Positions 1 to 64,000 of a stretch of 64,000 nucleotides of DNA are shown piece after piece; the first letter of the stretch is position 1, and each line of letters begins with the position of its first letter. Both the position numbers and the translations under genes were made by a program. Below the pieces are notes generated by a model, which saw only the letters and a program-made list of their open reading frames with translations, searched no databases and was not told where the DNA came from. Source of the DNA: Rhizobium leguminosarum (GTDB lineage Bacteria > Pseudomonadota > Alphaproteobacteria > Rhizobiales > Rhizobiaceae); contig NZ_CP016291.1 in the NCBI RefSeq assembly GCF_001679785.1, positions 186,001 through 250,000 of the forward strand, given 5' to 3'.

Positions 1-1311
1 TTCCTCGTCGGCGGCGATTTCTATACCGCCTACACCGTGATCGCCGTCCCGGCGCTGGTCTATACGGTGGGAGCCTACGGCTTCTTCGCACTGCCATACA
101 CTATCGTCGTCTATCCCTTCGTCTTCATGGTCATGCCTGTCCTGTGGAAACGCGCCAAGGATTTCGGCTATGTGACGGCTGGCGACGTCGTCCACGGTCA
201 ATACGGATCGCGCAGTCTCGAACTCGCCGTGGCGGCAACAGGCGTCATTGCCACCATGCCCTATATTGCCCTCCAGCTCGTCGGCATGACGGCGGTGCTG
301 AAGGCGCTCGGGCTGCATGGCGAACTGCCGCTGGCGATCGCATTCATCGTGCTGGCGCTCTACACCTACTCCGCGGGCCTGCGCGCCCCGGCTCTGATCG
401 CCTTCGTCAAGGACATCATGATCTATATCGTCGTGATCGCGGCCGTCGCACTGATCCCGTCGAAGCTCGGAGGCTACGCCAATGTCTTCGCCTCGGCCGA
501 TGCGGCCTTCCAGGCCAAGGGTTCCGGCAACCTGCTGCTTGGTGGCAACCAGTATGTCGCCTATGCCACGCTCGCTTTGGGCTCGGCACTCGCGGCCTTC
601 ATGTATCCGCATACGCTGACCGGCATCTTTGCCTCCAACAGCGGCAAGACGATCCGCAAGAATGCGATCATGCTGCCCGCCTATACGCTGCTGCTCGGCC
701 TTCTGGCGCTGCTCGGCTATATGGGGCATGCCGCCAACCTGAAGCTCGACAGCGCCAACGACGTCGTTCCGACGCTGTTCAAGACGCTGTTTTCGGGCTG
801 GTTCTCCGGCTTCGCCTTCGCGGCGATCGCCATCGGCGCGCTGGTGCCGGCGGCGGTGATGAGTATCGGCGCCGCCAATCTCTTCACCCGCAATTTTTGG
901 AAAGCCTATGTCGATCCTGACGTCAGCGATGCGGGCGAGGCCAAGGTCGCAAAGATCACCTCACTCGTCGTGAAGGTTGGAGCGCTTCTCGTCATCATCT
1001 TCCTGCCGACGCAATTCGCACTCGACCTGCAGCTGCTCGGCGGCATCTGGATCCTGCAGACGCTTCCGGCCCTGGTCTTCGGCCTGTACACCAACTGGTT
1101 CCGTGCACCCGGCCTGCTTGCCGGCTGGTTCGTCGGCTTTGGCGGCGGTACTTTCCTCGTCTGGGATGCCGGTTGGAAGCCGCTGCATCTGATCAGCCTC
1201 GGCGGCGAACCCTTCACCGTCTATACCGGACTACTGGCGCTTGCGGCCAACATCGCCGTTGCGGTCGTGGTCAACGCCTTGCTTCCGGCCACGGCTCCGG
1301 CCCGGGCATAA
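1..1311 (+). CDS. Sodium:solute symporter, MctP-like (5' truncated by window)
   Basis: C-terminal 436 residues of a sodium:solute symporter (SSS) family permease; the reading frame is open from base 1, so the start lies outside the window. The protein is almost entirely hydrophobic helices, and its opening residues (FLVGGDFYTAYT) and the following PYTIVVYP stretch resemble the family's early core helices. SSS members couple Na+ or H+ to uptake of small acids, sugars or amino acids; the resemblance to the rhizobial monocarboxylate permease MctP (lactate, pyruvate, alanine) is from memory of the family, and the substrate is inferred. The gene ends in TAA and is followed 9 bases later by a strong hairpin shared with the convergent chemoreceptor gene. 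Confidence 0.85.
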   Translation, partial: FLVGGDFYTAYTVIAVPALVYTVGAYGFFALPYTIVVYPFVFMVMPVLWKRAKDFGYVTAGDVVHGQYGSRSLELAVAATGVIATMPYIALQLVGMTAVLKALGLHGELPLAIAFIVLALYTYSAGLRAPALIAFVKDIMIYIVVIAAVALIPSKLGGYANVFASADAAFQAKGSGNLLLGGNQYVAYATLALGSALAAFMYPHTLTGIFASNSGKTIRKNAIMLPAYTLLLGLLALLGYMGHAANLKLDSANDVVPTLFKTLFSGWFSGFAFAAIAIGALVPAAVMSIGAANLFTRNFWKAYVDPDVSDAGEAKVAKITSLVVKVGALLVIIFLPTQFALDLQLLGGIWILQTLPALVFGLYTNWFRAPGLLAGWFVGFGGGTFLVWDAGWKPLHLISLGGEPFTVYTGLLALAANIAVAVVVNALLPATAPARA

Positions 1312-1319
1312 GATTCAAA

Positions 1320-1349
1320 TGCGAAGGGCAGCAAACGCTGCCCTTCGCA
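1320..1349. terminator. Convergent hairpin terminator
   Basis: A perfect 13-bp inverted repeat (TGCGAAGGGCAGC and its complement) with an AAAC loop lies between two convergent stop codons (1311 and 1402). No clear T-run follows on either strand, so it may act as a bidirectional hairpin terminator or as an mRNA 3'-end stabiliser. Confidence 0.7.
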
Positions 1350-1401
1350 AGAATCATACGGCTTTGCTTTCCAGTATCAGCCGGAAAGAGATCAGAGCGA
1401 C

Positions 1402-3363
1402 TTAAAACTCTTCCCAATCGCCGGCCAATGCCGCATTCCCATTCGTCTGGAACGACTTACCTACCTTGGCAATCATCTGGCGCGCGGGCGAGGGCGCCGG
1501 TTGAGCGCGAGGCGCTGCGGCAGCGGGCGGCGATACGCGCTTCGGTGCCACCGCTCCGCCAATGTTGAACTGGCCCAGCAGTTGGAACAGCGCGTCGGCT
1601 TCCTTGGCGAGGTTATGAGCGGCCGCCGTGGCTTCTTCGACCATGGCGGCGTTCTGCTGCGTCCCCTGATCCATCCTGTTGACGGCGGTATTGATCTCTT
1701 TCAGCCCCGTCGCCTGCTCTTGCGAAGCGCCGACGATGGCCCCCACATTGCCGTCGACCTGCTGCACCTGCTCGGCAATCTCCTTCAGCGCCTTTCCGGT
1801 CTCGCCAACCAGGGCAACACCGCTTTTGACGTGGCCGTTCGAAGCGTTGATGAGTTCCTTGATTTCCTTTGCGGCCTTGGCGGAACGTTGCGCCAACTCG
1901 CGCACTTCCTGAGCGACGACCGCAAAGCCCTTGCCTGCCTCACCGGCGCGGGCGGCTTCGACGCCGGCATTAAGCGCCAGCAGATTGGTCTGGAACGCGA
2001 TTTCATCGATGACGCCGATGATGCTGCCGATTTCGGTGGCGGAGGATTCGATCTTGCCCATGGCATCGACTGCATCCCGAACGACGCTGCCCGAGCGCTC
2101 GGCACTGTCCTTCGTCTTGCGAACGAGCTGGCCGGCTTCCTGAGCCTTGTTGCTCGAGTCGGCAACGGTGGTCGTAATCTCTTCCAGAGCAGCGGCGGTT
2201 TCCTCGACGGAGGCTGCCTGCTGTTCGGTCCGCTTGGCGAGATCGTCCGAGGCGGAGCGGATCTCCTGTGCACCGGCCGCGATGGCGCTGGCGTTCTGGG
2301 CAACCTTCTGCATGGCGGCACGGAGCTTTTCGACTGCAGAATTGAAGTCGGCTCTGAGCTTTTCCAGAGACGGAATGAACGGAGTGCCGATCTGCTGTGT
2401 CAGGTCGCCGTCAGCCAGTGCTTGCAGCGCATCGCCAAGCTGGCCGACAGCCTTGTCCGTCTGTTCGGCAAGGGTGCGGCGTTCATCGGCATCCTGCTCG
2501 AGCCGATGCCGCTCCGATACGGCTCTCTGCGCCTCGGCGTCGGCTTCCCGTTCGGCCTTTGCCGAAATTGCGTCGCGCAGCCCTGCCACCGCCCGTGCAA
2601 GCTTGCCGATCTCATCGCCCCGCGCTTCGAGGCGGCGATCGCCGTTGAGATTGCCGTCGGCCATCGCTTTCAGCGAAAGCTGAAGTTTTGCCAGCGGGCC
2701 GACGATCGTGCGTGCGGTCACGGCGGCGGCAACCAGTGAAAGAACGGCCGCAATGCCAAGCGCGGTCAGGGCCAATGGCTTGAAGCCGCTTGCCGTGCTG
2801 CGAACCTCGCCGCCAATCGATTTGTTCAGCGCTTCCTGGTAGTCGATGAATTTGTTGATGGCGCCAAGCCAGGCAACGAAGGCCGGCCGAGCCTGTTCGA
2901 GCAGGATCTTGCGGGCCGCCTCGCCGTCGCCCTTCTCCTGCAGCGCAATGATCTGGGCGACCAGAGGATTGGTCTTCGCCTGGATGTCTGCGATCTCACC
3001 GAGAATGGTCTTTTCCTGTTCCGTCGCACCGGCCGGAGATGCAACCATATCCGCCATGCGCTTTTCATTCTCGGCGTAAGAGGCTGCCAGCTTCTCGATC
3101 AATGCCTCGGCCGTCTTCCGTTCATCGTCAGACGTCACCAGAGTGACGTCGCGGATGGCGATTGCCCGATCATGCACGCTGCCGCGATAGTTGATGGCAA
3201 ACCGCTGCTTCACGCTGTTGACGTCGTTGATGGTTCCAAGCTTATCGTTGATCTGCGCAACTTTTCCCGTCGAATAGATGGTCAAGCCGACCATCAGCAA
3301 GAGGAGAACGCTGAAGCCAAGCGCCAAGCGCGCCACAACCCCGAAACTCATGATATTCTTCAT
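1402..3363 (-). CDS. Methyl-accepting chemotaxis protein
   Basis: A 653-residue transmembrane chemoreceptor. An N-terminal membrane segment (about residues 8-28) is followed by a four-helix-bundle type periplasmic ligand domain, a second membrane segment near residues 195-215, a HAMP linker, and a long coiled-coil signalling domain with the hairpin-tip core [18 protein letters not shown]. The protein ends in DWEEF, a CheR-docking pentapeptide like the enteric NWETF, so it is probably methylated by tethered CheR. The start chosen is ATG at 3363, six bases after GGGGAGA; an upstream in-frame GTG at 3369 sits inside that spacing. The ligand is unknown. No other che genes are in the window, so the signal would go to a chemotaxis core encoded elsewhere. 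Confidence 0.93.
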
Positions 3364-3889
3364 ATGCACTCTCCCCTCGCGGTGAGGTTTGTTGGAAGGA
3401 TGTCTCGGCAGCCAGGATTGCTTGTCATATCTCGTTCAAATGCAGAGCCTCGGTGTCTCCGAGTGCATCCGACGGGCACCCCTGTGCCCGGAATCGCGCT
3501 TGAGATACGGGACATCCGTCAAAGCAATAAGAGCCGATTTCATGCGAAATTCGGGTGCCTGGCCCGCCATCATGGCGGAGGTGACGGTCCTCAAGAACGT
3601 CGCCCCGATATCTAAAAAAATTAGAGTAATATATTTTAGAGAGTGTAAACGGAGCCGACGGAGCATGGCTATCCGCTTTATTTGGATAGCGTTTGCGCTT
3701 TTCGGATGGACAATTTGACGAGCGCTCTCCCGATGGTTGCGAAATCACCAACTTCCCCCGCATAGCAAGGTTCTGCGGCTTGCCCGCGACTACCCGACGC
3801 CGTCCTGGCATCGGGTAGTGATTTACCGAAAGGTCTTGGCAATCGGCATGAATTGCAGTTGCGGTGCCGGAGCGCTGGCGCTTCGCGCT
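3364..3889. other. Intergenic region with two inverted repeats
   Basis: About 525 bases with no gene I can support. It holds the upstream region of the chemoreceptor, an AT-rich stretch near 3613-3650, and two inverted repeats: GCTATCC/GGATAGC at 3668-3690 (9-base loop) and a perfect 9-bp repeat ACTACCCGA/TCGGGTAGT at 3789-3819 (13-base loop). The second lies just past the end of the monooxygenase gene that stops at 3890 and could be a weak terminator for it. Small reading frames here overlap these repeats and look random. Confidence 0.5.
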
Positions 3890-4960
3890 TCAGCTACGCA
3901 GCAGCGGAAGAAGCTGATCGCCCTGCCGCTTGATTTCCGAGAGATAGGGCGTGTCGGACAGCACGAAATGGGTGATGCCGAGATCCTGGTATTTGCGCAG
4001 CGATCGGGCGACGTCTTCCGCCGAACCGACCAGCCAGGTGGTGCCGGCACCGCCGCCGCCGAACTTGCCCGGCGCGGTATAGAGGTTGTCATCGAGGACG
4101 TCGCCGCGCTCATGCAGATCGAGCAGCCGCTGCTGGCCGACAGCGAGCGCGCGCTGGTGATCGTGCCAGCCGGTACCCTTGCTTCTGGCCATCTCGGCGA
4201 CCTTCGCCTCGGCATCGGCCCAGGCCTGCTCGGTGGTGTCGCGGACCAGCGTCGTTATCCGCAGTCCGAATTCCAGCGGCGGGAGGTCGCGGTCCAGCTC
4301 CCTGCTCAACGCCTTCAGTCGCGCGATCCGTTCGCCGACACCGTCGAGCGGCTCGCCCCAGAAGAGCTGGACATCGGCCTCGGTGGCGGCCACCCGCTCG
4401 GCCGCCTCCGAAGCGCCGCCAAAATAGAATTTGGGGTGCCGACGGTCGTCGCGGACCTGGATGCGCGGCACCACGGTGGATTCAGCGACGCGGAAGTTCT
4501 CGCCCGCCGACATGACGTTTTCTTCGGTCCATAATCTGCGGACCAGCCGCATGAACTCCTTGGTCCTGGCATAGCGGTGTGCCTGATCACCCTCGCTGTC
4601 GCCGTAGGCAGCCAGGTTGTCCTTGCCCGACACGATGTTGATCCGCACGCGGCCGCCGGTCAGGTGGTCCAGCGTCGCCGCCGCGGAAGCGAAGTTCGCC
4701 GGTCGCCAATAGCCTGGGCGGATCGCAATGAGCGGTTCGAACGTGGTCGTCCGGGCGGCGAGCGAGGTTGCGATGGTAAACGTGTCGGGGCGGCCCCAAC
4801 CGGTGCCGATGAGCGCGCCCTTCCAGCCATGTTCTTCCAGCGCCCTGGCGTGGCTGGTCAGCGTATCCAGGCTGTTGTGATTCTCGACGGCGGAATCACC
4901 GCGATGACCGGCTTTGACGTCGTTCGGAATATACCAGAGAAATTCGGAATTATTGCTCAT
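3890..4960 (-). CDS. ssuD: LLM-class FMNH2-dependent alkanesulfonate monooxygenase (SsuD-like)
   Basis: A 356-residue member of the bacterial luciferase-like (LLM) flavin monooxygenases, of SsuD type by its N-terminal FLWYIPNDV strand, the GTGWGRPDTF loop and the NIVSGKDNLAAYGD segment. Such enzymes use reduced FMN and O2 to cleave C-S bonds of alkanesulfonates, releasing sulfite and an aldehyde. It is the last gene of the minus-strand transporter operon that begins at 9110, 63 bases after the second monooxygenase gene. The ATG at 4960 is preferred because homology begins there; the TTG at 4993 extends the frame without support, and neither has a strong ribosome site. No flavin reductase gene is in this operon. 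The exact sulfur substrate is inferred. Confidence 0.85.
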   Translation of the reverse strand: MSNNSEFLWYIPNDVKAGHRGDSAVENHNSLDTLTSHARALEEHGWKGALIGTGWGRPDTFTIATSLAARTTTFEPLIAIRPGYWRPANFASAAATLDHLTGGRVRINIVSGKDNLAAYGDSEGDQAHRYARTKEFMRLVRRLWTEENVMSAGENFRVAESTVVPRIQVRDDRRHPKFYFGGASEAAERVAATEADVQLFWGEPLDGVGERIARLKALSRELDRDLPPLEFGLRITTLVRDTTEQAWADAEAKVAEMARSKGTGWHDHQRALAVGQQRLLDLHERGDVLDDNLYTAPGKFGGGGAGTTWLVGSAEDVARSLRKYQDLGITHFVLSDTPYLSEIKRQGDQLLPLLRS

Positions 4961-5023
4961 GCGATGCTGCGGTTCTGTATGTGATTGGAACAAAACGAGC
5001 GGGAGGGAAGCCCCCTCAAGAGA

Positions 5024-6397
5024 TCATACGGCCGCCTGCACCTGCTGCTGCCCCGCCTGAACCACAAAGCCATTTGGCGGGCGTTGAAGGCCAAGGTTTT
5101 CCCGCAGCGTCGTGCCTTCGTATTCGTGCCGGAACAGGCCGCGCTTGCGCAGGATCGGGACGACCTGATCGACGAAATCGGTCAACGCGGTGGGCAGGAT
5201 CGGCGGCATGATGTTGAAGGCGTCGGCAGCACCGTTCTCGAACCAGCTCTGCATCGCATCGGCGATCTGCTCCGGTGTTCCGACGACCGTCCGGTGGCCA
5301 CGAGCGGTGGCGACCGCCAGATAGAACTGGCGCAGCGTCAGATTGTTGCGCGATACCAGATCGGAAACCAGCTTGAGGCGGCTTTTGTTGAGTTCGGTAT
5401 TATCAGGCAGGGCAGGGGCGGGATCGTCCAGCGAGTAGCCGGAAAGGTCGACGCCCTTGAAGTGGCGGGCAAGGATATTCCAGGCGATGGAGGGATGAAC
5501 CAGCGATTGGATATGGTCGTAATTCGCCTGGGCTTCCGCTTCCGTCCCGCCAAGCACCGGGAATATGCCGGGACTGATCAGCAGTTCGTCCGGCCGGCGT
5601 CCGTAGCGGGCCAACCGCCCTTTGACGTCGGAATAGAATTCCTGCGCATCCTCGAAGGTCTGGTTGGCAGTAAAGATCATCTCGGCCGTGCGGGCGGCAA
5701 GTTCGCGCCCCGGTTCCGATGCGCCGGCCTGCACGATCACAGGATAGCCCTGCACCGGGCGGCCGACGTTGAGCGGACCGGCCACCGAGAAGAACTTGCC
5801 CTTGTGATCGACGAGATGCACCTTGTCGGGGTCGAGATAGATCCCGCTTTGCTTGTCGCGGATAAAGGCATCGTCCTCATAAGAATCCCACAGGCCCTTC
5901 ACCAGGTCGACGAATTCCTCGGCCCGCTCATAACGATCGGCATGGGCGGGATGGCCTGCGATTGAAAAATTCTTCGAAACATCGGCGCCTGTCGTGACGA
6001 CGTTCCATGCGGCGCGGCCCTTGGAGATATAGTCCAGCGACGCGAACCTGCGGGCGAGAAGGTAGGGGTCCTCGTAGGTGGTCGATGCCGTGGCGACGAA
6101 GCCGATATGTTTGGTCACCTGTGAGAGGGCGGCCCAAAGCGTCAGCGGCTCGAAATGCGCGCCCTGGGCGGTGCGGCGAAGCGCTTCCGGGTCCTTGGCG
6201 CGGTCCCATCCAGCCGGACTGTCGGCGACGAAGACGAGATCGAATTTGCCGCGTTCGGCGGTCTGCGCGAGCTCCCGGTAGTGATCGATATTGAGGCCGG
6301 CATCGGCCTGCGCCTCCGGATGGCGCCAGGCGGCGATATGATGGCCGGTCGCCATGATGAATGCGCCAAGCCGCATTTGCCTTTTCGATGTGCTCAT
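5024..6397 (-). CDS. LLM-class flavin monooxygenase, NtaA/SnaA/DszA family
   Basis: A 457-residue flavin-dependent monooxygenase of the large-insert NtaA/SnaA/DszA/SoxA branch (about 450 residues), distinct from SsuD. Typical pieces are LGAFIMATGHHIAAWRHP at the N-terminus, FDLVFVADSPAGW, ASTTYEDPYLLARRFASLDYIS and NVVTTG, and a C-terminal RGLFRHEYEGTTLRENLGL. Family members oxidise nitrilotriacetate, dibenzothiophene sulfone, dimethyl sulfone or similar compounds with FMNH2 supplied by a separate reductase. The gene follows the ATPase gene by 37 bases in a transporter operon of sulfonate type, so an organosulfur substrate is the best inference. A paralogue in this window (49757-51112) shares the same architecture. 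Confidence 0.88.
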   Translation of the reverse strand: MSTSKRQMRLGAFIMATGHHIAAWRHPEAQADAGLNIDHYRELAQTAERGKFDLVFVADSPAGWDRAKDPEALRRTAQGAHFEPLTLWAALSQVTKHIGFVATASTTYEDPYLLARRFASLDYISKGRAAWNVVTTGADVSKNFSIAGHPAHADRYERAEEFVDLVKGLWDSYEDDAFIRDKQSGIYLDPDKVHLVDHKGKFFSVAGPLNVGRPVQGYPVIVQAGASEPGRELAARTAEMIFTANQTFEDAQEFYSDVKGRLARYGRRPDELLISPGIFPVLGGTEAEAQANYDHIQSLVHPSIAWNILARHFKGVDLSGYSLDDPAPALPDNTELNKSRLKLVSDLVSRNNLTLRQFYLAVATARGHRTVVGTPEQIADAMQSWFENGAADAFNIMPPILPTALTDFVDQVVPILRKRGLFRHEYEGTTLRENLGLQRPPNGFVVQAGQQQVQAAV

Positions 6398-6434
6398 TGG
6401 CTTATCCCCAGATCAAATTGAACTGTTGCTGATG

Positions 6435-7184
6435 TCAGGCGGCCTTGCGGCCCGGAAGCTCGACACCGAGCCGGCTGAGAAGACGGTTTCGGAATTGCCC
6501 AAAGCGCGGATCGCCGTGGTCGCGCGGCGTCGGCAGATCGATCTTGAGATCCTCGATGAGGCGCCCTTCGTCGAGAACCAGGATGCGGTCGGCCAACGAA
6601 ATCGCCTCATCGACGTCGTGGGTGACGAGCAACACGGCAGGACGGTGTCTTGCACACAGCTCCCGCAGCAGATCGTGCATTTTCAGCCGGGTCAGCGCGT
6701 CGAGCGCGCCGAACGGCTCGTCGGCGAGAAGCAGGGCCGGCTCGCGCACCAGCGAACGGGCAAGCGCGACCCTCTGCTGCTCACCACCCGAAAGCTGGTT
6801 CGGCCACGCCGTTTCCCGGCCTGCAAGTCCTACCTCCGCCAAAGCCTTCCGCCCGGCTTCCTGGCCGGAGGCGCCAGTCAAGCCGAGCGTGACGTTCTGG
6901 ATGACGGTGCGCCACGGCAGCAGGCGGGCATCCTGGAAAACCACCGAAAGGCTCTCCGGCGTCTCGAGGGTGCCCGTTCCCTCGACACCGTGATCGAGAC
7001 CGGCAAGAGCCCTGAGGAACGTGCTTTTGCCGGAGCCGCTGCGGCCAAGCAGGGCGACGAACTCGCCTTCCTCGATATCGAGATCGACGCCGTCGAGGAT
7101 CGTCTTCGTCGCAAACCGCCGTGCGAGGTCTCGCACGTGGACGGCTTTGTTTGCAGGCTTCAGTTTGCCAGGGTGCGGCGCCAT
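6435..7184 (-). CDS. ssuB: Sulfonate/nitrate-type ABC transporter ATP-binding protein (SsuB-like)
   Basis: A 249-residue ABC ATPase. Walker A is GRSGSGKST, the signature is LSGGEQQR, Walker B is LLADEPFGALD and the switch histidine is in LLVTHDVDEA. The short size, the PFGALD D-loop and the DARLLPW Q-loop are typical of the SsuB/TauB/NrtD group that energises uptake of sulfonates, taurine or nitrate. The gene overlaps the end of the permease gene by 25 bases, so the two are translationally coupled. It is placed between permease and monooxygenase genes, the usual layout of an ssu-type sulfur-scavenging operon. Confidence 0.92.
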   Translation of the reverse strand: MAPHPGKLKPANKAVHVRDLARRFATKTILDGVDLDIEEGEFVALLGRSGSGKSTFLRALAGLDHGVEGTGTLETPESLSVVFQDARLLPWRTVIQNVTLGLTGASGQEAGRKALAEVGLAGRETAWPNQLSGGEQQRVALARSLVREPALLLADEPFGALDALTRLKMHDLLRELCARHRPAVLLVTHDVDEAISLADRILVLDEGRLIEDLKIDLPTPRDHGDPRFGQFRNRLLSRLGVELPGRKAA

Positions 7185-8050
7185 GAGAGGGCCCTCCGTT
7201 CAAGCAGGCGGACGAGACCGTCCGAGACGAGACCGAGCAGCACATAGACCACCAGGCCGACGAGAATGACGTCGGTCTGCCCGTAATTGCGGGCAAGATC
7301 GATCATGTAACCGAGCCCGCTGGTGGCGTTGATCTGCTCGACCACGACGAGAGAAACCCAGCAGAGGGTGACGGCAAACCGCAGACCCAGAAGGAAACCC
7401 GGCAAGGCACCAGGCAGCACGACCTGAAGGATGAAGTCCTTCTGGCTCATCCGCAGGGTTTCGGCCAGTTCGACATAACGGCTGTCAATGCTGCGGAGCG
7501 CGTTGTGGGTGTGGATATAAATCGGCACGATCACGGCAAGCGCGATGGTCGTAACCTTCATGCTCTCGCCGATGCCGAACCACAGGATCAACAAAGGGAT
7601 CAGGGCCAGCGTCGGTATCGCGCGCTTGATCTGCACCGGCCCGTCGATCAGGGCTTCGCCGATCCGCGAAAGGCCGGCGATGACCGCCAGGATCGTGCCT
7701 ATCAGCAATCCGATACTAAGGCCGAGCAGGGCGCGTGTCGCTGACGTCACGAAATTGTCCTGCAGGCGACCCTGCTCGATCAGCCTTACGAAAGCCTCGG
7801 CCACTGTCCACGGCGCCGACAGGATCCGCGGGTCGATCCATCCGAGCGCCGAGCCAACGACCCAGGACAAGACGAGTAATGCCGGCCCGATCTGCAATCC
7901 GAAAGGGATCGCCGGTCCGGGGCCCAACCTGCGCCGGGCTCGGGGGCCAGCGGAACCAGCCGGGTTTACGAGGCGAGAACCTGCCCGCACAATTCTACCG
8001 CCGGACGACCGCGACAGTTTCGCCTCATCTGCATCCCAAGTGGTTGCCAT
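7160..8050 (-). CDS. ssuC: Sulfonate-type ABC transporter permease (SsuC-like)
   Basis: A 296-residue inner-membrane permease with a basic, arginine-rich N-terminal tail of about 50 residues and then six predicted membrane helices. The cytoplasmic coupling loop (ELAETLRMSQKDFILQVVLPGALPGFLLGLR) is the SsuC/TauC version of the EAA motif that contacts the ATPase. It would form the channel with the SsuB-like ATPase encoded just downstream (25-base overlap) and receive substrate from the binding protein encoded 34 bases upstream. Confidence 0.92.
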   Translation of the reverse strand: MATTWDADEAKLSRSSGGRIVRAGSRLVNPAGSAGPRARRRLGPGPAIPFGLQIGPALLVLSWVVGSALGWIDPRILSAPWTVAEAFVRLIEQGRLQDNFVTSATRALLGLSIGLLIGTILAVIAGLSRIGEALIDGPVQIKRAIPTLALIPLLILWFGIGESMKVTTIALAVIVPIYIHTHNALRSIDSRYVELAETLRMSQKDFILQVVLPGALPGFLLGLRFAVTLCWVSLVVVEQINATSGLGYMIDLARNYGQTDVILVGLVVYVLLGLVSDGLVRLLERRALSWRRTLAN

Positions 8051-8084
8051 GCTTCAAATCTCCTCTCCGAAGGGGTGTCGAGCG

Positions 8085-9110
8085 TTACTGGCTCTTGGCC
8101 AAAGCCGCGGCGCCGAGCTTTTCGAAGCGATTGTCGAAAATCTGCTCCACATTGAAGGGCTTGTAGCCGAGCTCGCCTGCCAGCAGGTCGATGGTTTCCT
8201 GGTGGCGCTTCTTCACTTCGCTCCAATCGCTGGGAACGACCTGTTCGCCGGTCAGCTTGACGAGATATTCCCCGTCCTCCTGGCTCAACCCCTGCTGACC
8301 GACGTAATATTCCTTGATCCAGAGATCCGGGTTCCGGTTCACCCATTCGGTGGCGCGTGCCCACAGGCCGACATATTCGGCGAGAGCTGCCGCCTTGGCG
8401 GGATCGTCCAGAACCGATTGCGGCGCATAAAGATGGCTCGGATCGTCGCGCAGGCCATGTTCCACGAGGGTCGCGCCATCAGGCCCGTATTGGGTGATAT
8501 AGCGCCTGATGTAGACGCCGCCGAGCGGCGCGATGTCGACCTGCTTGCTCGCCAATGCCTTCGGGTAGACGTCACTGGTGCTCGGCAGTTCCACCAGGGT
8601 GACGTCACCGCTCTTCAGACCTGCCGCGTGCAGCGCGCGTAGAACGAGCGTGCCCTGTGCCTGACCCGGGCTGAAGGCGATGCGCTTGCCGCGGAAGTCC
8701 GCGAGCGTCTTGACGGCCGCGCCTGGCGCGATGCCGAAGCGGTAGATGGGATTGGCGATCGGGTCACGGCGTTCGCGATAGGCGATGTTGCGGACGGGCA
8801 GATTGTTCCAGTTGGCGAAGATCGAAGGGATCTCGGCCACCGACCCGACATCGAGTGCATGGGCGCGGAAAGCTTCCGACGTCTGCGGCCCGCCGCTGAT
8901 ATTGGCCCATTTGACCTCGAAACTGAGCTCCTTGCCCAGGCCGGACACTTCGAGCGCTTTCTGCGTGACCGGATCGCCGACCGTCAGCACCGTGCCCGGC
9001 GGCACTTTGGGAAGCAGGGGAGCGTCTGCCTGGGCTGCCGCCGGACCGTGAATGGCACTGAGACCAAGCAGACTGAACAACGCAATTTTGAATGTCTTTG
9101 CCAATGTCAT
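8085..9110 (-). CDS. ssuA: Sulfonate-type ABC transporter substrate-binding protein
   Basis: A 341-residue periplasmic binding protein, first gene of the sulfur operon. An N-terminal signal peptide (MTLAKTFKIALFSLLG onward, likely cleavage after AAAQA) precedes a SsuA/TauA-type fold with the opening VLTVGDPVTQKALEVSGLG and the mid-chain FRGKRIAFSPGQAQGTLVLRAL. It would capture an organosulfur compound for the SsuBC-like channel. The start ATG is preceded by GGAAG at 7-base spacing. A 7-bp inverted repeat lies 66-88 bases upstream, where a promoter or operator is expected. Confidence 0.88.
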   Translation of the reverse strand: MTLAKTFKIALFSLLGLSAIHGPAAAQADAPLLPKVPPGTVLTVGDPVTQKALEVSGLGKELSFEVKWANISGGPQTSEAFRAHALDVGSVAEIPSIFANWNNLPVRNIAYRERRDPIANPIYRFGIAPGAAVKTLADFRGKRIAFSPGQAQGTLVLRALHAAGLKSGDVTLVELPSTSDVYPKALASKQVDIAPLGGVYIRRYITQYGPDGATLVEHGLRDDPSHLYAPQSVLDDPAKAAALAEYVGLWARATEWVNRNPDLWIKEYYVGQQGLSQEDGEYLVKLTGEQVVPSDWSEVKKRHQETIDLLAGELGYKPFNVEQIFDNRFEKLGAAALAKSQ

Positions 9111-9175
9111 CGTCGATCTTCCCGTTTAGGATTGCTGATTGCAGGAGCGATGCACGGTAAGATGGAATATAATCT

Positions 9176-9198
9176 ACTAAATCGATAGACTATTTAGT
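9176..9198. promoter_or_regulatory. Inverted repeat upstream of the sulfonate operon
   Basis: ACTAAAT (9176-9182) and its exact complement ATTTAGT (9192-9198) are separated by nine bases in an AT-rich patch, 66 bases upstream of the binding-protein start. The spacing and position fit a dimeric repressor or activator site; the protein that binds it is unknown. Confidence 0.45.
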
Positions 9199-9298
9199 TT
9201 AATGAAAGTGGCGCTGAGGGAAAATTGTCCTCAAAAGTCGGGCAACCGGACCGATCGCATCCGGCGCGTCCGAAGGATGCTCGGCGCGTCCCGACATG

Positions 9299-9334
9299 AA
9301 AAAAGCGCCTGGGACGTTCGTCCGCGGGCGCTTT
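9299..9334 (-). terminator. Rho-independent terminator
   Basis: On the minus strand a GC-rich hairpin with the 8-bp stem AAAGCGCC/GGCGCTTT and an inner GGGAC-type stem is followed directly by six T residues. It lies about 100 bases beyond the stop codon of the small gene at 9438, which it should terminate before the sulfonate operon promoter. Confidence 0.8.
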
Positions 9335-9437
9335 CCGGGTCTTTGTTCAAACCCTTACTTTTGTTTAAGGCCGGGCGCGGACCGCAGCGACCGCCCTTCA
9401 GACGCCAAGCCGTCGCGGACGTCGGGATCGCCTTATG

Positions 9438-9776
9438 TCAGGCAATATGCGGTGCATATTCGTTGGCCGCGAATACATGATGATGCACTTTGCCGGTAAA
9501 GAGCTGCAGGAGTTCGCCGGTGACCTCGCGGCTCTGCGACCGCACATCGGAGAGAAGTGCCGCGTTCACCGCATCCATATCGGGATAGCGAATGGCGAGC
9601 GCCATGGCATAGATCGGGGCGCCTTCGTCGCGCTCCATCCCATCCAGCACCCGGATTTCCTCGGCGCCCGGAAACTTCGTCCAGAGAGGGACGAGCCGCT
9701 GCCGCACGAATTCGCGGAATTCCCCTTCTCTGCCGGGATGGATTTCGCCTTCAAACAAAGCATAACGAATGATCAT
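9438..9776 (-). CDS. Small EthD/Dabb-like dimeric alpha-beta barrel protein
   Basis: A 112-residue soluble protein beginning MIIRYALFEGEIHPGREGEFREFV. The pattern of an initial strand, a helix rich in acidic and aromatic residues, and later strands with many small residues (IYAMALAIRYPDMDAVNAAL) fits the dimeric ferredoxin-like EthD/Dabb/antibiotic-monooxygenase fold. Family members are often small accessory or degradative proteins of unclear chemistry. It is a single gene: hairpins separate it from the sugar-acid transporter genes upstream and a terminator lies downstream. The function is not known; association with either neighbour is unproven. Confidence 0.6.
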   Translation of the reverse strand: MIIRYALFEGEIHPGREGEFREFVRQRLVPLWTKFPGAEEIRVLDGMERDEGAPIYAMALAIRYPDMDAVNAALLSDVRSQSREVTGELLQLFTGKVHHHVFAANEYAPHIA

Positions 9777-9825
9777 AGGTTCTCTTTTCCAAAACTCGCC
9801 GGAGCTGGATCGATGTTGGCGTGCT

Positions 9826-9869
9826 CTACAGCGCCGCGCGTCTTTTTAGACGCGCAAAGGACGCTGTAG
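9826..9869. repeat. Intergenic palindromic repeat, copy 1
   Basis: A nested hairpin: outer CTACAGCG/CGCTGTAG and inner GCGCGTCT/AGACGCGC around a TTTT loop. The 17-base core at 9827-9843 is identical to 18164-18180 in a second palindrome. The form is typical of rhizobial intergenic repetitive palindromes. It lies between the small gene at 9438 and the end of the sugar-acid binding-protein gene. Confidence 0.7.
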
Positions 9870-9881
9870 CGCTTTGAATCT

Positions 9882-9903
9882 ACGCATCGTGCTTCCGATG
9901 CGT
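9882..9903. repeat. Short inverted repeat
   Basis: An 8-bp perfect repeat ACGCATCG/CGATGCGT with a 6-base loop, the middle of three consecutive hairpins between 9826 and 9939. Confidence 0.5.
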
Positions 9904-9909
9904 CGTAAG

Positions 9910-9939
9910 ATCGGGGCGTATCGATCGATACGCCCCGAT
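9910..9939. terminator. Perfect 30-bp palindrome after the transporter operon
   Basis: The 15 bases from 9910 (ATCGGGGCGTATCGA) are followed immediately by their exact reverse complement, giving a palindrome without a loop. It begins 8 bases past the stop codon of the binding-protein gene at 9948 and probably ends or protects that transcript. No T-run follows on the minus strand. Confidence 0.6.
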
Positions 9940-9947
9940 TGGAAGGG

Positions 9948-11045
9948 TTATTTGCCCCAGATTTTCTTGTATTGATCGCGATAACCGTTGTCGGGATCGA
10001 AGCTGTTCTTCGGCCCACCGTCAAACTCGACGTTCTCACTGGTCACCACATGGAGCGGCGACACGTAGCCGGACCATGGAGCACCCGCAAAGGCGCGGTT
10101 CAATTCGTCGACGAGCTGCCAGCCCTGGAGGTTGAGCGGCTCGGCGACGGTGACGGCCTGGAACTGCTTGGCACGGATACGCTGATAGGCGCTCTCCGAA
10201 CCGTCGCCGGCTGCAACGTTCACCGGCTTTCCATCACCGGCAATGCCGGCCGAGGCGAGCGAAGGTCCCATGAAGTCGTAATAGAGGTCGTTAATCGCCA
10301 GCGAATGCGTCCACTTCGCGCCATACTTCTGCAGAAGCGACGTGGTTAGCTGCGGCATGCGCTGAGAGGTTTCGGCGATCGGCGTATCGACATATTCGAG
10401 CACCGTGCCGCCGAGATCCTCGATCTCCTTCTTCATGCGATCGGCCTTGGCAATCGCGATCGCATAGGTGGAGTCGGTAAAGATGATGACGCCCGGCTTG
10501 CCGGCGGCATCGGTAAAGGCCCAGTCCGCCGCGGACTTCGACACTTCCATCGCATCGGTGGTCACGTTTGCGAAGACACCGACTTCGGGAACCGGACCGA
10601 CCGCCGAGGCAGCGTGCCAGGAAACCATCGGAATGCCGGCAGCCTTGGCTGCTTCCATCGCCGGCTTCTGCTCGACCGCGTCAAAGCCGTTGATGATGAT
10701 GCCATCCGGCTTCAGCGCCATGGCCTGGCCGAAAGCCGCGGTCCGCCCGCCGATCGAGCCGGCGCCGTCAAGCGCCTTCACCGTCCAGCCGAGCGCGCCT
10801 GCCGCTTCCTGAACGCCATTGACCACGCCGAGGATGCCACCGTTTTTCATATCGCCGGCAAGAATGACGATGTTCTTTCCGGCAGCGCCCTTGGGGCCGC
10901 TCGTCGGGCCATCCCAGGCGCTCACCTTGGAAGCATACTTTTCGACCACGGCTTTGGCGTCGGCCATCGAATCGGCCCATGCCGGCATGCTGAGCATAAC
11001 GGCGACGGTTGCGACCGTTGCCTGCAATAACGTTCTGCGCTTCAT
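9948..11045 (-). CDS. Sugar-type (CUT2) ABC transporter substrate-binding protein
   Basis: A 365-residue periplasmic binding protein of the RbsB/pentose class. The signal peptide is MKRRTLLQATVATVAVML with cleavage near MPAWA. The mature part shows GKNIVILAGDMKNGGILGVVNGVQEAA, then MALKPDGIIINGFDAVEQKPAMEAAKAAGIP, the classical two-lobe sugar-binding pattern. The ATG at 11045 is chosen because GGAGGAG lies five bases upstream; a GTG at 11051 is too close to that site. It is the last of three transporter genes (ATPase, permease, SBP), 51 bases after the permease. Because the operon carries the same operator as gluconate/idonate catabolic genes, an aldonate or ketoaldonate is the likely ligand (inference). 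Confidence 0.88.
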   Translation of the reverse strand: MKRRTLLQATVATVAVMLSMPAWADSMADAKAVVEKYASKVSAWDGPTSGPKGAAGKNIVILAGDMKNGGILGVVNGVQEAAGALGWTVKALDGAGSIGGRTAAFGQAMALKPDGIIINGFDAVEQKPAMEAAKAAGIPMVSWHAASAVGPVPEVGVFANVTTDAMEVSKSAADWAFTDAAGKPGVIIFTDSTYAIAIAKADRMKKEIEDLGGTVLEYVDTPIAETSQRMPQLTTSLLQKYGAKWTHSLAINDLYYDFMGPSLASAGIAGDGKPVNVAAGDGSESAYQRIRAKQFQAVTVAEPLNLQGWQLVDELNRAFAGAPWSGYVSPLHVVTSENVEFDGGPKNSFDPDNGYRDQYKKIWGK

Positions 11046-11096
11046 GTTCACTCCTCCATTTTGTTTGTTATGAAATGCCGGGATCAGCCGGCATCC

Positions 11097-12137
11097 TCAT
11101 TTGGATGCGGGTGTGATCCTCCTCACAGCTCCGCGCTTGCGCTGGGCGTAGCCTGCTATGCCGATGGCAATCAGCAGGGTGACGCCGTTGAACAGCGGTT
11201 CGACGAAGAACGACCCGCCGAATTGCTGAATTCCTGATATTCCGACCGCCAGGATGATGACGCCGATCAAGGTGCCCCAGACGTTCACCCGCCCAGGCTT
11301 GATCGTCGTCGATCCGAGGAACGCGCCGACAAGCGCCGGCAGCAGATATTCGAGGCCGACGCTCGCCTGGCCGATGCGCAGTTTCGAGGCGAGAAGGACC
11401 CCGGTCAGAGCCGCGAGCAGCCCCGAGGTGACGAATGCGCCGATCACGAATTTGCGGACCGGAATGCCATTGAGGGCCGCCGCCTTCGGATTGGCGCCGA
11501 TGGCGTAGAGATAACGGCCGATCGGCAGGTATTCGAGCACGATCCACATGCAGATGGCGATCAGCAGCACGTAGAAGCCGGTGATCGGCAGGCCGAACAG
11601 CATGGTGCCGTTCAGCGCATAGAAACCATCAGGCAGGACGCCGACCACCTGCCGGCCGCCGGTGTGCCAGAGGGCCAGCGCATATAGGACGGTTCCGGTG
11701 CCGAGCGTCGCTATGAAGCTGTCGATCTTCGCGACCTCGACCAGCAGGCCGTTGATGCAGCCGGTCAGAACGCCGAGCGCGAGCACGATGACGACCGCGA
11801 CCGGCCAGGGCAGGCCGTAGGCCGTCTGCAGGCTGATGGCGAGAATGTGCCAGAGCACGATGCCATAGCCGACGGTCAGATCGATGCGACCCGATGCCAT
11901 CGGGATCATCGCAGCCAACGATAGAAGCGCGATGATCGCCTTGTCGGACACGATCGAGCGGACATTCAACACGGTCGGGAACGTATCGGGCAGAAGGATC
12001 GAGAAGATCACGATCAGGCCGACGGTCAGGATCACCAGCCCGTAAACCGGGATCAGGCGTCCGATCTTCTGTCCTGTGGACAGACCGGCCATTTCGCTCT
12101 TGGTCGGCTCCAGGGCCGTGGATTCAATGGATTGCAT
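11097..12137 (-). CDS. Sugar-type (CUT2) ABC transporter permease, RbsC-like
   Basis: A 346-residue polytopic membrane protein of the RbsC/AraH permease family with eight to ten hydrophobic helices. Family marks are GRIDLTVGYGIVLWHILAI, LPALVGAFLGSTTIKPGRVNVWGTLIGV and IGRYLYAIGANPKAAALNGI. It would dimerise to form the channel for the neighbouring ATPase and binding protein. The start ATG follows a GGGAG site, 18 bases after the ATPase stop. Confidence 0.92.
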   Translation of the reverse strand: MQSIESTALEPTKSEMAGLSTGQKIGRLIPVYGLVILTVGLIVIFSILLPDTFPTVLNVRSIVSDKAIIALLSLAAMIPMASGRIDLTVGYGIVLWHILAISLQTAYGLPWPVAVVIVLALGVLTGCINGLLVEVAKIDSFIATLGTGTVLYALALWHTGGRQVVGVLPDGFYALNGTMLFGLPITGFYVLLIAICMWIVLEYLPIGRYLYAIGANPKAAALNGIPVRKFVIGAFVTSGLLAALTGVLLASKLRIGQASVGLEYLLPALVGAFLGSTTIKPGRVNVWGTLIGVIILAVGISGIQQFGGSFFVEPLFNGVTLLIAIGIAGYAQRKRGAVRRITPASK

Positions 12138-12155
12138 GGCTGTTCTCCCGATGGC

Positions 12156-13652
12156 TCAAGCGGCTTCCGATGCGGATGCGGCCGTGATGACCGCCTCCGT
12201 CGTCAGAGCGCTTCCAGTCAGTTCGCTGACGATTTTCCCGCGCGAGAAAACCAGCGCGCGGTGGCAGATATGGGCGATTTCCTCGAAGTCCGTCGACACC
12301 ACGACAACCGCGAGACCGGCCTCGAGCGCCTGGGTGATCAGACGGTAGATCTCCGCACGCGCGCCGATATCGACGCCGGCGGTCGGATCTTCCGCGACGA
12401 GCAGCTTGCGGCCGGTCGCCAGCCAGCGGCCGACGACCACTTTTTGCTGATTGCCGCCCGACAGGGCCTCCACCGGCAGATCCGGGTCGTTCGGTCGCAG
12501 GCCGACGGAATGGCCGATCTTATGGGCAAGATCGGCTTCGCCGCGCGGCGACAGGAAGGACAAAAGCCCACGCCCGACGGCTCCCGGATTAAGATAGGTA
12601 TTTTCCCGAATGGACAGCGAGAGCGCCACGGATTCCTCTGTCCGGTCACGGGCAATCAAGCCGATGCCCGACGCCATTGCCCCTCGCGGGCTGGAAAGGT
12701 CGGGGGCCTCGTCATGCAGCAGAACCGAGCCGTTGAAGGGCTCGCAACCAAACAAGGCGCGGCCGATCCGTTCCTGACCGGCGCCGCGCAATCCAGCCAG
12801 TCCCAGAAGCTCGCCCTCGCGGATATCGAAGGATATCGGGCCTGTGCCGGCGCAGACGAGATCGCGGACCTCGACGATCGCCTTGCCGGGCGTGATCGCC
12901 GTTTTGGAAAAGAGGCTGTCGCCGCTGCGGCCGATGATCATCGTCACCAGTTCCTCGGGGCTGGTCTCGCTGACGGGCTTCTGTCCCACCATGCATCCGT
13001 CGCGCAGAACGGCGACCCGATCGGCAATCCGGAAGATTTCGTCGAGCCTATGGGAAACGTAGATCATCCCGACGCCCCGATCCTTCAACGGACGGATCGC
13101 ATTAAACAGCCGATCGACTTCATCGGCGGGAAGGCTAGCCGTCGGCTCGTCGAGCACCAGCACGTCGGCTTCGACGGCAAGCGCACGGGCAATGGCGACA
13201 AGCGACTTTTCGGTGCGCGACAGCGCCGAGACCCGGGTGGTGGGATCAAAATCGCAGCCGACCAGTTTCAAGGCTTCCTTGGCGCGCGCCTGTGTCCTGT
13301 TCCAATCGATCAGGCCGCGACGCATCGAGAAGCCCTGCGACAGGCCCATGTTCTCGCCGACCGTCATCCACTCAATCAAACCGAGATCCTGGTGGATGAA
13401 GGCAACCGGCTGCCGCTCGTTCGGCTTCGGGGGACGATGGTGGTAGCTCTGGCCGCGAAACAGGATGTCGCCGCTATCGGGCTTGTAGATGCCCGCAAGC
13501 GTCTTGATGAGCGTCGATTTGCCGGCGCCGTTTTCTCCCAGCAGCGCGAGGATTTCTCCTTCGCGCAGGTCGATCGAGACGTCGCGCAGCGCCTGCGTGC
13601 CGCCGAAGCTCTTGGTGATCGACTGGAATTCCAGCAGTCTCTTGGCTTCCAC
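12156..13652 (-). CDS. Sugar-type (CUT2) ABC transporter ATP-binding protein, RbsA-like
   Basis: A 498-residue double ABC ATPase. The first domain has an intact Walker A (GENGAGKSTL), ALSRTEKSLVAIARAL as its signature region and LVLDEPTASLP. The second has the degenerate P-loop GLRGAGQERIG typical of RbsA second halves, then LSGGNQQKVVVGRWL and VAEDPTAGVDIGA. The GTG start at 13652 is chosen because GGGAGGAG lies five bases upstream; the longer frame from 13682 lacks a ribosome site and would leave only 6 bases to the operator at 13689-13704. With this start the operator is 36 bases upstream, a good position for repression. Confidence 0.9.
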   Translation of the reverse strand: MEAKRLLEFQSITKSFGGTQALRDVSIDLREGEILALLGENGAGKSTLIKTLAGIYKPDSGDILFRGQSYHHRPPKPNERQPVAFIHQDLGLIEWMTVGENMGLSQGFSMRRGLIDWNRTQARAKEALKLVGCDFDPTTRVSALSRTEKSLVAIARALAVEADVLVLDEPTASLPADEVDRLFNAIRPLKDRGVGMIYVSHRLDEIFRIADRVAVLRDGCMVGQKPVSETSPEELVTMIIGRSGDSLFSKTAITPGKAIVEVRDLVCAGTGPISFDIREGELLGLAGLRGAGQERIGRALFGCEPFNGSVLLHDEAPDLSSPRGAMASGIGLIARDRTEESVALSLSIRENTYLNPGAVGRGLLSFLSPRGEADLAHKIGHSVGLRPNDPDLPVEALSGGNQQKVVVGRWLATGRKLLVAEDPTAGVDIGARAEIYRLITQALEAGLAVVVVSTDFEEIAHICHRALVFSRGKIVSELTGSALTTEAVITAASASEAA

Positions 13653-13688
13653 TGTGGCTCCTCCCAAAGCTGCGGTTTTCATGGACGT

Positions 13689-13704
13689 ATGTTATCGATA
13701 ACAT
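13689..13704. promoter_or_regulatory. LacI-family operator (transporter operon)
   Basis: ATGTTATCGATAACAT, a perfect 16-bp palindrome with a central CG as in LacI/GntR-type operators. It lies between the end of the dehydrogenase gene and the GTG start of the importer ATPase. An identical copy is at 16066 and a 14-of-16 match at 19468. Confidence 0.82.
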
Positions 13705-13759
13705 TTATGGATGGTCAAGCGGAAAGATGACGATCTCGAATTTCTCGGAGAGTTTGACG

Positions 13760-14653
13760 TCAATCGGCCTGAAATCCATCGAGAAGGCGCATCATCTCGG
13801 CCGAGTCTTTTGGCCCAAGCCCGGCAGCGCAGAGCAGGCGGTGGATCTCGACCACAGAGCCGGTCATCGGCAATGGCGTCTTCGTCTTCAGCGCAAAGGC
13901 TTGAAGCGAATCCAGGTCCTTCAACATGTTGTCGATTCTGCCTGTCGGCGAGAAATCCCGGGCGGCGAATTTAGCCATGAATTCCTGCAATATGCGGCTG
14001 TCCGCCCTGCCGCCGCCAAGGGCGGCCGGAATGGCGGCCGGATCGACGCCGCCGGCTTCAGCGAGCTTGACCGCCTCCGCGACGGCCTGAAACAGCACGG
14101 CGCAAAACAATTGATTGATCAGCTTCGTGGTCTGCCCCGCGCCGGATACACCCATCAGCGTGTAATTGGCGGCAAGATGCCGCATCACCACGCGTGCCCG
14201 TTCGAAATCCTCAGAGCTGCCGCCGGCCATAATCGTCAGGCGTCCGCTCAGCGCACCTGGCACGCCGCCGGAAAGCGGGCAATCCACCCATGCCATGCCG
14301 GTTTCTCGACGCAGCCGCGTCGCCATGTCGGCCGTGTCGGCCGGGTCGATCGAGGACATATCGATCAGCACCTTGTCGGCATCCGCCGCCGCCGCAACGC
14401 CCTTTTCGCCGAAGACGACAGCGCGGACGATGTTTGCGTGATTGAGGCTGAGCACGCAAAACGTCGACCATGAGACCGCTTCCTCCACGGAGCCGGCCGC
14501 GCGCGCGCCCTTGGCCTGCAAAGCCGCAACTTTTTCGGTATCCAGGTCGAAGACCGATACCTTATGCCCGGTTTCGATCAATCGGGTGACGATCGCCGTT
14601 CCCATGATGCCGGCACCGATGACGGCGACATCTGCTCTGTAGTCATCCTGCAT
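13760..14653 (-). CDS. NAD(P)-dependent 3-hydroxyisobutyrate dehydrogenase-family reductase
   Basis: A 297-residue beta-hydroxyacid dehydrogenase. The N-terminal Rossmann motif is VIGAGIMG (residues 11-18), the substrate loop DCPLSGGVPGA is at 124-134 and the catalytic lysine is K177 in GQTTKLINQ. Relatives reduce or oxidise 3-hydroxyisobutyrate, tartronate semialdehyde, or 6-phosphogluconate-like acids. It follows gluconokinase with an 11-base overlap, so it should act on a sugar acid of this pathway, but the specific reaction cannot be told. A GGGAGGAG ribosome site precedes the ATG by six bases. Confidence 0.85.
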   Translation of the reverse strand: MQDDYRADVAVIGAGIMGTAIVTRLIETGHKVSVFDLDTEKVAALQAKGARAAGSVEEAVSWSTFCVLSLNHANIVRAVVFGEKGVAAAADADKVLIDMSSIDPADTADMATRLRRETGMAWVDCPLSGGVPGALSGRLTIMAGGSSEDFERARVVMRHLAANYTLMGVSGAGQTTKLINQLFCAVLFQAVAEAVKLAEAGGVDPAAIPAALGGGRADSRILQEFMAKFAARDFSPTGRIDNMLKDLDSLQAFALKTKTPLPMTGSVVEIHRLLCAAGLGPKDSAEMMRLLDGFQAD

Positions 14654-15200
14654 GATAATCTCCTCCCTTGACGGCCATGCCGCTCAGTCCCTTGCAAGCC
14701 AGTGCCACAATATCATCCAACGCATTATCGATCGCCACCGTCACGACATTAGCTTCACCGGTCGGCGGCTCCAGCGTCTGCAACTGGCTGTCGAGCAAAG
14801 TCGCGGGCATGAAATGGCCCTGACGGGCCTGCATCCGCGACAGCAACAGGTCGCGGGATCCTTCCAGGAAAACAAAGGCGAGATGCCCGTCCGCCGCTTG
14901 ACTCAACCTGTCCCGATAGCTTCTCTTCAGCGCCGAACAGGAAATCACCAGCCCTTGCGATACTTTTTGCGCGGTCCTTATTTCCTCGCCGATCCGGTCG
15001 AGCCACGGCAGGCGGTCGTCGTCGGTCAACGGTATGCCCTGCGCCATCTTCTCGACGTTTTGAGCCGGGTGGAGCTGGTCGCCCTCCAGAAACGGCACGC
15101 CGTTTCGAGCTGCGAGATGCTCTCCAACCGAAGATTTACCGCAGCCACTGACGCCCATGACGACGACGGCCAGAGGTGGCGCCTTTTTCTCGAAATCCAT
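14643..15200 (-). CDS. gntK: Gluconokinase
   Basis: A 185-residue kinase of the GntK/IdnK family, which phosphorylates D-gluconate to 6-phosphogluconate with ATP. The P-loop GVSGCGKSS is at 16-24, the substrate and lid segments FLEGDQLHPAQNVEKMAQGIPLTDDDRLPWL are complete, and ISCSALKRSYRDRL is the family signature. Length is close to the usual 175-185. The ATG at 15200 was chosen over a much longer upstream frame because homology begins there and the longer frame runs through the upstream dehydrogenase gene. It lies 13 bases after the gluconate 5-dehydrogenase gene and overlaps the next gene by 11 bases. Confidence 0.93.
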   Translation of the reverse strand: MDFEKKAPPLAVVVMGVSGCGKSSVGEHLAARNGVPFLEGDQLHPAQNVEKMAQGIPLTDDDRLPWLDRIGEEIRTAQKVSQGLVISCSALKRSYRDRLSQAADGHLAFVFLEGSRDLLLSRMQARQGHFMPATLLDSQLQTLEPPTGEANVVTVAIDNALDDIVALACKGLSGMAVKGGDYHAG

Positions 15201-15213
15201 GGTCTCGTCTCTA

Positions 15214-15978
15214 TCAGAGGCAGGTCGTGATGCCGCCGTCGACATAAAGCGTGTGCCCGTTGATGAAGGACGAGCCCCGGCCCGACAGGAAAACGGCGAC
15301 GCCGACCAGTTCCTCGACATTGCCCCAGCGTCCGGCCGGCGTTCGCTTCTCGAGCCAGGACGAGAACTCGGGATTGTCGACAAGCGCCTGATTGAGCGGC
15401 GTCTTGAAATAGCCCGGCGCAATCGCATTGATCTGCAGGCCGTACTTGGCCCAGTCGGCGCACATGCCGCGGGTAAGATTGCGCACCGCGCCCTTGGTCG
15501 CCGTATAGGGAGCAATGCCGGGGCGCGCCAGTTCGCTTTGCACGGAAGCAATGTTGATGATCTTGCCCTGCCCGCGGGCGATCATGGGTTTGGCCGCCGC
15601 CTGGCCGACATAAAACACGCTCGAAATATTCGTGGTTAGCAGCAGCTCCCATTTGTCCGCCGGGAAATCTTCCAGCGGCGTGCGAAACTGCATGCCGGCA
15701 TTGTTGATCAGGATGTCGAGCGGCCCGATATCGGATTCGATCGCGTCTATGCCTTCTTTGGCGGCATCCTTGCTGGTCACGTCGAAGATCGCCGCATGGG
15801 CAGACAGGCCTTGATCCTTGAGGCTCTCGACCGCGCGTTTGACGGTTTCGGGTGTGCGGCCGTTGATGATCACCTCGGCGCCATACTGCGCCAGGCCTTC
15901 GGCCAGGGCATAGCCGATCCCCTGGCTCGAGCCGGTGATCAGGGCGCGCCGTCCGGTAAGATCAAACAAGTTCTTCAT
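15214..15978 (-). CDS. idnO: Gluconate 5-dehydrogenase (5-ketogluconate reductase)
   Basis: A 254-residue classical short-chain dehydrogenase. TGSSQGIG (15-22) binds the nucleotide, NNAG is at 92-95 and the catalytic S145, Y158 and K162 are present (YTATK). It resembles IdnO/GNO enzymes, which reduce 5-keto-D-gluconate to D-gluconate. The ATG at 15978 has GGAGGAG eight bases upstream; the GTG at 15987 falls within that spacer. First gene of a three-gene operon (idnO-gntK-dehydrogenase) that faces the operator at 16066 and the divergent reductase gene. Confidence 0.88.
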   Translation of the reverse strand: MKNLFDLTGRRALITGSSQGIGYALAEGLAQYGAEVIINGRTPETVKRAVESLKDQGLSAHAAIFDVTSKDAAKEGIDAIESDIGPLDILINNAGMQFRTPLEDFPADKWELLLTTNISSVFYVGQAAAKPMIARGQGKIINIASVQSELARPGIAPYTATKGAVRNLTRGMCADWAKYGLQINAIAPGYFKTPLNQALVDNPEFSSWLEKRTPAGRWGNVEELVGVAVFLSGRGSSFINGHTLYVDGGITTCL

Positions 15979-16065
15979 GCAAATCACTCCTCCGGTCTCG
16001 CCGCGGGCGACGGCTTACGCTGCCGCTGACGGTGAAACTCACTTGACATCCCTTTTCCGAATTAT

Positions 16066-16081
16066 ATGTTATCGATAACAT
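16066..16081. promoter_or_regulatory. LacI-family operator (divergent promoter)
   Basis: The same perfect palindrome ATGTTATCGATAACAT as at 13689, placed in the 124-base divergent region between idnO and the 2-ketoaldonate reductase gene, where one repressor dimer could control both directions. Confidence 0.85.
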
Positions 16082-16102
16082 AATCAACTGTCAAAATGCG
16101 GG

Positions 16103-17056
16103 ATGGAAAACGGAATGCCTGAGGTAGAAATCTTGATGACCGGAGCTTATCCGGAATGGGACATGGTGGATCTGGAGGCGACCTACCACATCCATCGCCT
16201 CTGGGAAGCGGCAGACCGGCAGGAGCTGATCTCCAGGGTCGGCAAGGATATCCGCGCCATAGCGACCCGTGGCGAACTCGGAGCGTCCGCAGAGTTGATG
16301 GCGCAATTGCCGAAACTGGAAATTGTCTCCTGTTACGGCGTCGGCACCGACGCCATCGACTTGTCCTATGCCCGCGCCAACGGCATTCGCGTCACCAACA
16401 CCCCTGATGTGCTCACCGAAGATGTCGCCGATATCGCCATCGGACTGCTGCTTGCGACGGCAAGGCAGGTCCCGCAGGCCGATGTTTTCGTCCGCTCCGG
16501 TCAATGGGGCAGCGTTGCCATGCCGCTGGTGACGCGCGTCTCGGGCAAGAAGGTGGGGATCGCCGGCATGGGGCGGATCGGCAAGGCGATCGCCGGAAGG
16601 GCTGCCGCTTTCGGCTGCGACATCTCCTATTTCGCCCGCCATGATCACCAGGATGTTGCCTACACCTACGAGCCCGACCTGATCGCGCTTGCCGGTTGGG
16701 CCGATTTTCTGATCGTCATCGTCCCCGGTGGGGAGGCGACCATGAAGATCATCAACGCTGAAGTGCTTGAAGCACTCGGCCCGAAAGGCATCTTGATCAA
16801 TGTTTCGCGCGGAACGACCGTCGACGAAGAGGCGCTGATCGCAGCCCTTCAAGACCGCACCATTCAGGCTGCGGGCCTTGACGTCTTCCTGAACGAACCC
16901 AAGATCGATGCACGTTTCCTGACCCTCCAAAACGTCGTGTTGCAGCCCCATCACGGCTCTGGCACTGTCGAGACCCGCAAGGCCATGGGCCAACTGGTCA
17001 GAGATAATCTCGCTGCGCATTTTGCGGGTCACCCGCTTCCAACTCCCGTCGTGTGA
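16103..17056 (+). CDS. D-isomer-specific 2-hydroxyacid dehydrogenase (2-ketoaldonate/glyoxylate reductase-like)
   Basis: A 317-residue NAD(P)H-dependent 2-hydroxyacid dehydrogenase. GMGRIG (155-160) binds the coenzyme; the catalytic arginine, glutamate and histidine are R236 (NVSRGTTVDE), E265 (NEPKID) and H283 (PHHGSGT). GhrB-type members reduce 2-ketogluconate, glyoxylate or hydroxypyruvate. The operator 22 bases upstream and its partner L-idonate dehydrogenase gene 10 bases downstream support a role in ketoaldonate reduction. An alternative ATG at 16115, after GGAAAACGGA, would shorten it by four residues. Confidence 0.85.
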   Translation: MENGMPEVEILMTGAYPEWDMVDLEATYHIHRLWEAADRQELISRVGKDIRAIATRGELGASAELMAQLPKLEIVSCYGVGTDAIDLSYARANGIRVTNTPDVLTEDVADIAIGLLLATARQVPQADVFVRSGQWGSVAMPLVTRVSGKKVGIAGMGRIGKAIAGRAAAFGCDISYFARHDHQDVAYTYEPDLIALAGWADFLIVIVPGGEATMKIINAEVLEALGPKGILINVSRGTTVDEEALIAALQDRTIQAAGLDVFLNEPKIDARFLTLQNVVLQPHHGSGTVETRKAMGQLVRDNLAAHFAGHPLPTPVV

Positions 17057-17066
17057 GGGTCCCGAT

Positions 17067-18098
17067 ATGAAAGCCATCGTCATTCATGCCGCCAAGGATC
17101 TCAGGATCGAAGAGCGCGAGCCGGAGGTTGCGGGCGCCGGGCAGGTGGAGATTGCCATCGAAGCCGGCGGCATATGCGGTTCCGATCTGCATTATTACAA
17201 TCATGGCGGGTTTGGCACTGTTCGCCTGCGCGAACCGATGATCCTTGGCCATGAGATCGCCGGCACGGTCAAGGCGCTGGGCTCCGGCGTCGACGATCTT
17301 GCCGTCGGAGACCGTGTCGCGGTTTCCCCGAGCCGGCCGTGCAACCATTGCCAATATTGCCTGAAAGGACAGCAAAACCACTGCCTCAACATGCGGTTTT
17401 ACGGCAGCGCCATGCCGATGCCGCATATTCAGGGCGGTTTTCGCCAGCGGCTGGTGGCAGAGCGTTGGCAGTGCCACAAGGTTACGGACGGCATTTCCAT
17501 CCATGAGGCAGCCTTTGCCGAGCCCTTTGCCGTGACGCTGCATGCGGCAAACCGCGCCGGGTCGCTGCTCGGCAAACGGGTGCTTGTCACCGGTTGCGGC
17601 CCCATTGGGATGTTGGCGATCGTCGCGGCGCGCGTCCTCGGCGCCCGTGAGATCGTCGCGACCGACGTGACCGACAGCGTTCTGGCGATTGCCCGCACCA
17701 GCGGCGCCGACCAAACCATCAACGTTGCCACGCATGCTTCCGACCTTGCGGCCTACAGTGCCGAAAAGGGATATTTCGATGTCATGTTCGAGGCGTCGGG
17801 CAATGAGAAAGCCGTGCGCGCAGGCCTGGAGACGCTTAAACCCCGCGCTATTCTCGTGCAGCTCGGCCTTGGCGGCGATGTTTCCATTCCGCAAAACATG
17901 ATCGTTGCGAAGGAAATCGAGATGCGCGGGACATTCCGTTTTCACGAGGAATTTGCGCTCGCCGTCGAACTGATCAACGCGCGTCGAGTCGATCTGAAGC
18001 CGTTGCTGACGAGTGTCTTTGGGATCGAAGAGGCCGTTGCCGCCTTCGAATTGGCGAGCGACCGCAGCAAGTCCATGAAAGTCCAGATCGCTTTCTGA
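17067..18098 (+). CDS. idnD: L-idonate 5-dehydrogenase-like zinc alcohol dehydrogenase
   Basis: A 343-residue medium-chain zinc dehydrogenase. Catalytic zinc ligands C37, H62 and E63 (GGICGSD, LGHE) and the structural zinc cysteines C92, C95, C98 and C106 are all present; GCGPIGMLA binds NAD(P). It is closest to IdnD, which oxidises L-idonate to 5-ketogluconate, the substrate of the IdnO enzyme encoded across the divergent promoter. The ATG at 17067, 10 bases after the reductase stop, is used; the frame opens earlier at 17022 inside the upstream gene without reason. Confidence 0.87.
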   Translation: MKAIVIHAAKDLRIEEREPEVAGAGQVEIAIEAGGICGSDLHYYNHGGFGTVRLREPMILGHEIAGTVKALGSGVDDLAVGDRVAVSPSRPCNHCQYCLKGQQNHCLNMRFYGSAMPMPHIQGGFRQRLVAERWQCHKVTDGISIHEAAFAEPFAVTLHAANRAGSLLGKRVLVTGCGPIGMLAIVAARVLGAREIVATDVTDSVLAIARTSGADQTINVATHASDLAAYSAEKGYFDVMFEASGNEKAVRAGLETLKPRAILVQLGLGGDVSIPQNMIVAKEIEMRGTFRFHEEFALAVELINARRVDLKPLLTSVFGIEEAVAAFELASDRSKSMKVQIAF

Positions 18099-18165
18099 CC
18101 GACTGCACCACTCCTTAAATCGGAATCGATTTGAGGATAAAATTATCCAGCCATTCAAAGTTTTA

Positions 18166-18199
18166 CAGCGCCGCGCGTCTGAAAAGACACGCGGCGCTG
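18166..18199. repeat. Intergenic palindromic repeat, copy 2 (convergent terminator)
   Basis: A 15-bp stem with one mismatch (CAGCGCCGCGCGTCT and its near-complement) around a GAAA loop, located between the convergent idnD and repressor genes. Its first part belongs to a 17-base stretch (18164-18180) identical to 9827-9843. It probably acts as a terminator for both genes. Confidence 0.7.
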
Positions 18200-18205
18200 C
18201 AGTAC

Positions 18206-19282
18206 TCAAGCGGTTGGCGCGCCGTTACGATCCGTGCTTTCGCGCAAGACAACCTTATAGCTCGTCAATGTGATCTCATCGCCAGTCGCCTCGCCGGTAT
18301 GGAGGGCATCCAGCAGGCGGGCGGCGGCCTGACGACCGATGCCGTAACAGTCCACATTGATGGTGGTGATGCGCGGATGACATATGGACGAGATCTCGTA
18401 ATCGCCGAAACCGGCAATGGCGATGTCCCGCGGAACCTTCATGCCCCTGCGCGTGCATTCCATGATGGCCCCGAAGGCCGAAAGGTCGGAGACGCAGAGA
18501 ACCACTTCCGTGTCCGGCCAGCGCTCCAGCAGGCTGACGACCGCCTGGCCGCCCTGTTCCATGGTGATGGGCGGCACGCCGAAGGAAATCATTCGTCCCG
18601 GTCCGAGGCCGAGTTCTTCGACTGTTCTCTGGAAACCGCTTCGCCGCTGGCTGCCGCGCGTATCGCGCGCCGTCGTTCCACCGATATAGCCGAACTTCCG
18701 ATATCCCTGACTGGCAAGCGTCCGCACCAGCAGGGCCATCGCCTCGCTGTTGGAAAAGCCGACGACCTGATTGATCGGATTTTCCGGAAGCTCCCAGGTC
18801 TCGACAACGGGAATGCCGGCTTTTGCCAGCATGCGCCGCGCGCGCGCCGTGTGCGAACCACCGGTCAGGATGATGCCTTCAGGCCGGCGGCGCAGCATCG
18901 CCTCGATCAGCTCTTCTTCCTTCTCCGCCGAATAGTCGGTATAGCCGAGAAGGAGCTGAAGGCCGGTATTCTGCAGCGCATCGGTCATGCCGCGGGCGGT
19001 GTCGGAAAAATTCGAATTGTTGATCGAGGGCACCAGGGCAGCGATGAAGCCGCTCCGCCTCGACGAAAGACTGCCGGCAGACAGGTCGAGCACATAGCCG
19101 AGTGCGTCGACGGCCTCCATGATGCGCTTCCGAGTCTCCTCGGAAACGCTCGCATCCTGGCGAAAGGCACGCGAAACGGTCATGGCAGAAACGCCGACAT
19201 ATTTGGCGACCTCCGCCATCGTCAGCTTTTGAGCGTCTCCCGGCTTGAGACGTTTGTCTTTCGGCTCATCCTCGTTTTTCAC
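18206..19282 (-). CDS. LacI-family repressor of the gluconate/idonate genes (GntR/IdnR-like)
   Basis: A 358-residue LacI-type regulator: a helix-turn-helix with the hinge helix at about residues 20-75 (LTMAEVAKYVGVSAMTVSRAFRQ, then RKRIMEAVDALGYVLD) and a periplasmic-binding-like effector domain (GFIAALVPSINNSNFSDTARGMTDAL). It is most like the gluconate repressors of enteric and pseudomonad bacteria, whose operators are close to the repeated palindrome found here. GTG start at 19282 with GGAG four bases upstream. It is convergent with idnD and divergent from the lactonase gene, and is the only local candidate to read the operators at 13689, 16066 and 19468. The effector is inferred to be gluconate, idonate or a phosphorylated product. 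Confidence 0.88.
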   Translation of the reverse strand: MKNEDEPKDKRLKPGDAQKLTMAEVAKYVGVSAMTVSRAFRQDASVSEETRKRIMEAVDALGYVLDLSAGSLSSRRSGFIAALVPSINNSNFSDTARGMTDALQNTGLQLLLGYTDYSAEKEEELIEAMLRRRPEGIILTGGSHTARARRMLAKAGIPVVETWELPENPINQVVGFSNSEAMALLVRTLASQGYRKFGYIGGTTARDTRGSQRRSGFQRTVEELGLGPGRMISFGVPPITMEQGGQAVVSLLERWPDTEVVLCVSDLSAFGAIMECTRRGMKVPRDIAIAGFGDYEISSICHPRITTINVDCYGIGRQAAARLLDALHTGEATGDEITLTSYKVVLRESTDRNGAPTA

Positions 19283-19325
19283 TGGTCTCCGCTTTCACAA
19301 GGCTTCCTGATTGGGTAATTCGTAA

Positions 19326-19339
19326 CGATAAAGTTATCG
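19326..19339. promoter_or_regulatory. Possible autoregulatory half-site pair
   Basis: CGATAA and TTATCG, separated by two bases, lie 43 bases upstream of the repressor start. The half-sites match those of the 16-bp operator but in the opposite arrangement, so repressor binding here is only a suggestion. Confidence 0.3.
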
Positions 19340-19467
19340 CTATCATCCTACAATCGATATTATTACAGCAATACACCATTCCAGTGCCCAGAAACCACCA
19401 TTCTCTAGGAATTTTCGCAAACGCCACCAGATCGGGCATCTGTACGAAGCCGTCAAAACACGGCAAT

Positions 19468-19483
19468 ATGATATCGATAACAA
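19468..19483. promoter_or_regulatory. LacI-family operator (lactonase gene)
   Basis: ATGATATCGATAACAA matches the operator ATGTTATCGATAACAT in 14 of 16 positions, with the central ATATCGATAA part intact. It lies 24 bases upstream of the lactonase start, overlapping the likely promoter. Confidence 0.7.
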
Positions 19484-19507
19484 TTTCAGCAAAAATGGAG
19501 GAGCATC

Positions 19508-20434
19508 ATGTTCGGGCAAATTGACGGGACGGGGTTTGAGGTTCTCGACCCTCGCTTTGAAAGCTGCTTCGTCGGTCACGCCCGCGTCGAGCGGCTTTGG
19601 ACCGGCGGCCGCTGGCTGGAGGGGCCAGCCTGGTTTGCCGCCGGGCGTTATCTGGTTTTTTCGGATATCCCCAACAACCGGATGATGCGCTACGACGATA
19701 CCAGCGGGCAGACGTCGGTATTTCGTTCGCCCAGCAACAATTCGAATGGCAATACCGTCGACAATCAGGGCCGGCTGATCACCTGCGAGCATCTGACGCG
19801 CCGTGTCACACGGACGGAATTCGACGGCAGGATCACCGTTCTGGCCGATCGAATTGCAGGCAAGCGGCTCAATTCTCCAAACGACGTCACCGTCAAGTCC
19901 GATGGAACCATCTGGTTCACCGACCCGAGCTACGGCATCCTCCACGATTATGAGGGCGACTACGGCACAGAAGAAATCGGCGGATGCCACGTCTACCGGC
20001 ATGATCCGGCATCAGGCACGACCGATCAAGTGGCGTCCGATTTCGTCAAGCCGAACGGGCTGGCTTTCTCCCCCGATGAGACAGTGCTTTATATCGCCGA
20101 CACCGGGGCAACACACCTGTCCGGCGGTCCGCGTCATATTAGAAAGCTCGCAGTCTCGAATGAGGGAAGGCTGAGTGATCTCGGCGTTTTCGCAGAATGT
20201 ACTGCAGGTCTGTTCGATGGTTTTCGCGTCGATCGGAAGGGCAGGATATGGACGAGCGCCGGCGATGGTGTGCACGCTTACGATCCGGATGGAACGTTGA
20301 TCGGCAAGATCCATATTCCTGAGGGCGTCTCCAATGTTGCTTTCGGCGGAGAGAAATTGAATCGCCTGTTCATCACCGCGAGCACGTCTCTCTACGCTGT
20401 TTATCTCACCGCCAACGGGTCGAGACTGGGATAA
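19508..20434 (+). CDS. SMP-30/gluconolactonase-family lactonase
   Basis: A 308-residue six-bladed beta-propeller lactonase. The divalent metal ligands of the family are present as E39 (LEGPAW), N183 (VKPNGLAFSPDE) and D237 (FDGFRVD), together with N125 in the NSPNDV loop. Such enzymes hydrolyse aldonolactones (for example gluconolactone) to the free acids that feed gluconokinase or the idonate route. The ATG follows a GGAGGAG site. A near-consensus operator just upstream places it in the same regulon as the gluconate/idonate genes. Confidence 0.9.
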   Translation: MFGQIDGTGFEVLDPRFESCFVGHARVERLWTGGRWLEGPAWFAAGRYLVFSDIPNNRMMRYDDTSGQTSVFRSPSNNSNGNTVDNQGRLITCEHLTRRVTRTEFDGRITVLADRIAGKRLNSPNDVTVKSDGTIWFTDPSYGILHDYEGDYGTEEIGGCHVYRHDPASGTTDQVASDFVKPNGLAFSPDETVLYIADTGATHLSGGPRHIRKLAVSNEGRLSDLGVFAECTAGLFDGFRVDRKGRIWTSAGDGVHAYDPDGTLIGKIHIPEGVSNVAFGGEKLNRLFITASTSLYAVYLTANGSRLG

Positions 20435-20442
20435 CGCCGAAA

Positions 20443-20468
20443 AGAGGCCGCCTTCCGGGACGGCCTCT
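20443..20468. terminator. Convergent hairpin terminator
   Basis: AGAGGCCG and its exact complement CGGCCTCT flank a 10-base loop, starting 8 bases after the lactonase stop and lying before the end of the convergent VWA gene (20496). Confidence 0.65.
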
Positions 20469-20495
20469 CGTTTGGCGCGGCTTTTACGTCTTGCC

Positions 20496-22643
20496 TCATC
20501 GTTGGCTGAGGCCGTCCGCCAAACGAACGAGGCTGAGGAAATCCGACCTGTAGCCGAAGGTGTCAGTCCCCCGTGATGCCGCGGCGAGATCGGCAATCGC
20601 CTGGTAGGAATACGAGTCGAGAGCGGCGATGCGGCTCAGTTTCTGACTGAAGGCGGCGACGGCCACCGAGAAGCGGACATCCTGCGGCGCGGCATCGATG
20701 GTGGCGACCGCGTTGCCGTCATTAACAGGGGTGGTGATGAGAGCGCTCTTGTCCTCTCCCGGCCGCTTGTAGCGCATCTTGACGAAGGCAAGCTCGCCTT
20801 GACGGGTGCTGTCGGCGGTGTCGGCCGGCACCTTATTGGCTGCGCCATAACGCAGGTCGTCATTCATCACCGCGGGGCTTCCCTTGGGCGTAATCTCGTA
20901 AATCGCCGTGACGCTGTGGCCGGAGCCGATATCGCCGGCATCGACGCGGTCATTGTTGAAATCCTCGCGGTTCAGCGCCCGCGTCTCGTAGCCGATCAAG
21001 CGGTATTCGGCGATCCGTTCCGGGTTGAACTCGACCTGGAACTTGACGTCGCTGGCGATCGGAAACAGCGTCGATCCGGCCTCTTCGACCAGCGTCTTTT
21101 GCGCCTCGGCCAAGGTGTCGATATAGGCGGCGCTGCCGTTGCCGTTCTGCGCCAGCGTCTGCATCAGAGAATCGTTGAGATTGCCCCGCCCGAAACCGAG
21201 AACAGTGAGGAAGATACCGTCCTTGCGTCTTTCCTCGATGATGCGCTTCAAATCCTCATCGCTCGACGGGCCGACATTGAAGTCGCCATCGGTCGCCAGC
21301 ATCACCCGGTTGACGCCGTCCTTGACAAAGGCCTGTTTGGCAAGGTCATAGGCCGCCTCGATGCCTTCTGCGCCGCCAGTCGAACCTCCGGGCTCCAGCC
21401 TGTCGATCGCCGACAGGATCTTCGATTTCTCCGCCACGCGTGTCGGCTGGAGCACCGTGCCGGCATTGCCGGCATAGGTGACGATCGAGACGGTATCGTC
21501 GGGTTTCAGCCTGTTGACGAGGAGCAGGAAGGCGCTCTTCAGCAGCGGCAGCTTGTCCGGCTCGTCCATCGAGCCCGACACGTCGATCAGGAAGACCAGA
21601 TTGGCGTGCGGCGTGGTCGCCGGCGCGATGTCATAGCCCTTGATCGCCACATGCATCAATTCCGTGTCGTGGTTCCACGGGGTCGGCATGACAGTCACCG
21701 TCGCCTTGAACGGCTGGTCGGGATTGTCAGGGCCCGGCCAGTCATAGGGGAAATAATTGATCATCTCCTCGACCCGAACCGATTGCGGATCGGGCATCGT
21801 CCCGCCGGTCAACGACCGGCGGGCGAAGGCATAGGACGCGCTGTCGACGTCGGCGGCGAAGGTCGAAACCGGATCCGTCGCGACGCTCTTGATCGGATTG
21901 GCCGCCGCATTGGCAAACCGCTCGCGATTGGGATCGAGCTGCATCTGCACGCGCCCCTCCGCAGGCGGAGCAGGCGAAGGGGCGATGGCGGCCATCGGTT
22001 CGGCAAACTGCTGCTGGGGGGCGATGCCGGGAGCGGCAGGCACGGAGCGTTTGGCCCCTCCGAGTGCAGCGGCAGAACCTTCCGATTTATTCAGGAGAGT
22101 GGATATCTCGTCGGCGCTGAAATCAGGGAGCTGCGACGCAGCCGATTTCGCGGCGGCTTGCTGCTCCTTGTCCTGCAAAGCTGGCGCGCTGTCAGCAGCG
22201 GGTTGTTCGGCAAGTCCGCTCGTTTCGGGGATTGCCGGCCGAAGCTGAGGCACAACCGTAATGGGTTTCGCAGACTGGCGCGCCGCTTCGTCGATCGGTT
22301 TCGGCGCGTTATTCTTCGAAAGGTTACCGGCGATCTCAGTCTGGTCGACGATTGGCAATTGGTTGCGGGTCAGCTCGATCGCGAGATAGCCGGCGGCGGG
22401 AATGACGAGCAGTGTCGCAAGGGCTGAACCGGCGAGGAATTTCTTGTTCACGACAGGGCTCCATATCCAGTTGATGATGGAGCTTTGACGCCAGCCTTTC
22501 GCATTTCCTTGGGCGGCCGGCGCATTATTTTCTGCGGTGTCGAAGGCCTGCATCGCGGCAGCAAGCGCACGCGCACGCGCCTCCGACGTCGCGGCCGGCG
22601 GTGTCAGGCGGGAGAGCTTTTCGAGTTCCTTGTCCACGGTCAT
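20496..22643 (-). CDS. Membrane-anchored von Willebrand factor A domain protein (YfbK-like)
   Basis: A 715-residue protein. Residues 1-70 are probably cytoplasmic, a single membrane helix (FLAGSALATLLVIPAAGYLAI) follows near 70-92, then a long proline/alanine-rich linker and a VWA region. The N-terminal YfbK-type segment (SVRVEEMINYFPYDWPGP) precedes the VWA domain, whose MIDAS motif is DVSGSMD with later TDGDFNVGPS, and a C-terminal domain of the YfbK type follows. The gene overlaps the ECF sigma gene by four bases (ATGA). That coupling and the N-in topology suggest it could sequester or control the sigma factor, as anti-sigma proteins do; this is inference. The true ligand and role are unknown. 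Confidence 0.85.
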   Translation of the reverse strand: MTVDKELEKLSRLTPPAATSEARARALAAAMQAFDTAENNAPAAQGNAKGWRQSSIINWIWSPVVNKKFLAGSALATLLVIPAAGYLAIELTRNQLPIVDQTEIAGNLSKNNAPKPIDEAARQSAKPITVVPQLRPAIPETSGLAEQPAADSAPALQDKEQQAAAKSAASQLPDFSADEISTLLNKSEGSAAALGGAKRSVPAAPGIAPQQQFAEPMAAIAPSPAPPAEGRVQMQLDPNRERFANAAANPIKSVATDPVSTFAADVDSASYAFARRSLTGGTMPDPQSVRVEEMINYFPYDWPGPDNPDQPFKATVTVMPTPWNHDTELMHVAIKGYDIAPATTPHANLVFLIDVSGSMDEPDKLPLLKSAFLLLVNRLKPDDTVSIVTYAGNAGTVLQPTRVAEKSKILSAIDRLEPGGSTGGAEGIEAAYDLAKQAFVKDGVNRVMLATDGDFNVGPSSDEDLKRIIEERRKDGIFLTVLGFGRGNLNDSLMQTLAQNGNGSAAYIDTLAEAQKTLVEEAGSTLFPIASDVKFQVEFNPERIAEYRLIGYETRALNREDFNNDRVDAGDIGSGHSVTAIYEITPKGSPAVMNDDLRYGAANKVPADTADSTRQGELAFVKMRYKRPGEDKSALITTPVNDGNAVATIDAAPQDVRFSVAVAAFSQKLSRIAALDSYSYQAIADLAAASRGTDTFGYRSDFLSLVRLADGLSQR

Positions 22644-23164
22644 ACCTCTTCCTTGCCGAGCACGGCCTTCAGCCTCTTGCGCGCCTCATGAACCTGCCAG
22701 GACACGGTCGCCTCCGAGCAGCCCATGACATCGGCGGCGGCAGAATGACTGAGACCTTCGCCGTAAACGAGCAGCACCGCGTCGCATTGCCTTTCCGGCA
22801 AGGCGCGCACGGCTGCCCATAATTCGCTCGATAGCTCGTCGTCATTTCCGGCCGGCGCATCCTGCTGCGGTTCGGCGGCGTAAGCGCGGAATGTCTGCGC
22901 CTCTCGTGCAAGCTTGCGTCTATGGTCGCGGGCAGCGTTCAGCGTCAGGGTATAGAGCCATGTCCTGAAGCGGCTGGCGCCGCGAAAGCTGCGGATCGCC
23001 GCGCCGAGCTTGACGCAGACCTCCTGGGCGATGTCGTCGGCGTCGGTGGAACTGCCCGACCACCGCCACGCCGTCGCATGGACGAATTCATAATGGCGCG
23101 ACACCAGTTGCTCAAAGGCCTCCCGGTCGCCGACCTGCGCTCGTTCTATGAGCTCCGCGTCCAA
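22640..23164 (-). CDS. ECF-type RNA polymerase sigma factor
   Basis: A 174-residue sigma-70 family protein with only regions 2 and 4. Region 2 spans about residues 10-80 (FEQLVSRHYEFVHATAWRWSG, then ADDIAQEVCVKL for core binding and FRTWLYTLTLNAARDHRR for the -10 element). Region 4 is at about 112-165 (LPERQCDAVLLVYGEGLSHSAAADVMGCSEATVSWQVHEARKRL). It directs transcription of an extracytoplasmic-function regulon. The stop codon overlaps the start of the VWA gene, the usual place of an anti-sigma gene. No -35/-10 autoregulatory pair could be recognised with confidence upstream. Confidence 0.92.
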   Translation of the reverse strand: MDAELIERAQVGDREAFEQLVSRHYEFVHATAWRWSGSSTDADDIAQEVCVKLGAAIRSFRGASRFRTWLYTLTLNAARDHRRKLAREAQTFRAYAAEPQQDAPAGNDDELSSELWAAVRALPERQCDAVLLVYGEGLSHSAAADVMGCSEATVSWQVHEARKRLKAVLGKEEV

Positions 23165-23388
23165 TTCCGCACCTACCCCATGCTACCAAGCAAGACGCTA
23201 TTTCGAGATTGAGACGTTTCTCGGATGGCTTTCCTTGGGTCGGCGATGAAAAAATTATCGCGAATTTTGAAAGCCGCGACATCCATGGGTCGCGGCCAGA
23301 CAGATCGTCCCCGTCGCAAAGGCGCATGATGAGGACAGAGTCGGCCAGGGACATGATCTGTCATCTCCCAAATCGCGAAAGGACCTCC

Positions 23389-24300
23389 ATGTCCGCTCAA
23401 CCGCCTGTCCCCACCGAAAGGGGCATCCTGCAGTTTCTCGCGATTTGCGATTCCTTCTATCCGCCAGACGCCGTTCAAGCATCGATCGAACAGCAGCGAC
23501 ATTGGTACGACGCTCTCTGCGCGCGTTTCGACCGCCCGCTGCCCCCGGAGATGATCTTTGCGGACGGCATGCTCCAGCGCATACCGATCCGGCGTTACCG
23601 TCCACGGAAAATCGGCACGCGCACCATTCTGCTCTATCTTCATGGCGGCGGCTTCGTTGTCGGTTCGCTCGAGAGCCATCATGCCATCTGCGCCGAGATC
23701 GCCGATTTTGCCGGCGCGGAACTTGTTTCGGTCGATTACCGGCTGGCCCCTGAATATCGCTGGCCGGCGCAGACGGATGACGGCTTTACCGTATTGAAGC
23801 ATCTGCTTTCCGCCAACAGCAAGGTCGTGTTGATCGGCGACAGCGCCGGGGCCAATCTGGCGGCGGGCCTTGCATTGCGCGCGCGCGACGAGGGCCTGTC
23901 CGGAGTCGTCGGCCAAGTTCTGATCTACCCGACGCTCAGCGGGAACCTCGATGCGGGTTCCTATGCCGAAATGGCTGCAGCGCCGGGACTGACGACGGCG
24001 GATGTCGCTTATTATCGTGAGATGCTGCAGGCGCCGGCAGGCAATGAGATCGCCGAGCCGCTGCAGGCAGCTTCGCTTACCGGACTGCCGCCGGCCTTCA
24101 TCACGGTCGCCTATTTCGATCCCCTCCGGGACGACGGCCGGCACTATGCCGCCCGGCTCGCCGCGGAGGGCGTTGAAGTCTGGTTCCGGGAGGAGCCGCA
24201 GATGGTGCACGCCTGGCTCCGCGCCCGCCACATGAGCGATGGCGCACGCGATGGCTTCCGCGCCGTCTGCGAGGCCGTCCGGCGTTTGGCAATGGCCTAA
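23389..24300 (+). CDS. Alpha/beta hydrolase of the hormone-sensitive lipase family
   Basis: A 303-residue esterase-type hydrolase. The oxyanion HGGG motif is at 85-88, the nucleophile S152 is in GDSAG (150-154), the acid is D244 or D248 (YFDPLRDD) and the histidine H274 is in MVHAW. This is the type IV (HSL-like) carboxylesterase layout for short acyl esters. The ATG at 23389 has AAAGGA five bases upstream; the frame is open from 23209 but without a ribosome site. The gene ends 3 bases from the end of the convergent CocE-family gene. The substrate is unknown. Confidence 0.88.
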   Translation: MSAQPPVPTERGILQFLAICDSFYPPDAVQASIEQQRHWYDALCARFDRPLPPEMIFADGMLQRIPIRRYRPRKIGTRTILLYLHGGGFVVGSLESHHAICAEIADFAGAELVSVDYRLAPEYRWPAQTDDGFTVLKHLLSANSKVVLIGDSAGANLAAGLALRARDEGLSGVVGQVLIYPTLSGNLDAGSYAEMAAAPGLTTADVAYYREMLQAPAGNEIAEPLQAASLTGLPPAFITVAYFDPLRDDGRHYAARLAAEGVEVWFREEPQMVHAWLRARHMSDGARDGFRAVCEAVRRLAMA

Positions 24301-24303
24301 CGA

Positions 24304-26307
24304 TCACATCAGGTCACGCGCGATCCGCTTTTCCGCAAAGACCTTTTCGAAGATCTGCACGTCGTCCTCGAAGGCGGTGACGACAGCGCTGATGATCCAA
24401 TCGGTCCGGGTGCAGGCAATCCGTGCGGTCGCCACCGTCCGGGCGAACCAGCCGGGGCGGCGCATGTCGCAGGTCCAGGTCGAGGTCCCGGTCATCGACT
24501 GGGGATTATCGGGTGAAATCGACCAGACTTCTTCCCGCGATTGCCGGGTCGAGAGACCTGTCTCAGGGTGTTCGGTGAGCCCCGTATCCTCGTGGATGTG
24601 ATAGTCCGTTCGGGCGGCTGAGAGGTCGCGGACGACCTGCCGCTTCGTTACGGCGGCCGCGTGCTCGATGTATTTCGGCAGGGGATCGGGATTGGCCGGT
24701 TCCTTAATGTCGATCCGCTGGTGCTCGCCGAGCACCGGCAGCCCCAGGCCGAGCGCCGCGATATCGACCTCGATGCCTTCGTCATCAGGCGGCGGCAGGA
24801 TCATCGGCCAATATGCGGTGGAAAGCGAAAGGCGGATGCGATGCCCCTTGCGGAAGCGGTAACCGCAAGTATCGAGCACGAGCCGGATCGACACCGTCTC
24901 GCCTGGCATCAGCGGCTTGGGATCGGCATTGCCGTCGCGGTGGGTAAGATTGACAACGCCGAAGGCGACACGCGTTGCCGTGCCATCGGGATGGACATCG
25001 ACGAGCCGGGCGCAGAGATTTCCGTTTGCCGCCCGGGAGCGCAGGCCAAGTGTCAGCACCGGCCGGCCGAGATAGTCGTGATCCCTCGTAAGCGGCATCG
25101 AATCGAAGACTAGCGAGCCGGCATCGTCCGAGCGTTGATCGATCGCCATTTCCGCATCGGGTTTCAGCGTGAAATATTCACCCGATGCCGTCCCGGTGTC
25201 GAGCGGAGAGCGGAGATAGACGGGATGTTCGGGCGCGTGCGGAATCGGCATGCCTTCCGTCAACTTGCCGAACTGCTCGACATAGAAGCACTGCATCTGC
25301 GGCGGCGACCAGAGATCCTTGGCGATCCAGAAACCCGGATCGCTGTCGCGTCGCGGCGCAGGGCGGATGGCATCGAGAATATAGGCGCGGGCCTGCGGCA
25401 GCCTGTCGATCCCATTGTCCTCCCCCCGCAGCCATTTGTTCCACCAGGCGATCGCTTCGCCATGAAAATCGGTGCGCGGCTTCGGCCAGGCGAAATGCGG
25501 ATACTTGTGGACCCAGGGGCCGATCAGCGCCTTTGCCCTGTCGCCCAGGCCTTCGACCGCCATCAGAGGCGTATTGCGATAGCCGTCAGCCCAGCCGGCG
25601 ATGACCAGCGCCGGGATTTCCACGCTCGAAAAATCCTCCGAGATCGAGCCATGACGCCAGAAATCATCGCGCCGCTGATGGGCCAGCCACTCCTCCATGA
25701 AGAAGGGTTCGCCTGCCAGGCGTTCCAGCCACATTTCCTTCCAGCGCTCGCCGACAAGCGCGGGGTCGGGCGGCCGCGACTGGTAGCCAAGCATCGTCGC
25801 CGCCCATGAGAGCTGGGCGGAGAGATGGCAGCCGTTCTTGTAGTGGATGTCGTCGTTGTATCGGTCGACGGTCGAGGCGATCGAGATGACGGCCTTCAGC
25901 GCCGGCGGGCGCAATGCTGCGACCTGCAGGCTGTTGAAGCCGCCCCAGGAAATGCCCATCATGCCGACCGCGCCGTTCGACCATGGCTGCGCGGCAATCC
26001 AGGCGATCAGCTCGCAGGCATTGGCAAGCTCGCTTTCGGTATATTCGCCGTCGATGACCCCGTCGGATTCTCCGGATCCGCGGATATCGACACGCACGCC
26101 GGCAATGCCTGCGGCCGCGAATACCGGATAGGTCGACTCGTCCCGCAGACTGGTCCCGTCCCGCTTGCGATAGGGCAGGAATTCGAAAACGGCGGGAACG
26201 GGATCTTCGCTAGCGCCATCCGGCATCCAGATGCGCGCGGCAAGCCGCGTCCCATCCTTCAGTATAATCCATTCATTCTCGATGGTGGTGAAGCCGCGCG
26301 AGATCAT
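24304..26307 (-). CDS. CocE/NonD-family serine hydrolase
   Basis: A 667-residue alpha/beta hydrolase of the CocE/NonD (X-Pro dipeptidyl-peptidase S15) family: an N-terminal catalytic domain with nucleophile S120 in GISWGG, an inserted helical cap, and a C-terminal jelly-roll (LRIRLVLDTCGYRFRKGHRIRLSLSTAYWP region). Members cleave acyl esters, amides or X-Pro peptides; some act on cocaine or glutaryl amides. The ATG at 26307 lies six bases after AAGGA; in-frame starts at 26313 and 26325 are poorer. It is the last gene of the minus-strand operon containing the peptide-type importer and carnitine genes, suggesting that it processes an imported conjugate. The substrate is not known. Confidence 0.85.
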   Translation of the reverse strand: MISRGFTTIENEWIILKDGTRLAARIWMPDGASEDPVPAVFEFLPYRKRDGTSLRDESTYPVFAAAGIAGVRVDIRGSGESDGVIDGEYTESELANACELIAWIAAQPWSNGAVGMMGISWGGFNSLQVAALRPPALKAVISIASTVDRYNDDIHYKNGCHLSAQLSWAATMLGYQSRPPDPALVGERWKEMWLERLAGEPFFMEEWLAHQRRDDFWRHGSISEDFSSVEIPALVIAGWADGYRNTPLMAVEGLGDRAKALIGPWVHKYPHFAWPKPRTDFHGEAIAWWNKWLRGEDNGIDRLPQARAYILDAIRPAPRRDSDPGFWIAKDLWSPPQMQCFYVEQFGKLTEGMPIPHAPEHPVYLRSPLDTGTASGEYFTLKPDAEMAIDQRSDDAGSLVFDSMPLTRDHDYLGRPVLTLGLRSRAANGNLCARLVDVHPDGTATRVAFGVVNLTHRDGNADPKPLMPGETVSIRLVLDTCGYRFRKGHRIRLSLSTAYWPMILPPPDDEGIEVDIAALGLGLPVLGEHQRIDIKEPANPDPLPKYIEHAAAVTKRQVVRDLSAARTDYHIHEDTGLTEHPETGLSTRQSREEVWSISPDNPQSMTGTSTWTCDMRRPGWFARTVATARIACTRTDWIISAVVTAFEDDVQIFEKVFAEKRIARDLM

Positions 26308-26358
26308 GCTCATTCCTTGATGCACATTTCATGAGACGAGGGTTCCGCCCCCGTCAGG

Positions 26359-27990
26359 TCAGTTACCGGCGCTCTCCATGCGGCGCGTGGCAAGCACCCG
26401 TTCCAGCCAGCCGATTTCCATTTCCGGCACGGATTTCAACAGCAGATCGGTGTAATCGTCAAACGGCGGCGACAGCGCCGTCGATTTCGGACCGAACCGC
26501 ACCAGCTGGCCGCGATGCATCACCGCCACGCTGTCGGCGATCGCCCGGACGATTGCGATGTCGTGGGTAATGAAGACGTAGGACAGCTGCTCTTCTTCTT
26601 GCAAGCGCAGCAGCAGCTTGAGGATACCCTCCGCCACCAGCGGATCGAGCGCCGAGGTCGGCTCGTCGCAGAGGATGAGTTCCGGCTTGGCGGCAAGCGC
26701 TCGCGCGATCGCCACGCGCTGCTTCTGCCCGCCGGAGAGTTCGGCCGGGTAGCGATCGACGAAGCCCTTGCCCATCTCGATCTGATCGAGCAGTTCCTTC
26801 ACCCGCGCAGTTTTCTCGGCACCTCTCAGACCATAATAGAAGGTCAGCGGGCGGCCGATGATGTCGCGGACCGTCTGGCGCGGGTTCATCGCCGTATCGG
26901 CCATCTGGTAGATCAGCTGGATTCGCCTCAGATCGTCGTTCGGCCGGCTCTTCAGACCCGGCATCAGCGGCTTGCCGTCAAAGACGATGCGCCCGCTGCT
27001 CGGCGGCAACAGGCCGGTAATGACGCGCGCCAGGGTCGATTTGCCGGAACCGGATTCGCCGACGACCGCGAGCGTCTGCCCCTTCGGCACGTGCAGCGTG
27101 ACATCGTGCAGCACTTTGAAGCCGTTGGAATATTCGGCGCTGACATTTTCGACCTTAAGAAGTGCCGTGGACTGGTCGGCGGCTTCCTCGCGGTAGGCCT
27201 GCCTGACATTGACGAGAGCGCGGGTATAGTCCTCCCGCGGCGCCTCGATGATCTGCTGGACACTGCCATATTCTACCTGCTTGCCATAACGCAGGACCAT
27301 GATGTCGTCCGAAATCTGGGCGACGACGGCAAGGTCATGGGTGATGTAGAGGGCGGCCGTGTGCGTTTCCTCGATGGCATGCTTGATCGCCGCCAGCACG
27401 TCGATCTGCGTGGTGACATCAAGCGCTGTCGTCGGCTCGTCGAAGACGATGAGTTCGGGGTTGGAGCAGAGCGCCATCGCCGTCATCGCGCGCTGCAGCT
27501 GGCCGCCGGAGACCTGGTGGGGAAAGCGCTCGCCGAAGGTTTCGGGATTGGGCAGGCCGAGAACCCCGAACAGATAAAGCGCCCGTTTGCGCGCCTCGTC
27601 TTTGCTCATCAAACCATGCTTGACCGACGCTTCGATCACCTGATCGCCGAGCCTGTGCGCCGGATTGAAGGCGGCCGCCGCCGACTGCGCGACATAGCAG
27701 ACCCGGGCGCCGCGAATTTTACGGATGCCGTTCTTGCCGAGCGCCAGGATATCGGTGCCGTCGAGCCGCACCTCGCCGCCGGTGATTTCGGCGCCGCCCC
27801 GGCCATAGGCAAGCGCGGAAAGGCCGATCGTCGACTTGCCGGCGCCCGATTCCCCGATGAGGCCGAGAACCTTACCCTTCTGCAGGTCGAAGGAAACGCC
27901 GTCGACGATCGTCACCCGCCTGGGCGGTTCGCCCGGCGGATAGCTGGTCGCTTCGATCTTCAGATTGCGAACGGAAAGAAGCTCAGGCAT
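26359..27990 (-). CDS. Dipeptide/oligopeptide-type ABC transporter, fused double ATPase
   Basis: A 543-residue protein with two ABC ATPase domains of DppD/DppF (GsiA) type. The first has GESGAGKST, VSGGQLQRAMTAMAL and IVFDEPTTALDV. The second has GESGSGKST, LSGGQKQRVAIARAL and LILCDEPTSALDP. All motifs look catalytic. It overlaps the permease gene by eight bases. It would energise the two permeases encoded just upstream. The system's place inside the carnitine operon suggests a substrate other than peptides. Confidence 0.93.
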   Translation of the reverse strand: MPELLSVRNLKIEATSYPPGEPPRRVTIVDGVSFDLQKGKVLGLIGESGAGKSTIGLSALAYGRGGAEITGGEVRLDGTDILALGKNGIRKIRGARVCYVAQSAAAAFNPAHRLGDQVIEASVKHGLMSKDEARKRALYLFGVLGLPNPETFGERFPHQVSGGQLQRAMTAMALCSNPELIVFDEPTTALDVTTQIDVLAAIKHAIEETHTAALYITHDLAVVAQISDDIMVLRYGKQVEYGSVQQIIEAPREDYTRALVNVRQAYREEAADQSTALLKVENVSAEYSNGFKVLHDVTLHVPKGQTLAVVGESGSGKSTLARVITGLLPPSSGRIVFDGKPLMPGLKSRPNDDLRRIQLIYQMADTAMNPRQTVRDIIGRPLTFYYGLRGAEKTARVKELLDQIEMGKGFVDRYPAELSGGQKQRVAIARALAAKPELILCDEPTSALDPLVAEGILKLLLRLQEEEQLSYVFITHDIAIVRAIADSVAVMHRGQLVRFGPKSTALSPPFDDYTDLLLKSVPEMEIGWLERVLATRRMESAGN

Positions 27991-28810
27991 CGCCGCGCCC
28001 TCCCTTGAGGCTGGATGTGCGTTTCAGGAGCCAGTCGACGACGAGATTGACGCAGACGGCAAGTGTCGCGATCGCGGTGCCCGGCACCAGCGCTGCCGAG
28101 ATACCGAAGATGATGCCGTCCTTGTTGTCCTTGACCATGCCGCCCCAATCGGCCGCGGGCGGCTGAATGCCGAGGCCGAGGAAGGAAAGCGTCGAGAGGA
28201 ACAGGATCGAGAAGGCGAAGCGCAAGCCGAATTCGGCAAGCAGCGGCGACAGCGTGTTCGGCAGGATTTCGCGGAAGATGATCCAGAGCTTGCCTTCGCC
28301 GCGCAGCGTCGCAGCCTCGACGAATTCCATCACCGCGACATCGAGCGCCACGGCGCGGCCGAGACGGTAGACGCGGGTGGAATCGAGGATCGCCATGACA
28401 AGGATCAGCACGACGATATTCTGCGGCAGCACCGCAAGAACCACGAGCGCGAAGATCAGCGTCGGGATCGACATCATCAGATCGTTGAAGCGTGAGAGGA
28501 CGGTGTCGACCACGCCGCGCGAGACGGCGGCGGTGAAGCTCAGGATGATGCCGAGCGAGAAGGAGATGACGGTGGCGGCGGAAGCGACCACCAGCGTCGT
28601 GCGTGCGCCGTAGATCAGCCGCGAGAAGATGTCGCGGCCGAGATTGTCGAGGCCGAAGATATATTGATCATCCGGCATCTGCCAGACGTCGCCGACGACC
28701 TGCGTCTCGCCATAAGGAGCGATCCATGGTGCGAAGATTGCGAAGATGAAGGCGATGGCGATACCGGCCATGCCGATCCAGGCGGTGATGGGGATGTCTC
28801 TCAATCTCAT
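27983..28810 (-). CDS. Dipeptide-type ABC transporter permease, DppC-like
   Basis: A 275-residue permease with about six helices. The N-terminal block MRLRDIPITAWIGMAGIAIAF and the cytoplasmic coupling loop (MEFVEAATLRGEGKLWIIFREILPNTLSPLLAEFG) are of the DppC/OppC type. The start overlaps the end of the DppB-like gene by four bases (ATGA) and its end overlaps the ATPase gene by eight bases, so the three are translationally coupled. Confidence 0.92.
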   Translation of the reverse strand: MRLRDIPITAWIGMAGIAIAFIFAIFAPWIAPYGETQVVGDVWQMPDDQYIFGLDNLGRDIFSRLIYGARTTLVVASAATVISFSLGIILSFTAAVSRGVVDTVLSRFNDLMMSIPTLIFALVVLAVLPQNIVVLILVMAILDSTRVYRLGRAVALDVAVMEFVEAATLRGEGKLWIIFREILPNTLSPLLAEFGLRFAFSILFLSTLSFLGLGIQPPAADWGGMVKDNKDGIIFGISAALVPGTAIATLAVCVNLVVDWLLKRTSSLKGGRGDA

Positions 28811-29814
28811 CTTGGATGCCTCAGCCTGGGATTGGCGATAATCGCGAGAATATCGGCCGTCATGTTGAGGAAGATGTAGACAGCCGCGAAGATCAGGCCG
28901 CAGGCTTGCACGACGGGCATGTCGCGCACGGTGACCGCATCGACCATGTACTGCCCCATGCCGGGATAGACGAAGACCACTTCGACAACGACGACACCGA
29001 CCACGAGATAGGCAAGCGTCAATGCGATGACGTTGATGATCGGCGCGAGCGCATTGGGGGCGGCATGCTTGACGATCGACCGGAAGGCGCTGAGTCCCTT
29101 CAGCTCTGCGGTCTCCATATAGGCCGACGACATGACGGAGAGGATTGCTGCGCGCGTCATGCGCATCATATGCGCGAGTACGACGAGCACGAGGGTCGCC
29201 GTCGGCAGCGCGATTGCCTTCAACCGCTCGACGAAACCCATGCTGTCATAGACCGTCGCCGGAAAGGTGGCCACGCCGAACTTGACCGCGAAGAACAGGA
29301 TCAGCAGGTAGCCGACGAAGAATTCCGGCAGCGAGATCGCCGCAAGCGAGATGACGTTGATGATCTTATCCGGCAGGCGGTTGCGGAAATGCACCGACAG
29401 CATGCCGAGCCCAACGGCGAGCGGCACCGATATCACGGCCGCGAAACCCGCCAGGAAGAGCGAATTGCCAAGGCGCTTGCCGATCTGTTCGCTCACCGAA
29501 TTCTTGCTGGCCCAGGAGGTGCCGAAGTCACCCTGGACGGCGTTGCCGAGCCACTCGACGTAGCGCGTCGTGATTGGACGATTCAGCCCGAGATCCTCTC
29601 GAATATTGGCGACGGCCTGCGGTGTCGCCGACTGGCCGAGATAGGTGGTGGCAAAATCGCCGGGCAGGGCTTCAAGGCCGCCGAAGATCACGATGGAAAC
29701 GGCAAAGAGCAGGACGATACTGAGCAAGAAGCGCTCGAGGATAAGGGCAAGCAGCGGAAAACGCTGCCGAAACCCGAGGCCGGGCAAGATATTGCTTGGG
29801 GCAGGATTGGTCAT
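28807..29814 (-). CDS. Dipeptide-type ABC transporter permease, DppB-like
   Basis: A 335-residue permease of the DppB/OppB family: an N-terminal helix followed by a periplasmic segment with LPGDFATTYLGQSATPQAVANIREDLGLNRPI, then five helices and the coupling loop MMRMTRAAILSVMSSAYMETAELKGLS. Forms the heterodimeric channel with the DppC-like subunit. It is separated from the binding-protein gene by 97 bases that contain a stem-loop. Confidence 0.92.
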   Translation of the reverse strand: MTNPAPSNILPGLGFRQRFPLLALILERFLLSIVLLFAVSIVIFGGLEALPGDFATTYLGQSATPQAVANIREDLGLNRPITTRYVEWLGNAVQGDFGTSWASKNSVSEQIGKRLGNSLFLAGFAAVISVPLAVGLGMLSVHFRNRLPDKIINVISLAAISLPEFFVGYLLILFFAVKFGVATFPATVYDSMGFVERLKAIALPTATLVLVVLAHMMRMTRAAILSVMSSAYMETAELKGLSAFRSIVKHAAPNALAPIINVIALTLAYLVVGVVVVEVVFVYPGMGQYMVDAVTVRDMPVVQACGLIFAAVYIFLNMTADILAIIANPRLRHPR

Positions 29815-29843
29815 GGCGAGGACCTCGCGCTAAAACGTCGGGA

Positions 29844-29870
29844 GGACCGCGGGTTTTCATCCCCCGGTCC
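29844..29870 (-). promoter_or_regulatory. Stem-loop between binding-protein and permease genes
   Basis: GGACCG pairs with CGGTCC and GGG with CCC across a 7-base loop, with small bulges. Such hairpins after a binding-protein gene commonly stabilise its message or reduce read-through into the membrane-subunit genes, giving an excess of binding protein. Confidence 0.5.
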
Positions 29871-29911
29871 AGGCTTCGTTGGAGATCGGAGGGGCAAACG
29901 CCCCCATGCCC

Positions 29912-31501
29912 TCAGGCGTCCAGCCAGACGCGGGTCGCGACGTAACCGTTCGACATGTCGTTGCCGATGTCGTGGACATAACCCTTCACCTGCTTGGTGG
30001 AGGCGTTCACGAAATCGTTGAACATCGGCAGGATGACCCCACCTTCGTCGCGCACCGTCATCGCCATGTTGCGATACATGTCCTTGCGCTTGGCTTCATC
30101 AAGTTCGGAGCGGGCCTCCAGCAACAGCTTGTCGAAGTCAGGACGCTTGAACTTGGTGTCGTTCCAGTCCGCCGTCGAGAGATAGGCGGTGGAATACATC
30201 TGGTCCTGGGTCGGACGGCCACCCCAGTAGGAGGTCGAGAAGGGTTGGACGTTCCAGACGTTGGTCCAGTAGCCGTCGCCCGGTTCGCGCTTGACCTCGA
30301 TCTCGATGCCGGCCTTCTTGCAGCTTTCCTGGTAGAGGACGGCTGCATCGACACCGCCGGGGAAGGCGACTTCGGAGGTGCGCAGAAGCACCGAACCGCT
30401 ATGGCCCGACTTCTTGTAGTGGAACGCGGCCTTGTCAGGATCGTAAACACGCTGCTCGATGCCCTCGGGAAACAGCGCATAAGTGCTGTTGATCGGGAAG
30501 TCGTTGCCGACCTTGCCGTAACCGCCGAGAATCTTCTCCACCATGGTCTCGCGGTCCATGGCGTATTTGAGGGCGAGGCGCAGGTCGTTGTTGTCGAACG
30601 GCGCCTTGTCGCAATGCATGATGAAGACGTAGTGGCCGCGGCCGGCGGTCGAGAGGATCTCGACGTTCGGGGCGCGCTTCAGCAGATTGACGGTCTTCGG
30701 GTCGACGCGGTTGATATAGTGCACCTGGCCGGACGACAGGGCCGCGATGCGGGCGGTAGCGTCGTTCATGCCGATGATTTCGATCGAATCCACATAGCCG
30801 CGGTCGGTGCGCCAGTCGTCCTTGTTCTTTTCGAAGGTGGCGCGGACGCCGGGCTCAAAGCTCGTCATCTTGTATGGGCCGGTGCCGATCGAGGCGAGAG
30901 GATCGTCGACGCCGCCGTTCGGCTGGATGACCAGGTGGTAGTCCGACAGCAGCAACGGCATGTCGGCATTGCCTTCGCTGAGCGTCAGTACGAGATTGCC
31001 GCCGTCGGCCTTGATCTCCTTGATCGAGCCGAGAACACCGAGCGCGCCGGACTCCGACTTCGCGTCGGTATGACGCTTCAGCGTCGCAACGACGTCGTCG
31101 ATCGTCAGTTCCTTGCCATCGTGGAACTTGACGCCCTTGCGGATCTTGAAGGTCCAGGTAACAGCGTCCTTCGACGGCTCCCAGGATTCGGCAAGCGAGG
31201 GCACGGCCGCACCCGTCAGTGGATCGGACTCGACCAGCATGTCGCCCCAGCAGCGGCCGATGCAGAACATGACCTGCGACAGAAACTTTGCCGGATCCTT
31301 CGAATCGGTGGCTGCACCGCCTTCGAGGCCGAGCTTCAGGTGGCCGCCGCGCTTCGGTTCAGCGGCTTCGGCACTTTCGGTGAAGAGCTTGTCGGCGACG
31401 GCAAGTGTGATGCCGGCCGCCATGGCGCGTCCCATGAATTCGCGGCGGCTGAGCCCGCCGGCGGTGACACGGCTTGCGAGATATTTGGTGTAGTCGTTCA
31501 T
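29912..31501 (-). CDS. Peptide/opine-type ABC transporter substrate-binding protein (Tat signal)
   Basis: A 529-residue DppA/OppA-family (SBP_bac_5) periplasmic binding protein. The N-terminus carries a twin-arginine signal (LSRREFMGRAMAAGITLAVA), so it is likely exported folded by Tat. Family landmarks are ESWEPSKDAVTWTFKIRKGVKFHDGKELTIDDVVATL and IGTGPYKMTSFEPG. It follows the enoyl-CoA hydratase gene by 118 bases in the same direction. Family members bind peptides, opines, nickel or quaternary amines; the linked gamma-butyrobetaine/carnitine enzymes make a trimethylammonium compound or its conjugate the favoured ligand (inference). Confidence 0.88.
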   Translation of the reverse strand: MNDYTKYLASRVTAGGLSRREFMGRAMAAGITLAVADKLFTESAEAAEPKRGGHLKLGLEGGAATDSKDPAKFLSQVMFCIGRCWGDMLVESDPLTGAAVPSLAESWEPSKDAVTWTFKIRKGVKFHDGKELTIDDVVATLKRHTDAKSESGALGVLGSIKEIKADGGNLVLTLSEGNADMPLLLSDYHLVIQPNGGVDDPLASIGTGPYKMTSFEPGVRATFEKNKDDWRTDRGYVDSIEIIGMNDATARIAALSSGQVHYINRVDPKTVNLLKRAPNVEILSTAGRGHYVFIMHCDKAPFDNNDLRLALKYAMDRETMVEKILGGYGKVGNDFPINSTYALFPEGIEQRVYDPDKAAFHYKKSGHSGSVLLRTSEVAFPGGVDAAVLYQESCKKAGIEIEVKREPGDGYWTNVWNVQPFSTSYWGGRPTQDQMYSTAYLSTADWNDTKFKRPDFDKLLLEARSELDEAKRKDMYRNMAMTVRDEGGVILPMFNDFVNASTKQVKGYVHDIGNDMSNGYVATRVWLDA

Positions 31502-31619
31502 TCCCCAGTTCCTTCTTTATGGTGCGTTGACAGAACTTCCGGGCAGGTCCGCAGGCGGTTTCCTCTCCACCTCCGGTGCCCGCATCATGCGGGAAAACAG
31601 TGCGGTTGCTGCCGCCTCG

Positions 31620-32402
31620 TTATTGTCCTTTCCAAATGGGGCTTCGCTTCTCGGCAAACGCCCGTGCGCCTTCCAATTGGTCCTCGCTCGAATAGAGCCT
31701 GTCGACCGTCGCAAACTGCCGCTTGGTGATCTTGTTCATGGCAGTCTGGAACGTCGAACCCTCCGCTTCGCGGACGATTTCCTTGATCGCCGCATAGACG
31801 AGCGGCGGCCCGCTCTCGAGCAGCCGGGCAAGCTCCCAGGCTCTTTCCATCAGCCGGTCGGCCGGTAGGATCTCGTTGACGAAACCCCAGCGATGCGCCT
31901 CGTGAACGTCGAGCCAGCGTCCGGTCAAAAGCATGTCCATGGCGATGTGGTAGGGGATGCGTTTCGGCAGCTTGATCGAGGCCGCATCGGCAACCGTGCC
32001 CGAGCGGATTTCCGGCAGGGCGAAACTCGCATGCTCGGCGGCAATGATCAGGTCGGTCGACAGCGCGATCTCCAGACCGCCGCCGCAACAGATACCGTTC
32101 ACCGCACAAATGACCGGCTTGTTGAGGTCGCGCAGTTCCTGCAGCCCGCCGAAGCCGCCGACGCCGTAATCTCCGTCGACCGCATCGCCTGATGCCGCCG
32201 CCTTGAGATCCCACCCGGCACAGAAAAACTTCTCGCCGGCGCCTGAGACGATGGCGACGCGCAGCGTTGGGTCGTCGCGGAAATTTCGGAAGATCAACCC
32301 CAGGGCGCGACTGGTCGCAAGGTCGATGGCATTCGCCTTCGGCCGGTCGATGACGACTTCGAGTACTCCGCCGTCATGTCGTGTGCGAATGTGGTCGCTC
32401 AA
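31620..32402 (-). CDS. Crotonobetainyl-CoA hydratase-like enoyl-CoA hydratase (CaiD-like)
   Basis: A 260-residue crotonase-fold enzyme, closest in feel to carnitinyl-CoA dehydratase CaiD. The oxyanion-hole segments KFFCAGWDLKAA and NGICCGGGLEIALSTD and the PEIRSGTVAD turn are present. It would hydrate crotonobetainyl-CoA to L-carnitinyl-CoA. The start is TTG at 32402 after a GGAGGAGG site; there is no ATG near. It lies six bases after the CoA ligase gene. Function is supported by the neighbouring carnitine enzymes more than by specific residues. Confidence 0.82.
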   Translation of the reverse strand: MSDHIRTRHDGGVLEVVIDRPKANAIDLATSRALGLIFRNFRDDPTLRVAIVSGAGEKFFCAGWDLKAAASGDAVDGDYGVGGFGGLQELRDLNKPVICAVNGICCGGGLEIALSTDLIIAAEHASFALPEIRSGTVADAASIKLPKRIPYHIAMDMLLTGRWLDVHEAHRWGFVNEILPADRLMERAWELARLLESGPPLVYAAIKEIVREAEGSTFQTAMNKITKRQFATVDRLYSSEDQLEGARAFAEKRSPIWKGQ

Positions 32403-32408
32403 CCTATG

Positions 32409-34463
32409 CTACCTCCTCCGCCGTATCAGAGCATCGACTGCAATAACGCCATGCCCTTCGGGAAGAACCATCAATGGATTAATGTCCAGTTCCTCCATGC
32501 ATGCCGCGTTCTTTACGACATAATCTGCCGCTGCTGAGACAGCGCCGACAGCGGCCTCGAGATCGCCTCTCGGCCGACCACGATAGCCATAGATCAATTT
32601 CGCAAGCTTGAGACGTGAAATCGCCGCGTGAATCTGAGTTTTCGTCGCCGGAAGAGGCAGGATGACGGAATCCTCAAGCAATTCAACGAAGATCCCGCCC
32701 GCCCCCAAGGTGAGCGACAATCCGAAGACGGGGTCGCGGATGGCGCCGACAATGAGCTCGGCGACCGGCATATAGATCATCTTCTCGACCAGAAAACCGG
32801 CGTTTGGCGGCATGGCCGCTGCCGCATTCGACACGGCTTCAACATCCTCCAGGTTGAGCGCGACGGCCCTGGCCTCGGTCTTGTGGGCAATGCCGAGCGC
32901 TTTCAGCACGACGGGAAAACCGAGCCGCTCGGCCTGCTCGGCCGCTTGACCGGGAGAGGAGGCCAATAGCCCTTGCGGAACCGGAAGGCCGAAGGCAGCA
33001 AGCTCAGCCTTCGCATCGGCCTCCGTCAGCGTCTCGATTTCGCCGTCCATAGCAGACACGTCAAGCAGCGGCAGGGGAGGCGGACGATCCCACGCCTGGC
33101 CGATGCCGGCGGCGACTTCCGCAGCTGTGATGGCTTCGTCGATACCGCAGAAGGCAATGATGCCGTTTGCCATCAGCCGCTCGGCGATAGGCTCCGGCAT
33201 GTTTTCCGGAAGGGTCGCCAGAAGGCCAGCCAGCGCACTGGTCGCGGCGGCAGCCGCAATGACCGCGTCTGCCGTCATCGCCCATTCGGACGCATCGCAG
33301 CGGTCACCGCGCGGAAAGTCGAGGACGACGAGATTGAGCGCGTAGCCGCCATCGAACATGGCGCTAAAGGCTTCGGTCTGGCGTGCGAGATCGCCCCAGA
33401 CGAAGGTGTGGTAATCAAGCGGATTGGACAGCGTCACCATCTCGCCCAGAACGCGCCGCAGCCGTGGCAATTGTTGCGGCTGCAGTGCAGGGAATTCCAC
33501 GTTGCGACCGACGACAGCATCCGCCATCAGCGAGGCTTCGCCACCGGAACAGCTCATCGACGAGATCGAATGGCTTGTGAGCGGACCGGCGACATGCAGC
33601 AGCTTCAGGGTTTCCAAGAGCGCCGGCAAGGTCCGGACACGGCCGATGCCGAGGCGGGCAAGCACTGCGTCCGCGACGGCATCGCCGCCGGCGAGCGAGG
33701 CGGTGTGCGACACCGCCGCGCGTTTTGCCTGCTCCGACCGACCGACCTTCAGCACGACGACCGGCTTTCTCGACCGCCGGGCAAGGGCGGCCAGGCGTTC
33801 GAGTGACGACAGATCTCCGAAGCCTTCGACATGAAGGCCGAGCGCCGTGACGCGCGGATCGCCGATCAGTGAGCAGGCGACATCGGCAAGCGATGTCCGC
33901 GCCTGATTGCCGGCCGTGACCACATAGGCGATCGGCAGGCCGCGGGTCTGCATGGTCAGGTTGATGGCGATATTCGAAGACTGCGTGAGGATCGCAACGC
34001 CGCGTTCGATGCGCTGCATACCATGCTGGTCAGGCCAGAGCAACGCACCGTCGAGACCGTTGATGAAGCCGTAGCAATTCGGCCCGAGGATCGGCATGTC
34101 GCCAGCAGCCTGCAAAAGGGCCTGCTGCAGCTCGGCGCCGTCGCCGAGTTCACCCGTCGCCTCGCTGAAGCCCGATGCATAACAGACCGCGCCGCCGGCA
34201 CCGGCCTCGGAAAGGCTGCGGACGATTTCGACGGTCAGCGTCCTGTTGACGCCGACGAAGGCGGCGTCCGGCGCCGAAGGCAGATCGGAGACGGAGCGAT
34301 AGCAAGGCCGCCCGAGCACCTCGTCGAGCTTCGGATGGACAGGCCAGATCTCGCCGGCAAATCCCAGGCGGTCGCACTGCTCGATCACCCTGCGCGCCTC
34401 GCGGCCGCCGAAGACGGCGATCGTTTGCGGTCTGAGCAGGCGGTCGAGCGGGCTAGATGTCAT
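32409..34463 (-). CDS. ADP-forming acyl-CoA synthetase, probable gamma-butyrobetainyl-CoA ligase
   Basis: A 684-residue NDP-forming acyl-CoA synthetase with the fused layout CoA-binding domain (LLRPQTIAVFGG at the N-terminus), succinyl-CoA-ligase-like domains with the phosphorylated histidine in AAVSHTASLAGG, and a C-terminal ATP-grasp domain (LGFPVVLKALGIAHKTEARAV). The enzyme would activate gamma-butyrobetaine or carnitine with CoA and ATP. The ATG at 34463 is used because the conserved CoA-binding domain begins there and GGGAG precedes it by nine bases; the longer frame runs into the dehydrogenase gene. Gap to the upstream stop is 4 bases. Substrate is inferred from the operon. Confidence 0.82.
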   Translation of the reverse strand: MTSSPLDRLLRPQTIAVFGGREARRVIEQCDRLGFAGEIWPVHPKLDEVLGRPCYRSVSDLPSAPDAAFVGVNRTLTVEIVRSLSEAGAGGAVCYASGFSEATGELGDGAELQQALLQAAGDMPILGPNCYGFINGLDGALLWPDQHGMQRIERGVAILTQSSNIAINLTMQTRGLPIAYVVTAGNQARTSLADVACSLIGDPRVTALGLHVEGFGDLSSLERLAALARRSRKPVVVLKVGRSEQAKRAAVSHTASLAGGDAVADAVLARLGIGRVRTLPALLETLKLLHVAGPLTSHSISSMSCSGGEASLMADAVVGRNVEFPALQPQQLPRLRRVLGEMVTLSNPLDYHTFVWGDLARQTEAFSAMFDGGYALNLVVLDFPRGDRCDASEWAMTADAVIAAAAATSALAGLLATLPENMPEPIAERLMANGIIAFCGIDEAITAAEVAAGIGQAWDRPPPLPLLDVSAMDGEIETLTEADAKAELAAFGLPVPQGLLASSPGQAAEQAERLGFPVVLKALGIAHKTEARAVALNLEDVEAVSNAAAAMPPNAGFLVEKMIYMPVAELIVGAIRDPVFGLSLTLGAGGIFVELLEDSVILPLPATKTQIHAAISRLKLAKLIYGYRGRPRGDLEAAVGAVSAAADYVVKNAACMEELDINPLMVLPEGHGVIAVDALIRRRR

Positions 34464-34467
34464 CGGC

Positions 34468-35628
34468 TCACGCTCCCAAAGGTCGAAGCAGATCGCGGCT
34501 GATGATATGCCGCTGGATTTCGGAGGTGCCGTCCCAGATGCGCTCCACACGCGCATCGCGCCAGAAGCGGGCGAGCGGCAGGTCGTCCATCAGGCCCATG
34601 CCGCCGAAGATCTGGATCGCCTCGTCGGTGACCCGGGCCAGCATTTCGGATGAGTAGAGTTTGGCCGAGGCGATCTGCCGGTCTGCGGAGAGCCCGGCAT
34701 CGAGCCGCCAGGCGGCGGCGAGCGTCAGCCAATCGGCAGCGTCGATCTCGGTAATCATATCGGCGAGCTTGAACGACACGCCCTGATTGGCGCCGATCGG
34801 CTTGCCGAACTGCTTGCGCTCGGCGGCATAGGGCAGCGTCATGTCGAAGACGCGCCGTGCCCGGCCGACGCAGGTGGCGGCTACGGTCAACCGCGTGCCG
34901 TGGAGCCATTGATTGGCGATATCGAAGCCGCGATGCACCTCGCCCAGCACTTGGGATTTGGGAATCCGGCAATCCGTGAAGCTGAGGGTGCTATTATGGT
35001 AGCCGCGATGCGACACGGAATCGTAGCCCCTGAGGATTTCAAAGCCCGGCGTGCCGCGATCCACCAGGAAGGCGGTGATCTTCTTCTTGATGCCTTTCGA
35101 CGTTTCCTCCTCGCCCGTTGCGGCAAAGACGATGACGAAGTCGGCGACGTCGGCATGGGAGATGAAATGTTTCGTGCCGTTCAGCACGAAGTCGCCGCCG
35201 TCCTGGCGGGCGGCGCATTTCATGCCGCGCACATCGGAACCGGCGTCCGGCTCGGTGATGGCGAGCGCATCGATCTTCTCGCCGCGCACCGCGGGCAGGA
35301 GATAGCGCTCGCGCTGCTCGCCCTCGCAAGCCATCAGGATGCCCGAGGGCCGGCCGAAGAAAACAGTCAGCCCGAGGGAACCGCGCCCGAGCTCCCGCTC
35401 GACCAGCGTGAAGGTGACATGGTCGAGGCCGGCGCCGCCAACCTCTTCCGGGAAATTGCAGGCGTAGAAGCCGAGATCGATGCATTTGCGCTGGATCTCG
35501 CGTCCGAGCTCCGGCGGGACGGCGCCGCTGCGCTCGACCCCGTTTTCATGCGGATAGATTTCAGTTTCGACGAAGGCGCGGACCGTCTCGACGATCATTT
35601 CCTGTTCTTCGCTCAGTCCGAAATGCAT
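34468..35628 (-). CDS. Acyl-CoA dehydrogenase, probable gamma-butyrobetainyl-CoA dehydrogenase
   Basis: A 386-residue FAD acyl-CoA dehydrogenase with standard blocks: N-terminal helical domain (LSEEQEMIVETVRAFVETEIYP), ALAITEPDAGSD flavin/substrate segment, RKQFGKPIGANQGVSFKLADM, and the C-terminal IFGGMGLMDDLPLARFWRDAR with GTSEIQRHIISRDLL. It would oxidise gamma-butyrobetainyl-CoA to crotonobetainyl-CoA, passing electrons to ETF. The ATG at 35628 has AGGAGG at ideal spacing; a much longer frame upstream is rejected. It lies 10 bases after the carnitine dehydrogenase fusion gene. Confidence 0.85.
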   Translation of the reverse strand: MHFGLSEEQEMIVETVRAFVETEIYPHENGVERSGAVPPELGREIQRKCIDLGFYACNFPEEVGGAGLDHVTFTLVERELGRGSLGLTVFFGRPSGILMACEGEQRERYLLPAVRGEKIDALAITEPDAGSDVRGMKCAARQDGGDFVLNGTKHFISHADVADFVIVFAATGEEETSKGIKKKITAFLVDRGTPGFEILRGYDSVSHRGYHNSTLSFTDCRIPKSQVLGEVHRGFDIANQWLHGTRLTVAATCVGRARRVFDMTLPYAAERKQFGKPIGANQGVSFKLADMITEIDAADWLTLAAAWRLDAGLSADRQIASAKLYSSEMLARVTDEAIQIFGGMGLMDDLPLARFWRDARVERIWDGTSEIQRHIISRDLLRPLGA

Positions 35629-35638
35629 GCCGATCCTC

Positions 35639-37129
35639 CTACCGCCTCTGGCCGACGTGACGGCCGGCGCCTTCAGGTGCTGCCAACTTCGCGTGGGCTC
35701 CAGCAATCGCCTTCGCGTGGTTGATGATATCAGCCGGCGCCGGTAGGGCCTTGCCGGCCTTGCTGTCGACATGTAGCAACATGTGCTCGGCGGTTGCGAG
35801 AGCCTCGCCCGTCGCCGTGTCGTGAAGTGTGTGGAAGACGTGCAGCCGTTTCTCGTCGACATCTAGGATCTGGCTGGTCGAATGGATCGTCTGGCCGAGC
35901 TTCGCCTCGCCGAGATGGCGGATGTGGGTTTCCACCGTGTAGTAGCTGTGTCCCGCCTCGACATAGGCGAGATCGACGCCGATGAGGCGCAGTAGCGCAT
36001 CTGATGTATCGCCGAAGACCTGCAGGTAGCGGTGCTCGGTCATATGGCCGTTATAGTCGACCCAGGCGGGGCCGACTTTCGTCTCGACGAGCCTCAGCGG
36101 CTTCGATGGGTCGAAAGACGCGGTCGTCCCGCCGCCTTGCGCCCAGAGCGATTGCTCGAAGTCCTTCAGCAGCTTGCCGGCGCCCCAGCCCTTGCCGCCA
36201 TCGCCGCCCTTGAGGGCCTGCAGGATGCCGACGAGGTTTTCGTCGCGGATGCGTTCGAGCTCGCGGATCGACAGGCCGGCCGCCTGCTCGTCGGATTGCC
36301 GGCCGATCTTTTCGATCAGCGCATCGTCGAGATCGACGACATCGGTGAGCTTGGTCCAGGGCCAAGCAAGGCAGGGGCCGAACTGGGCGAGGAAGTGGCG
36401 CATGCCGGCCTCGCCACCGGCGATGCGGTAGGTCTGGAACAGGCCCATCTGCGCCCAGCGCAGGCCGAAGGAGTAGCGGATGACGTCATCAAGCGTCTCG
36501 ACGGTGCAGATCTCGTCGTGGATCAACCACAAGGCCTCGCGCCAGAGCGCTTCGAGCAGCCGGTCGCCGACGAAAGCCTCGATCTCCTTGGCGATGTGGA
36601 CGCCCTTCATGCCGAGCGGCAGCAGTCTTTCGATCGCCGCCTGGATGGTTGCCGCCGAGGTCTTCTCGCCACCAACGATTTCGACGAGCGGCAGCAGATA
36701 GACGGGATTATAGGGATGGGCGACGAAGAGGCGCTCGGGATGCGTCATATCACGCTGCAGATCGGTCGGCAGCAGGCCTGACGTGGAAGAGCCGATCAGG
36801 GCGTCCGGGCGCGCCACAGCATCGATCTCAGTCAGGACGCCGCGCTTGAGGTCGAGCCTTTCCGGCACGCTTTCCTGAATCCAGTCGGCGCCGGCGACGG
36901 CTTCCGCGAGCGTCGTGCAGAAGGTCAGCCTGCCGCGGGGCGGCAAAGGTGCACCGGTCAGCATGGCATAGGCTTTTTCGGCATTGGCGAGCACTTCGCC
37001 GACGATGCGGCTCGCTTCCGGATGCGGATCGAACACATCAACGTCGATGCCGGCCAGCAGAAACCGCGCGATCCATCCGCCGCCGATGACGCCGCCGCCG
37101 ATACAAGCCGCCTTATTGATCCCAGTCAT
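35639..37129 (-). CDS. L-carnitine 3-dehydrogenase fused to betainyl-CoA thioesterase
   Basis: A 496-residue two-domain enzyme. Residues 1-320 form a 3-hydroxyacyl-CoA dehydrogenase-like carnitine dehydrogenase: NAD motif GGGVIGGGW (11-19) and catalytic H138 in VAHPYNPVYLLPLVE. Residues about 345-490 form a hot-dog thioesterase with the active-site pattern WVDYNGHM (D358). This fusion is known from rhizobial carnitine catabolism, where the dehydrogenase makes 3-dehydrocarnitine and the thioesterase releases glycine betaine from betainyl-CoA. The gene starts 7 bases after the BKACE gene ends. A low-complexity glycine-rich linker (GGDGGKGWGAGK) joins the domains. Confidence 0.92.
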   Translation of the reverse strand: MTGINKAACIGGGVIGGGWIARFLLAGIDVDVFDPHPEASRIVGEVLANAEKAYAMLTGAPLPPRGRLTFCTTLAEAVAGADWIQESVPERLDLKRGVLTEIDAVARPDALIGSSTSGLLPTDLQRDMTHPERLFVAHPYNPVYLLPLVEIVGGEKTSAATIQAAIERLLPLGMKGVHIAKEIEAFVGDRLLEALWREALWLIHDEICTVETLDDVIRYSFGLRWAQMGLFQTYRIAGGEAGMRHFLAQFGPCLAWPWTKLTDVVDLDDALIEKIGRQSDEQAAGLSIRELERIRDENLVGILQALKGGDGGKGWGAGKLLKDFEQSLWAQGGGTTASFDPSKPLRLVETKVGPAWVDYNGHMTEHRYLQVFGDTSDALLRLIGVDLAYVEAGHSYYTVETHIRHLGEAKLGQTIHSTSQILDVDEKRLHVFHTLHDTATGEALATAEHMLLHVDSKAGKALPAPADIINHAKAIAGAHAKLAAPEGAGRHVGQRR

Positions 37130-37136
37130 GCCGTCC

Positions 37137-38039
37137 TCAGCGCTTCGTCAGTTTGAGTTTCCTGCGAACGTCTTCCGGGCCGATGATCCGCGCACCCATG
37201 CCCTCGACCACCTGCACGGCCTTTTCGACGAGCTCAGCATTGGTGGCGAGCTGGCCCTTGCCGACAAAGAGGTTGTCCTCCAGGCCGACGCGCACGTTGC
37301 CGCCGGCGAGAACGGCTGCCGCCGGATAGGCCATGGCGTTGCGGCCGATCGAAAAGGCCGAAAAAGTCCAGCTCTGAGGCACGTTGTTGACCATCGCCAT
37401 GAAGGTGTTGAGATCGTCGGGCGCACCCCATGGAATGCCCATGCAGAGCTGGATCAGCACCGGGTCTTCGATCAGGCCTTCCTCGGCAAGCTGCTTGGCA
37501 AACCAGAGATGGCCGGTGTCGAAGGCTTCGATCTCGGGGCGCACGCCGAGATCCGTCATTTTCTTCGCCATCACCCGCAGCATGGCCGGCGTGTTGGTCA
37601 TGACATAATCGCCGAGGTTGAAGTTCATCGTGCCGCAGTCGAGCGTACAGATCTCAGGCAGGCATTCGGCGACATGGCTGACACGCTCGGTGGCGCCCGC
37701 CATATCCGTTCCCTTTGGATTGAGGGGAAGGGGCTTTTCGACATCCCCGAAGATCAGGTCCCCGCCCATGCCGGCAGTGAGATTGAGGACGACGTCGACA
37801 TCGGCCGAGCGGATGCGGTCGGTGACCTCCCTGTAGAGGTCGTTTCGGCGGCTGGCAGCACCCGTTTCCGGGTCGCGGACATGGCAGTGAACGACCGCAG
37901 CACCGGCCTTTGCCGCGTCGATGGCGGAATCGGCGATCTGCTTGGGAGTGATCGGCACGTGGGTGGATCTGGAAACCGTATCCCCGGCGCCGGTGACGGC
38001 ACAGGTGATGAAAACATCGCGGTTCATCGCAAGAGGCAT
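37137..38039 (-). CDS. Dehydrocarnitine cleavage enzyme (BKACE family)
   Basis: A 300-residue beta-keto acid cleavage enzyme. The metal-binding H51 and H53 are in VVHCHVRDPETG, LDCGTMNFN and the glycine loop LTAGMGGDLIFGD are typical. CdhC-type BKACEs condense 3-dehydrocarnitine with acetyl-CoA to give acetoacetate and betainyl-CoA. First gene of the minus-strand operon, divergent from the CdhR-like regulator; its ATG follows GGAG at nine bases. Together with the next gene it completes carnitine to glycine betaine. Confidence 0.92.
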   Translation of the reverse strand: MPLAMNRDVFITCAVTGAGDTVSRSTHVPITPKQIADSAIDAAKAGAAVVHCHVRDPETGAASRRNDLYREVTDRIRSADVDVVLNLTAGMGGDLIFGDVEKPLPLNPKGTDMAGATERVSHVAECLPEICTLDCGTMNFNLGDYVMTNTPAMLRVMAKKMTDLGVRPEIEAFDTGHLWFAKQLAEEGLIEDPVLIQLCMGIPWGAPDDLNTFMAMVNNVPQSWTFSAFSIGRNAMAYPAAAVLAGGNVRVGLEDNLFVGKGQLATNAELVEKAVQVVEGMGARIIGPEDVRRKLKLTKR

Positions 38040-38059
38040 GTTTTTGTTCTCCCTCGTCT

Positions 38060-38077
38060 TGTCCGCATTACGCGACA
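38060..38077. promoter_or_regulatory. Imperfect inverted repeat in the carnitine divergent promoter
   Basis: TGTCCGC, five bases, then GCGACA form an imperfect inverted repeat in the 106-base region between the BKACE gene and the regulator gene, a possible binding site of that regulator. Confidence 0.3.
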
Positions 38078-38145
38078 GGATGGACGGCGATGCGTTGCAA
38101 TCTCGGAAGTAATTGATACATTATCGGAACTTAAGGGAGGTGATC

Positions 38146-39138
38146 TTGCTGCAGCGATCGACGGAACGCCTCGATATCGACGTTCTCGTCCTGCCGGATG
38201 CGAACCTGATCCTGATCGCCTCGGTCATCGAGCCGCTGCGCGGCGCCAACCGCATTTCCGGCAGCGAACTCTATCGCTGGCGGCTGCTCACGCCGGACGG
38301 AGCACCGGTCCTGACCACCAGCAATATTGCCGTGCCCGCCCAGGGCGCTTTCAAGGCGACGACCGAGGATGCGCCTCTGTTTGTGCTGGCCAGTTACAAC
38401 TGGCGGCGCAGCGCGACCCCGGCGCTGAAGATGCAGCTCTCCCAGGCTGCCCGCTATCGCACGGTGATTGCCGGCATCGAGTCCGGCACATGGCTGCTGG
38501 CCGAAGCCAGCCTGCTCGACGGGTTGCAGGCGACCGTCCACTGGGAAGACTATGAGGATTTTGCGCTGGCCTATCCTGAGGTACAGGCCGTCAAGGATCG
38601 TTTCGTCATCGACGGCAAGCGCCTGACGACCTCGGGTTCGCTTCCGACCGTCGACCTGATGCTGGAGGTGATCCGGCAACGGCAAGGCTATTCGCTGGCG
38701 CTCGAGGTCAGCCGGCTATTCCGTTACGAGCAACCGTCCTTCCATGCCGATGAGCCTCTTTCCGCAGCCTCGGCCGGACTGCGCATGCACGATCCCCGCG
38801 TGACGCAGGCAGTACGGCTGATGGAGGAGCATATCGAGCAGCCTCTGGTCCTGACACGGCTCGCCCGCCGGGTGGGCATCAGTGCCCGGCATCTGCAGGA
38901 TCTCTTCCAGCAAAGCATCGGCGCACCGCCGCATGTGCATTATCTCGCGCTGCGCTTGAATGCGGCGCGCCGCAAGGTGATCGAGACGACCGCCTCTTTC
39001 GCTGACATCGCCGCGGCGACCGGCTTCAACTCGGCCTCAGCCTTTGCGAGAAGTTACCGGGCGAATTTTTCCGAAAGCCCTTCCGAGACCCGCCGCCGCT
39101 TGCGCCGCCGCATCACGTCATCGCAGGTGCTGGGATAG
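38146..39138 (+). CDS. GlxA-family AraC-type regulator (CdhR-like)
   Basis: A 330-residue regulator with an N-terminal DJ-1/PfpI-like domain (about 5-185) and two C-terminal AraC helix-turn-helix motifs (LTRLARRVGISARHLQDLFQQ and SFADIAAATGFNSASAFARSYRANF). CdhR, the activator of pseudomonad carnitine catabolism, has this architecture. The start is TTG at 38146, five bases after an almost perfect AGGGAGGTGAT ribosome site. The nucleophile elbow reads GIESGTW, so the usual DJ-1 cysteine is missing, as expected for a sensor rather than an enzyme. It is divergent from the operon it probably controls and overlaps the convergent LysR gene by 26 bases. Confidence 0.88.
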   Translation: MLQRSTERLDIDVLVLPDANLILIASVIEPLRGANRISGSELYRWRLLTPDGAPVLTTSNIAVPAQGAFKATTEDAPLFVLASYNWRRSATPALKMQLSQAARYRTVIAGIESGTWLLAEASLLDGLQATVHWEDYEDFALAYPEVQAVKDRFVIDGKRLTTSGSLPTVDLMLEVIRQRQGYSLALEVSRLFRYEQPSFHADEPLSAASAGLRMHDPRVTQAVRLMEEHIEQPLVLTRLARRVGISARHLQDLFQQSIGAPPHVHYLALRLNAARRKVIETTASFADIAAATGFNSASAFARSYRANFSESPSETRRRLRRRITSSQVLG

Positions 39139-40000
39139 GCTGGAACGCATCCCGTATCATTTCAGCAAGTTCCCGGACGGCTTCGCTGGAACGGTAGGTG
39201 CTCCGGCGGAGCACGACCTTGGAGGAATCGACCGGCGGGAAACCGTCTTCGCCGGTCAGCTCCCGGCAGCCGGGCGGGATGTTGCTGCGGGAAAGCGTGG
39301 TGACGGCAAGACCGGCGATGACGGCATTCTTCAACCCCGAGCCGGTATCGGCGATAAAGGCGATCCGGTAGTTGCGGCCGATCTGCTCCAGCGACCGGAG
39401 CGCAAAATCGCGGCACCAGGTGGAATTGCGATAGATCGCAATCGGCAGGGGATCGATATCGTGCAGCCGATGGACCATCGATGTGACCCAGACCGTGGGA
39501 TCAATGCAGATGACCTCGCCTTTCGTCTCATCGCTCCAGTCGAAAACGACGGCCAGATCGAGCTCATCCCGCTCGAGGGCGGCCAGGTTGCGGACCGTGT
39601 AGTCGCAGGACACGGTGACCTCGACGGCCGGGTGGCGCACAGCGAAAGCCGCAAGGGCTGCCGGCAGCACCGTCTGGCTGTATTCCTCCGGAATTCCGAT
39701 GCGCACCGGTCCGTCCAGCGGCTTGCTGCGGATCGTCGCAGCCGCCTCGTTCAAGAGGTCGATGATCCTGCGGGCATAGGGCACCAGCTGGATGCCCTGG
39801 CGTGTGAGCAGCACGCCGCGGGCGCCGCGCTCGAACAGCGTTTCGCCGATCGTCTGCTCGAGCCTCTTGATCTGGGTGCTGACGGCCGACTGCGTCCGCC
39901 CGATGCGCTGGGCGGCGGCGGAGAAATTGGAGGTTTCGGCAACGACCAGGAAGGTTCTCAGCAGGTCACTCTCAATCGGCTCGTGCATCTGAATAGCCAT
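39113..40000 (-). CDS. LysR-family transcriptional regulator
   Basis: A 295-residue LysR regulator: winged helix-turn-helix at about 10-70 (LLRTFLVVAETSNFSAAAQRIGRTQSAVSTQIKRLEQTIG) and a periplasmic-binding-like effector domain from about residue 95. Divergent from the EamA transporter gene, which is its most likely target. Its 3' end overlaps that of the carnitine regulator gene. No ribosome site is obvious before the ATG. The effector is unknown. Confidence 0.9.
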   Translation of the reverse strand: MAIQMHEPIESDLLRTFLVVAETSNFSAAAQRIGRTQSAVSTQIKRLEQTIGETLFERGARGVLLTRQGIQLVPYARRIIDLLNEAAATIRSKPLDGPVRIGIPEEYSQTVLPAALAAFAVRHPAVEVTVSCDYTVRNLAALERDELDLAVVFDWSDETKGEVICIDPTVWVTSMVHRLHDIDPLPIAIYRNSTWCRDFALRSLEQIGRNYRIAFIADTGSGLKNAVIAGLAVTTLSRSNIPPGCRELTGEDGFPPVDSSKVVLRRSTYRSSEAVRELAEMIRDAFQPIPAPAMT

Positions 40001-40101
40001 AGAAAAAATCGATGGTAGTCATCTCTACTATTCGTTTGTCCGATGTCAATTCCTGGTGCAAAAAGGAGCCGCGTTCGACTTCCTTCTTTGAGAATATCTG
40101 C

Positions 40102-41007
40102 GTGACAATTGAAAATCCGGCCAGACGCCTCGCAGGCAGCGAGCACGAGAAGGGTGTGCTTCTCATCATTGCTGCGACGCTTGCCTGGAGCGCGAGCGGC
40201 GTCTATTCGCGGCTCCTGACGACCGACGTATGGACGGCGATCGCCTGGCGGTCGTTGTTCGGCGGCCTGTTTCTGCTGATCCCCTGCTTTTTCCTCGAAG
40301 GGGGCATGTCACGGCAGCAATGGCGATCCGTCTTCCATCCGTCCGGTCTTGCCATGATCGCATGCCAGACCTTCAGTCAGGTATGCTTCATCGGGGCGCT
40401 CTATATGACCACCGTCGCCAATGTGACGATGATCTATGCGACCGCGCCTTTCATCGCAGCGTTGCTCGGCTGGTTCCTCCTCAGGGAGAGGGTTGCCAGG
40501 CGGACGTTGATTGCCGGCGGCATCTCGCTCCTCGGCGTCGCAGTCATCGTCGCCTCGTCGATCGGCGGCGGGACCGGTGTGGGCGATTTGCTGGCGCTTG
40601 GCATGACCATCTCCTTCGCGCTCGTCATCATCATCCCGCGCATCAGTCCCGACGTGCCGAGCCTGCCGCCGACCGTGGTCAGCGCTTTTCTGACGCTTGC
40701 CATCTTTGCCCCGTTCGGTTCGGTCGGTTCCCTCGACCTGCACAACTGGATCGTTCTTGCCGCCTTTGGCGCAACCAATTTCTCGCTGGCGCTGGTGCTC
40801 TTCCTTGCCGGCGCGAAACGGATGCGGCCGGCAGAAGCCGCGCTGATCGGCACGATGGAGATCGTCCTCACACCATTCTGGGTCTGGCTGCTGTTTTCCG
40901 AGCAGCCGCCCATCGCCACCTTTTTCGGCGGCGCGATCATCCTCGGCGCCGTGTTCTGGCATACGGCAATCGACGTCAGCCGCAGCCGGCGACCGCATCG
41001 CGCGTAA
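40102..41007 (+). CDS. EamA/DMT-family transporter
   Basis: A 301-residue ten-helix drug/metabolite transporter with two EamA repeats (each with five helices; WSASGVYSRLL in the first, TNFSLALVLFLAGAKRMRPAEAALIGTMEIVLTPFWVWL in the second). Members usually export metabolites or amino acids. The frame is open from 40012, but that would place the start 11 bases from the divergent LysR gene with no room for a promoter; GTG at 40102, just before the first helix, is preferred although its ribosome site is weak. Substrate unknown; control by the divergent LysR protein is likely. Confidence 0.78.
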   Translation: MTIENPARRLAGSEHEKGVLLIIAATLAWSASGVYSRLLTTDVWTAIAWRSLFGGLFLLIPCFFLEGGMSRQQWRSVFHPSGLAMIACQTFSQVCFIGALYMTTVANVTMIYATAPFIAALLGWFLLRERVARRTLIAGGISLLGVAVIVASSIGGGTGVGDLLALGMTISFALVIIIPRISPDVPSLPPTVVSAFLTLAIFAPFGSVGSLDLHNWIVLAAFGATNFSLALVLFLAGAKRMRPAEAALIGTMEIVLTPFWVWLLFSEQPPIATFFGGAIILGAVFWHTAIDVSRSRRPHRA

Positions 41008-41597
41008 ACTCCGTCCTCAAGGCAGACGGCAATCAAATCTCCCGGAGGATCCGGAAAACCGCCGTATTCGCGGGATCAATTATTTCCCCTGCGCAGCGAT
41101 CTATTGCGACTTCACCGACTGTCGTCTTTGAGTTGCGCCCATGTCGTTTTTTTGATCGCTGTTTTCCGTCAGGCATGGTTTGTTTGTGGTGTTCAAGGCG
41201 CTATCTCGCAAATTGGCGAAATGGACCATGGGAAGCCGGCCGGACGTCGGCGCTGCCCTGCAGCGGTAGAAGAACTGAAATCCTCAAAGAAATCGCCGGA
41301 TAGACATCCGGAAAGATATCGAGATGGATCGAAAGGAGATTCTGGAGCCGGAACCAGCTCTTGGCACAGCAAATCGATAGATTCGGCGGGCGATCACGAG
41401 CGGAACGACAGGCGAAAAACCCGGCGTTCACGCCTCTTTTCTATCCAATCTGTCCCTTTTGCAAAATCGAATATCGCCCGATGCGGCGGTATCCTCGTGT
41501 TGTGGACACCGGGCTGCGGAGGAGGCAGGCCGGAGGGAAGGTTGCCATCGACTGCATCGGTTGCAGATCGAGGCATTCAAACAAGTGGGAGGAATCC
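41008..41597. other. Intergenic region upstream of formaldehyde dehydrogenase
   Basis: About 590 bases between two same-direction genes. Frames of 75-165 codons can be drawn, but they lack ribosome sites and recognisable sequence. The formaldehyde dehydrogenase promoter should lie here. A TGGCAC string at 41371 is not followed by a proper -12 element. I see no RNA gene, repeat or mobile element. Confidence 0.5.
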
Positions 41598-42788
41598 ATG
41601 AGCAAAAATAGAGGCGTCGTTTATCTCCGGCCGGGCAAGGTCGAAGTCCGCGACATCGACGATCCGAAGCTGGAAGCGCCCGACGGCCGCCGCATCGAAC
41701 ACGGCGTCATCCTGAAGGTGATCTCGACCAATATCTGCGGCTCCGATCAGCATATGGTCCGCGGCCGCACGACGGCGATGCCGGGCCTGGTCCTCGGTCA
41801 TGAAATCACCGGCGAGATCATCGAGAAAGGCATCGACGTCGAGATGCTCGACATCGGCGATATCGTCTCGGTGCCTTTCAATGTCGCCTGCGGCCGTTGC
41901 CGCTGCTGCAAGTCTCAGGATACCGGTGTCTGCCTGACGGTAAACCCGGCCCGCGCCGGCGGTGCTTACGGTTATGTCGACATGGGCGGCTGGATCGGCG
42001 GACAGGCACGCTACGTCACCATACCCTATGCAGATTTCAACCTGCTGAAAATCCCCGATCGGGACAAGGCAATGGCGAAGATCCGCGATCTCACCATGCT
42101 CTCCGACATTCTGCCCACCGGCTTCCATGGCGCGGTGCGTGCAGGCGTTGGGGTCGGCTCGACCGTCTATGTCGCCGGCGCCGGCCCGGTCGGCCTTGCG
42201 GCTGCGGCTTCGGCTCGCATTCTCGGCGCTGCAGTCGTGATGATCGGTGATTTCAACAAGGACCGCCTGGCGCATGCGGCAAAGGTTGGTTTCGAACCGA
42301 TCGACCTGTCGAAGAGCGACCGTCTTGGCGACATGATCGCGCAGGTCGTCGGCACCAACGAAGTGGACAGCGCCATCGATGCGGTCGGCTTCGAGGCACG
42401 CGGCCACTCGGGCGGCGAACAGCCGGCAATCGTGCTCAATCAGATGATGGAGATTACCCGTGCCGCAGGTTCGATCGGTATTCCCGGCCTCTACGTTACC
42501 GAGGATCCGGGCGCCGTCGACAACGCCGCCAAACACGGCAATCTTTCGCTCCGTTTCGGCCTCGGATGGGCCAAGGCGCAGTCCTTCCACACAGGCCAGA
42601 CTCCGGTGATCAAATATAATCGTCAGCTCATGCAGGCGATCCTCCACGACCGGCTGCCAATTGCCGATATCGTCAACGCCAAGGTCATCCCGCTCGACGA
42701 TGCCGCCAATGGATATGAGAGCTTCGACCAGGGAGCGGCGACGAAATATGTCCTCGATCCGCACGGCGAGGTGGCGAAAGCCGCATAG
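41598..42788 (+). CDS. fdhA: Glutathione-independent formaldehyde dehydrogenase
   Basis: A 396-residue zinc dehydrogenase matching the NAD-dependent, glutathione-independent formaldehyde dehydrogenase of Pseudomonas putida in length and motifs. Catalytic zinc residues C47 (NICGSDQH) and H68 (LGHEITG) and structural zinc cysteines C98, C101, C104 and C112 are present; the insertion loop that holds NAD tightly in this family is included. It oxidises formaldehyde to formate. ATG with GGGAGGA at four bases. It lies about 3.5 kb from the carnitine operon; glycine betaine made there yields formaldehyde on stepwise demethylation, so a metabolic link is plausible though not proven. Confidence 0.93.
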   Translation: MSKNRGVVYLRPGKVEVRDIDDPKLEAPDGRRIEHGVILKVISTNICGSDQHMVRGRTTAMPGLVLGHEITGEIIEKGIDVEMLDIGDIVSVPFNVACGRCRCCKSQDTGVCLTVNPARAGGAYGYVDMGGWIGGQARYVTIPYADFNLLKIPDRDKAMAKIRDLTMLSDILPTGFHGAVRAGVGVGSTVYVAGAGPVGLAAAASARILGAAVVMIGDFNKDRLAHAAKVGFEPIDLSKSDRLGDMIAQVVGTNEVDSAIDAVGFEARGHSGGEQPAIVLNQMMEITRAAGSIGIPGLYVTEDPGAVDNAAKHGNLSLRFGLGWAKAQSFHTGQTPVIKYNRQLMQAILHDRLPIADIVNAKVIPLDDAANGYESFDQGAATKYVLDPHGEVAKAA

Positions 42789-42803
42789 CGATTACGGCCG
42801 ATG

Positions 42804-42832
42804 GGGATGGCCGGCGGAAAGCCGGCCATCCC
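42804..42832. terminator. Convergent hairpin terminator
   Basis: A perfect 12-bp stem (GGGATGGCCGGC and complement) with a GGAAA loop begins 15 bases after the formaldehyde dehydrogenase stop, ahead of the convergent binding-protein gene end. Only a short T-rich stretch follows on the plus strand. Confidence 0.75.
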
Positions 42833-42863
42833 GCATTTGTCACATGACAATTTGAATGGCGAA

Positions 42864-43670
42864 CTACTGGATGCTGAACGGGAAATATTTTGCGTTGATC
42901 ATATCGTAAGTCCCGTCGGCCTTGATGCTCTTCAGCGCTTCGTTAAGACGCGTCAGACGCTCCTTGTCATCCAGGCGGAGCGCGATCCCGGCACCTTCGC
43001 CGAAGTATATAACGTCGACCAGATCCGGCCCTTTGAACTCGCAACAGGTTCCCGCCTTGGTGTTGGCGATCCAGTCGTAGATGGCGAGTTTGTCCTCCAG
43101 GATGATATCGACGCTGCCGTCCGACAACCCCTTGTACAATTCAGGCGAAGACCGGAAGACCTTCTTTTTCATCTCCGGATAGACATGGTTAGCGTAGGAT
43201 TCCTGCGCCGTCGACGACGTCACCCCGAGGATCTTGCCGCCGAGGCCAGCGGGGCTGACATCGCTGATCGACGAATCCTTCCGAGCGATGAACACGGAGG
43301 GGCTGTTGTAGTATTTCTCCGTGAAGGCAATCTTTTGACGCCGCTCGAGGCTCATCGACATGGATGAGATGATCGCGTCGTATTTATCGGCAACGAGATT
43401 GGGAATTATGTCGTCCCACTTCTCGATGATGAATTGGCATTCGAACTTGCCGACCTCGCAGAGGGCATTGGCGATATCGATGTCGAATCCCTGAAGCTTG
43501 TTGTTGGCATCGAGGTAGTTGAAGGGCGGAAACGCACCTTCGACGGCAACTCTCATGGGCGTGCGATCTTGCGCGGCCACCTCGAGCGGCGAGGCCGCAG
43601 CCACAAGGATACCCATCCCGCCCGCCATCAGCGCTCCGCGCAGTATAATCCGAAGGGGTATGCGCAACAT
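42864..43670 (-). CDS. Orphan amino-acid-type ABC transporter substrate-binding protein
   Basis: A 268-residue periplasmic binding protein of the polar amino acid/opine family (SBP_bac_3). A signal peptide (MLRIPLRIILRGALMAGGMG, cleavage near VAAQD) precedes PMRVAVEGAFPPFNYLDANNKLQGFDIDIANALC, IIPNLVADKYDAIISSMSMSLERRQKIAFT and GSVDIILEDKLAIYDWI. No permease or ATPase gene is adjacent, so it either docks on a transporter encoded elsewhere or serves as a sensory protein. It is divergent from a GGDEF-EAL gene. Confidence 0.88.
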   Translation of the reverse strand: MLRIPLRIILRGALMAGGMGILVAAASPLEVAAQDRTPMRVAVEGAFPPFNYLDANNKLQGFDIDIANALCEVGKFECQFIIEKWDDIIPNLVADKYDAIISSMSMSLERRQKIAFTEKYYNSPSVFIARKDSSISDVSPAGLGGKILGVTSSTAQESYANHVYPEMKKKVFRSSPELYKGLSDGSVDIILEDKLAIYDWIANTKAGTCCEFKGPDLVDVIYFGEGAGIALRLDDKERLTRLNEALKSIKADGTYDMINAKYFPFSIQ

Positions 43671-43761
43671 CGTCGGGTGCTCCTTGGGGCGTAGTCAATC
43701 TCGCCCATAGTGCACCGCAGCCTTTAATTCTACGTGAACGCTTCTTTGTTAGCGTCGACGA

Positions 43762-46170
43762 ATGCGCCCGCGTCGTGGTGTTCAGGGGTTACGCTTGCAC
43801 ATCGTTCTTCCTTCCAGCTCCAACACGTTTCAGCAATCCTGGATCGCTTCAGGCAGAATTCTATTTCTTATTGCTGTCAGTGGGCTTGGAGCGATCGGAC
43901 TTGTCGTGCTTTCGGCGCTCTGGGCAGGAACCGAGAGTGACGCTGCAGCCCTTGATCGACAGCGCCAGCTTGTGAATGCCCGCCTGCGCGAACAGGTCGA
44001 TCAGGTCGCCCATGTTATCGGCCAGTTCGGCAACGGCTACCTCACACGTGTTTATCCTGCCGCCCGGTCGACCGGAGGTTCCTCCTCCAGCCTCGATGCG
44101 GTTCTGACGGCGGCGGCCGGGAGTGCGATCAGCCAGACCGCAATGTCAGCCTTCGGCTACGATCAGGCCTTTGTCGTCGACGAGAAGGCGCAACTGCTCA
44201 TGCTGGCGGACGCCCAAACAGAAAAGCGTTATCGCTGGATGAAGCCCCTGTTTTTGCCTCTCCTTCAGGATGCCCGCCTTGGCGTGAGACAGGCCAGGGC
44301 TTCCAGCGAACGAACGCCGTCCTCCTTGGAAAGCCGCCTTGCGAGTGCGGTTCGCTCTAACCGGGCGCTGGCCAATCTGATGCGGCTGGAAGGTCGGCCG
44401 ACCATCGTCGGCGTCGTCGCCATCAACGAGGCCACTGAGAGGCAGCAGCAGCCGATGCGGCAATTCCTGATCGTCGTGCGGTTTATCGATGGTGCGGCGC
44501 TGGACGAATTGAGCCGGGAACAGGGCCTCAACGGCGCGCGCTTCGCGCGCACGGCCGATGCAGACGAAAACGAGGTTGCGTTCCAGATCGACGCCACTGC
44601 AAACGGTGAACCGATCGGCTTCATCGTATGGCGGCCCGATCTTCCAGGTTCGAGGGTGATCGGCCGATTAATGCCGGCGCTTTCGATTGCCGCCTTGGTG
44701 ATCGCGATCCTGTTCTCGGTCTTGCTGGTGCGCCTGCGAAGCAGTCTCGGCGAGTTGAGGAGAAGCGAGCTGCATGCACGGCAGCTTGCCTTGCATGATG
44801 TGCTGACCGATCTTCCCAACCGCGCCTTGTTCGCCATGAGGTTCGACGAATGCTTGGCCGAGACTCAGAATTCTACCGAGCGCTCGGCAGTCGCACTTCT
44901 CGACCTCGACCGCTTCAAAGCCGTGAACGACACGTTCGGCCATGCCGCCGGCGATGAACTCATCAGGATGGCTGCGGAGCGGATCCGCTCCCTGCTTCGT
45001 CCGGGCGACACGCTGGCCCGGCTCGGAGGGGACGAATTCGCCCTGCTTCTCCGCGACATCAAAGATCATGATCACGTTTTGCCGGCAATATGCGAAGCGA
45101 TCGTTGCCGAACTTGGCAAGCCCTTCCCGCTTTTGAGGGGCGAAGCGGTCGCGCGCGTCGGCGGCTCGATCGGCGTGACCGTCGTGCCGGATGCCGGGCG
45201 GAATGCCGATGACATCATGCGCTATGCCGACGTCGCGCTGTACGAGGCAAAGATGGGCGGGAGAGGCCAGTGGCGTCTCTATTCACCGTCCATGGACGGC
45301 GGCAGGAATGCGCGCGACATTCTCAAGAACGAATTGCGGGACGTTTTGGCCAAAAGCGCGGCCTCGTCCGCTGACGGTCCACAATCCGATCTGATTGCGA
45401 GCAGGCCGGACTACGGGTCGCTCGAGGTCTACTACCAAACGGTCCATCGCGCCGAGGCAGGATGCGCCGCGTCGGGCGCAGAGGCACTGGTGCGTTGGCG
45501 TCATAGTCAGCGCGGACTGTTGACGCCTGCCAGCTTCATCCCCGTCGCCGAGGAGGGTGGCCTCATCGACGCTCTTGGTTTCTGGGTCTTGCGCGAAGCC
45601 TGCAGAGCCGCCTGCAAATGGCCTGAAGACACGTTTGTTGCGGTCAACGTGTCGCCTGCCCAGTTGAGAAGGCCAAATTTCGCCGAGGAAGTATTCGCCG
45701 TGCTTGAGGAGAGCGGCCTGCAGCCGTCCCGGCTCGAGCTCGAGCTTACCGAGTCCTCGCTCATCGAGGATAATTCGGACGTTTATACGGTGCTGAAGTC
45801 GCTGCGCAGCCGGGGTGTTCAGGTTTCGCTCGATGATTTCGGAACCGGCTTTTCATGCCTCAGCCACCTAGTCCGTTTTGATATCGACCGCATCAAGATC
45901 GATCGTTCGTTCGTCTCACAGCTCGGCACCAAAGCCAACGGGGCGGCAATCATCGGCGCCATCGTCGCGCTCAGCCGCAATCTCGGTATTTCGACGACGG
46001 CTGAAGGGGTCGAAACCGAATATCAACGCGATTTTCTGGCCGCCCTCGGCTGCACCGACCTCCAAGGCTACTTCTTCTCCAAACCGGTTCCTCTGCACGA
46101 ACTTGACTGTTTCCGGAAAGCTGAGAGCGCCGCCGGATTGCTGAAGATTGCTCCAGGCGCCGTCGCGTAA
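43762..46170 (+). CDS. Membrane GGDEF-EAL protein for cyclic di-GMP turnover
   Basis: An 802-residue inner-membrane protein. Two membrane helices (near 30-52 and 300-325) enclose a periplasmic sensor of CHASE4 type. The GGDEF domain has the active-site motif GGDEF at 422-426 and an inhibitory RxxD site, RPGD, at 413-416 with the correct five-residue spacing. The EAL domain has EAL at 574-576 and later DDFGTGFS. Both active sites look intact, so it could make or degrade cyclic di-GMP depending on the signal. The start is uncertain; codon 1 at 43762 is the first in frame and lacks a clear ribosome site. Confidence 0.9.
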   Translation: MRPRRGVQGLRLHIVLPSSSNTFQQSWIASGRILFLIAVSGLGAIGLVVLSALWAGTESDAAALDRQRQLVNARLREQVDQVAHVIGQFGNGYLTRVYPAARSTGGSSSSLDAVLTAAAGSAISQTAMSAFGYDQAFVVDEKAQLLMLADAQTEKRYRWMKPLFLPLLQDARLGVRQARASSERTPSSLESRLASAVRSNRALANLMRLEGRPTIVGVVAINEATERQQQPMRQFLIVVRFIDGAALDELSREQGLNGARFARTADADENEVAFQIDATANGEPIGFIVWRPDLPGSRVIGRLMPALSIAALVIAILFSVLLVRLRSSLGELRRSELHARQLALHDVLTDLPNRALFAMRFDECLAETQNSTERSAVALLDLDRFKAVNDTFGHAAGDELIRMAAERIRSLLRPGDTLARLGGDEFALLLRDIKDHDHVLPAICEAIVAELGKPFPLLRGEAVARVGGSIGVTVVPDAGRNADDIMRYADVALYEAKMGGRGQWRLYSPSMDGGRNARDILKNELRDVLAKSAASSADGPQSDLIASRPDYGSLEVYYQTVHRAEAGCAASGAEALVRWRHSQRGLLTPASFIPVAEEGGLIDALGFWVLREACRAACKWPEDTFVAVNVSPAQLRRPNFAEEVFAVLEESGLQPSRLELELTESSLIEDNSDVYTVLKSLRSRGVQVSLDDFGTGFSCLSHLVRFDIDRIKIDRSFVSQLGTKANGAAIIGAIVALSRNLGISTTAEGVETEYQRDFLAALGCTDLQGYFFSKPVPLHELDCFRKAESAAGLLKIAPGAVA

Positions 46171-46251
46171 GGGGCTTCTAATCTTCCGCTTGTCAGGGGA
46201 ACTTTCGTCCCGCGCGACAGTTGACGCCCCGAAGACCGGAAGGAGGATCTG

Positions 46252-46836
46252 ATGGGCGAGGTCGGCGAGTGGCGGCACCTTTGCGTCGACGTGCAGCGGA
46301 TGTTTGCCGAAGACACGCCGTGGCACGTCCCCTGGATGGCGCGGGTCTCTCCCCAGATCGAAGAGCTTGCCGGACGGCACCCATCGCGAACGATCTTTAC
46401 CCGCTTCCTGCCACCCGAGCGTGCGGATGATATGCCGGGGAAATGGCGGGATTATTACCGGAAATGGTGGATGATGACGGGCGAGCATCTTCCGCGCGAC
46501 TTGATCGATCTGGCGTCATCGCTGGCGGCGTTGGTTCCGCCGGCAAGGTATTTCGACAAACGCACCTATTCCCCTTGGATCGATGGTCGCCTGCATGCGA
46601 TCCTTCAGTCGGAGCGGACCGATACGCTTGTCGTAACCGGCGGAGAAACCGATGTCTGCGTGCTTGCCACGACGCTCGGCGCCATCGATCTCGGCTATCG
46701 TGTCATCGTCCTGAAGGACGCCGTCTGCAGCGGCGCCGACGATACGCATGACGCGTCACTGGAACTTCTGCACGATCGGTTCTCCGTGCAGCTCGAACTC
46801 ATCGAGACCGAAGAATTTTTGAGGGGCGTTGGTTAA
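46252..46836 (+). CDS. Isochorismatase-family cysteine hydrolase
   Basis: A 194-residue cysteine hydrolase. The family triad can be placed as an N-terminal aspartate (CVDVQRMF), a lysine (YFDKRTYSPW) and a cysteine in GGETDVCVLATTLGAIDLGYRV. Members hydrolyse amides, carbamates or vinyl ethers. AAGGAGG lies five bases before the ATG. It follows the GGDEF-EAL gene by about 80 bases and is convergent with the ureohydrolase gene. The substrate is not known. Confidence 0.85.
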   Translation: MGEVGEWRHLCVDVQRMFAEDTPWHVPWMARVSPQIEELAGRHPSRTIFTRFLPPERADDMPGKWRDYYRKWWMMTGEHLPRDLIDLASSLAALVPPARYFDKRTYSPWIDGRLHAILQSERTDTLVVTGGETDVCVLATTLGAIDLGYRVIVLKDAVCSGADDTHDASLELLHDRFSVQLELIETEEFLRGVG

Positions 46837-46838
46837 AG

Positions 46839-46881
46839 CATGTCGCGCCAAAACGTGCGGCGGTTTTGCGCGAACGACATG
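46839..46881. repeat. Intergenic palindrome between convergent genes
   Basis: Outer CATGTCG/CGACATG and inner CAAAAC/GTTTTG stems, with GCGC pairs between, form a long nested hairpin directly after the cysteine hydrolase stop. It resembles dispersed rhizobial palindromes and may act as a terminator; the sequence is a different family from the repeats at 9826 and 18166. Confidence 0.6.
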
Positions 46882-46928
46882 GTCTTGGCCCGTCCGGCCA
46901 ATTGCCAGAGATGACCGAGAGGTCGGCC

Positions 46929-47990
46929 TTAGCGTTTGCCGATCGAGGCACTAAACACCATGAGGCTCAGGATCTCAAAGAGCACCTGTGCTGCGGCGTG
47001 CGCCGTGTTGGTCGTTGCGTCATATTGCGGGGCAACTTCGACGACGTCACCGCCCACAAGGTTTACCCCTTTCAACCCGCGTATCAATTCGAGGACTTCA
47101 CGTGTGGTCAATCCACCGACCTCCGGCGTGCCCGTGCCGGGCGCAAAGCTCGGATCGAGGCTGTCGACGTCGAAGGAAAGATAGGTCGGGCCGTCGCCGA
47201 CGATGGATTTTGCCTTGGCAATGACGGCCGCAATCCCCATTCCGCTGATATCCTCTGCGTGGATCACGGTCATTCCCGACGCATAGGAGAATTCCCACAA
47301 ATATTCCGCCGAACCACGGATGCCGATCTGGATTGTCCTTGTCGGATCGAGCACGCCGTCCAGCACCGCATTGCGGAACGGCCCACCGTGATGAAACTTC
47401 GTCTGATCGAAGGCGCCGCTTGTATCGCAATGGGCATCGATATGAATGAGGCCGACCGGCTGCTGCCGACCGATGGCCTTCAAAATCGGATGGCTGATGG
47501 AATGATCGCCTCCGACGGAAAGCGGGGCAACGCCGGCATCGACGATCTGGCCGATGCGCTTTTCGATGTCGTCATGGCTGAGTTCCAGCCGGTAGCGGCT
47601 TTGGAACGATATGTCGCCGATATCGGCGACCCGAAGATCGAAGACCGGCGCCGTGGCGAGAACGTGATTGTAGGGGCCGATCCTTTCGATGGCGCGAAGT
47701 GCTCTCGGTCCGAAACGCGAGCCTGGACGATTGGTAACGCCGAGATCCATGGGGATCCCGGTAATCGCAACCTGGAGATTGCCGAAGTCCGGATCCTCGG
47801 CGGCGACCTGCATGTAGGGTGCGCTGAGGAAGGTCGGCACTCCGGCATAGGGCGCCAGTCTCGTGCCGCTCTTGGAGATGATCTTCTCCGCTACTTTGCG
47901 AAACTTCTCGTCAAATATCTCGCCGCCATCGGCGTCTGCAAATTCTGCGCGCAGCTGTTCCAGCCGCGTTTTGTCCCACACCATGCGCAT
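46929..47990 (-). CDS. speB: Agmatinase/guanidinobutyrase-family ureohydrolase
   Basis: A 353-residue manganese ureohydrolase. The metal motifs GGDHS (near residue 160), DAHCD (near 184) and SFDVDSLDP (near 273) are complete. Such enzymes release urea from agmatine, guanidinobutyrate or guanidinopropionate; the N-terminal extension and ITGIPMDLGVTNRPGSRFGPRAL are shared by agmatinase and guanidinobutyrase groups, so the substrate is open. ATG at 47990 with GGAG four bases upstream; the 91-codon upstream extension has no support. Divergent from an aminotransferase gene (90 bases apart), which fits amine or amino acid breakdown. Confidence 0.88.
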   Translation of the reverse strand: MRMVWDKTRLEQLRAEFADADGGEIFDEKFRKVAEKIISKSGTRLAPYAGVPTFLSAPYMQVAAEDPDFGNLQVAITGIPMDLGVTNRPGSRFGPRALRAIERIGPYNHVLATAPVFDLRVADIGDISFQSRYRLELSHDDIEKRIGQIVDAGVAPLSVGGDHSISHPILKAIGRQQPVGLIHIDAHCDTSGAFDQTKFHHGGPFRNAVLDGVLDPTRTIQIGIRGSAEYLWEFSYASGMTVIHAEDISGMGIAAVIAKAKSIVGDGPTYLSFDVDSLDPSFAPGTGTPEVGGLTTREVLELIRGLKGVNLVGGDVVEVAPQYDATTNTAHAAAQVLFEILSLMVFSASIGKR

Positions 47991-48080
47991 GTGTCTCCGC
48001 TTCAGGTCCGTCTCGTCAGACAAAGATGTTGAGAAAACAATTGGTATCGTTGTAGCAATCGGTATCAAAGAGAAATCGAT

Positions 48081-49244
48081 ATGATCGCTGCAAAACCCAA
48101 TTCCCTCGTTGCCCGCCTCTCTACCCCGCCCATTCCTTCCGTCGTCGCCTGGAGCCGCGAATACAAGGGGGAAAAAGGGCCGCTCATCGATTTGTCGCAA
48201 GCCGTGCCCGGCTATCCCGCGCATCCGGAGATGCTTCGGCTTCTTGCCGAGGCGGCCGGACAACAGGTCATGACGGGTTACGGGCCGATCGAGGGCGAAC
48301 CTCTATTGCGCAAGGCCTACGCGGCTCACGTTGCCGAGCTTTACGGCGCCGACCTTTCCGCCGGCAATATCCATATCACCGCCGGCTGCAATCAGGCGTT
48401 CATGTGCGCAGCGATCGCGCTTGCGGGCGCCGGCGATACCGTAGCGCTCACCAATCCCTTCTATTTCAATCACGACACGACGCTGTCGATGCTGGGGATC
48501 GGGCGCCGATTGGTCGATTGCGACCCCGCCGGCGGCTTTCTTCCCGATCCGGGTTCAGCCGAGGCGGCCCTTGCGGCGGGCGCGAAGATGCTTGCCGTCG
48601 TGACACCCAACAATCCCACAGGAGCCGTGTATCCACCAAGCCTGCTTCACGAGCTTTTTGTTCTCTGCCGGAAATACGGCGCCTGGCTGATCCTCGATGA
48701 AACCTATCGCGATTTCCTTGGCGAGGATGACGGAAGGCCGCACTCTCTTCTCTCCGAGCCGGGCTGGGAGGACACGCTCGTTCTTCTCTACAGCTTTTCG
48801 AAATCCTTCTGCATTCCCGGTCATCGACTGGGTGCAATCACGGCAGGGCCCAAACTCATCGCCGAAATCGCCAAGGTGATGGACAATATGCAAATCTGCG
48901 CGCCGCGTTCGGCTCAGATCGCCGTTGCATCGGCGATCCCCGCACTCGCCGAGTGGCGAGCCGGCAACCGGCTGGAGATTGCTCGCCGGGCGGACGCTTT
49001 GAGGCAGGCCTTTTCCGGGCTGCCGGATTGGGAGATCGGAGCGATCGGCGCCTATTTTGCTTTTGTCCGCCATCCCCACGCCGATCAATCGTCTTCCGAG
49101 GTTGCCGAAAAACTCGCCAAGGAATCCGGCATCGTTTGTCTACCCGGCGCCTATTTCGGCGAGGGCCAGGAGCGATACCTCAGACTTGCCTTTGCCAATG
49201 CGGATGTCGCCTCGATAGGGCTATTGTCAGAGCGCCTTCGCTAG
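48081..49244 (+). CDS. Class I/II PLP-dependent aminotransferase
   Basis: A 387-residue fold-type I aminotransferase. Motifs are TGYGPIEGEPLLRKAYAAHV at the N-terminal lobe, NNPTGAVYPPS, LDETYRDFL for the PLP pyridine aspartate, and the Schiff-base lysine K241 in SFSKSFCIPGHR. C-terminal FANADVASIGLL completes the small domain. It would transfer an amino group to a keto acid; the specificity cannot be read. Divergent from the ureohydrolase gene and overlapping the end of the convergent flavin reductase gene by 18 bases. Confidence 0.87.
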   Translation: MIAAKPNSLVARLSTPPIPSVVAWSREYKGEKGPLIDLSQAVPGYPAHPEMLRLLAEAAGQQVMTGYGPIEGEPLLRKAYAAHVAELYGADLSAGNIHITAGCNQAFMCAAIALAGAGDTVALTNPFYFNHDTTLSMLGIGRRLVDCDPAGGFLPDPGSAEAALAAGAKMLAVVTPNNPTGAVYPPSLLHELFVLCRKYGAWLILDETYRDFLGEDDGRPHSLLSEPGWEDTLVLLYSFSKSFCIPGHRLGAITAGPKLIAEIAKVMDNMQICAPRSAQIAVASAIPALAEWRAGNRLEIARRADALRQAFSGLPDWEIGAIGAYFAFVRHPHADQSSSEVAEKLAKESGIVCLPGAYFGEGQERYLRLAFANADVASIGLLSERLR

Positions 49245-49760
49245 ACCGTTTTGATCAACCTCCGCAGGAAGTTCATGATAGCCGCCGCGCCAATATAGCA
49301 GCGGCCCTATGCCCTGCCGGATTTCCATCGCGCAGACATGTCCGACCAAAACGGCATGGGAATTGTAGTGGAATGCGGTTTCGAGCTTGCAGTCCAGGAC
49401 CGTCAGGGCATTTTCAAGGGCGGCCGCGCCGGTCTTGAGGCGATACCATCCTGCATCGCCGTAGCGCTCAGTGCCCTTTCGCCCGTCAAGACCGGCAAAG
49501 GATTGCGCCACCTGCTGCTGGTCGGCGGCGAGCACGTTGACGCAGAAGCAGCCGTACCGCTGCAGCGCCGGCCATGAGGAAGATGCTCGGTTGACGCTGA
49601 CGATGACGGACGGCAACTCCGCCGAAAGCGAGGAGACCGACGTTGCCGTGAAGCCGGTGCGGTCTTGTCCATCGCCGACCGTAATCACGCTGACCGCACC
49701 CGCCAGATGACGCATCGAAAGCTTGAAGTCCGCTTCGCTGATCAAAGCCTCGACACTCAT
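49227..49760 (-). CDS. Flavin reductase (NtaB/HpaC family) partner of an LLM monooxygenase
   Basis: A 177-residue flavin reductase-like split-barrel protein with the family landmarks MRHLAGAVSVITVGDG, RTGFTATSVSSLSAELPSVIVSVNR and CFCVNVLAADQ. It reduces FMN with NAD(P)H and supplies FMNH2 to a monooxygenase. The ATG at 49760 overlaps the stop of the upstream LLM gene by four bases (ATGA), showing that the two are made together as a two-component system. Confidence 0.9.
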   Translation of the reverse strand: MSVEALISEADFKLSMRHLAGAVSVITVGDGQDRTGFTATSVSSLSAELPSVIVSVNRASSSWPALQRYGCFCVNVLAADQQQVAQSFAGLDGRKGTERYGDAGWYRLKTGAAALENALTVLDCKLETAFHYNSHAVLVGHVCAMEIRQGIGPLLYWRGGYHELPAEVDQNGLAKAL

Positions 49761-51112
49761 CGGGCCGGCTCTTTCGTTTTGGCAAAGCGGTTGACAGGCA
49801 CTGAAAGACCCAGGTTTTCGCGCAAGGTCTTGCCCTCGTATTCCTCGCGGAACAGCCCGCGGCGGCGAAGCTCCGGCAGGACAAGCCGCACGAAGTCGTC
49901 GAGGCTGGACGGCAAGGTCGGGAACATCAGGATGAAGCCGTCGGCCGCACGCGTCTCGAACCATTCCTCCATGTAGTCGGCGATCTGGGCTGGCGTGCCT
50001 GTGATGCCGTTTCCGGTATGCTTCTCGGCATAGTGCCGGATGAGTTCGCCGACGGTGCGGCCGCTTCTGACGAAATCGACCAGCTCGTCGAACAAGGCGC
50101 GTGATCCCTTCGGCGCCGCCGGCAGCCGATCCGTGGGGAAGGGCTTGTCGAGAGCGACATCGCGCAGGTCCGCCTCGAGGAATTCGGAGAGCATCAGCCG
50201 GCCGACATCCGGATGCATCTTGTCGATCAGATAATCCACCTTTGCCTTTGCCTCGGCTTCGGTTTCACCGACGTTGATCACGATGCCCGGCATGATTTTC
50301 AGGTCGTCGGGATCGCGACCATGGGCCGGCATCCGGCGCTTGACGTTTTCATAAAAGGCCCGGTTGCGGTCGATATTCGATGCGAGGCTGAAGACGATCT
50401 CGGCCGTGCGCGCCGCCATGTCCATTCCGGGTTCCGAACCGCCCGCCTGGGCAATGACCGGGCGGCCCTGGGGCGTTCGCGCGATGTTGAGCGGCCCGCG
50501 AACCTGGAAGTGCTTGCCCTTGTGATTGAGCGTGTGGTGCTTGTCCTTGTCATAGTAGACACCGTTTTCACGGTCGAGAAGCAGTGCGCCTTCCTCGAAG
50601 CTGTCCCAGAGGCCGAACACGACATCGACGAATTCGTTGCCGCGCTCGTAACGCAACGCATGCGGGTCGAGCCCCTCGCGATTGAAGTTGTAGCCGGTTT
50701 CGTCGTGGTCTGACGTGACGACGTTCCAGCAGACGCGCCCCTTGCTCAAATGGTCGACCGAAGCGAACAGGCGCGCGACATTGTATGGCTCGTAGTAACT
50801 CGTCGACACCGTCGCCACAAGGCCGACATCGTTGGTGGTGACCGCCAGAGCCGAAAGCAGCGAGAGCGGTTCGAAACGGTTCATCTTGGTCGGAATGCGG
50901 GCAAGCGCCTTCGGATCGCCGACGGCGGCGGCAGGAGAATCCGCCATGAACATGAAATCGAACTTGGCCGCTTCGGATCGTTTGGCGACATCGAGCAGAT
51001 GAGCGAAGTCGTTGGCGCCATTGACGTCGCTTGCCGGATGCAGCCAGGACGCAGGATGAAAGCCGAACGTATAGACGAAAGTCCCGAGTTTCATCTTGTC
51101 AGTTCGCGCCAT
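49757..51112 (-). CDS. LLM-class flavin monooxygenase, NtaA/SnaA/DszA family
   Basis: A 451-residue flavin-dependent monooxygenase similar in layout to the protein at 5024-6397: LGTFVYTFGFHPASWLHPAS, FDFMFMADSPAAA, STSYYEPYNVARLFASVDHLSKGR, NVVTSDHDETGYNF and RRGLFREEYEGKTLRENLGL. It would hydroxylate a small N- or S-containing compound using FMNH2 from the coupled reductase. GGAGAG precedes the ATG. Its substrate is unknown; no transporter is in the same operon, although a polar amino-acid importer lies divergently about 2 kb away beyond two regulator genes. Confidence 0.9.
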   Translation of the reverse strand: MARTDKMKLGTFVYTFGFHPASWLHPASDVNGANDFAHLLDVAKRSEAAKFDFMFMADSPAAAVGDPKALARIPTKMNRFEPLSLLSALAVTTNDVGLVATVSTSYYEPYNVARLFASVDHLSKGRVCWNVVTSDHDETGYNFNREGLDPHALRYERGNEFVDVVFGLWDSFEEGALLLDRENGVYYDKDKHHTLNHKGKHFQVRGPLNIARTPQGRPVIAQAGGSEPGMDMAARTAEIVFSLASNIDRNRAFYENVKRRMPAHGRDPDDLKIMPGIVINVGETEAEAKAKVDYLIDKMHPDVGRLMLSEFLEADLRDVALDKPFPTDRLPAAPKGSRALFDELVDFVRSGRTVGELIRHYAEKHTGNGITGTPAQIADYMEEWFETRAADGFILMFPTLPSSLDDFVRLVLPELRRRGLFREEYEGKTLRENLGLSVPVNRFAKTKEPAR

Positions 51113-51225
51113 CGAGCTCTCCTGCTATGTCGGCCACGCCGCCAACGGTGGAGGGCGACTGCGCAAATTATCGCCAGGCGCAAATTTTCATCAATATCGC
51201 GTAGCTGAGTTCCGTTTTAGTTTTT

Positions 51226-52164
51226 CTAAAGTGTTGACTTGGGCGCCGATGCCAGAGCCTGCTGACGGGAAATAGCGACGAGCCAATCACGGAATTCGCG
51301 CCCATGGGGCTTCTGCAAGGCGGCCCGATCCCAGGCGAGGAAATAGCTTTCGCGCAGTGCAATGCGAAGGTCGACGGGAATGACGAGCGTTTGCGCCTCG
51401 AGCTCATCTGATATCATCGACATCTGCGCGAGAACGACGCCGCGCTTGTTGACGGCCGCGTCAATAGCACTGCTCGACAGGGTGAAGGAAAGGCCTGGCG
51501 TTGACGCGTCGAAGGAGACACCGGCCTTGGCGGCAAACTCCGCCCAGCTGGGGTAGGGGGTGAAGTGCCGTTCCCACTCGACATGGAGGAGGGGCTGTTC
51601 GAAGAGATCGCGAGCGGCATGCGCGCGATCCTGCATCAGCGCCGGCGAACAGGCAGGCACCACCCAATCGCGAAACAGTTCGGTATAATGTTCGTGCTGC
51701 AGCACGTCCGACCCGTAGCTCACGCGGAAATCGATATCGTCGAAGCCGATGCGGGGCTCTCTGTCGCGTCCGATGATCCTCACCTGCACGTCGGGATGAA
51801 GCGCCTGCCAGTCGAAGATGCGCCTGCCGATCCATTTGTTGACGACGGAGGAAAGCGCACTGAGGACCAATGCTGTCTCATTGCGCGCCTTTTCCAGCAG
51901 TTGCCCGGCGAGCGCGAATTGCTCAAATCCCTTCGATATCTCCTGGTGGTAGAGCCGGCCCCAGGCGGTCAGCTCGATGGTTCGTCCGCTACGTTCCAGA
52001 AGCGAAACGCCAAGGAAGCTTTCGATTTTGTGAATCTGCTGGCTGATGGCTCCCGGCGAGACGTTGAGCTCCAGTGCCGCGGCCGTCACGCCGCCGCAGC
52101 GCCCCACCGCCTCGAAGGCCTGCAAGCCCTTCAGCGGAATCGTCTTGAAGCGCTCATCGGTCAC
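51226..52164 (-). CDS. LysR/GcvA-type transcriptional regulator
   Basis: A 312-residue LysR regulator of the GcvA/AmpR-like branch (short LKGLQAFEAVGRCGGVTAAALELNVSPGAISQQIHKIESFLGVSLLERS start, HTH at about 8-65). GTG at 52164 is used; the frame can start at TTG 52197 but homology begins just after the GTG. It lies 29 bases after the GntR-type gene and 113 bases before the monooxygenase start, so it may regulate that gene. Effector unknown. Confidence 0.87.
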   Translation of the reverse strand: MTDERFKTIPLKGLQAFEAVGRCGGVTAAALELNVSPGAISQQIHKIESFLGVSLLERSGRTIELTAWGRLYHQEISKGFEQFALAGQLLEKARNETALVLSALSSVVNKWIGRRIFDWQALHPDVQVRIIGRDREPRIGFDDIDFRVSYGSDVLQHEHYTELFRDWVVPACSPALMQDRAHAARDLFEQPLLHVEWERHFTPYPSWAEFAAKAGVSFDASTPGLSFTLSSSAIDAAVNKRGVVLAQMSMISDELEAQTLVIPVDLRIALRESYFLAWDRAALQKPHGREFRDWLVAISRQQALASAPKSTL

Positions 52165-52193
52165 TTGCGGAGCCTCTCGTGATTTTCGCCAGC

Positions 52194-52898
52194 TCAAATT
52201 GCCGTCGGGTGAAACGTCCCTGCGAACTGGAACCGGTCGCCTGGATGGGTAATCTCGACATATGTCACCGTGCGCCCGTTCTGCCAGGTCTGGCGGATCA
52301 GGCTCAGGCAGGCCTCGCCCCTCTCCGTCTGCAGGATTCGGGCCGTCACGGTATCGGCCGAGACGGCACGAATGACATGTTTGGCCTTGGACCAGGGCAC
52401 CTGCTCAAGCAGCCATTTGCCGGGCGGGATCGAGGCGAAGCTCTCTTCTCTCGCCCGTGGCACAGCATCGAGCATGATGATTCGCCGCTCGATGGCATTC
52501 GGTCTGCCATCGACGATATGCAGGCATTGAAGCCTGAGGACTTCCGCATCGGCAGGCTCCGACAGCTGCTGCGCCTCGGCCTCTCCAAGGCGCTCGATCT
52601 TGCGGGCGAGGATTTCGAAGCGGTGCTCGTGTCCGGCCAGTTCCGCTTCGGTGCTGATATCCTGAATATCCATCACCGTGCGGTCGATCTGGGGCGATGC
52701 GACAAACGAACCGGTCTTGCGCCGCCTGACGATCATGCCGCGTTCGGCCAGCGCCGACAGCGCCTTGCTGACCGTCATGCGCGAACACCGATATTCGGCC
52801 ACCAGCTCGTGCTCGACGGGAATGCGGTCGCCGGGCCGCCAATCACCCCTGATGATCTTCGTCTCGATATCCGTGAAAATACGCTGGTAAATCGACAC
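52194..52898 (-). CDS. GntR/HutC-family transcriptional regulator
   Basis: A 234-residue GntR regulator of the HutC subfamily: N-terminal winged helix (YQRIFTDIETKIIRGDWRPGDRIPVEHELVAEYRCSRMTVSKALSALAERGMI) and a UTRA effector domain (LRLQCLHIVDGRPNAIERRIIM onward). Start GTG at 52898, or TTG one codon upstream. Divergent from the amino-acid importer, so that operon is its probable target; HutC-type regulators usually respond to histidine or urocanate or similar compounds, but no hut enzymes are in this window. Confidence 0.88.
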   Translation of the reverse strand: MSIYQRIFTDIETKIIRGDWRPGDRIPVEHELVAEYRCSRMTVSKALSALAERGMIVRRRKTGSFVASPQIDRTVMDIQDISTEAELAGHEHRFEILARKIERLGEAEAQQLSEPADAEVLRLQCLHIVDGRPNAIERRIIMLDAVPRAREESFASIPPGKWLLEQVPWSKAKHVIRAVSADTVTARILQTERGEACLSLIRQTWQNGRTVTYVEITHPGDRFQFAGTFHPTAI

Positions 52899-53000
52899 CA
52901 AGTCCGCACCTCATCCGGCGTCAGCGATCACAAATGCGGAACAGCACGCCAGCGAGATCGACGCCACCCGGCACAAATTTTGCGTTCCTCGTCTTTTACA

Positions 53001-53041
53001 TTGACACTCTAGGCCAGCCTATATCTATTTGTATAGTCAAA
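53001..53041 (+). promoter_or_regulatory. Putative promoter and operator of the amino-acid importer
   Basis: TTGACA at 53001-53006 is followed by an AT-rich stretch suitable for a -10 element (TATCTA or TCTATT at 53022-53029). The imperfect palindrome TTTGTATAGTCAAA at 53028-53041 resembles HutC-type operators (TTGTATATACAA-like) and overlaps the start-site region, as a repressor site would. It lies between the divergent GntR gene and the binding-protein gene. Confidence 0.5.
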
Positions 53042-53127
53042 AGCGGAGCATAGAAATCCGTGCCGAGGAAAATCGAAGTCGGGAACAAAACTCCTCCGCC
53101 GGGGGAATAAAAACTGGAGAGATGATC

Positions 53128-53955
53128 ATGAAGGCACATTCACTGCTGAAGGGTCTGGTCGGCGCTGCGTTCCTGTTCGGAACAGCCGTTTCCGCCCATG
53201 CAGCCGACACGCTGGCAGCCGTCAAGGCAGCCGGCACCCTCAAGGTTGGCACCGAAACGGCTTTCGCACCGTTCGACTATATCGACGCCGGTGAACACAC
53301 AGGCCTGAACGTCGACCTCTTTGCCGAGATTGGCAAGGAACTCGGCGTCAAGATCGAGTGGGTGGCGCTTCCCTGGGATGGCGTCTTCCCGGCGCTCGAG
53401 GCCGGCAAATTCGATGTCGTCGCAGGCCCTGCAACGATCACCAAGAAGCGCTTGGAGCGCTATCGCTTCACGCCGCCGATCGCCGAAGCGACGATTGCTA
53501 TCCTGAAGAAGGCCGGCGATACGACCATCAGCAAGCCGGAAGATATTGCCGGCAAGAAGATCGGCGTCGGCAAGGCAACTGCTCAGCTCGACCAGTTGAA
53601 GGAATTCTCCGAGACGCTGCCAACCAAGGTCGATGTGCGCGAATATCCGGCCTTTACCGAATCCTACGCCGATCTCGCAGCCGGGCGCATTGCCGGCGTT
53701 GCCAACTCGCTGCCGAATATCGCCTTCGTCGCCAGCCAGCGAAAGGGCACGTTCGAAGTCGTCCTGCCGCCATTCGGCAAGAAGTCCTATTTCGGCTTCA
53801 TCGGCCTCAAGGATGCCGATCATGCGCCTCTGATGGACGCGATCGATGCCGCGATGCTCAAGATCAAGGCAGATGGACGCATGGCTGAGCTGCAGAAGAA
53901 GTGGTTCGGTGCATCTTTTGATACGCCTGATGCTGTCAAGGACCCGGCATTCTGA
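53128..53955 (+). CDS. Polar amino-acid ABC transporter substrate-binding protein
   Basis: A 275-residue SBP_bac_3 family binding protein with a signal peptide (MKAHSLLKGLVGAAFLFGTA, cleavage near SAHA). The fold shows TLKVGTETAFAPFDYIDAGEHTGLNVDLFAEIGKELG, LPWDGVFPALEAGKFDVVAGPATITKKRLERYRFT and IGVGKATAQLDQL. The ATG at 53128 has GGAGA seven bases upstream; frames from 53029 are not supported. First gene of a four-gene plus-strand importer operon, followed by a stem-loop (53977-54000) typical of binding-protein messages. Substrate is a polar amino acid or related amine, not resolved. Confidence 0.9.
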   Translation: MKAHSLLKGLVGAAFLFGTAVSAHAADTLAAVKAAGTLKVGTETAFAPFDYIDAGEHTGLNVDLFAEIGKELGVKIEWVALPWDGVFPALEAGKFDVVAGPATITKKRLERYRFTPPIAEATIAILKKAGDTTISKPEDIAGKKIGVGKATAQLDQLKEFSETLPTKVDVREYPAFTESYADLAAGRIAGVANSLPNIAFVASQRKGTFEVVLPPFGKKSYFGFIGLKDADHAPLMDAIDAAMLKIKADGRMAELQKKWFGASFDTPDAVKDPAF

Positions 53956-53976
53956 TTAGCTGCCGGTGAAACGAAC

Positions 53977-54000
53977 GCGCCCCGCCAGTGGTCGGGGCGC
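53977..54000 (+). promoter_or_regulatory. Stem-loop after the binding-protein gene
   Basis: GCGCCCCG and its exact complement form an 8-bp stem with extra CC/GG pairing inside, 21 bases after the stop codon. Position suggests stabilisation of the binding-protein message or partial termination before the permease genes. Confidence 0.55.
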
Positions 54001-54053
54001 AATCTGCCGTGGCATCAGAGTTCACGGCCGCAGCGCCCAGGCAAACACCGCCC

Positions 54054-54695
54054 ATGTCCATCAAGCTTTTCGAACTGCTTCTGCAAGCCGCGATCTACAC
54101 GGTGACGATCAGCGTGGTTTCGATTCTGATCGGCTTTGCGATCGCCATCATTGTTTCCGCCATGCTGCTGTCGCGGCAACGGCTCTTCGCGCTGCAGGCG
54201 CGGATTTTCATCAGTTTCTTTCGTGGCGTGCCGCTGCTGGTGCAACTGCTGCTGATCTATAACCTGCTGCCGGCGATCGGCATCAACGTGCCGAGCATCG
54301 TTGCGGCCATCATTGGTCTTTCGCTGTGTACTGCAGCCTATCAGGCTGAAAATCTGCGCGGCGGTTTTTCCAGCGTTCCCGCGGGCCTGGTCGAGTCGGC
54401 TGAAATGGTCGGCATGACACCCGTTCAGATCTTCCGCCGTATCAAGGCGCCGATTGCCCTGCGCCTGACCTTTCCGGCGCTCGTCAACGAAGCGATCCTT
54501 ATCCTGAAGGCGTCTTCGCTGGTCTCAGTCGTCGGGGTCATCGAGTTGACGCGCATGGCCCAGGACCTTGCCGGCAGCACCTTCCTGCCGCTCGAGATTT
54601 TCGCTTCCGCCGGGCTGATCTATCTCGTCATCAATTGGATCGTTGCCCTTGCAGGAGGCCTGATCGAACGCTCCCTGCCAGGAGTGCCGCGATGA
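54054..54695 (+). CDS. Polar amino-acid ABC transporter permease 1
   Basis: A 213-residue permease of the HisM/GlnP family with five helices and the coupling loop PAGLVESAEMVGMTPVQIFRRIKAPIALRL. ATG at 54054 begins just before the first helix; the longer frame from 53988 is not supported, though the ribosome site at 54054 is weak. Its stop overlaps the next permease start (ATGA). Acts as half of the channel. Confidence 0.9.
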   Translation: MSIKLFELLLQAAIYTVTISVVSILIGFAIAIIVSAMLLSRQRLFALQARIFISFFRGVPLLVQLLLIYNLLPAIGINVPSIVAAIIGLSLCTAAYQAENLRGGFSSVPAGLVESAEMVGMTPVQIFRRIKAPIALRLTFPALVNEAILILKASSLVSVVGVIELTRMAQDLAGSTFLPLEIFASAGLIYLVINWIVALAGGLIERSLPGVPR

Positions 54696-55360
54696 CCTTC
54701 GACATCAATGTGATCTTCAGCAACTTGCCGGAAATCCTCAGCGGTGCATGGGTCACCATCGTCATCTGGATCATCACCACTCCGGCCGCTGCTGTGCTCG
54801 GCTTCCTTGTCGCCGTCGCCAGACGTTTTGGCGGGGTGATCCTGGACAAGGCTTTCGGCATCGTCATCGCGGTGCTCCGCGGCACGCCCTTCCTGATTCA
54901 GATATTCCTCGTCTACTACGGCGGGCCATTCGTCGGATTGTCTCTCGATCCGATCCCGGCAGGCGTCATTGGCCTCTCCATCTACGGCGCGGCTTATTTC
55001 AGTGAGATATTCCGCTCGGGCTTTGCCGCCGTCCCGAAGGGACATATCGAGGCCGGGATATGCGTTGGCCTGACACAAGGGCAGATCATCCGACGCATAT
55101 TGCTGCCGGAGATGACCATGCTGGTCTTGCCGCCTTCGATCAACATGACGATCATCCTGATGAAGGAGACGGCCGTGCTGTCCATCATTACCGTGCCGGA
55201 GTTGACGGCAACACTGAGCGCCATCGGCTCGCAGCAATATGCTTTCGTCGAGGCGCTCTTCGTGCTCGCCCTGTTCTACTGGGCCTTGGTCGAAATCACC
55301 GGTTGGCTCGGTCATCTCGCCGAAACGAAACTCACCAGATTCAGGTTTTTCAACATATGA
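54692..55360 (+). CDS. Polar amino-acid ABC transporter permease 2
   Basis: A 222-residue HisQ/GlnP-family permease with five helices and the coupling loop PKGHIEAGICVGLTQGQIIRRILLPEMTM. It starts with a four-base overlap on the first permease and ends with a four-base overlap on the ATPase gene, so the three membrane-complex genes are translationally coupled. Confidence 0.91.
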   Translation: MTFDINVIFSNLPEILSGAWVTIVIWIITTPAAAVLGFLVAVARRFGGVILDKAFGIVIAVLRGTPFLIQIFLVYYGGPFVGLSLDPIPAGVIGLSIYGAAYFSEIFRSGFAAVPKGHIEAGICVGLTQGQIIRRILLPEMTMLVLPPSINMTIILMKETAVLSIITVPELTATLSAIGSQQYAFVEALFVLALFYWALVEITGWLGHLAETKLTRFRFFNI

Positions 55361-56147
55361 GCGTTCCTGCGATCGCAGTCAAAAATCTCGTCAAGACCTT
55401 CGGCGGCTCCACCGTGCTGCACGGCATCGACCTCGACATCGTTCAGGGCCAGGTTTCCTGCGTCATCGGCCCGTCGGGTTCCGGCAAGAGTACGCTGCTG
55501 CGCTGTATGGCCTTTCTGGAAGAATCGACCAAGGGGACGATCACCGTCAACGGAGAGGTGCTTGGCTTTGCGGAAAACGCCAAGGGTGTCCGGGAGCGAG
55601 TGCCGGCCACAGTGAACCGGCAAATTCGATCGCAGATCGGCATGGTTTTTCAGCAGTTCAATCTCTGGCCGCATATGACGGCGCTCGGCAATGTCAGTGA
55701 GGCGCTGAAGACGGTTCACAAGATGAGCCGCAAGGACGCCGAGGAGCGGGCCATGGCCCAGCTCGTCAAGGTCGGCCTCGAGGGCAGGGCCGGGCACTAT
55801 CCATCGCAGCTCTCGGGGGGCAACAACAGCGTGTCGCTATCGCCCGGGCGCTTGCCCTCAACCCGAAGATCATGCTCTTTGACGAGCCGACCTCGTCACT
55901 CGATCCCGAGCTGACCGGCGAAGTGCTCAACGTCATGCGCGATCTCGCCGCCGAGGGCATGACGATGGTCGTCGTCTCCCACGAGATCGGATTTGCAGCA
56001 ACGGTCGGCCAGCAGATCATCTTTCTCGATCACGGCAAGGTGCTGTTCACCGGCCCACCGCAGGACGTCTTCAAGCGACCGAGAAACCCCCGGCTCGAGC
56101 AATTTCTGGATACCTATATCGATCGTGGAGCCTCGATGCTGCTGTGA
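55357..56147 (+). pseudogene. Polar amino-acid ABC transporter ATPase with a frameshift
   Basis: A HisP/GlnQ-family ATPase gene disrupted by a one-base deletion. The first frame runs through Walker A (GPSGSGKST) and the Q-loop (VFQQFNLWPHM) to LSGG, after which reading changes; the second frame resumes with MLFDEPTSSLDPELTG and VVSHEIG and ends normally. The run of six G at 55815-55820 would need seven for the expected LSGGQQQR. With one base restored the protein would be 263 residues, the normal size. Either a sequencing or assembly error, or a recent inactivating mutation of an otherwise complete importer. Confidence 0.85.
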
Positions 56148-56198
56148 AGCTCATGTCCTTCCGGATCGTCGGGCCGATCTCCAAGGTGGGTGCCGGGT

Positions 56199-56552
56199 TC
56201 AGGCAGTTTCCTCTTCGAGTATTTTCACGGGCCGGTCCCACTGGATGAGCACGATACAGCCGGTCTCGCTCCAGACCGAGTGTTCGCTGCCCGGCGCGTT
56301 GACGATATAACTGCCGCTGATGTAATCGCCCGTCTCGTCGGATTGAACGCCATCGAGCACCAGGATGGTTTCGAGCCCCTCGTGGCGATGGCGGGGAACA
56401 GAGGCGCCGGGCTCATATTTCAACAGCGCCACGCCCGGCTGATCGCCCTCGAAAGGGCGGATCCAGTGAATGGTGACGGCATCGCGGAAAGGGCCGAATT
56501 CCAGCTCCTTCCAGCCGCCTGACGTCAGGCGTTCGCGGGTCGTTTCAGGCAT
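56199..56552 (-). CDS. Small cupin-domain protein
   Basis: A 117-residue single-domain cupin with the metal-binding motif VPRHRHEGLETILVLDG (two histidines and a glutamate) and a second motif ending SEHSVW. It resembles anti-sigma ChrR-type cupins and small cupin isomerases or sensors. Start ATG at 56552 overlaps the end of the cysteine hydrolase gene by eight bases. Last gene of the cyanurate operon; role unknown. Confidence 0.82.
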   Translation of the reverse strand: MPETTRERLTSGGWKELEFGPFRDAVTIHWIRPFEGDQPGVALLKYEPGASVPRHRHEGLETILVLDGVQSDETGDYISGSYIVNAPGSEHSVWSETGCIVLIQWDRPVKILEEETA

Positions 56553-57213
56553 GAGCGATGCTTTCCAGAATGTCGTCGACATGGGCGGTCCAGCCGACGA
56601 TCGCGCCCTGGGCGCGGATCATGGCGATGGCGGCGGCTTTGAATTCGGGGAAATAGCTTTCCGTCGCCTCCTCGGCGAGCAGGCATTCATAGCCGCGGTC
56701 GTTTGCTTCGCGCATCGTCGTCTGCACGCAGACTTCGGTGGTGACACCGGCAAAGACGAGCTGCTTGATGCCCTTCTGCTGCAGCACTGTGCCGAGGTCG
56801 GTCGCGTAGAAGGCGCCCTTGCCGGGTTTTTCGATAACGACTTCGCCCTTCACAGGAGCGAGTTCCGGAAGAATTGCCGTGCCGGGTTCGCCCGAGATCA
56901 GGATGCGGCCCATCGGGCCTTCGTCGCCGATCCTGAGCGACGGATTGCCGCGATCGCGTTTGGCCGGTGGCAGGTCGGAGAGATCAGGCCGGTGGCACTC
57001 CATCGTATGGATCACGGGCAGGCCGGCATTGCGGAAGCCCTGGATGAGACGTTTGACATCGGGCACGATCCTGGTGATGCGGCTGACGTCATTGCCGAGG
57101 CTGGCGCCGAAGCCGCCGGGCTCGGCGAAATCGCGCTGCATGTCGATGACGATGAGGGCGAGCTCATCGTGCTTCACCGGAAAGGCGAAAGGCTCTGCCT
57201 TGATCTCCATCAT
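56545..57213 (-). CDS. Isochorismatase-family cysteine hydrolase, biuret hydrolase paralogue
   Basis: A 222-residue cysteine hydrolase with the triad D24 (VIDMQRDF), K129 (EKPGKGAF) and C162 ([17 protein letters not shown]). It is clearly related to the biuret hydrolase encoded upstream in the same operon, sharing HRPDL.DLPP, GEPG and [15 protein letters not shown] segments, but differs in substrate-pocket regions. It starts at the stop of the ATPase gene (TGATG overlap). A second step on a ureide such as allophanate, or another amide, is possible but unproven. Confidence 0.87.
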   Translation of the reverse strand: MMEIKAEPFAFPVKHDELALIVIDMQRDFAEPGGFGASLGNDVSRITRIVPDVKRLIQGFRNAGLPVIHTMECHRPDLSDLPPAKRDRGNPSLRIGDEGPMGRILISGEPGTAILPELAPVKGEVVIEKPGKGAFYATDLGTVLQQKGIKQLVFAGVTTEVCVQTTMREANDRGYECLLAEEATESYFPEFKAAAIAMIRAQGAIVGWTAHVDDILESIAHA

Positions 57214-58763
57214 CAGTGATGTCCCGCCATGTGGGCGCCGATCACGCCGATATCGGCCGAACGCGCCGGTGTCTCGTAAACCAGCCTGCCTTCCGAAATG
57301 ACCATGATGCGGTCGGACATCTCGAGCAGTTCATCGAGGTCTTCGGAAAGCAGCAGCACGGCGGCACCTAAATTGCGGGCCTTCATGATCCGGGCGCGGA
57401 TTTCGGCAACGGCCGAAAAATCGAGGCCGAAACAAGGGTTCGAGACGATCAACAGATCGACCTCGCCCGTCAGTTCGCGGGCGAGCACCGCCCGCTGCAC
57501 GTTGCCGCCCGAAAGCGCTGCGATCGGCGAGGAGGAAGAGGCCGTCTTGACCTTGAAGTCGGAGATCAGCGCCGAGGCACGCTTTTTCATGCTGCCCTTG
57601 TTCAGCCAGATCGCGTCCTTGCCGTCCAGCTTCAAATCGAAGGTGCGGAACGCAAGGTTCTCGCTCACGGTCATCTTGGGCGCACAGGCATTCTGCAACG
57701 GCTCTTCGGGGATGAAACGCACCCTGTTCTTGCGGGTCTCCTCACGGGTGGCGCCGTAAGTCTCGCCATTGACCATGACCTCGCCGCTATCGGTCGGGCG
57801 CTGGCCGGCCAGAATTTCCGTCAGCTCCTTCTGGCCGTTGCCGGATATGCCGGCGATGCCGACGATCTCACCGGAGCGGACCGTCAGCGCGTCGATCTCG
57901 ATCGTCTTCAGGCCGGAGCGATCCGGAGCTTTCACCTGGGTCACAGTGAGCACGGATTTGGCCGCTTCCGCCACCGGCAGACGGCTGTCGAGCTCGGCGA
58001 GCTTGACGTCGCCGATCATCATCGCCGCCATCTCGGCGGTGGAGAGCTCGCCGACCTTGCCGGTGCCGACCAGCTTGCCGCGCCGCAGGATCGAGACGGC
58101 ATCAGCGAACTTCGTCACCTCGTGGAACTTGTGGGAGATCATCAGCACGGTGAGCTCGCCGCGCTCGGTCATCCCGCGGACGATGCCGAGCATCTCATCG
58201 GCTTCGGCCGGCGTCAGCACCGAGGTCGGCTCGTCGAGCACGAGGAAGGAGCGGCCGAGATAGAGCTGCTTGACGATTTCGAGTTTCTGTTTTTCGCCGG
58301 CCGCAAGCTCGCTCACCGGCCTGTCGAGCGGGATCTTGAACGGCATGCGTTCCATGAAACCCGCCAGATCCTTGCGTTCCCTGGCCCAGTTGATAACCGC
58401 GGGTACTTCGGTACGGCTGATGACCAGGTTTTCCGCGCCGGTCAGAGAGGGAACCAGTGTGAAATGCTGGTAGACCATGCCGAGCCCATAGGCCGCGGCA
58501 TCCTTGGGTGAGGCCACCGCCACCTCGCGGCCGTCGACCGACAACGAGCCTGACGTTGCGTGATAGAAGCCCATGATGCATTTGACGAGTGTCGACTTGC
58601 CGGCGCCGTTTTCGCCGAGAAGCGCGTGAAAAGACCCGGCCGGAACGGCGATCGAGACGTTGTCGAGCGCGGTGAAGCTGCCGAAACGCATCGTCATATC
58701 GAGCGTCTCGATGCCAACGGCCTTGCCGGCTTGCGGAAGGGGCGTGTCGCGGACTGTGCTCAC
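57213..58763 (-). CDS. BMP/nucleoside-type ABC transporter ATPase
   Basis: A 516-residue double ABC ATPase of the NupA/YufO family. First domain: GENGAGKSTL, SELAAGEKQKLEI as a degenerate signature, VLDEPTSVLTP. Second domain: GISGNGQKELTEIL as a degenerate P-loop, LSGGNVQRAVLARELT and LLIVSNPCFGLDFSA, where the Walker B acid is replaced as usual in this group. GTG start at 58763 with GGAG seven bases upstream, one base after the cyanurate hydrolase stop; a longer frame is rejected. It completes the importer whose permeases lie at 61562-63615. Confidence 0.9.
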   Translation of the reverse strand: MSTVRDTPLPQAGKAVGIETLDMTMRFGSFTALDNVSIAVPAGSFHALLGENGAGKSTLVKCIMGFYHATSGSLSVDGREVAVASPKDAAAYGLGMVYQHFTLVPSLTGAENLVISRTEVPAVINWARERKDLAGFMERMPFKIPLDRPVSELAAGEKQKLEIVKQLYLGRSFLVLDEPTSVLTPAEADEMLGIVRGMTERGELTVLMISHKFHEVTKFADAVSILRRGKLVGTGKVGELSTAEMAAMMIGDVKLAELDSRLPVAEAAKSVLTVTQVKAPDRSGLKTIEIDALTVRSGEIVGIAGISGNGQKELTEILAGQRPTDSGEVMVNGETYGATREETRKNRVRFIPEEPLQNACAPKMTVSENLAFRTFDLKLDGKDAIWLNKGSMKKRASALISDFKVKTASSSSPIAALSGGNVQRAVLARELTGEVDLLIVSNPCFGLDFSAVAEIRARIMKARNLGAAVLLLSEDLDELLEMSDRIMVISEGRLVYETPARSADIGVIGAHMAGHH

Positions 58764-58764
58764 T

Positions 58765-59820
58765 TCATTGCTCCTTTTCGACGATGATGGCGACGGGACC
58801 GCCGCCGGGCGGACCCTGGTGTTCGGCGCCGCCGGACACATAGAGATCGGTAATGCCGAAGATGCCGGCGAGAACGCCGCCGACGAAGGCACGGGCATGG
58901 CGGGTGCCTGCAATATCCGAGTCATCGAGCATCGTGTGGCGCCTGCCGCCGATCCTGCCGGACGGGTCCGGCTCGGCCTTGGCGAGAACCGCCGCCAGCC
59001 GGCTGTTTTCCGGCAGGCGTTCGCGGGCTTTCCTGACGGAATGCGCGTCGATCGCATCCCGCATGACCGCGTGGTCGATCGACAGCGGACCGGACCATTT
59101 TGCGCTCATGCCGAGGACGATGATTTCGTGATCGGTGAGTTCGACCCCGGACGAGGTTGAGGCGCAGCGGGAAAAGAGATCGAAACGTGTGCAGATGTCG
59201 GCATCGTTGATCGATGTCGCATCTATCTCGCCGAGTGCCACGGCGACGCCGAGAGCCGAAGCGCCGCGCGAGAGGCCCATGGATTTCAGCGTGTCGTGGG
59301 TTGCGACCGTCCTGCCTGCTGCCTCGGCCTCGGCAATCCGGCGCGAGGTGAGCAGCGGACACTTGATCTGCACGAAATGGGCATCGGCGGGATCATCGAT
59401 GCCGGCATCCCTCATCGCGGACTTCACGCCTTCGGCAACGAGTAGGATCTGTTCCCGGCGCCCGAGATGTTCGGGGGGCAGCGCGGGGGTACGCGACACA
59501 CCAATGGCCAGCGCCCGTTCGCCCGGGGTTTCTACGGTTTCACGCGCAAAAACCGTCCAATGCGGCGAGAGCGCACCCTCGGTGCCGCCGGACATGATGA
59601 TCGAGACGCCGTCGACGCCATATCTACTGAACAATGTCTCGAAGCTGCGGGTGGCATAACCGCGGGTAAAATCATTGACGCAGCCGTTGCCTTCCGTCTT
59701 GCCGAGAACGGCGACGATGTTGTTCGCCTGAAGGCCGCTGGCAAAGAGCGCCTCGACGCCGGCAACGTCATCGGGGCCGTCGGCTGGCACGCGAAAGACA
59801 TGGGCACGCAATGACGACAT
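58765..59820 (-). CDS. Cyanuric acid amidohydrolase
   Basis: A 351-residue ring-opening amidohydrolase of the AtzD/TrzD/barbiturase family. The three-fold repeat of this fold is visible as three Lys/Ser pairs: K41 (VLGKTEGNG) with S77 (IMSGGTEG), K153 (VQIKCPLL) with S184 or S188 (LSRGASALG) and K281 (LAKAEPDPSG) with S329 (VSGGAEHQGPPGG). It hydrolyses cyanuric acid to carboxybiuret, which loses CO2 to give biuret, the substrate of the upstream gene product. Its ATG overlaps the biuret hydrolase stop by one base (TGATG). Length and motifs match the known Rhizobium enzyme. Confidence 0.93.
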   Translation of the reverse strand: MSSLRAHVFRVPADGPDDVAGVEALFASGLQANNIVAVLGKTEGNGCVNDFTRGYATRSFETLFSRYGVDGVSIIMSGGTEGALSPHWTVFARETVETPGERALAIGVSRTPALPPEHLGRREQILLVAEGVKSAMRDAGIDDPADAHFVQIKCPLLTSRRIAEAEAAGRTVATHDTLKSMGLSRGASALGVAVALGEIDATSINDADICTRFDLFSRCASTSSGVELTDHEIIVLGMSAKWSGPLSIDHAVMRDAIDAHSVRKARERLPENSRLAAVLAKAEPDPSGRIGGRRHTMLDDSDIAGTRHARAFVGGVLAGIFGITDLYVSGGAEHQGPPGGGPVAIIVEKEQ

Positions 59821-60521
59821 CAGGGTAGCGCCTCGACTAGAGCCGCGGAATTGGAGACTGAGCCGAAGACGCCGCCCTGCATCTTCACCATCTTGATGGC
59901 GGCGAGGTGGTTTCCGTAGTCGGTCGCACCACAGCAGTCTTCCAGCAGCAGGCATTCGTAGCCGCGGTCGTTTGCCTCGCGCATCGTCGTCGAGACGCAG
60001 ACATCGGTGGTGATTCCGGTGAGGATAATGTTCTCGATGCGCTTCTGGTTGAGGATGAGTTCGAGGTCGGTGGCGCAGAACGAACCCTTGCCGGGCTTGT
60101 CGATGATCGTCTCGCCTTCGATCGGGTAGAGTTCGGGGATGATGTCCCAGCCGGGTTCGCCACGCGTCAGGATGCGGCCGCAGGGGCCGGGATCGCCGAT
60201 GCCGGCCCCGATCCGCTGCGAGCGCCAGCGTTTGTTGGCCGGCAGATCGGCGAGGTCGGGGCGATGGCCCTCGCGGGTATGGATGATGTGGTAACCCTTG
60301 GCCCGCATGGCGGCAAGCACGCGTTTGATGGGTTCGATCGGCGCCTGCACCAGCGACAGGTCGTAGCCCATGTGGTCGACATAACCGCCCTTGCCGCAGA
60401 AATCCGTCTGCATGTCGATGATGATGAGGGCGGTATTATCAGGCCTCAGAGCGCCGTTATAGGGCCACGGATACGGATCGGCGTCGATAAAATGCCGTTT
60501 GGTTTCGACCATCGCGTCCAT
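59820..60521 (-). CDS. biuH: Biuret amidohydrolase
   Basis: A 233-residue cysteine hydrolase practically identical in recalled sequence to BiuH of Rhizobium leguminosarum. Counted from the second Met, the catalytic triad is D36 (IIIDMQTDF), K142 (IDKPGKGSF) and C175 ([17 protein letters not shown]), as reported for that enzyme. It splits biuret into allophanate and ammonia. ATG at 60521 is preferred; another ATG directly precedes it, and GGAGAG lies upstream of both. It lies between the amidase gene and the cyanurate hydrolase gene. Confidence 0.95.
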
Positions 60522-60532
60522 CATTCTCTCTC

Positions 60533-61549
60533 CTATTCCGCGGCAGGTTTGAGGGGTTCGCCGTAACGGCGCATCGGCTTGTCAAATCCGCAGGACGTGC
60601 CGTCCTTGACCTTTATCTCGTCTTCCCATGGCAGGCGGTATTTGCCGGCGACAAGGTCGTGCATGTAGGTGTAGGGCGCATCCTGGGCGCCGCCCGCGAC
60701 AGCGACATAGCCGCGATGGCCGAACTGGTAGATATTGTTCTCCACGCCCCAGCCGAGCCGGGCCTCGCGCACCAGGTCGGGACGCACCTCTGCGGTGATG
60801 ATCTCGTTGACGCGGCCGGAGGTGCCGTGGGCGATGATCGTGCCATCGAAATTGCAGATCATGCCTTCGCCCATGGAATCGAACGTGCCGTCCGAGCCGC
60901 ACATGCAGACATTCGCGGTAACCATCAGGTTGCAGAAGGCGTTGGCCTGGTTGGTGAAGCGCCAGGCGTCGCGGATCGGCGCCGTGTAGCCCGCGGTGCG
61001 GATCATGATTTCGGCGCCCTTATAGGCGCATTCGCGCGCCATCTCCGGGAACATGCCGTCATGGCAGATGATCAGCGCGAGCTTGGCGCCCCGCGGGCCC
61101 TTGATGACAGGGATGCCAAGATCGCCGGGCTCCCAGGGCTCGACGGGGATCCAGGGATGCATCTTGCGGTAATAGAGCTTCAACTCGCCCTGATCGTCGA
61201 TGACGATGCCGGAATTGTAGGGCATGGCCCCAGGGTTCAGCTCCATGATCGAGAAGCAGCCCCAGATCCGGTTGTCCCTGCAGGCTTGCCTGAAGGCCGC
61301 GACCTCTGGCCCGTCGAGCGTGCACATGATCTCCGGATTGATGTCCATGGAAAGGCCGTGCAGCGCGTATTCGGGAAAGACGACGAGGTCCATGCCCGGC
61401 TGGTTGCGCCGCGCTTTGGCCACCAGATCGACGATCACCTGCGTCTGTTTTGCCAAGTCCGCTTTGGTGACGGTCACCGGCAGCTGGAGCTGTACCAGGC
61501 CGATACCGACGCCGTGTTCGGATTTGTTGAGACCGCCAAGTCCGTTCAT
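60533..61549 (-). CDS. Nitrilase-superfamily aliphatic amidase/formamidase-like
   Basis: A 338-residue nitrilase-fold amidase of the AmiE/AmiF type. The catalytic glutamate E60 ([10 protein letters not shown]), lysine K129 (YYRKMHPW) and cysteine C162 ([16 protein letters not shown]) are present, and length equals AmiF. Such enzymes hydrolyse formamide or short aliphatic amides to acid plus ammonia. It sits 11 bases upstream of biuH and 12 bases after the permease gene, so it should act on an amide or ureide imported or produced by this operon. Specificity is not determined. Confidence 0.9.
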
Positions 61550-61561
61550 CGGAATGCTCCA

Positions 61562-62488
61562 TTATTTCGTGAGCGACAGCGCACCCGGCGCACCGGCGAG
61601 CGAGCGGGTGGGCGAGGAGGTGGCGATCAGGATGATGAGGGTGAGCACGTAAGGCGCGGCGTAAAAAAGGTAGTAGCCTTGTGTGACGCCGACCGATTGC
61701 AGCGCCGGGCCGAGCGCGCCGGCACCGCCGAAAAGCAGGGCAGCGAGGAAGCAGCCGATCGGGTTCCAGCGGGCGAAGATGACGAGGGCCACGGCCATCA
61801 GGCCCTGGCCCGACGAGATGCCTTCGTTCCATGAGCCCGGATAATAGAGCGAGAGATAGGCGCCACCGATTGCCGCCAGCGAGCCGCCCACTGCCGTCGC
61901 CAGCAGGCGAACCCGGTCGGGGTGGATGCCCATGGCCCGGGCCGCGTCGGTGCTGTCGCCGACGACGCGCAGGATCAGGCCGATGCGGGTGTTCTTGAAG
62001 GCCCAGAACAGGAAGAGGGCAAGTGCCGCGCCGATGAAAAACAGCACGTTGATATTGAGCGCCGCCTGGATCTGCGGCGTGCTCGACCAGCCGCCGAGCG
62101 GGATCGAGGGCAGTTTCGGCGCCACCGGCTGGATGAAGGATTTGCCGAGGAAAAACGCCATGCCGAGACCGAACTGCATCATGGCGATGCCGATGGCAAT
62201 GTCGTTGACCTTCGGGAGCTTGCAGATCCAGCCGTGGATGAGGCCGAAGATCGCGCCTGCCGCCATTGCGGCCAGCACGCCAAGGGTCGGCGAGCCGGTG
62301 ATGACGGCGACCGCATAGGCCGTCATGGCGCCGAAGACGAGCGTGCCTTCCAGGCCGAGATTGATGCGGCCGGAGCGCTCGGTGATCGTTTCGCCGAGGC
62401 TGACGAAGATGAAGGGGGTGGAAACGCGGATGGCGCCCGCGAAGATCGCCAGCGGCACGCCCCAGATGCCGATGCCTGTCTCTTCCAT
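61562..62488 (-). CDS. BMP/nucleoside-type ABC transporter permease (second subunit)
   Basis: A 308-residue permease of the NupQ/YufQ family (branched-chain-type fold), with eight to ten helices and the marks GETITERSGRINLGLEGTLVFGA and ALQSVGVTQGYYLFYAAPYVLTLIILI. ATG at 62488 overlaps the preceding permease stop (TGATG). The continuous open frame reaching upstream into that permease region is a different frame of it, not a fusion. Confidence 0.91.
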   Translation of the reverse strand: MEETGIGIWGVPLAIFAGAIRVSTPFIFVSLGETITERSGRINLGLEGTLVFGAMTAYAVAVITGSPTLGVLAAMAAGAIFGLIHGWICKLPKVNDIAIGIAMMQFGLGMAFFLGKSFIQPVAPKLPSIPLGGWSSTPQIQAALNINVLFFIGAALALFLFWAFKNTRIGLILRVVGDSTDAARAMGIHPDRVRLLATAVGGSLAAIGGAYLSLYYPGSWNEGISSGQGLMAVALVIFARWNPIGCFLAALLFGGAGALGPALQSVGVTQGYYLFYAAPYVLTLIILIATSSPTRSLAGAPGALSLTK

Positions 62489-63615
62489 CAGAGGCTCCTT
62501 TTCCAGAGGTCGGGATTGAAGATCTTGAAGCGGCCGTAGAAGGTCTCGCAGAACAGAATGACGATGAAGAGCGTGCCCTGCAGCACCAGAACCGTCGCAT
62601 CCGGCAGGCCCATGCGCCGCTGGATGAGGCCGCCCGAGGCGTCGATGCCGCCGAGCAGGATCGCCACCGGAATGATCGCCAGCGGATTGTGCCTGGCGAG
62701 GAAGGCGACGAGGATGCCGGTATAACCATAGCCGGCCGCAAGCGAGGCGTTGGCACTTCCCTGCACCGCCGCCACTTCGATCATGCCCGCCAGGCCGGCA
62801 AAACTGCCGGCAAGCGCGGTAAATCCGGCGATCAGCTTGCCGACCGGCAGCCCCTGGATCTGGGCGGCGCGCACGTTGCCGCCGGCGATGCGGGCGGCAA
62901 AACCGTAGCTCGTCGCCTCGATCACGATCCAGGAGACCACGCAGGCGAGGATGCCGATGACCAGGCCCCAATGCACGTCCATGCCGGGAATATTGCCGAG
63001 CATATATTCCGCCGGCAGTGGCCTGGTCGACGGCTTGTTGAGGCTTGCCGGATCGCGCAGCAGCCCTTCGACGAACTGGTTCATCAGGGCAATGGCGATA
63101 TAGGAGAGCAGCAGCGACGAGATGGTTTCGTTGACGCCGCGATAGTGGCGCAGGAAACCGGCAAGGCCGATCCAGATGCCGCCGACCACCATGGCGGCGA
63201 TCGCCATCAGAATGAGGGTGAGGAAGACAGGCGCGGTGCCGGCGAGCGGCAGAGCCATGGCCGCGGCGGCAACGCCGCCCAGCACGACCGCTCCTTCCCC
63301 GCCGATGATGACGAGGCCGAGACGGGCGGGCAGGGCGACGCAGAGTGCCGTCAGGAGAAGGGGTGCGGCACGACTTAAGCTGTTCTGCACCGAAAACCAG
63401 CTGCCGAAGCCGCCGGTATACATCAGTTGAAAGAGGGTGGCCGGCGACTTGCCGACCGCCAGGATGAAGAGGGAGAAGAGCGCAAGACCGATCAGGATGG
63501 CCGCAAGGCCGATGACAACAGGCTCGGCCCGCCGCGCGATCCATTCGAGGACGGGGCGCAGGGAAGCCGGTTTTTCCGCGATGGCTATTGCGGGATCATT
63601 GGCCTCGATGGTCAT
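62488..63615 (-). CDS. BMP/nucleoside-type ABC transporter permease (first subunit)
   Basis: A 375-residue permease of the NupP/YufP family: a short cytoplasmic N-terminus, a first helix near 33-55, and LVIIGGEGAVVLGGVAAAAMAL, SSLLLSYIAIALMNQFVEG and GLPDATVLVLQGTLFIVILFCETFYGRF blocks. ATG at 63615 follows GGGAGAAG. It pairs with the second permease to form the channel. Confidence 0.91.
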   Translation of the reverse strand: MTIEANDPAIAIAEKPASLRPVLEWIARRAEPVVIGLAAILIGLALFSLFILAVGKSPATLFQLMYTGGFGSWFSVQNSLSRAAPLLLTALCVALPARLGLVIIGGEGAVVLGGVAAAAMALPLAGTAPVFLTLILMAIAAMVVGGIWIGLAGFLRHYRGVNETISSLLLSYIAIALMNQFVEGLLRDPASLNKPSTRPLPAEYMLGNIPGMDVHWGLVIGILACVVSWIVIEATSYGFAARIAGGNVRAAQIQGLPVGKLIAGFTALAGSFAGLAGMIEVAAVQGSANASLAAGYGYTGILVAFLARHNPLAIIPVAILLGGIDASGGLIQRRMGLPDATVLVLQGTLFIVILFCETFYGRFKIFNPDLWKRSL

Positions 63616-63635
63616 GGCGCTTCTCCCTTCGCGGT

Positions 63636-64000
63636 TTACGCCGTGGACCCGACGACGCCCTCGACCAGATAATTCATGCTTTCGAGCTCGATCGCGTCTT
63701 CGGCGTAGCTCTTGTCGGCAGCCACGACGGTGTCGCCCTGGTTGTCCTTCAACGGTCCCTTGAAGACCGAGAAACCGCCCTTCATCATGTCGGCCTGCGT
63801 GGCTTCGAAGGCCTTGCGGCCCTCGGCGGACACAGCGGGGCCAAGCGCGCTCATCTTCACGAAGCCGTCCTTCAGGCCGCCACGCACGAAATTGCCGAGC
63901 TTTTCGCCGGCCTGCGCCTTCTTGACGAAGTCGCCGTAGACGTTGCCCCAGGCCCATTCGGCGCCGGTGAGGTATTTTTCGGGAGCAAGCGGGCTCTGGT
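63636..64000 (-). CDS. BMP-family ABC substrate-binding protein (5' end outside window)
   Basis: The C-terminal 120 or so residues of a basic-membrane-protein (BMP/Med) family binding protein: SPLAPEKYLTGAEWAWGNVY, FVKKAQAGEKLGNFVRGG, SALGPAVSAEGRK and a final MNYLVEGVVGSTA. BMP proteins bind nucleosides, purines or related ring ureides. The gene is open to the end of the window on the minus strand and its stop lies 20 bases before the first permease gene. Cyanuric acid, biuret or a similar ring ureide is the probable ligand by context. Confidence 0.85.
   Translation of the reverse strand, partial: QSPLAPEKYLTGAEWAWGNVYGDFVKKAQAGEKLGNFVRGGLKDGFVKMSALGPAVSAEGRKAFEATQADMMKGGFSVFKGPLKDNQGDTVVAADKSYAEDAIELESMNYLVEGVVGSTA

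Follow-up and report, generated by a model that had tools for sequence, protein, structure and literature searches.

Do the genes for carnitine degradation, an Opp-type importer and a CocE hydrolase that stand in one row in Rhizobium leguminosarum belong to a single system, and what would the hydrolase contribute to it? We analyzed a 64,000-nucleotide stretch of contig NZ_CP016291.1 (the window), in which ten open reading frames run on the minus strand from 38039 down to 24304. An initial annotation had named the families of these ten same-strand genes, and Pfam and NCBIfam searches agree with its names in every case. The genes are given here in transcription order, together with the junction before the last of them and the gene on either side:

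38113..39138, plus strand: GlxA/CdhR-type AraC-family regulator, divergent from the operon (HTH_18, 80 bits; the true start may lie further in)
37137..38039, minus strand: BKACE, predicted 3-dehydrocarnitine cleavage enzyme (PF05853, 321 bits; substrate predicted from the operon and the S. meliloti gene order)
35639..37129, minus strand: L-carnitine 3-dehydrogenase fused to a thioesterase (NF005716, 934 bits, cut-off 592)
34468..35628, minus strand: acyl-CoA dehydrogenase, predicted gamma-butyrobetainyl-CoA dehydrogenase (Acyl-CoA_dh domains; ATG at 35628)
32409..34463, minus strand: ADP-forming acyl-CoA synthetase, predicted gamma-butyrobetainyl-CoA synthetase (CoA_binding_2, Succ_CoA_lig, ATP-grasp_5)
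31620..32402, minus strand: enoyl-CoA hydratase, predicted crotonobetainyl-CoA/carnitinyl-CoA hydratase (ECH_1, 199 bits; best NCBIfam model NF002936)
29912..31501, minus strand: Tat-type binding protein SBP1, likely PrbA orthologue (SBP_bac_5, 258 bits)
28807..29814, minus strand: permease, PrbB type (BPD_transp_1)
27983..28810, minus strand: permease, PrbC type (BPD_transp_1, OppC_N)
26359..27990, minus strand: double ATPase, PrbD type (two ABC_tran stretches)
26326..26358, minus strand: junction of 33 bases between the ATPase and CocE genes, the site, in 28 of 80 related loci, of a second binding protein (SBP2) and an XRE-type regulator divergent from it
24304..26325, minus strand: CocE/NonD hydrolase (TIGR00976, 228 bits, cut-off 66.3; alignment to cocaine esterase)
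23209..24300, plus strand: alpha/beta hydrolase, convergent, outside the operon (Abhydrolase_3, 206 bits)

The gaps between successive genes are 7, 10, 4, 6, 118, 97, -4, -8 and 33 bases if translation of the acyl-CoA dehydrogenase begins with the ATG at 35628 and that of the ligase with the ATG at 34463. All ten genes are predicted to be co-transcribed. Sigma-70-like matches are at chance level (three found, 2.4 expected), and the sole one on the minus strand falls within the CocE gene. Terminator-like matches are also close to chance (13, against 9.4 expected with a standard deviation of 3.6), and an Rfam search gave no match. An inverted repeat with 10-base arms and a 7-base loop, recorded with no chance control, lies at 29844-29870 between the binding protein and permease genes. 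The window genome is of the Rhizobium leguminosarum type, and the R. johnstonii 3841 replicon pRL10 is annotated with the same succession of genes.

How widely is this arrangement kept? Of the 80 loci in the genome collection that are closest to this one, 69 have all five enzyme genes with the importer. Four loci have the carnitine dehydrogenase and BKACE genes without the other three, and seven have no carnitine enzyme genes locally. The CocE gene adjoins the importer in 77 loci (one of them, L005, is cut by a contig end), and 71 of these have carnitine genes. With such counts, the arrangement is not due to chance. The Abhydrolase_3 gene often stays near CocE, being found at least in part in 65 of the 80, a count that locus ends may affect. 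The divergent AraC-family regulator occurs in related loci with carnitine genes and is absent from the seven without them. Its counterpart in R. johnstonii 3841 is annotated as GlxA family. We take the window protein to resemble CdhR, and it probably senses some compound of the pathway.

The enzyme genes can be compared with a characterized set. All five enzyme families of the S. meliloti pathway from gamma-butyrobetaine to glycine betaine are encoded together in the window, and the gene order matches SMc01638-SMc01642. The S. meliloti gamma-butyrobetaine/carnitine genes are reportedly the subject of Bazire et al. 2019 (J Bacteriol 201:e00772-18). According to PMC12482172, SM2011_c01638 has a dual function, oxidizing carnitine to 3-dehydrocarnitine and releasing glycine betaine from betainyl-CoA; SMc01639 is named a putative acyl-CoA dehydrogenase in PMC12542648. 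These two tags come from publications, and SMc01637, SMc01640 and SMc01641 were assigned to window genes by counting tags. An S. meliloti-type genome is alike in the five families, their order, the fused dehydrogenase-thioesterase and the divergent regulator, but the proteins are 66-89% identical, and the set is plasmid-borne in R. johnstonii 3841 and other relatives. The dehydrogenase lies well above the cut-off of its equivalog model. The hydratase scores 312 bits against NF002936 (crotonobetainyl-CoA hydratase), below the cut-off of 500 of a model that may be no feature of the S. meliloti pathway; the S. meliloti-type hydratase is 84% identical to that of the window. For BKACE, the NCBIfam equivalogs for other BKACE substrates all score below cut-off. 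The families, the order and NF005716 together support the earlier assignment of the five enzymes to the Sinorhizobium gamma-butyrobetaine/carnitine set, with substrates that would be the same. Together they would convert gamma-butyrobetaine to glycine betaine. Gamma-butyrobetaine would be activated with CoA, dehydrogenated and then hydrated to carnitinyl-CoA; carnitine would be released and oxidized to 3-dehydrocarnitine; and cleavage of the latter with acetyl-CoA would give betainyl-CoA and acetoacetate, glycine betaine being released last. The carnitine system of Pseudomonas aeruginosa is said to have CdhR, a regulator of the GlxA/AraC type found in the window too, and an importer of another type; this organism reportedly also has an acylcarnitine hydrolase, HocS. 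Its carnitine catabolism (PMC5806209) likewise takes a carnitine dehydrogenase route.

What does the importer carry? By Pfam it consists of an Opp-type binding protein, two permeases and a double ATPase, and the N-terminus of SBP1 has a twin-arginine motif, SRREFM, seen by eye. An Opp-like importer of proline betaine, PrbABCD, is reported from S. meliloti (Alloing et al. 2006, J Bacteriol 188:6308). SBP1 shares 83% identity with P0032 of S. meliloti and falls into the clade of the S. meliloti-type SBP1. As in S. meliloti, its gene is the third one after that for the acyl-CoA dehydrogenase, and the gene order of the window recurs in a genome that encodes a binding protein 100% identical to the S. 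meliloti one. In PMC4941405 and PMC3596328, SMc01642 is PrbA and SMc01642/3/4 serve proline betaine transport; a PrbABCD orthologue is reported for R. tropici CIAT 899 and PRF 81 in PMC3557214. The equation of P0032 with PrbA follows tag order (SMc01642, SMc01639) rather than a PrbA-labelled sequence. The window importer is likely orthologous to PrbABCD, the published Opp-like proline betaine importer, on account of gene position (SMc01638, SMc01639, SMc01642), the 83% identity and the gene order that the S. meliloti-type genome shares. Such an ABC importer would bring free betaines into the cell. In S. meliloti this is proline betaine; in the window, carnitine and gamma-butyrobetaine are the presumed cargo.

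A link between this importer and carnitine-type betaines is further supported by gene content. In the order sample, all nine genomes whose binding protein reaches at least 74% identity also have carnitine dehydrogenase; eight of the nine are of the SBP1 clade. Carnitine dehydrogenase is also present in 7/7 genomes whose importer does not adjoin carnitine genes. Some genomes of the family sample (e.g., G697, G444) have a close binding protein and no carnitine genes in the local stretch examined. For the carnitine enzymes and the Prb identity, then, this is very probably a known rhizobial locus in its R. leguminosarum form.

The last gene is a different matter. Aligned to cocaine esterase (PDB 1ju3, 3i2g), CocE has a complete triad, Ser126-Asp247-His273, with oxyanion Tyr52. 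The Tyr, Ser, Asp and His positions are common to both enzymes, and we take their roles in cocaine esterase catalysis as given. The pocket is largely unlike that of cocaine esterase: Gln55 is Glu, Tyr118 Trp, Trp151 Ile, Leu169 Thr, Phe261 Tyr, Leu407 Thr and Phe408 Leu. The Glu at the Gln55 position is found in 35 of 38 CocE sequences. No export signal was seen by eye, and CocE is predicted to be a cytoplasmic serine hydrolase. In 20 genomes with CocE at 62% identity or more, the binding protein is always present and carnitine dehydrogenase is found in 12. The other eight have importer and CocE without detectable carnitine dehydrogenase, meaning that none of the roughly three candidates scored in each genome matched at E 1e-90. 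The active-site residues are nearly identical in genomes with and without the dehydrogenase. CocE tracks this importer type rather than carnitine catabolism.

Where does CocE come from? In the 28 loci mentioned above it lies behind SBP2 and a divergent XRE-type regulator, and the S. meliloti-type genome differs from the window in having both before CocE. In the window both are missing, and CocE follows the ATPase gene directly. The CocE gene is part of a unit that can be separated from the rest, with SBP2 ahead of it and an XRE-type regulator gene pointing away from SBP2. Since the gene there stands behind its own receptor and a divergent regulator, it probably has its own promoter in those 28 relatives. 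The regulator-SBP2 pair is patchy, with 10 changes on a tree of 44 Rhizobium loci, at least eight by the starred branches. CocE probably stems from a separate unit that also comprises an XRE-type regulator and a second PrbA-like receptor, and in the window the loss of these two would have left it within the carnitine operon. Our best explanation is that CocE hydrolyzes an ester or amide brought in by the same permease via the second receptor, a role we propose tentatively and at less than even chance.

Alternatively, CocE may act on an unrelated imported ester or amide, such as a plant alkaloid or an amino ester, its place behind the carnitine operon being a by-product of the loss of the regulator and SBP2. 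We regard this as a serious possibility, if short of an even one. It agrees with the patchiness of the regulator-receptor pair, and a scan of 17 proteins encoded next to importer loci without carnitine genes revealed no metabolic function in common (one of these is from L141, whose genome does hold carnitine dehydrogenase); three further neighbours were regulators. On the other hand, SBP1 and SBP2 are about 66% identical and have the motif WGGRPTQD in common, so their ligands are probably alike, and a betaine-like cargo is favoured for CocE too.

The initial annotation had gone further, with an importer that takes in acylated or amidated carnitine conjugates and a CocE that cleaves them inside, the freed carnitine or gamma-butyrobetaine then being degraded. 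The 33-base spacing behind the ATPase gene, the neighbourhood of importer, CocE and carnitine genes in the 71 loci, the full esterase triad and the Glu at the Gln55 position, which could face a cation, would all suit this. But the importer is the likely orthologue of one for free betaines, CocE has a near-identical active site in the eight genomes without detectable carnitine dehydrogenase, and its own regulator and receptor precede it in more than a third of the loci. The claim that CocE serves carnitine conjugates is not supported by these observations, and we consider it improbable. Still, the proximity of CocE to a carnitine-linked importer in nearly all loci may leave room for a real carnitine link.

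The same annotation had called the importer peptide-type, a label that falls, whereas the tie to carnitine-type betaines stands. In two alignments (one MAFFT), the position of Asp408, which we take to be the anchor residue of DppA, is Gly in SBP1, with Arg next to it. A candidate reading with Arg in place of Asp408 was accordingly rejected. The adjacent Arg sits in a W-x-x-R-x-T motif in 120/120 listed homologues. An ordinary dipeptide importer standing beside carnitine genes by chance would suit the DppA/OppA sequence family, but is rejected as extremely improbable by the linkage to carnitine genes in 73 of 80 loci, the 91 bits of SBP1 against a DppA equivalog cut-off of 1005, the Gly at the anchor position and the Prb orthology.

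The initial annotation presented the extended system as one not known to it, but nine of its ten genes have described counterparts. The locus joins carnitine enzymes and the Prb importer, which in the sources consulted have apparently been studied apart so far, and carnitine and gamma-butyrobetaine are predicted cargoes of the Prb importer. Only the last gene, the esterase-like CocE hydrolase, is without a counterpart of described role. A limited selection of open-licence literature contained no description of CocE together with Prb or carnitine. It is tempting to speculate, on what we consider doubtful ground, that in rhizobia two binding proteins may serve one Prb-type permease: SBP1 (PrbA) would deliver free carnitine-type betaines, and SBP2, under its own XRE-type regulator, betaine-like esters or amides split by CocE inside the cell. 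This would be an undescribed branch of betaine scavenging, which Rhizobium would have kept and lost independently of the carnitine genes.

The ten genes that the initial annotation placed on the minus strand, from 38039 down to 24304, are confirmed in the window, with intergenic gaps of 7, 10, 4, 6, 118, 97, -4, -8 and 33 bases. An AraC/GlxA-type regulator gene lies divergently ahead of them. Pfam and NCBIfam assign the five enzymes to BKACE, carnitine 3-dehydrogenase with thioesterase (NCBIfam, 934 bits against a cut-off of 592), acyl-CoA dehydrogenase, ADP-forming CoA ligase and enoyl-CoA hydratase, the last scoring under its NCBIfam equivalog cut-off (312 bits vs 500). A five-enzyme, seven-step pathway was reportedly described by Bazire in 2019. 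The remaining families are SBP_bac_5, two Opp-type permeases, a double ATPase and CocE/NonD. The operon and its surroundings are as follows.

24304-38039, minus strand: ten-gene operon
29912-31501, minus strand: SBP1, the binding protein of the importer
29844-29870: inverted repeat of 10 bases, 90% complementary around a 7-base loop, in the gap separating the genes of the binding protein and the first permease
23209-24300, plus strand: convergent alpha/beta hydrolase (Abhydrolase_3)
20496-23164, minus strand: sigma-factor-like gene overlapping a long gene
42864-43670: amino-acid-type binding protein gene
43762-46170, plus strand: GGDEF/EAL protein carrying a CHASE4 sensor domain, near the preceding gene

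The genome holding the window is 8.57 Mb, and its nearest relatives belong to the R. leguminosarum complex. In R. johnstonii 3841 the same ten-gene set is annotated on pRL10, and at least 80% of the stretch is covered in one place by 131 of 254 matching plasmid records. The R. johnstonii counterparts of the overlapping pair at 20496-23164 are annotated as an RNA polymerase sigma factor and a VWA domain protein.

The importer had been labeled peptide-type, a label that is not supported: the binding protein scores 91 bits where the dipeptide equivalog requires 1005. At the position of Asp408 of the dipeptide binding protein DppA, which holds the amino end of the peptide, it has Gly, with Arg next (two alignments). 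All 120 homologues compared, among the matches listed (120 of 5675), carry W-x-x-R-x-T; the stricter W-x-x-R-x-T-x-D occurs in 53 of 56 binding proteins of a wider set, and the other three retain WGGR with different residues after it. The probable match is instead to Prb, the proline betaine importer of S. meliloti. P0032, a binding protein of that species, shares 83% identity with that of the window. In one genome, where P0032 is matched at 100%, the genes run from the regulator through BKACE, dehydrogenase, acyl-CoA dehydrogenase, ligase and hydratase to the binding protein, permease and ATPase (simple gene calling missed the second permease). Passages of the literature name SM2011_c01638 as producing 3-dehydrocarnitine from carnitine and glycine betaine from betainyl-CoA (PMC12482172, citing Bazire 2019), SMc01639 as an acyl-CoA dehydrogenase (PMC12542648), SMc01642 as PrbA (PMC4941405) and SMc01642/3/4 as proline betaine transport (PMC3596328). 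Counted up from 01638, consecutive tags would give dehydrogenase, acyl-CoA dehydrogenase, ligase, hydratase and binding protein, the order of the window. A genome paper reports that R. tropici CIAT 899 and PRF 81 carry an orthologue of PrbABCD, which takes up proline betaine in S. meliloti (PMC3557214). From its sequence and gene order, the window's importer is likely Prb. Nine of the ten genes fall in known, named systems, which earlier work appears to have treated in two separate studies.

What is new is that Prb is placed with carnitine catabolism, a link that has lasted in this lineage. We compared the best 80 of 594 relatives by binding protein, among the matches listed, so that the counts describe the near lineage only. 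All five enzyme genes are present in 69 of these loci; four have carnitine dehydrogenase and BKACE without the ligase, acyl-CoA dehydrogenase and hydratase, which ties the importer to carnitine and not to gamma-butyrobetaine alone; and seven have no local carnitine genes. Every one of the seven genomes with the importer apart from carnitine genes has a carnitine dehydrogenase elsewhere (67-85% identity), three of them, at 67-68%, matching the dehydrogenase part only, with a thioesterase match nearby. In a sample of 397 genomes of the order (E limits: binding protein 1e-150, carnitine dehydrogenase 1e-90, CocE 1e-120) these proteins were matched in 35, 71 and 69 genomes, respectively. Nine genomes have a binding protein of at least 74% identity, and all nine have carnitine dehydrogenase.

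CocE is a separable unit with a receptor and a regulator, and its recognition as such is also new. Of the 80 loci compared above, 44 have no more than 200 bases between the ATPase gene and the start of CocE. Another 28 carry in this gap a divergent regulator (approximately 261 residues, HTH_26) together with a second binding protein, SBP2, approximately 66% identical to SBP1; five have a larger gap without this insert, and three have no local CocE (two of these genomes have a 72-73% CocE elsewhere, one only a 41% relative). The Abhydrolase_3 gene lies at least partly beside CocE in 65 of the 80 loci and is also found in the S. meliloti-type genome (62%). In the order sample, the 20 genomes with CocE of at least 62% identity all have the binding protein, and 12 have carnitine dehydrogenase (E 1e-90). 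In four of the other eight (L137 to L140), the binding protein, two permeases, ATPase and CocE are adjacent, with a divergent regulator homologue in three; in the remaining four, binding protein and CocE were both found.

A tree of 56 binding proteins (quick method, with a warning for four long branches) places those of all eight genomes without a carnitine dehydrogenase match in the SBP2 clade (21 rows, SH-aLRT 99). The SBP1 of the window and that of the S. meliloti type group together in a separate clade (20 rows, 94; 19 rows, 96); G142, one of the nine genomes with the closer binding protein, lies outside this SBP1 clade. Three genomes of one genus, possibly Mesorhizobium (L144, L153, L173), have a single permease set surrounded by two or three PrbA-like binding proteins, and two of them have a more distant CocE (approximately 46%).

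Does CocE act on acylated carnitine conjugates brought in by the importer, as initially proposed? Equivalents of cocaine esterase Tyr44, Ser117, Asp259 and His287 are retained in all 38 CocE sequences compared. At 12 positions that we presume to line the cocaine esterase pocket, 14 CocE with carnitine dehydrogenase in the locus or genome were set against eight from genomes without it: 11 are identical throughout both groups and one differs in one sequence. Among alignment columns that are invariant within each group, 253 match between the groups and one does not. Such near-identity argues for one substrate class whether or not carnitine catabolism is present, although the conserved residues would be compatible with a shift in use. 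Acyl-carnitine conjugates are a possible but less likely cargo.

The insert is patchy among very close Rhizobium relatives (L003, L147 and L158 among them): of the nearest relatives, L003 has it while L002, like the window (junction 26326-26358), does not, and empty sites vary in gap length. The second binding protein was not found in the window's genome (E 1e-150, three candidates scored). Of 44 Rhizobium loci, 14 have the insert and 30 lack it, and mapping this pattern on their tree takes 10 changes, at least eight by starred branches. Shuffled labels give approximately 12 changes, with no more than the observed number in 53 to 59 of 500 shuffles, so the insert is hardly clustered on the tree. 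Exchange between strains is possible; loss in the window's lineage would be simpler, given that genomes well beyond the genus have the unit too.

In rhizosphere transcriptomes of R. leguminosarum, 3-dehydrocarnitine and betainyl-CoA appear as reporter metabolites, in a passage on the sugar beet rhizosphere (PMC8751395). This passage suggests that the carnitine pathway may be used near roots.
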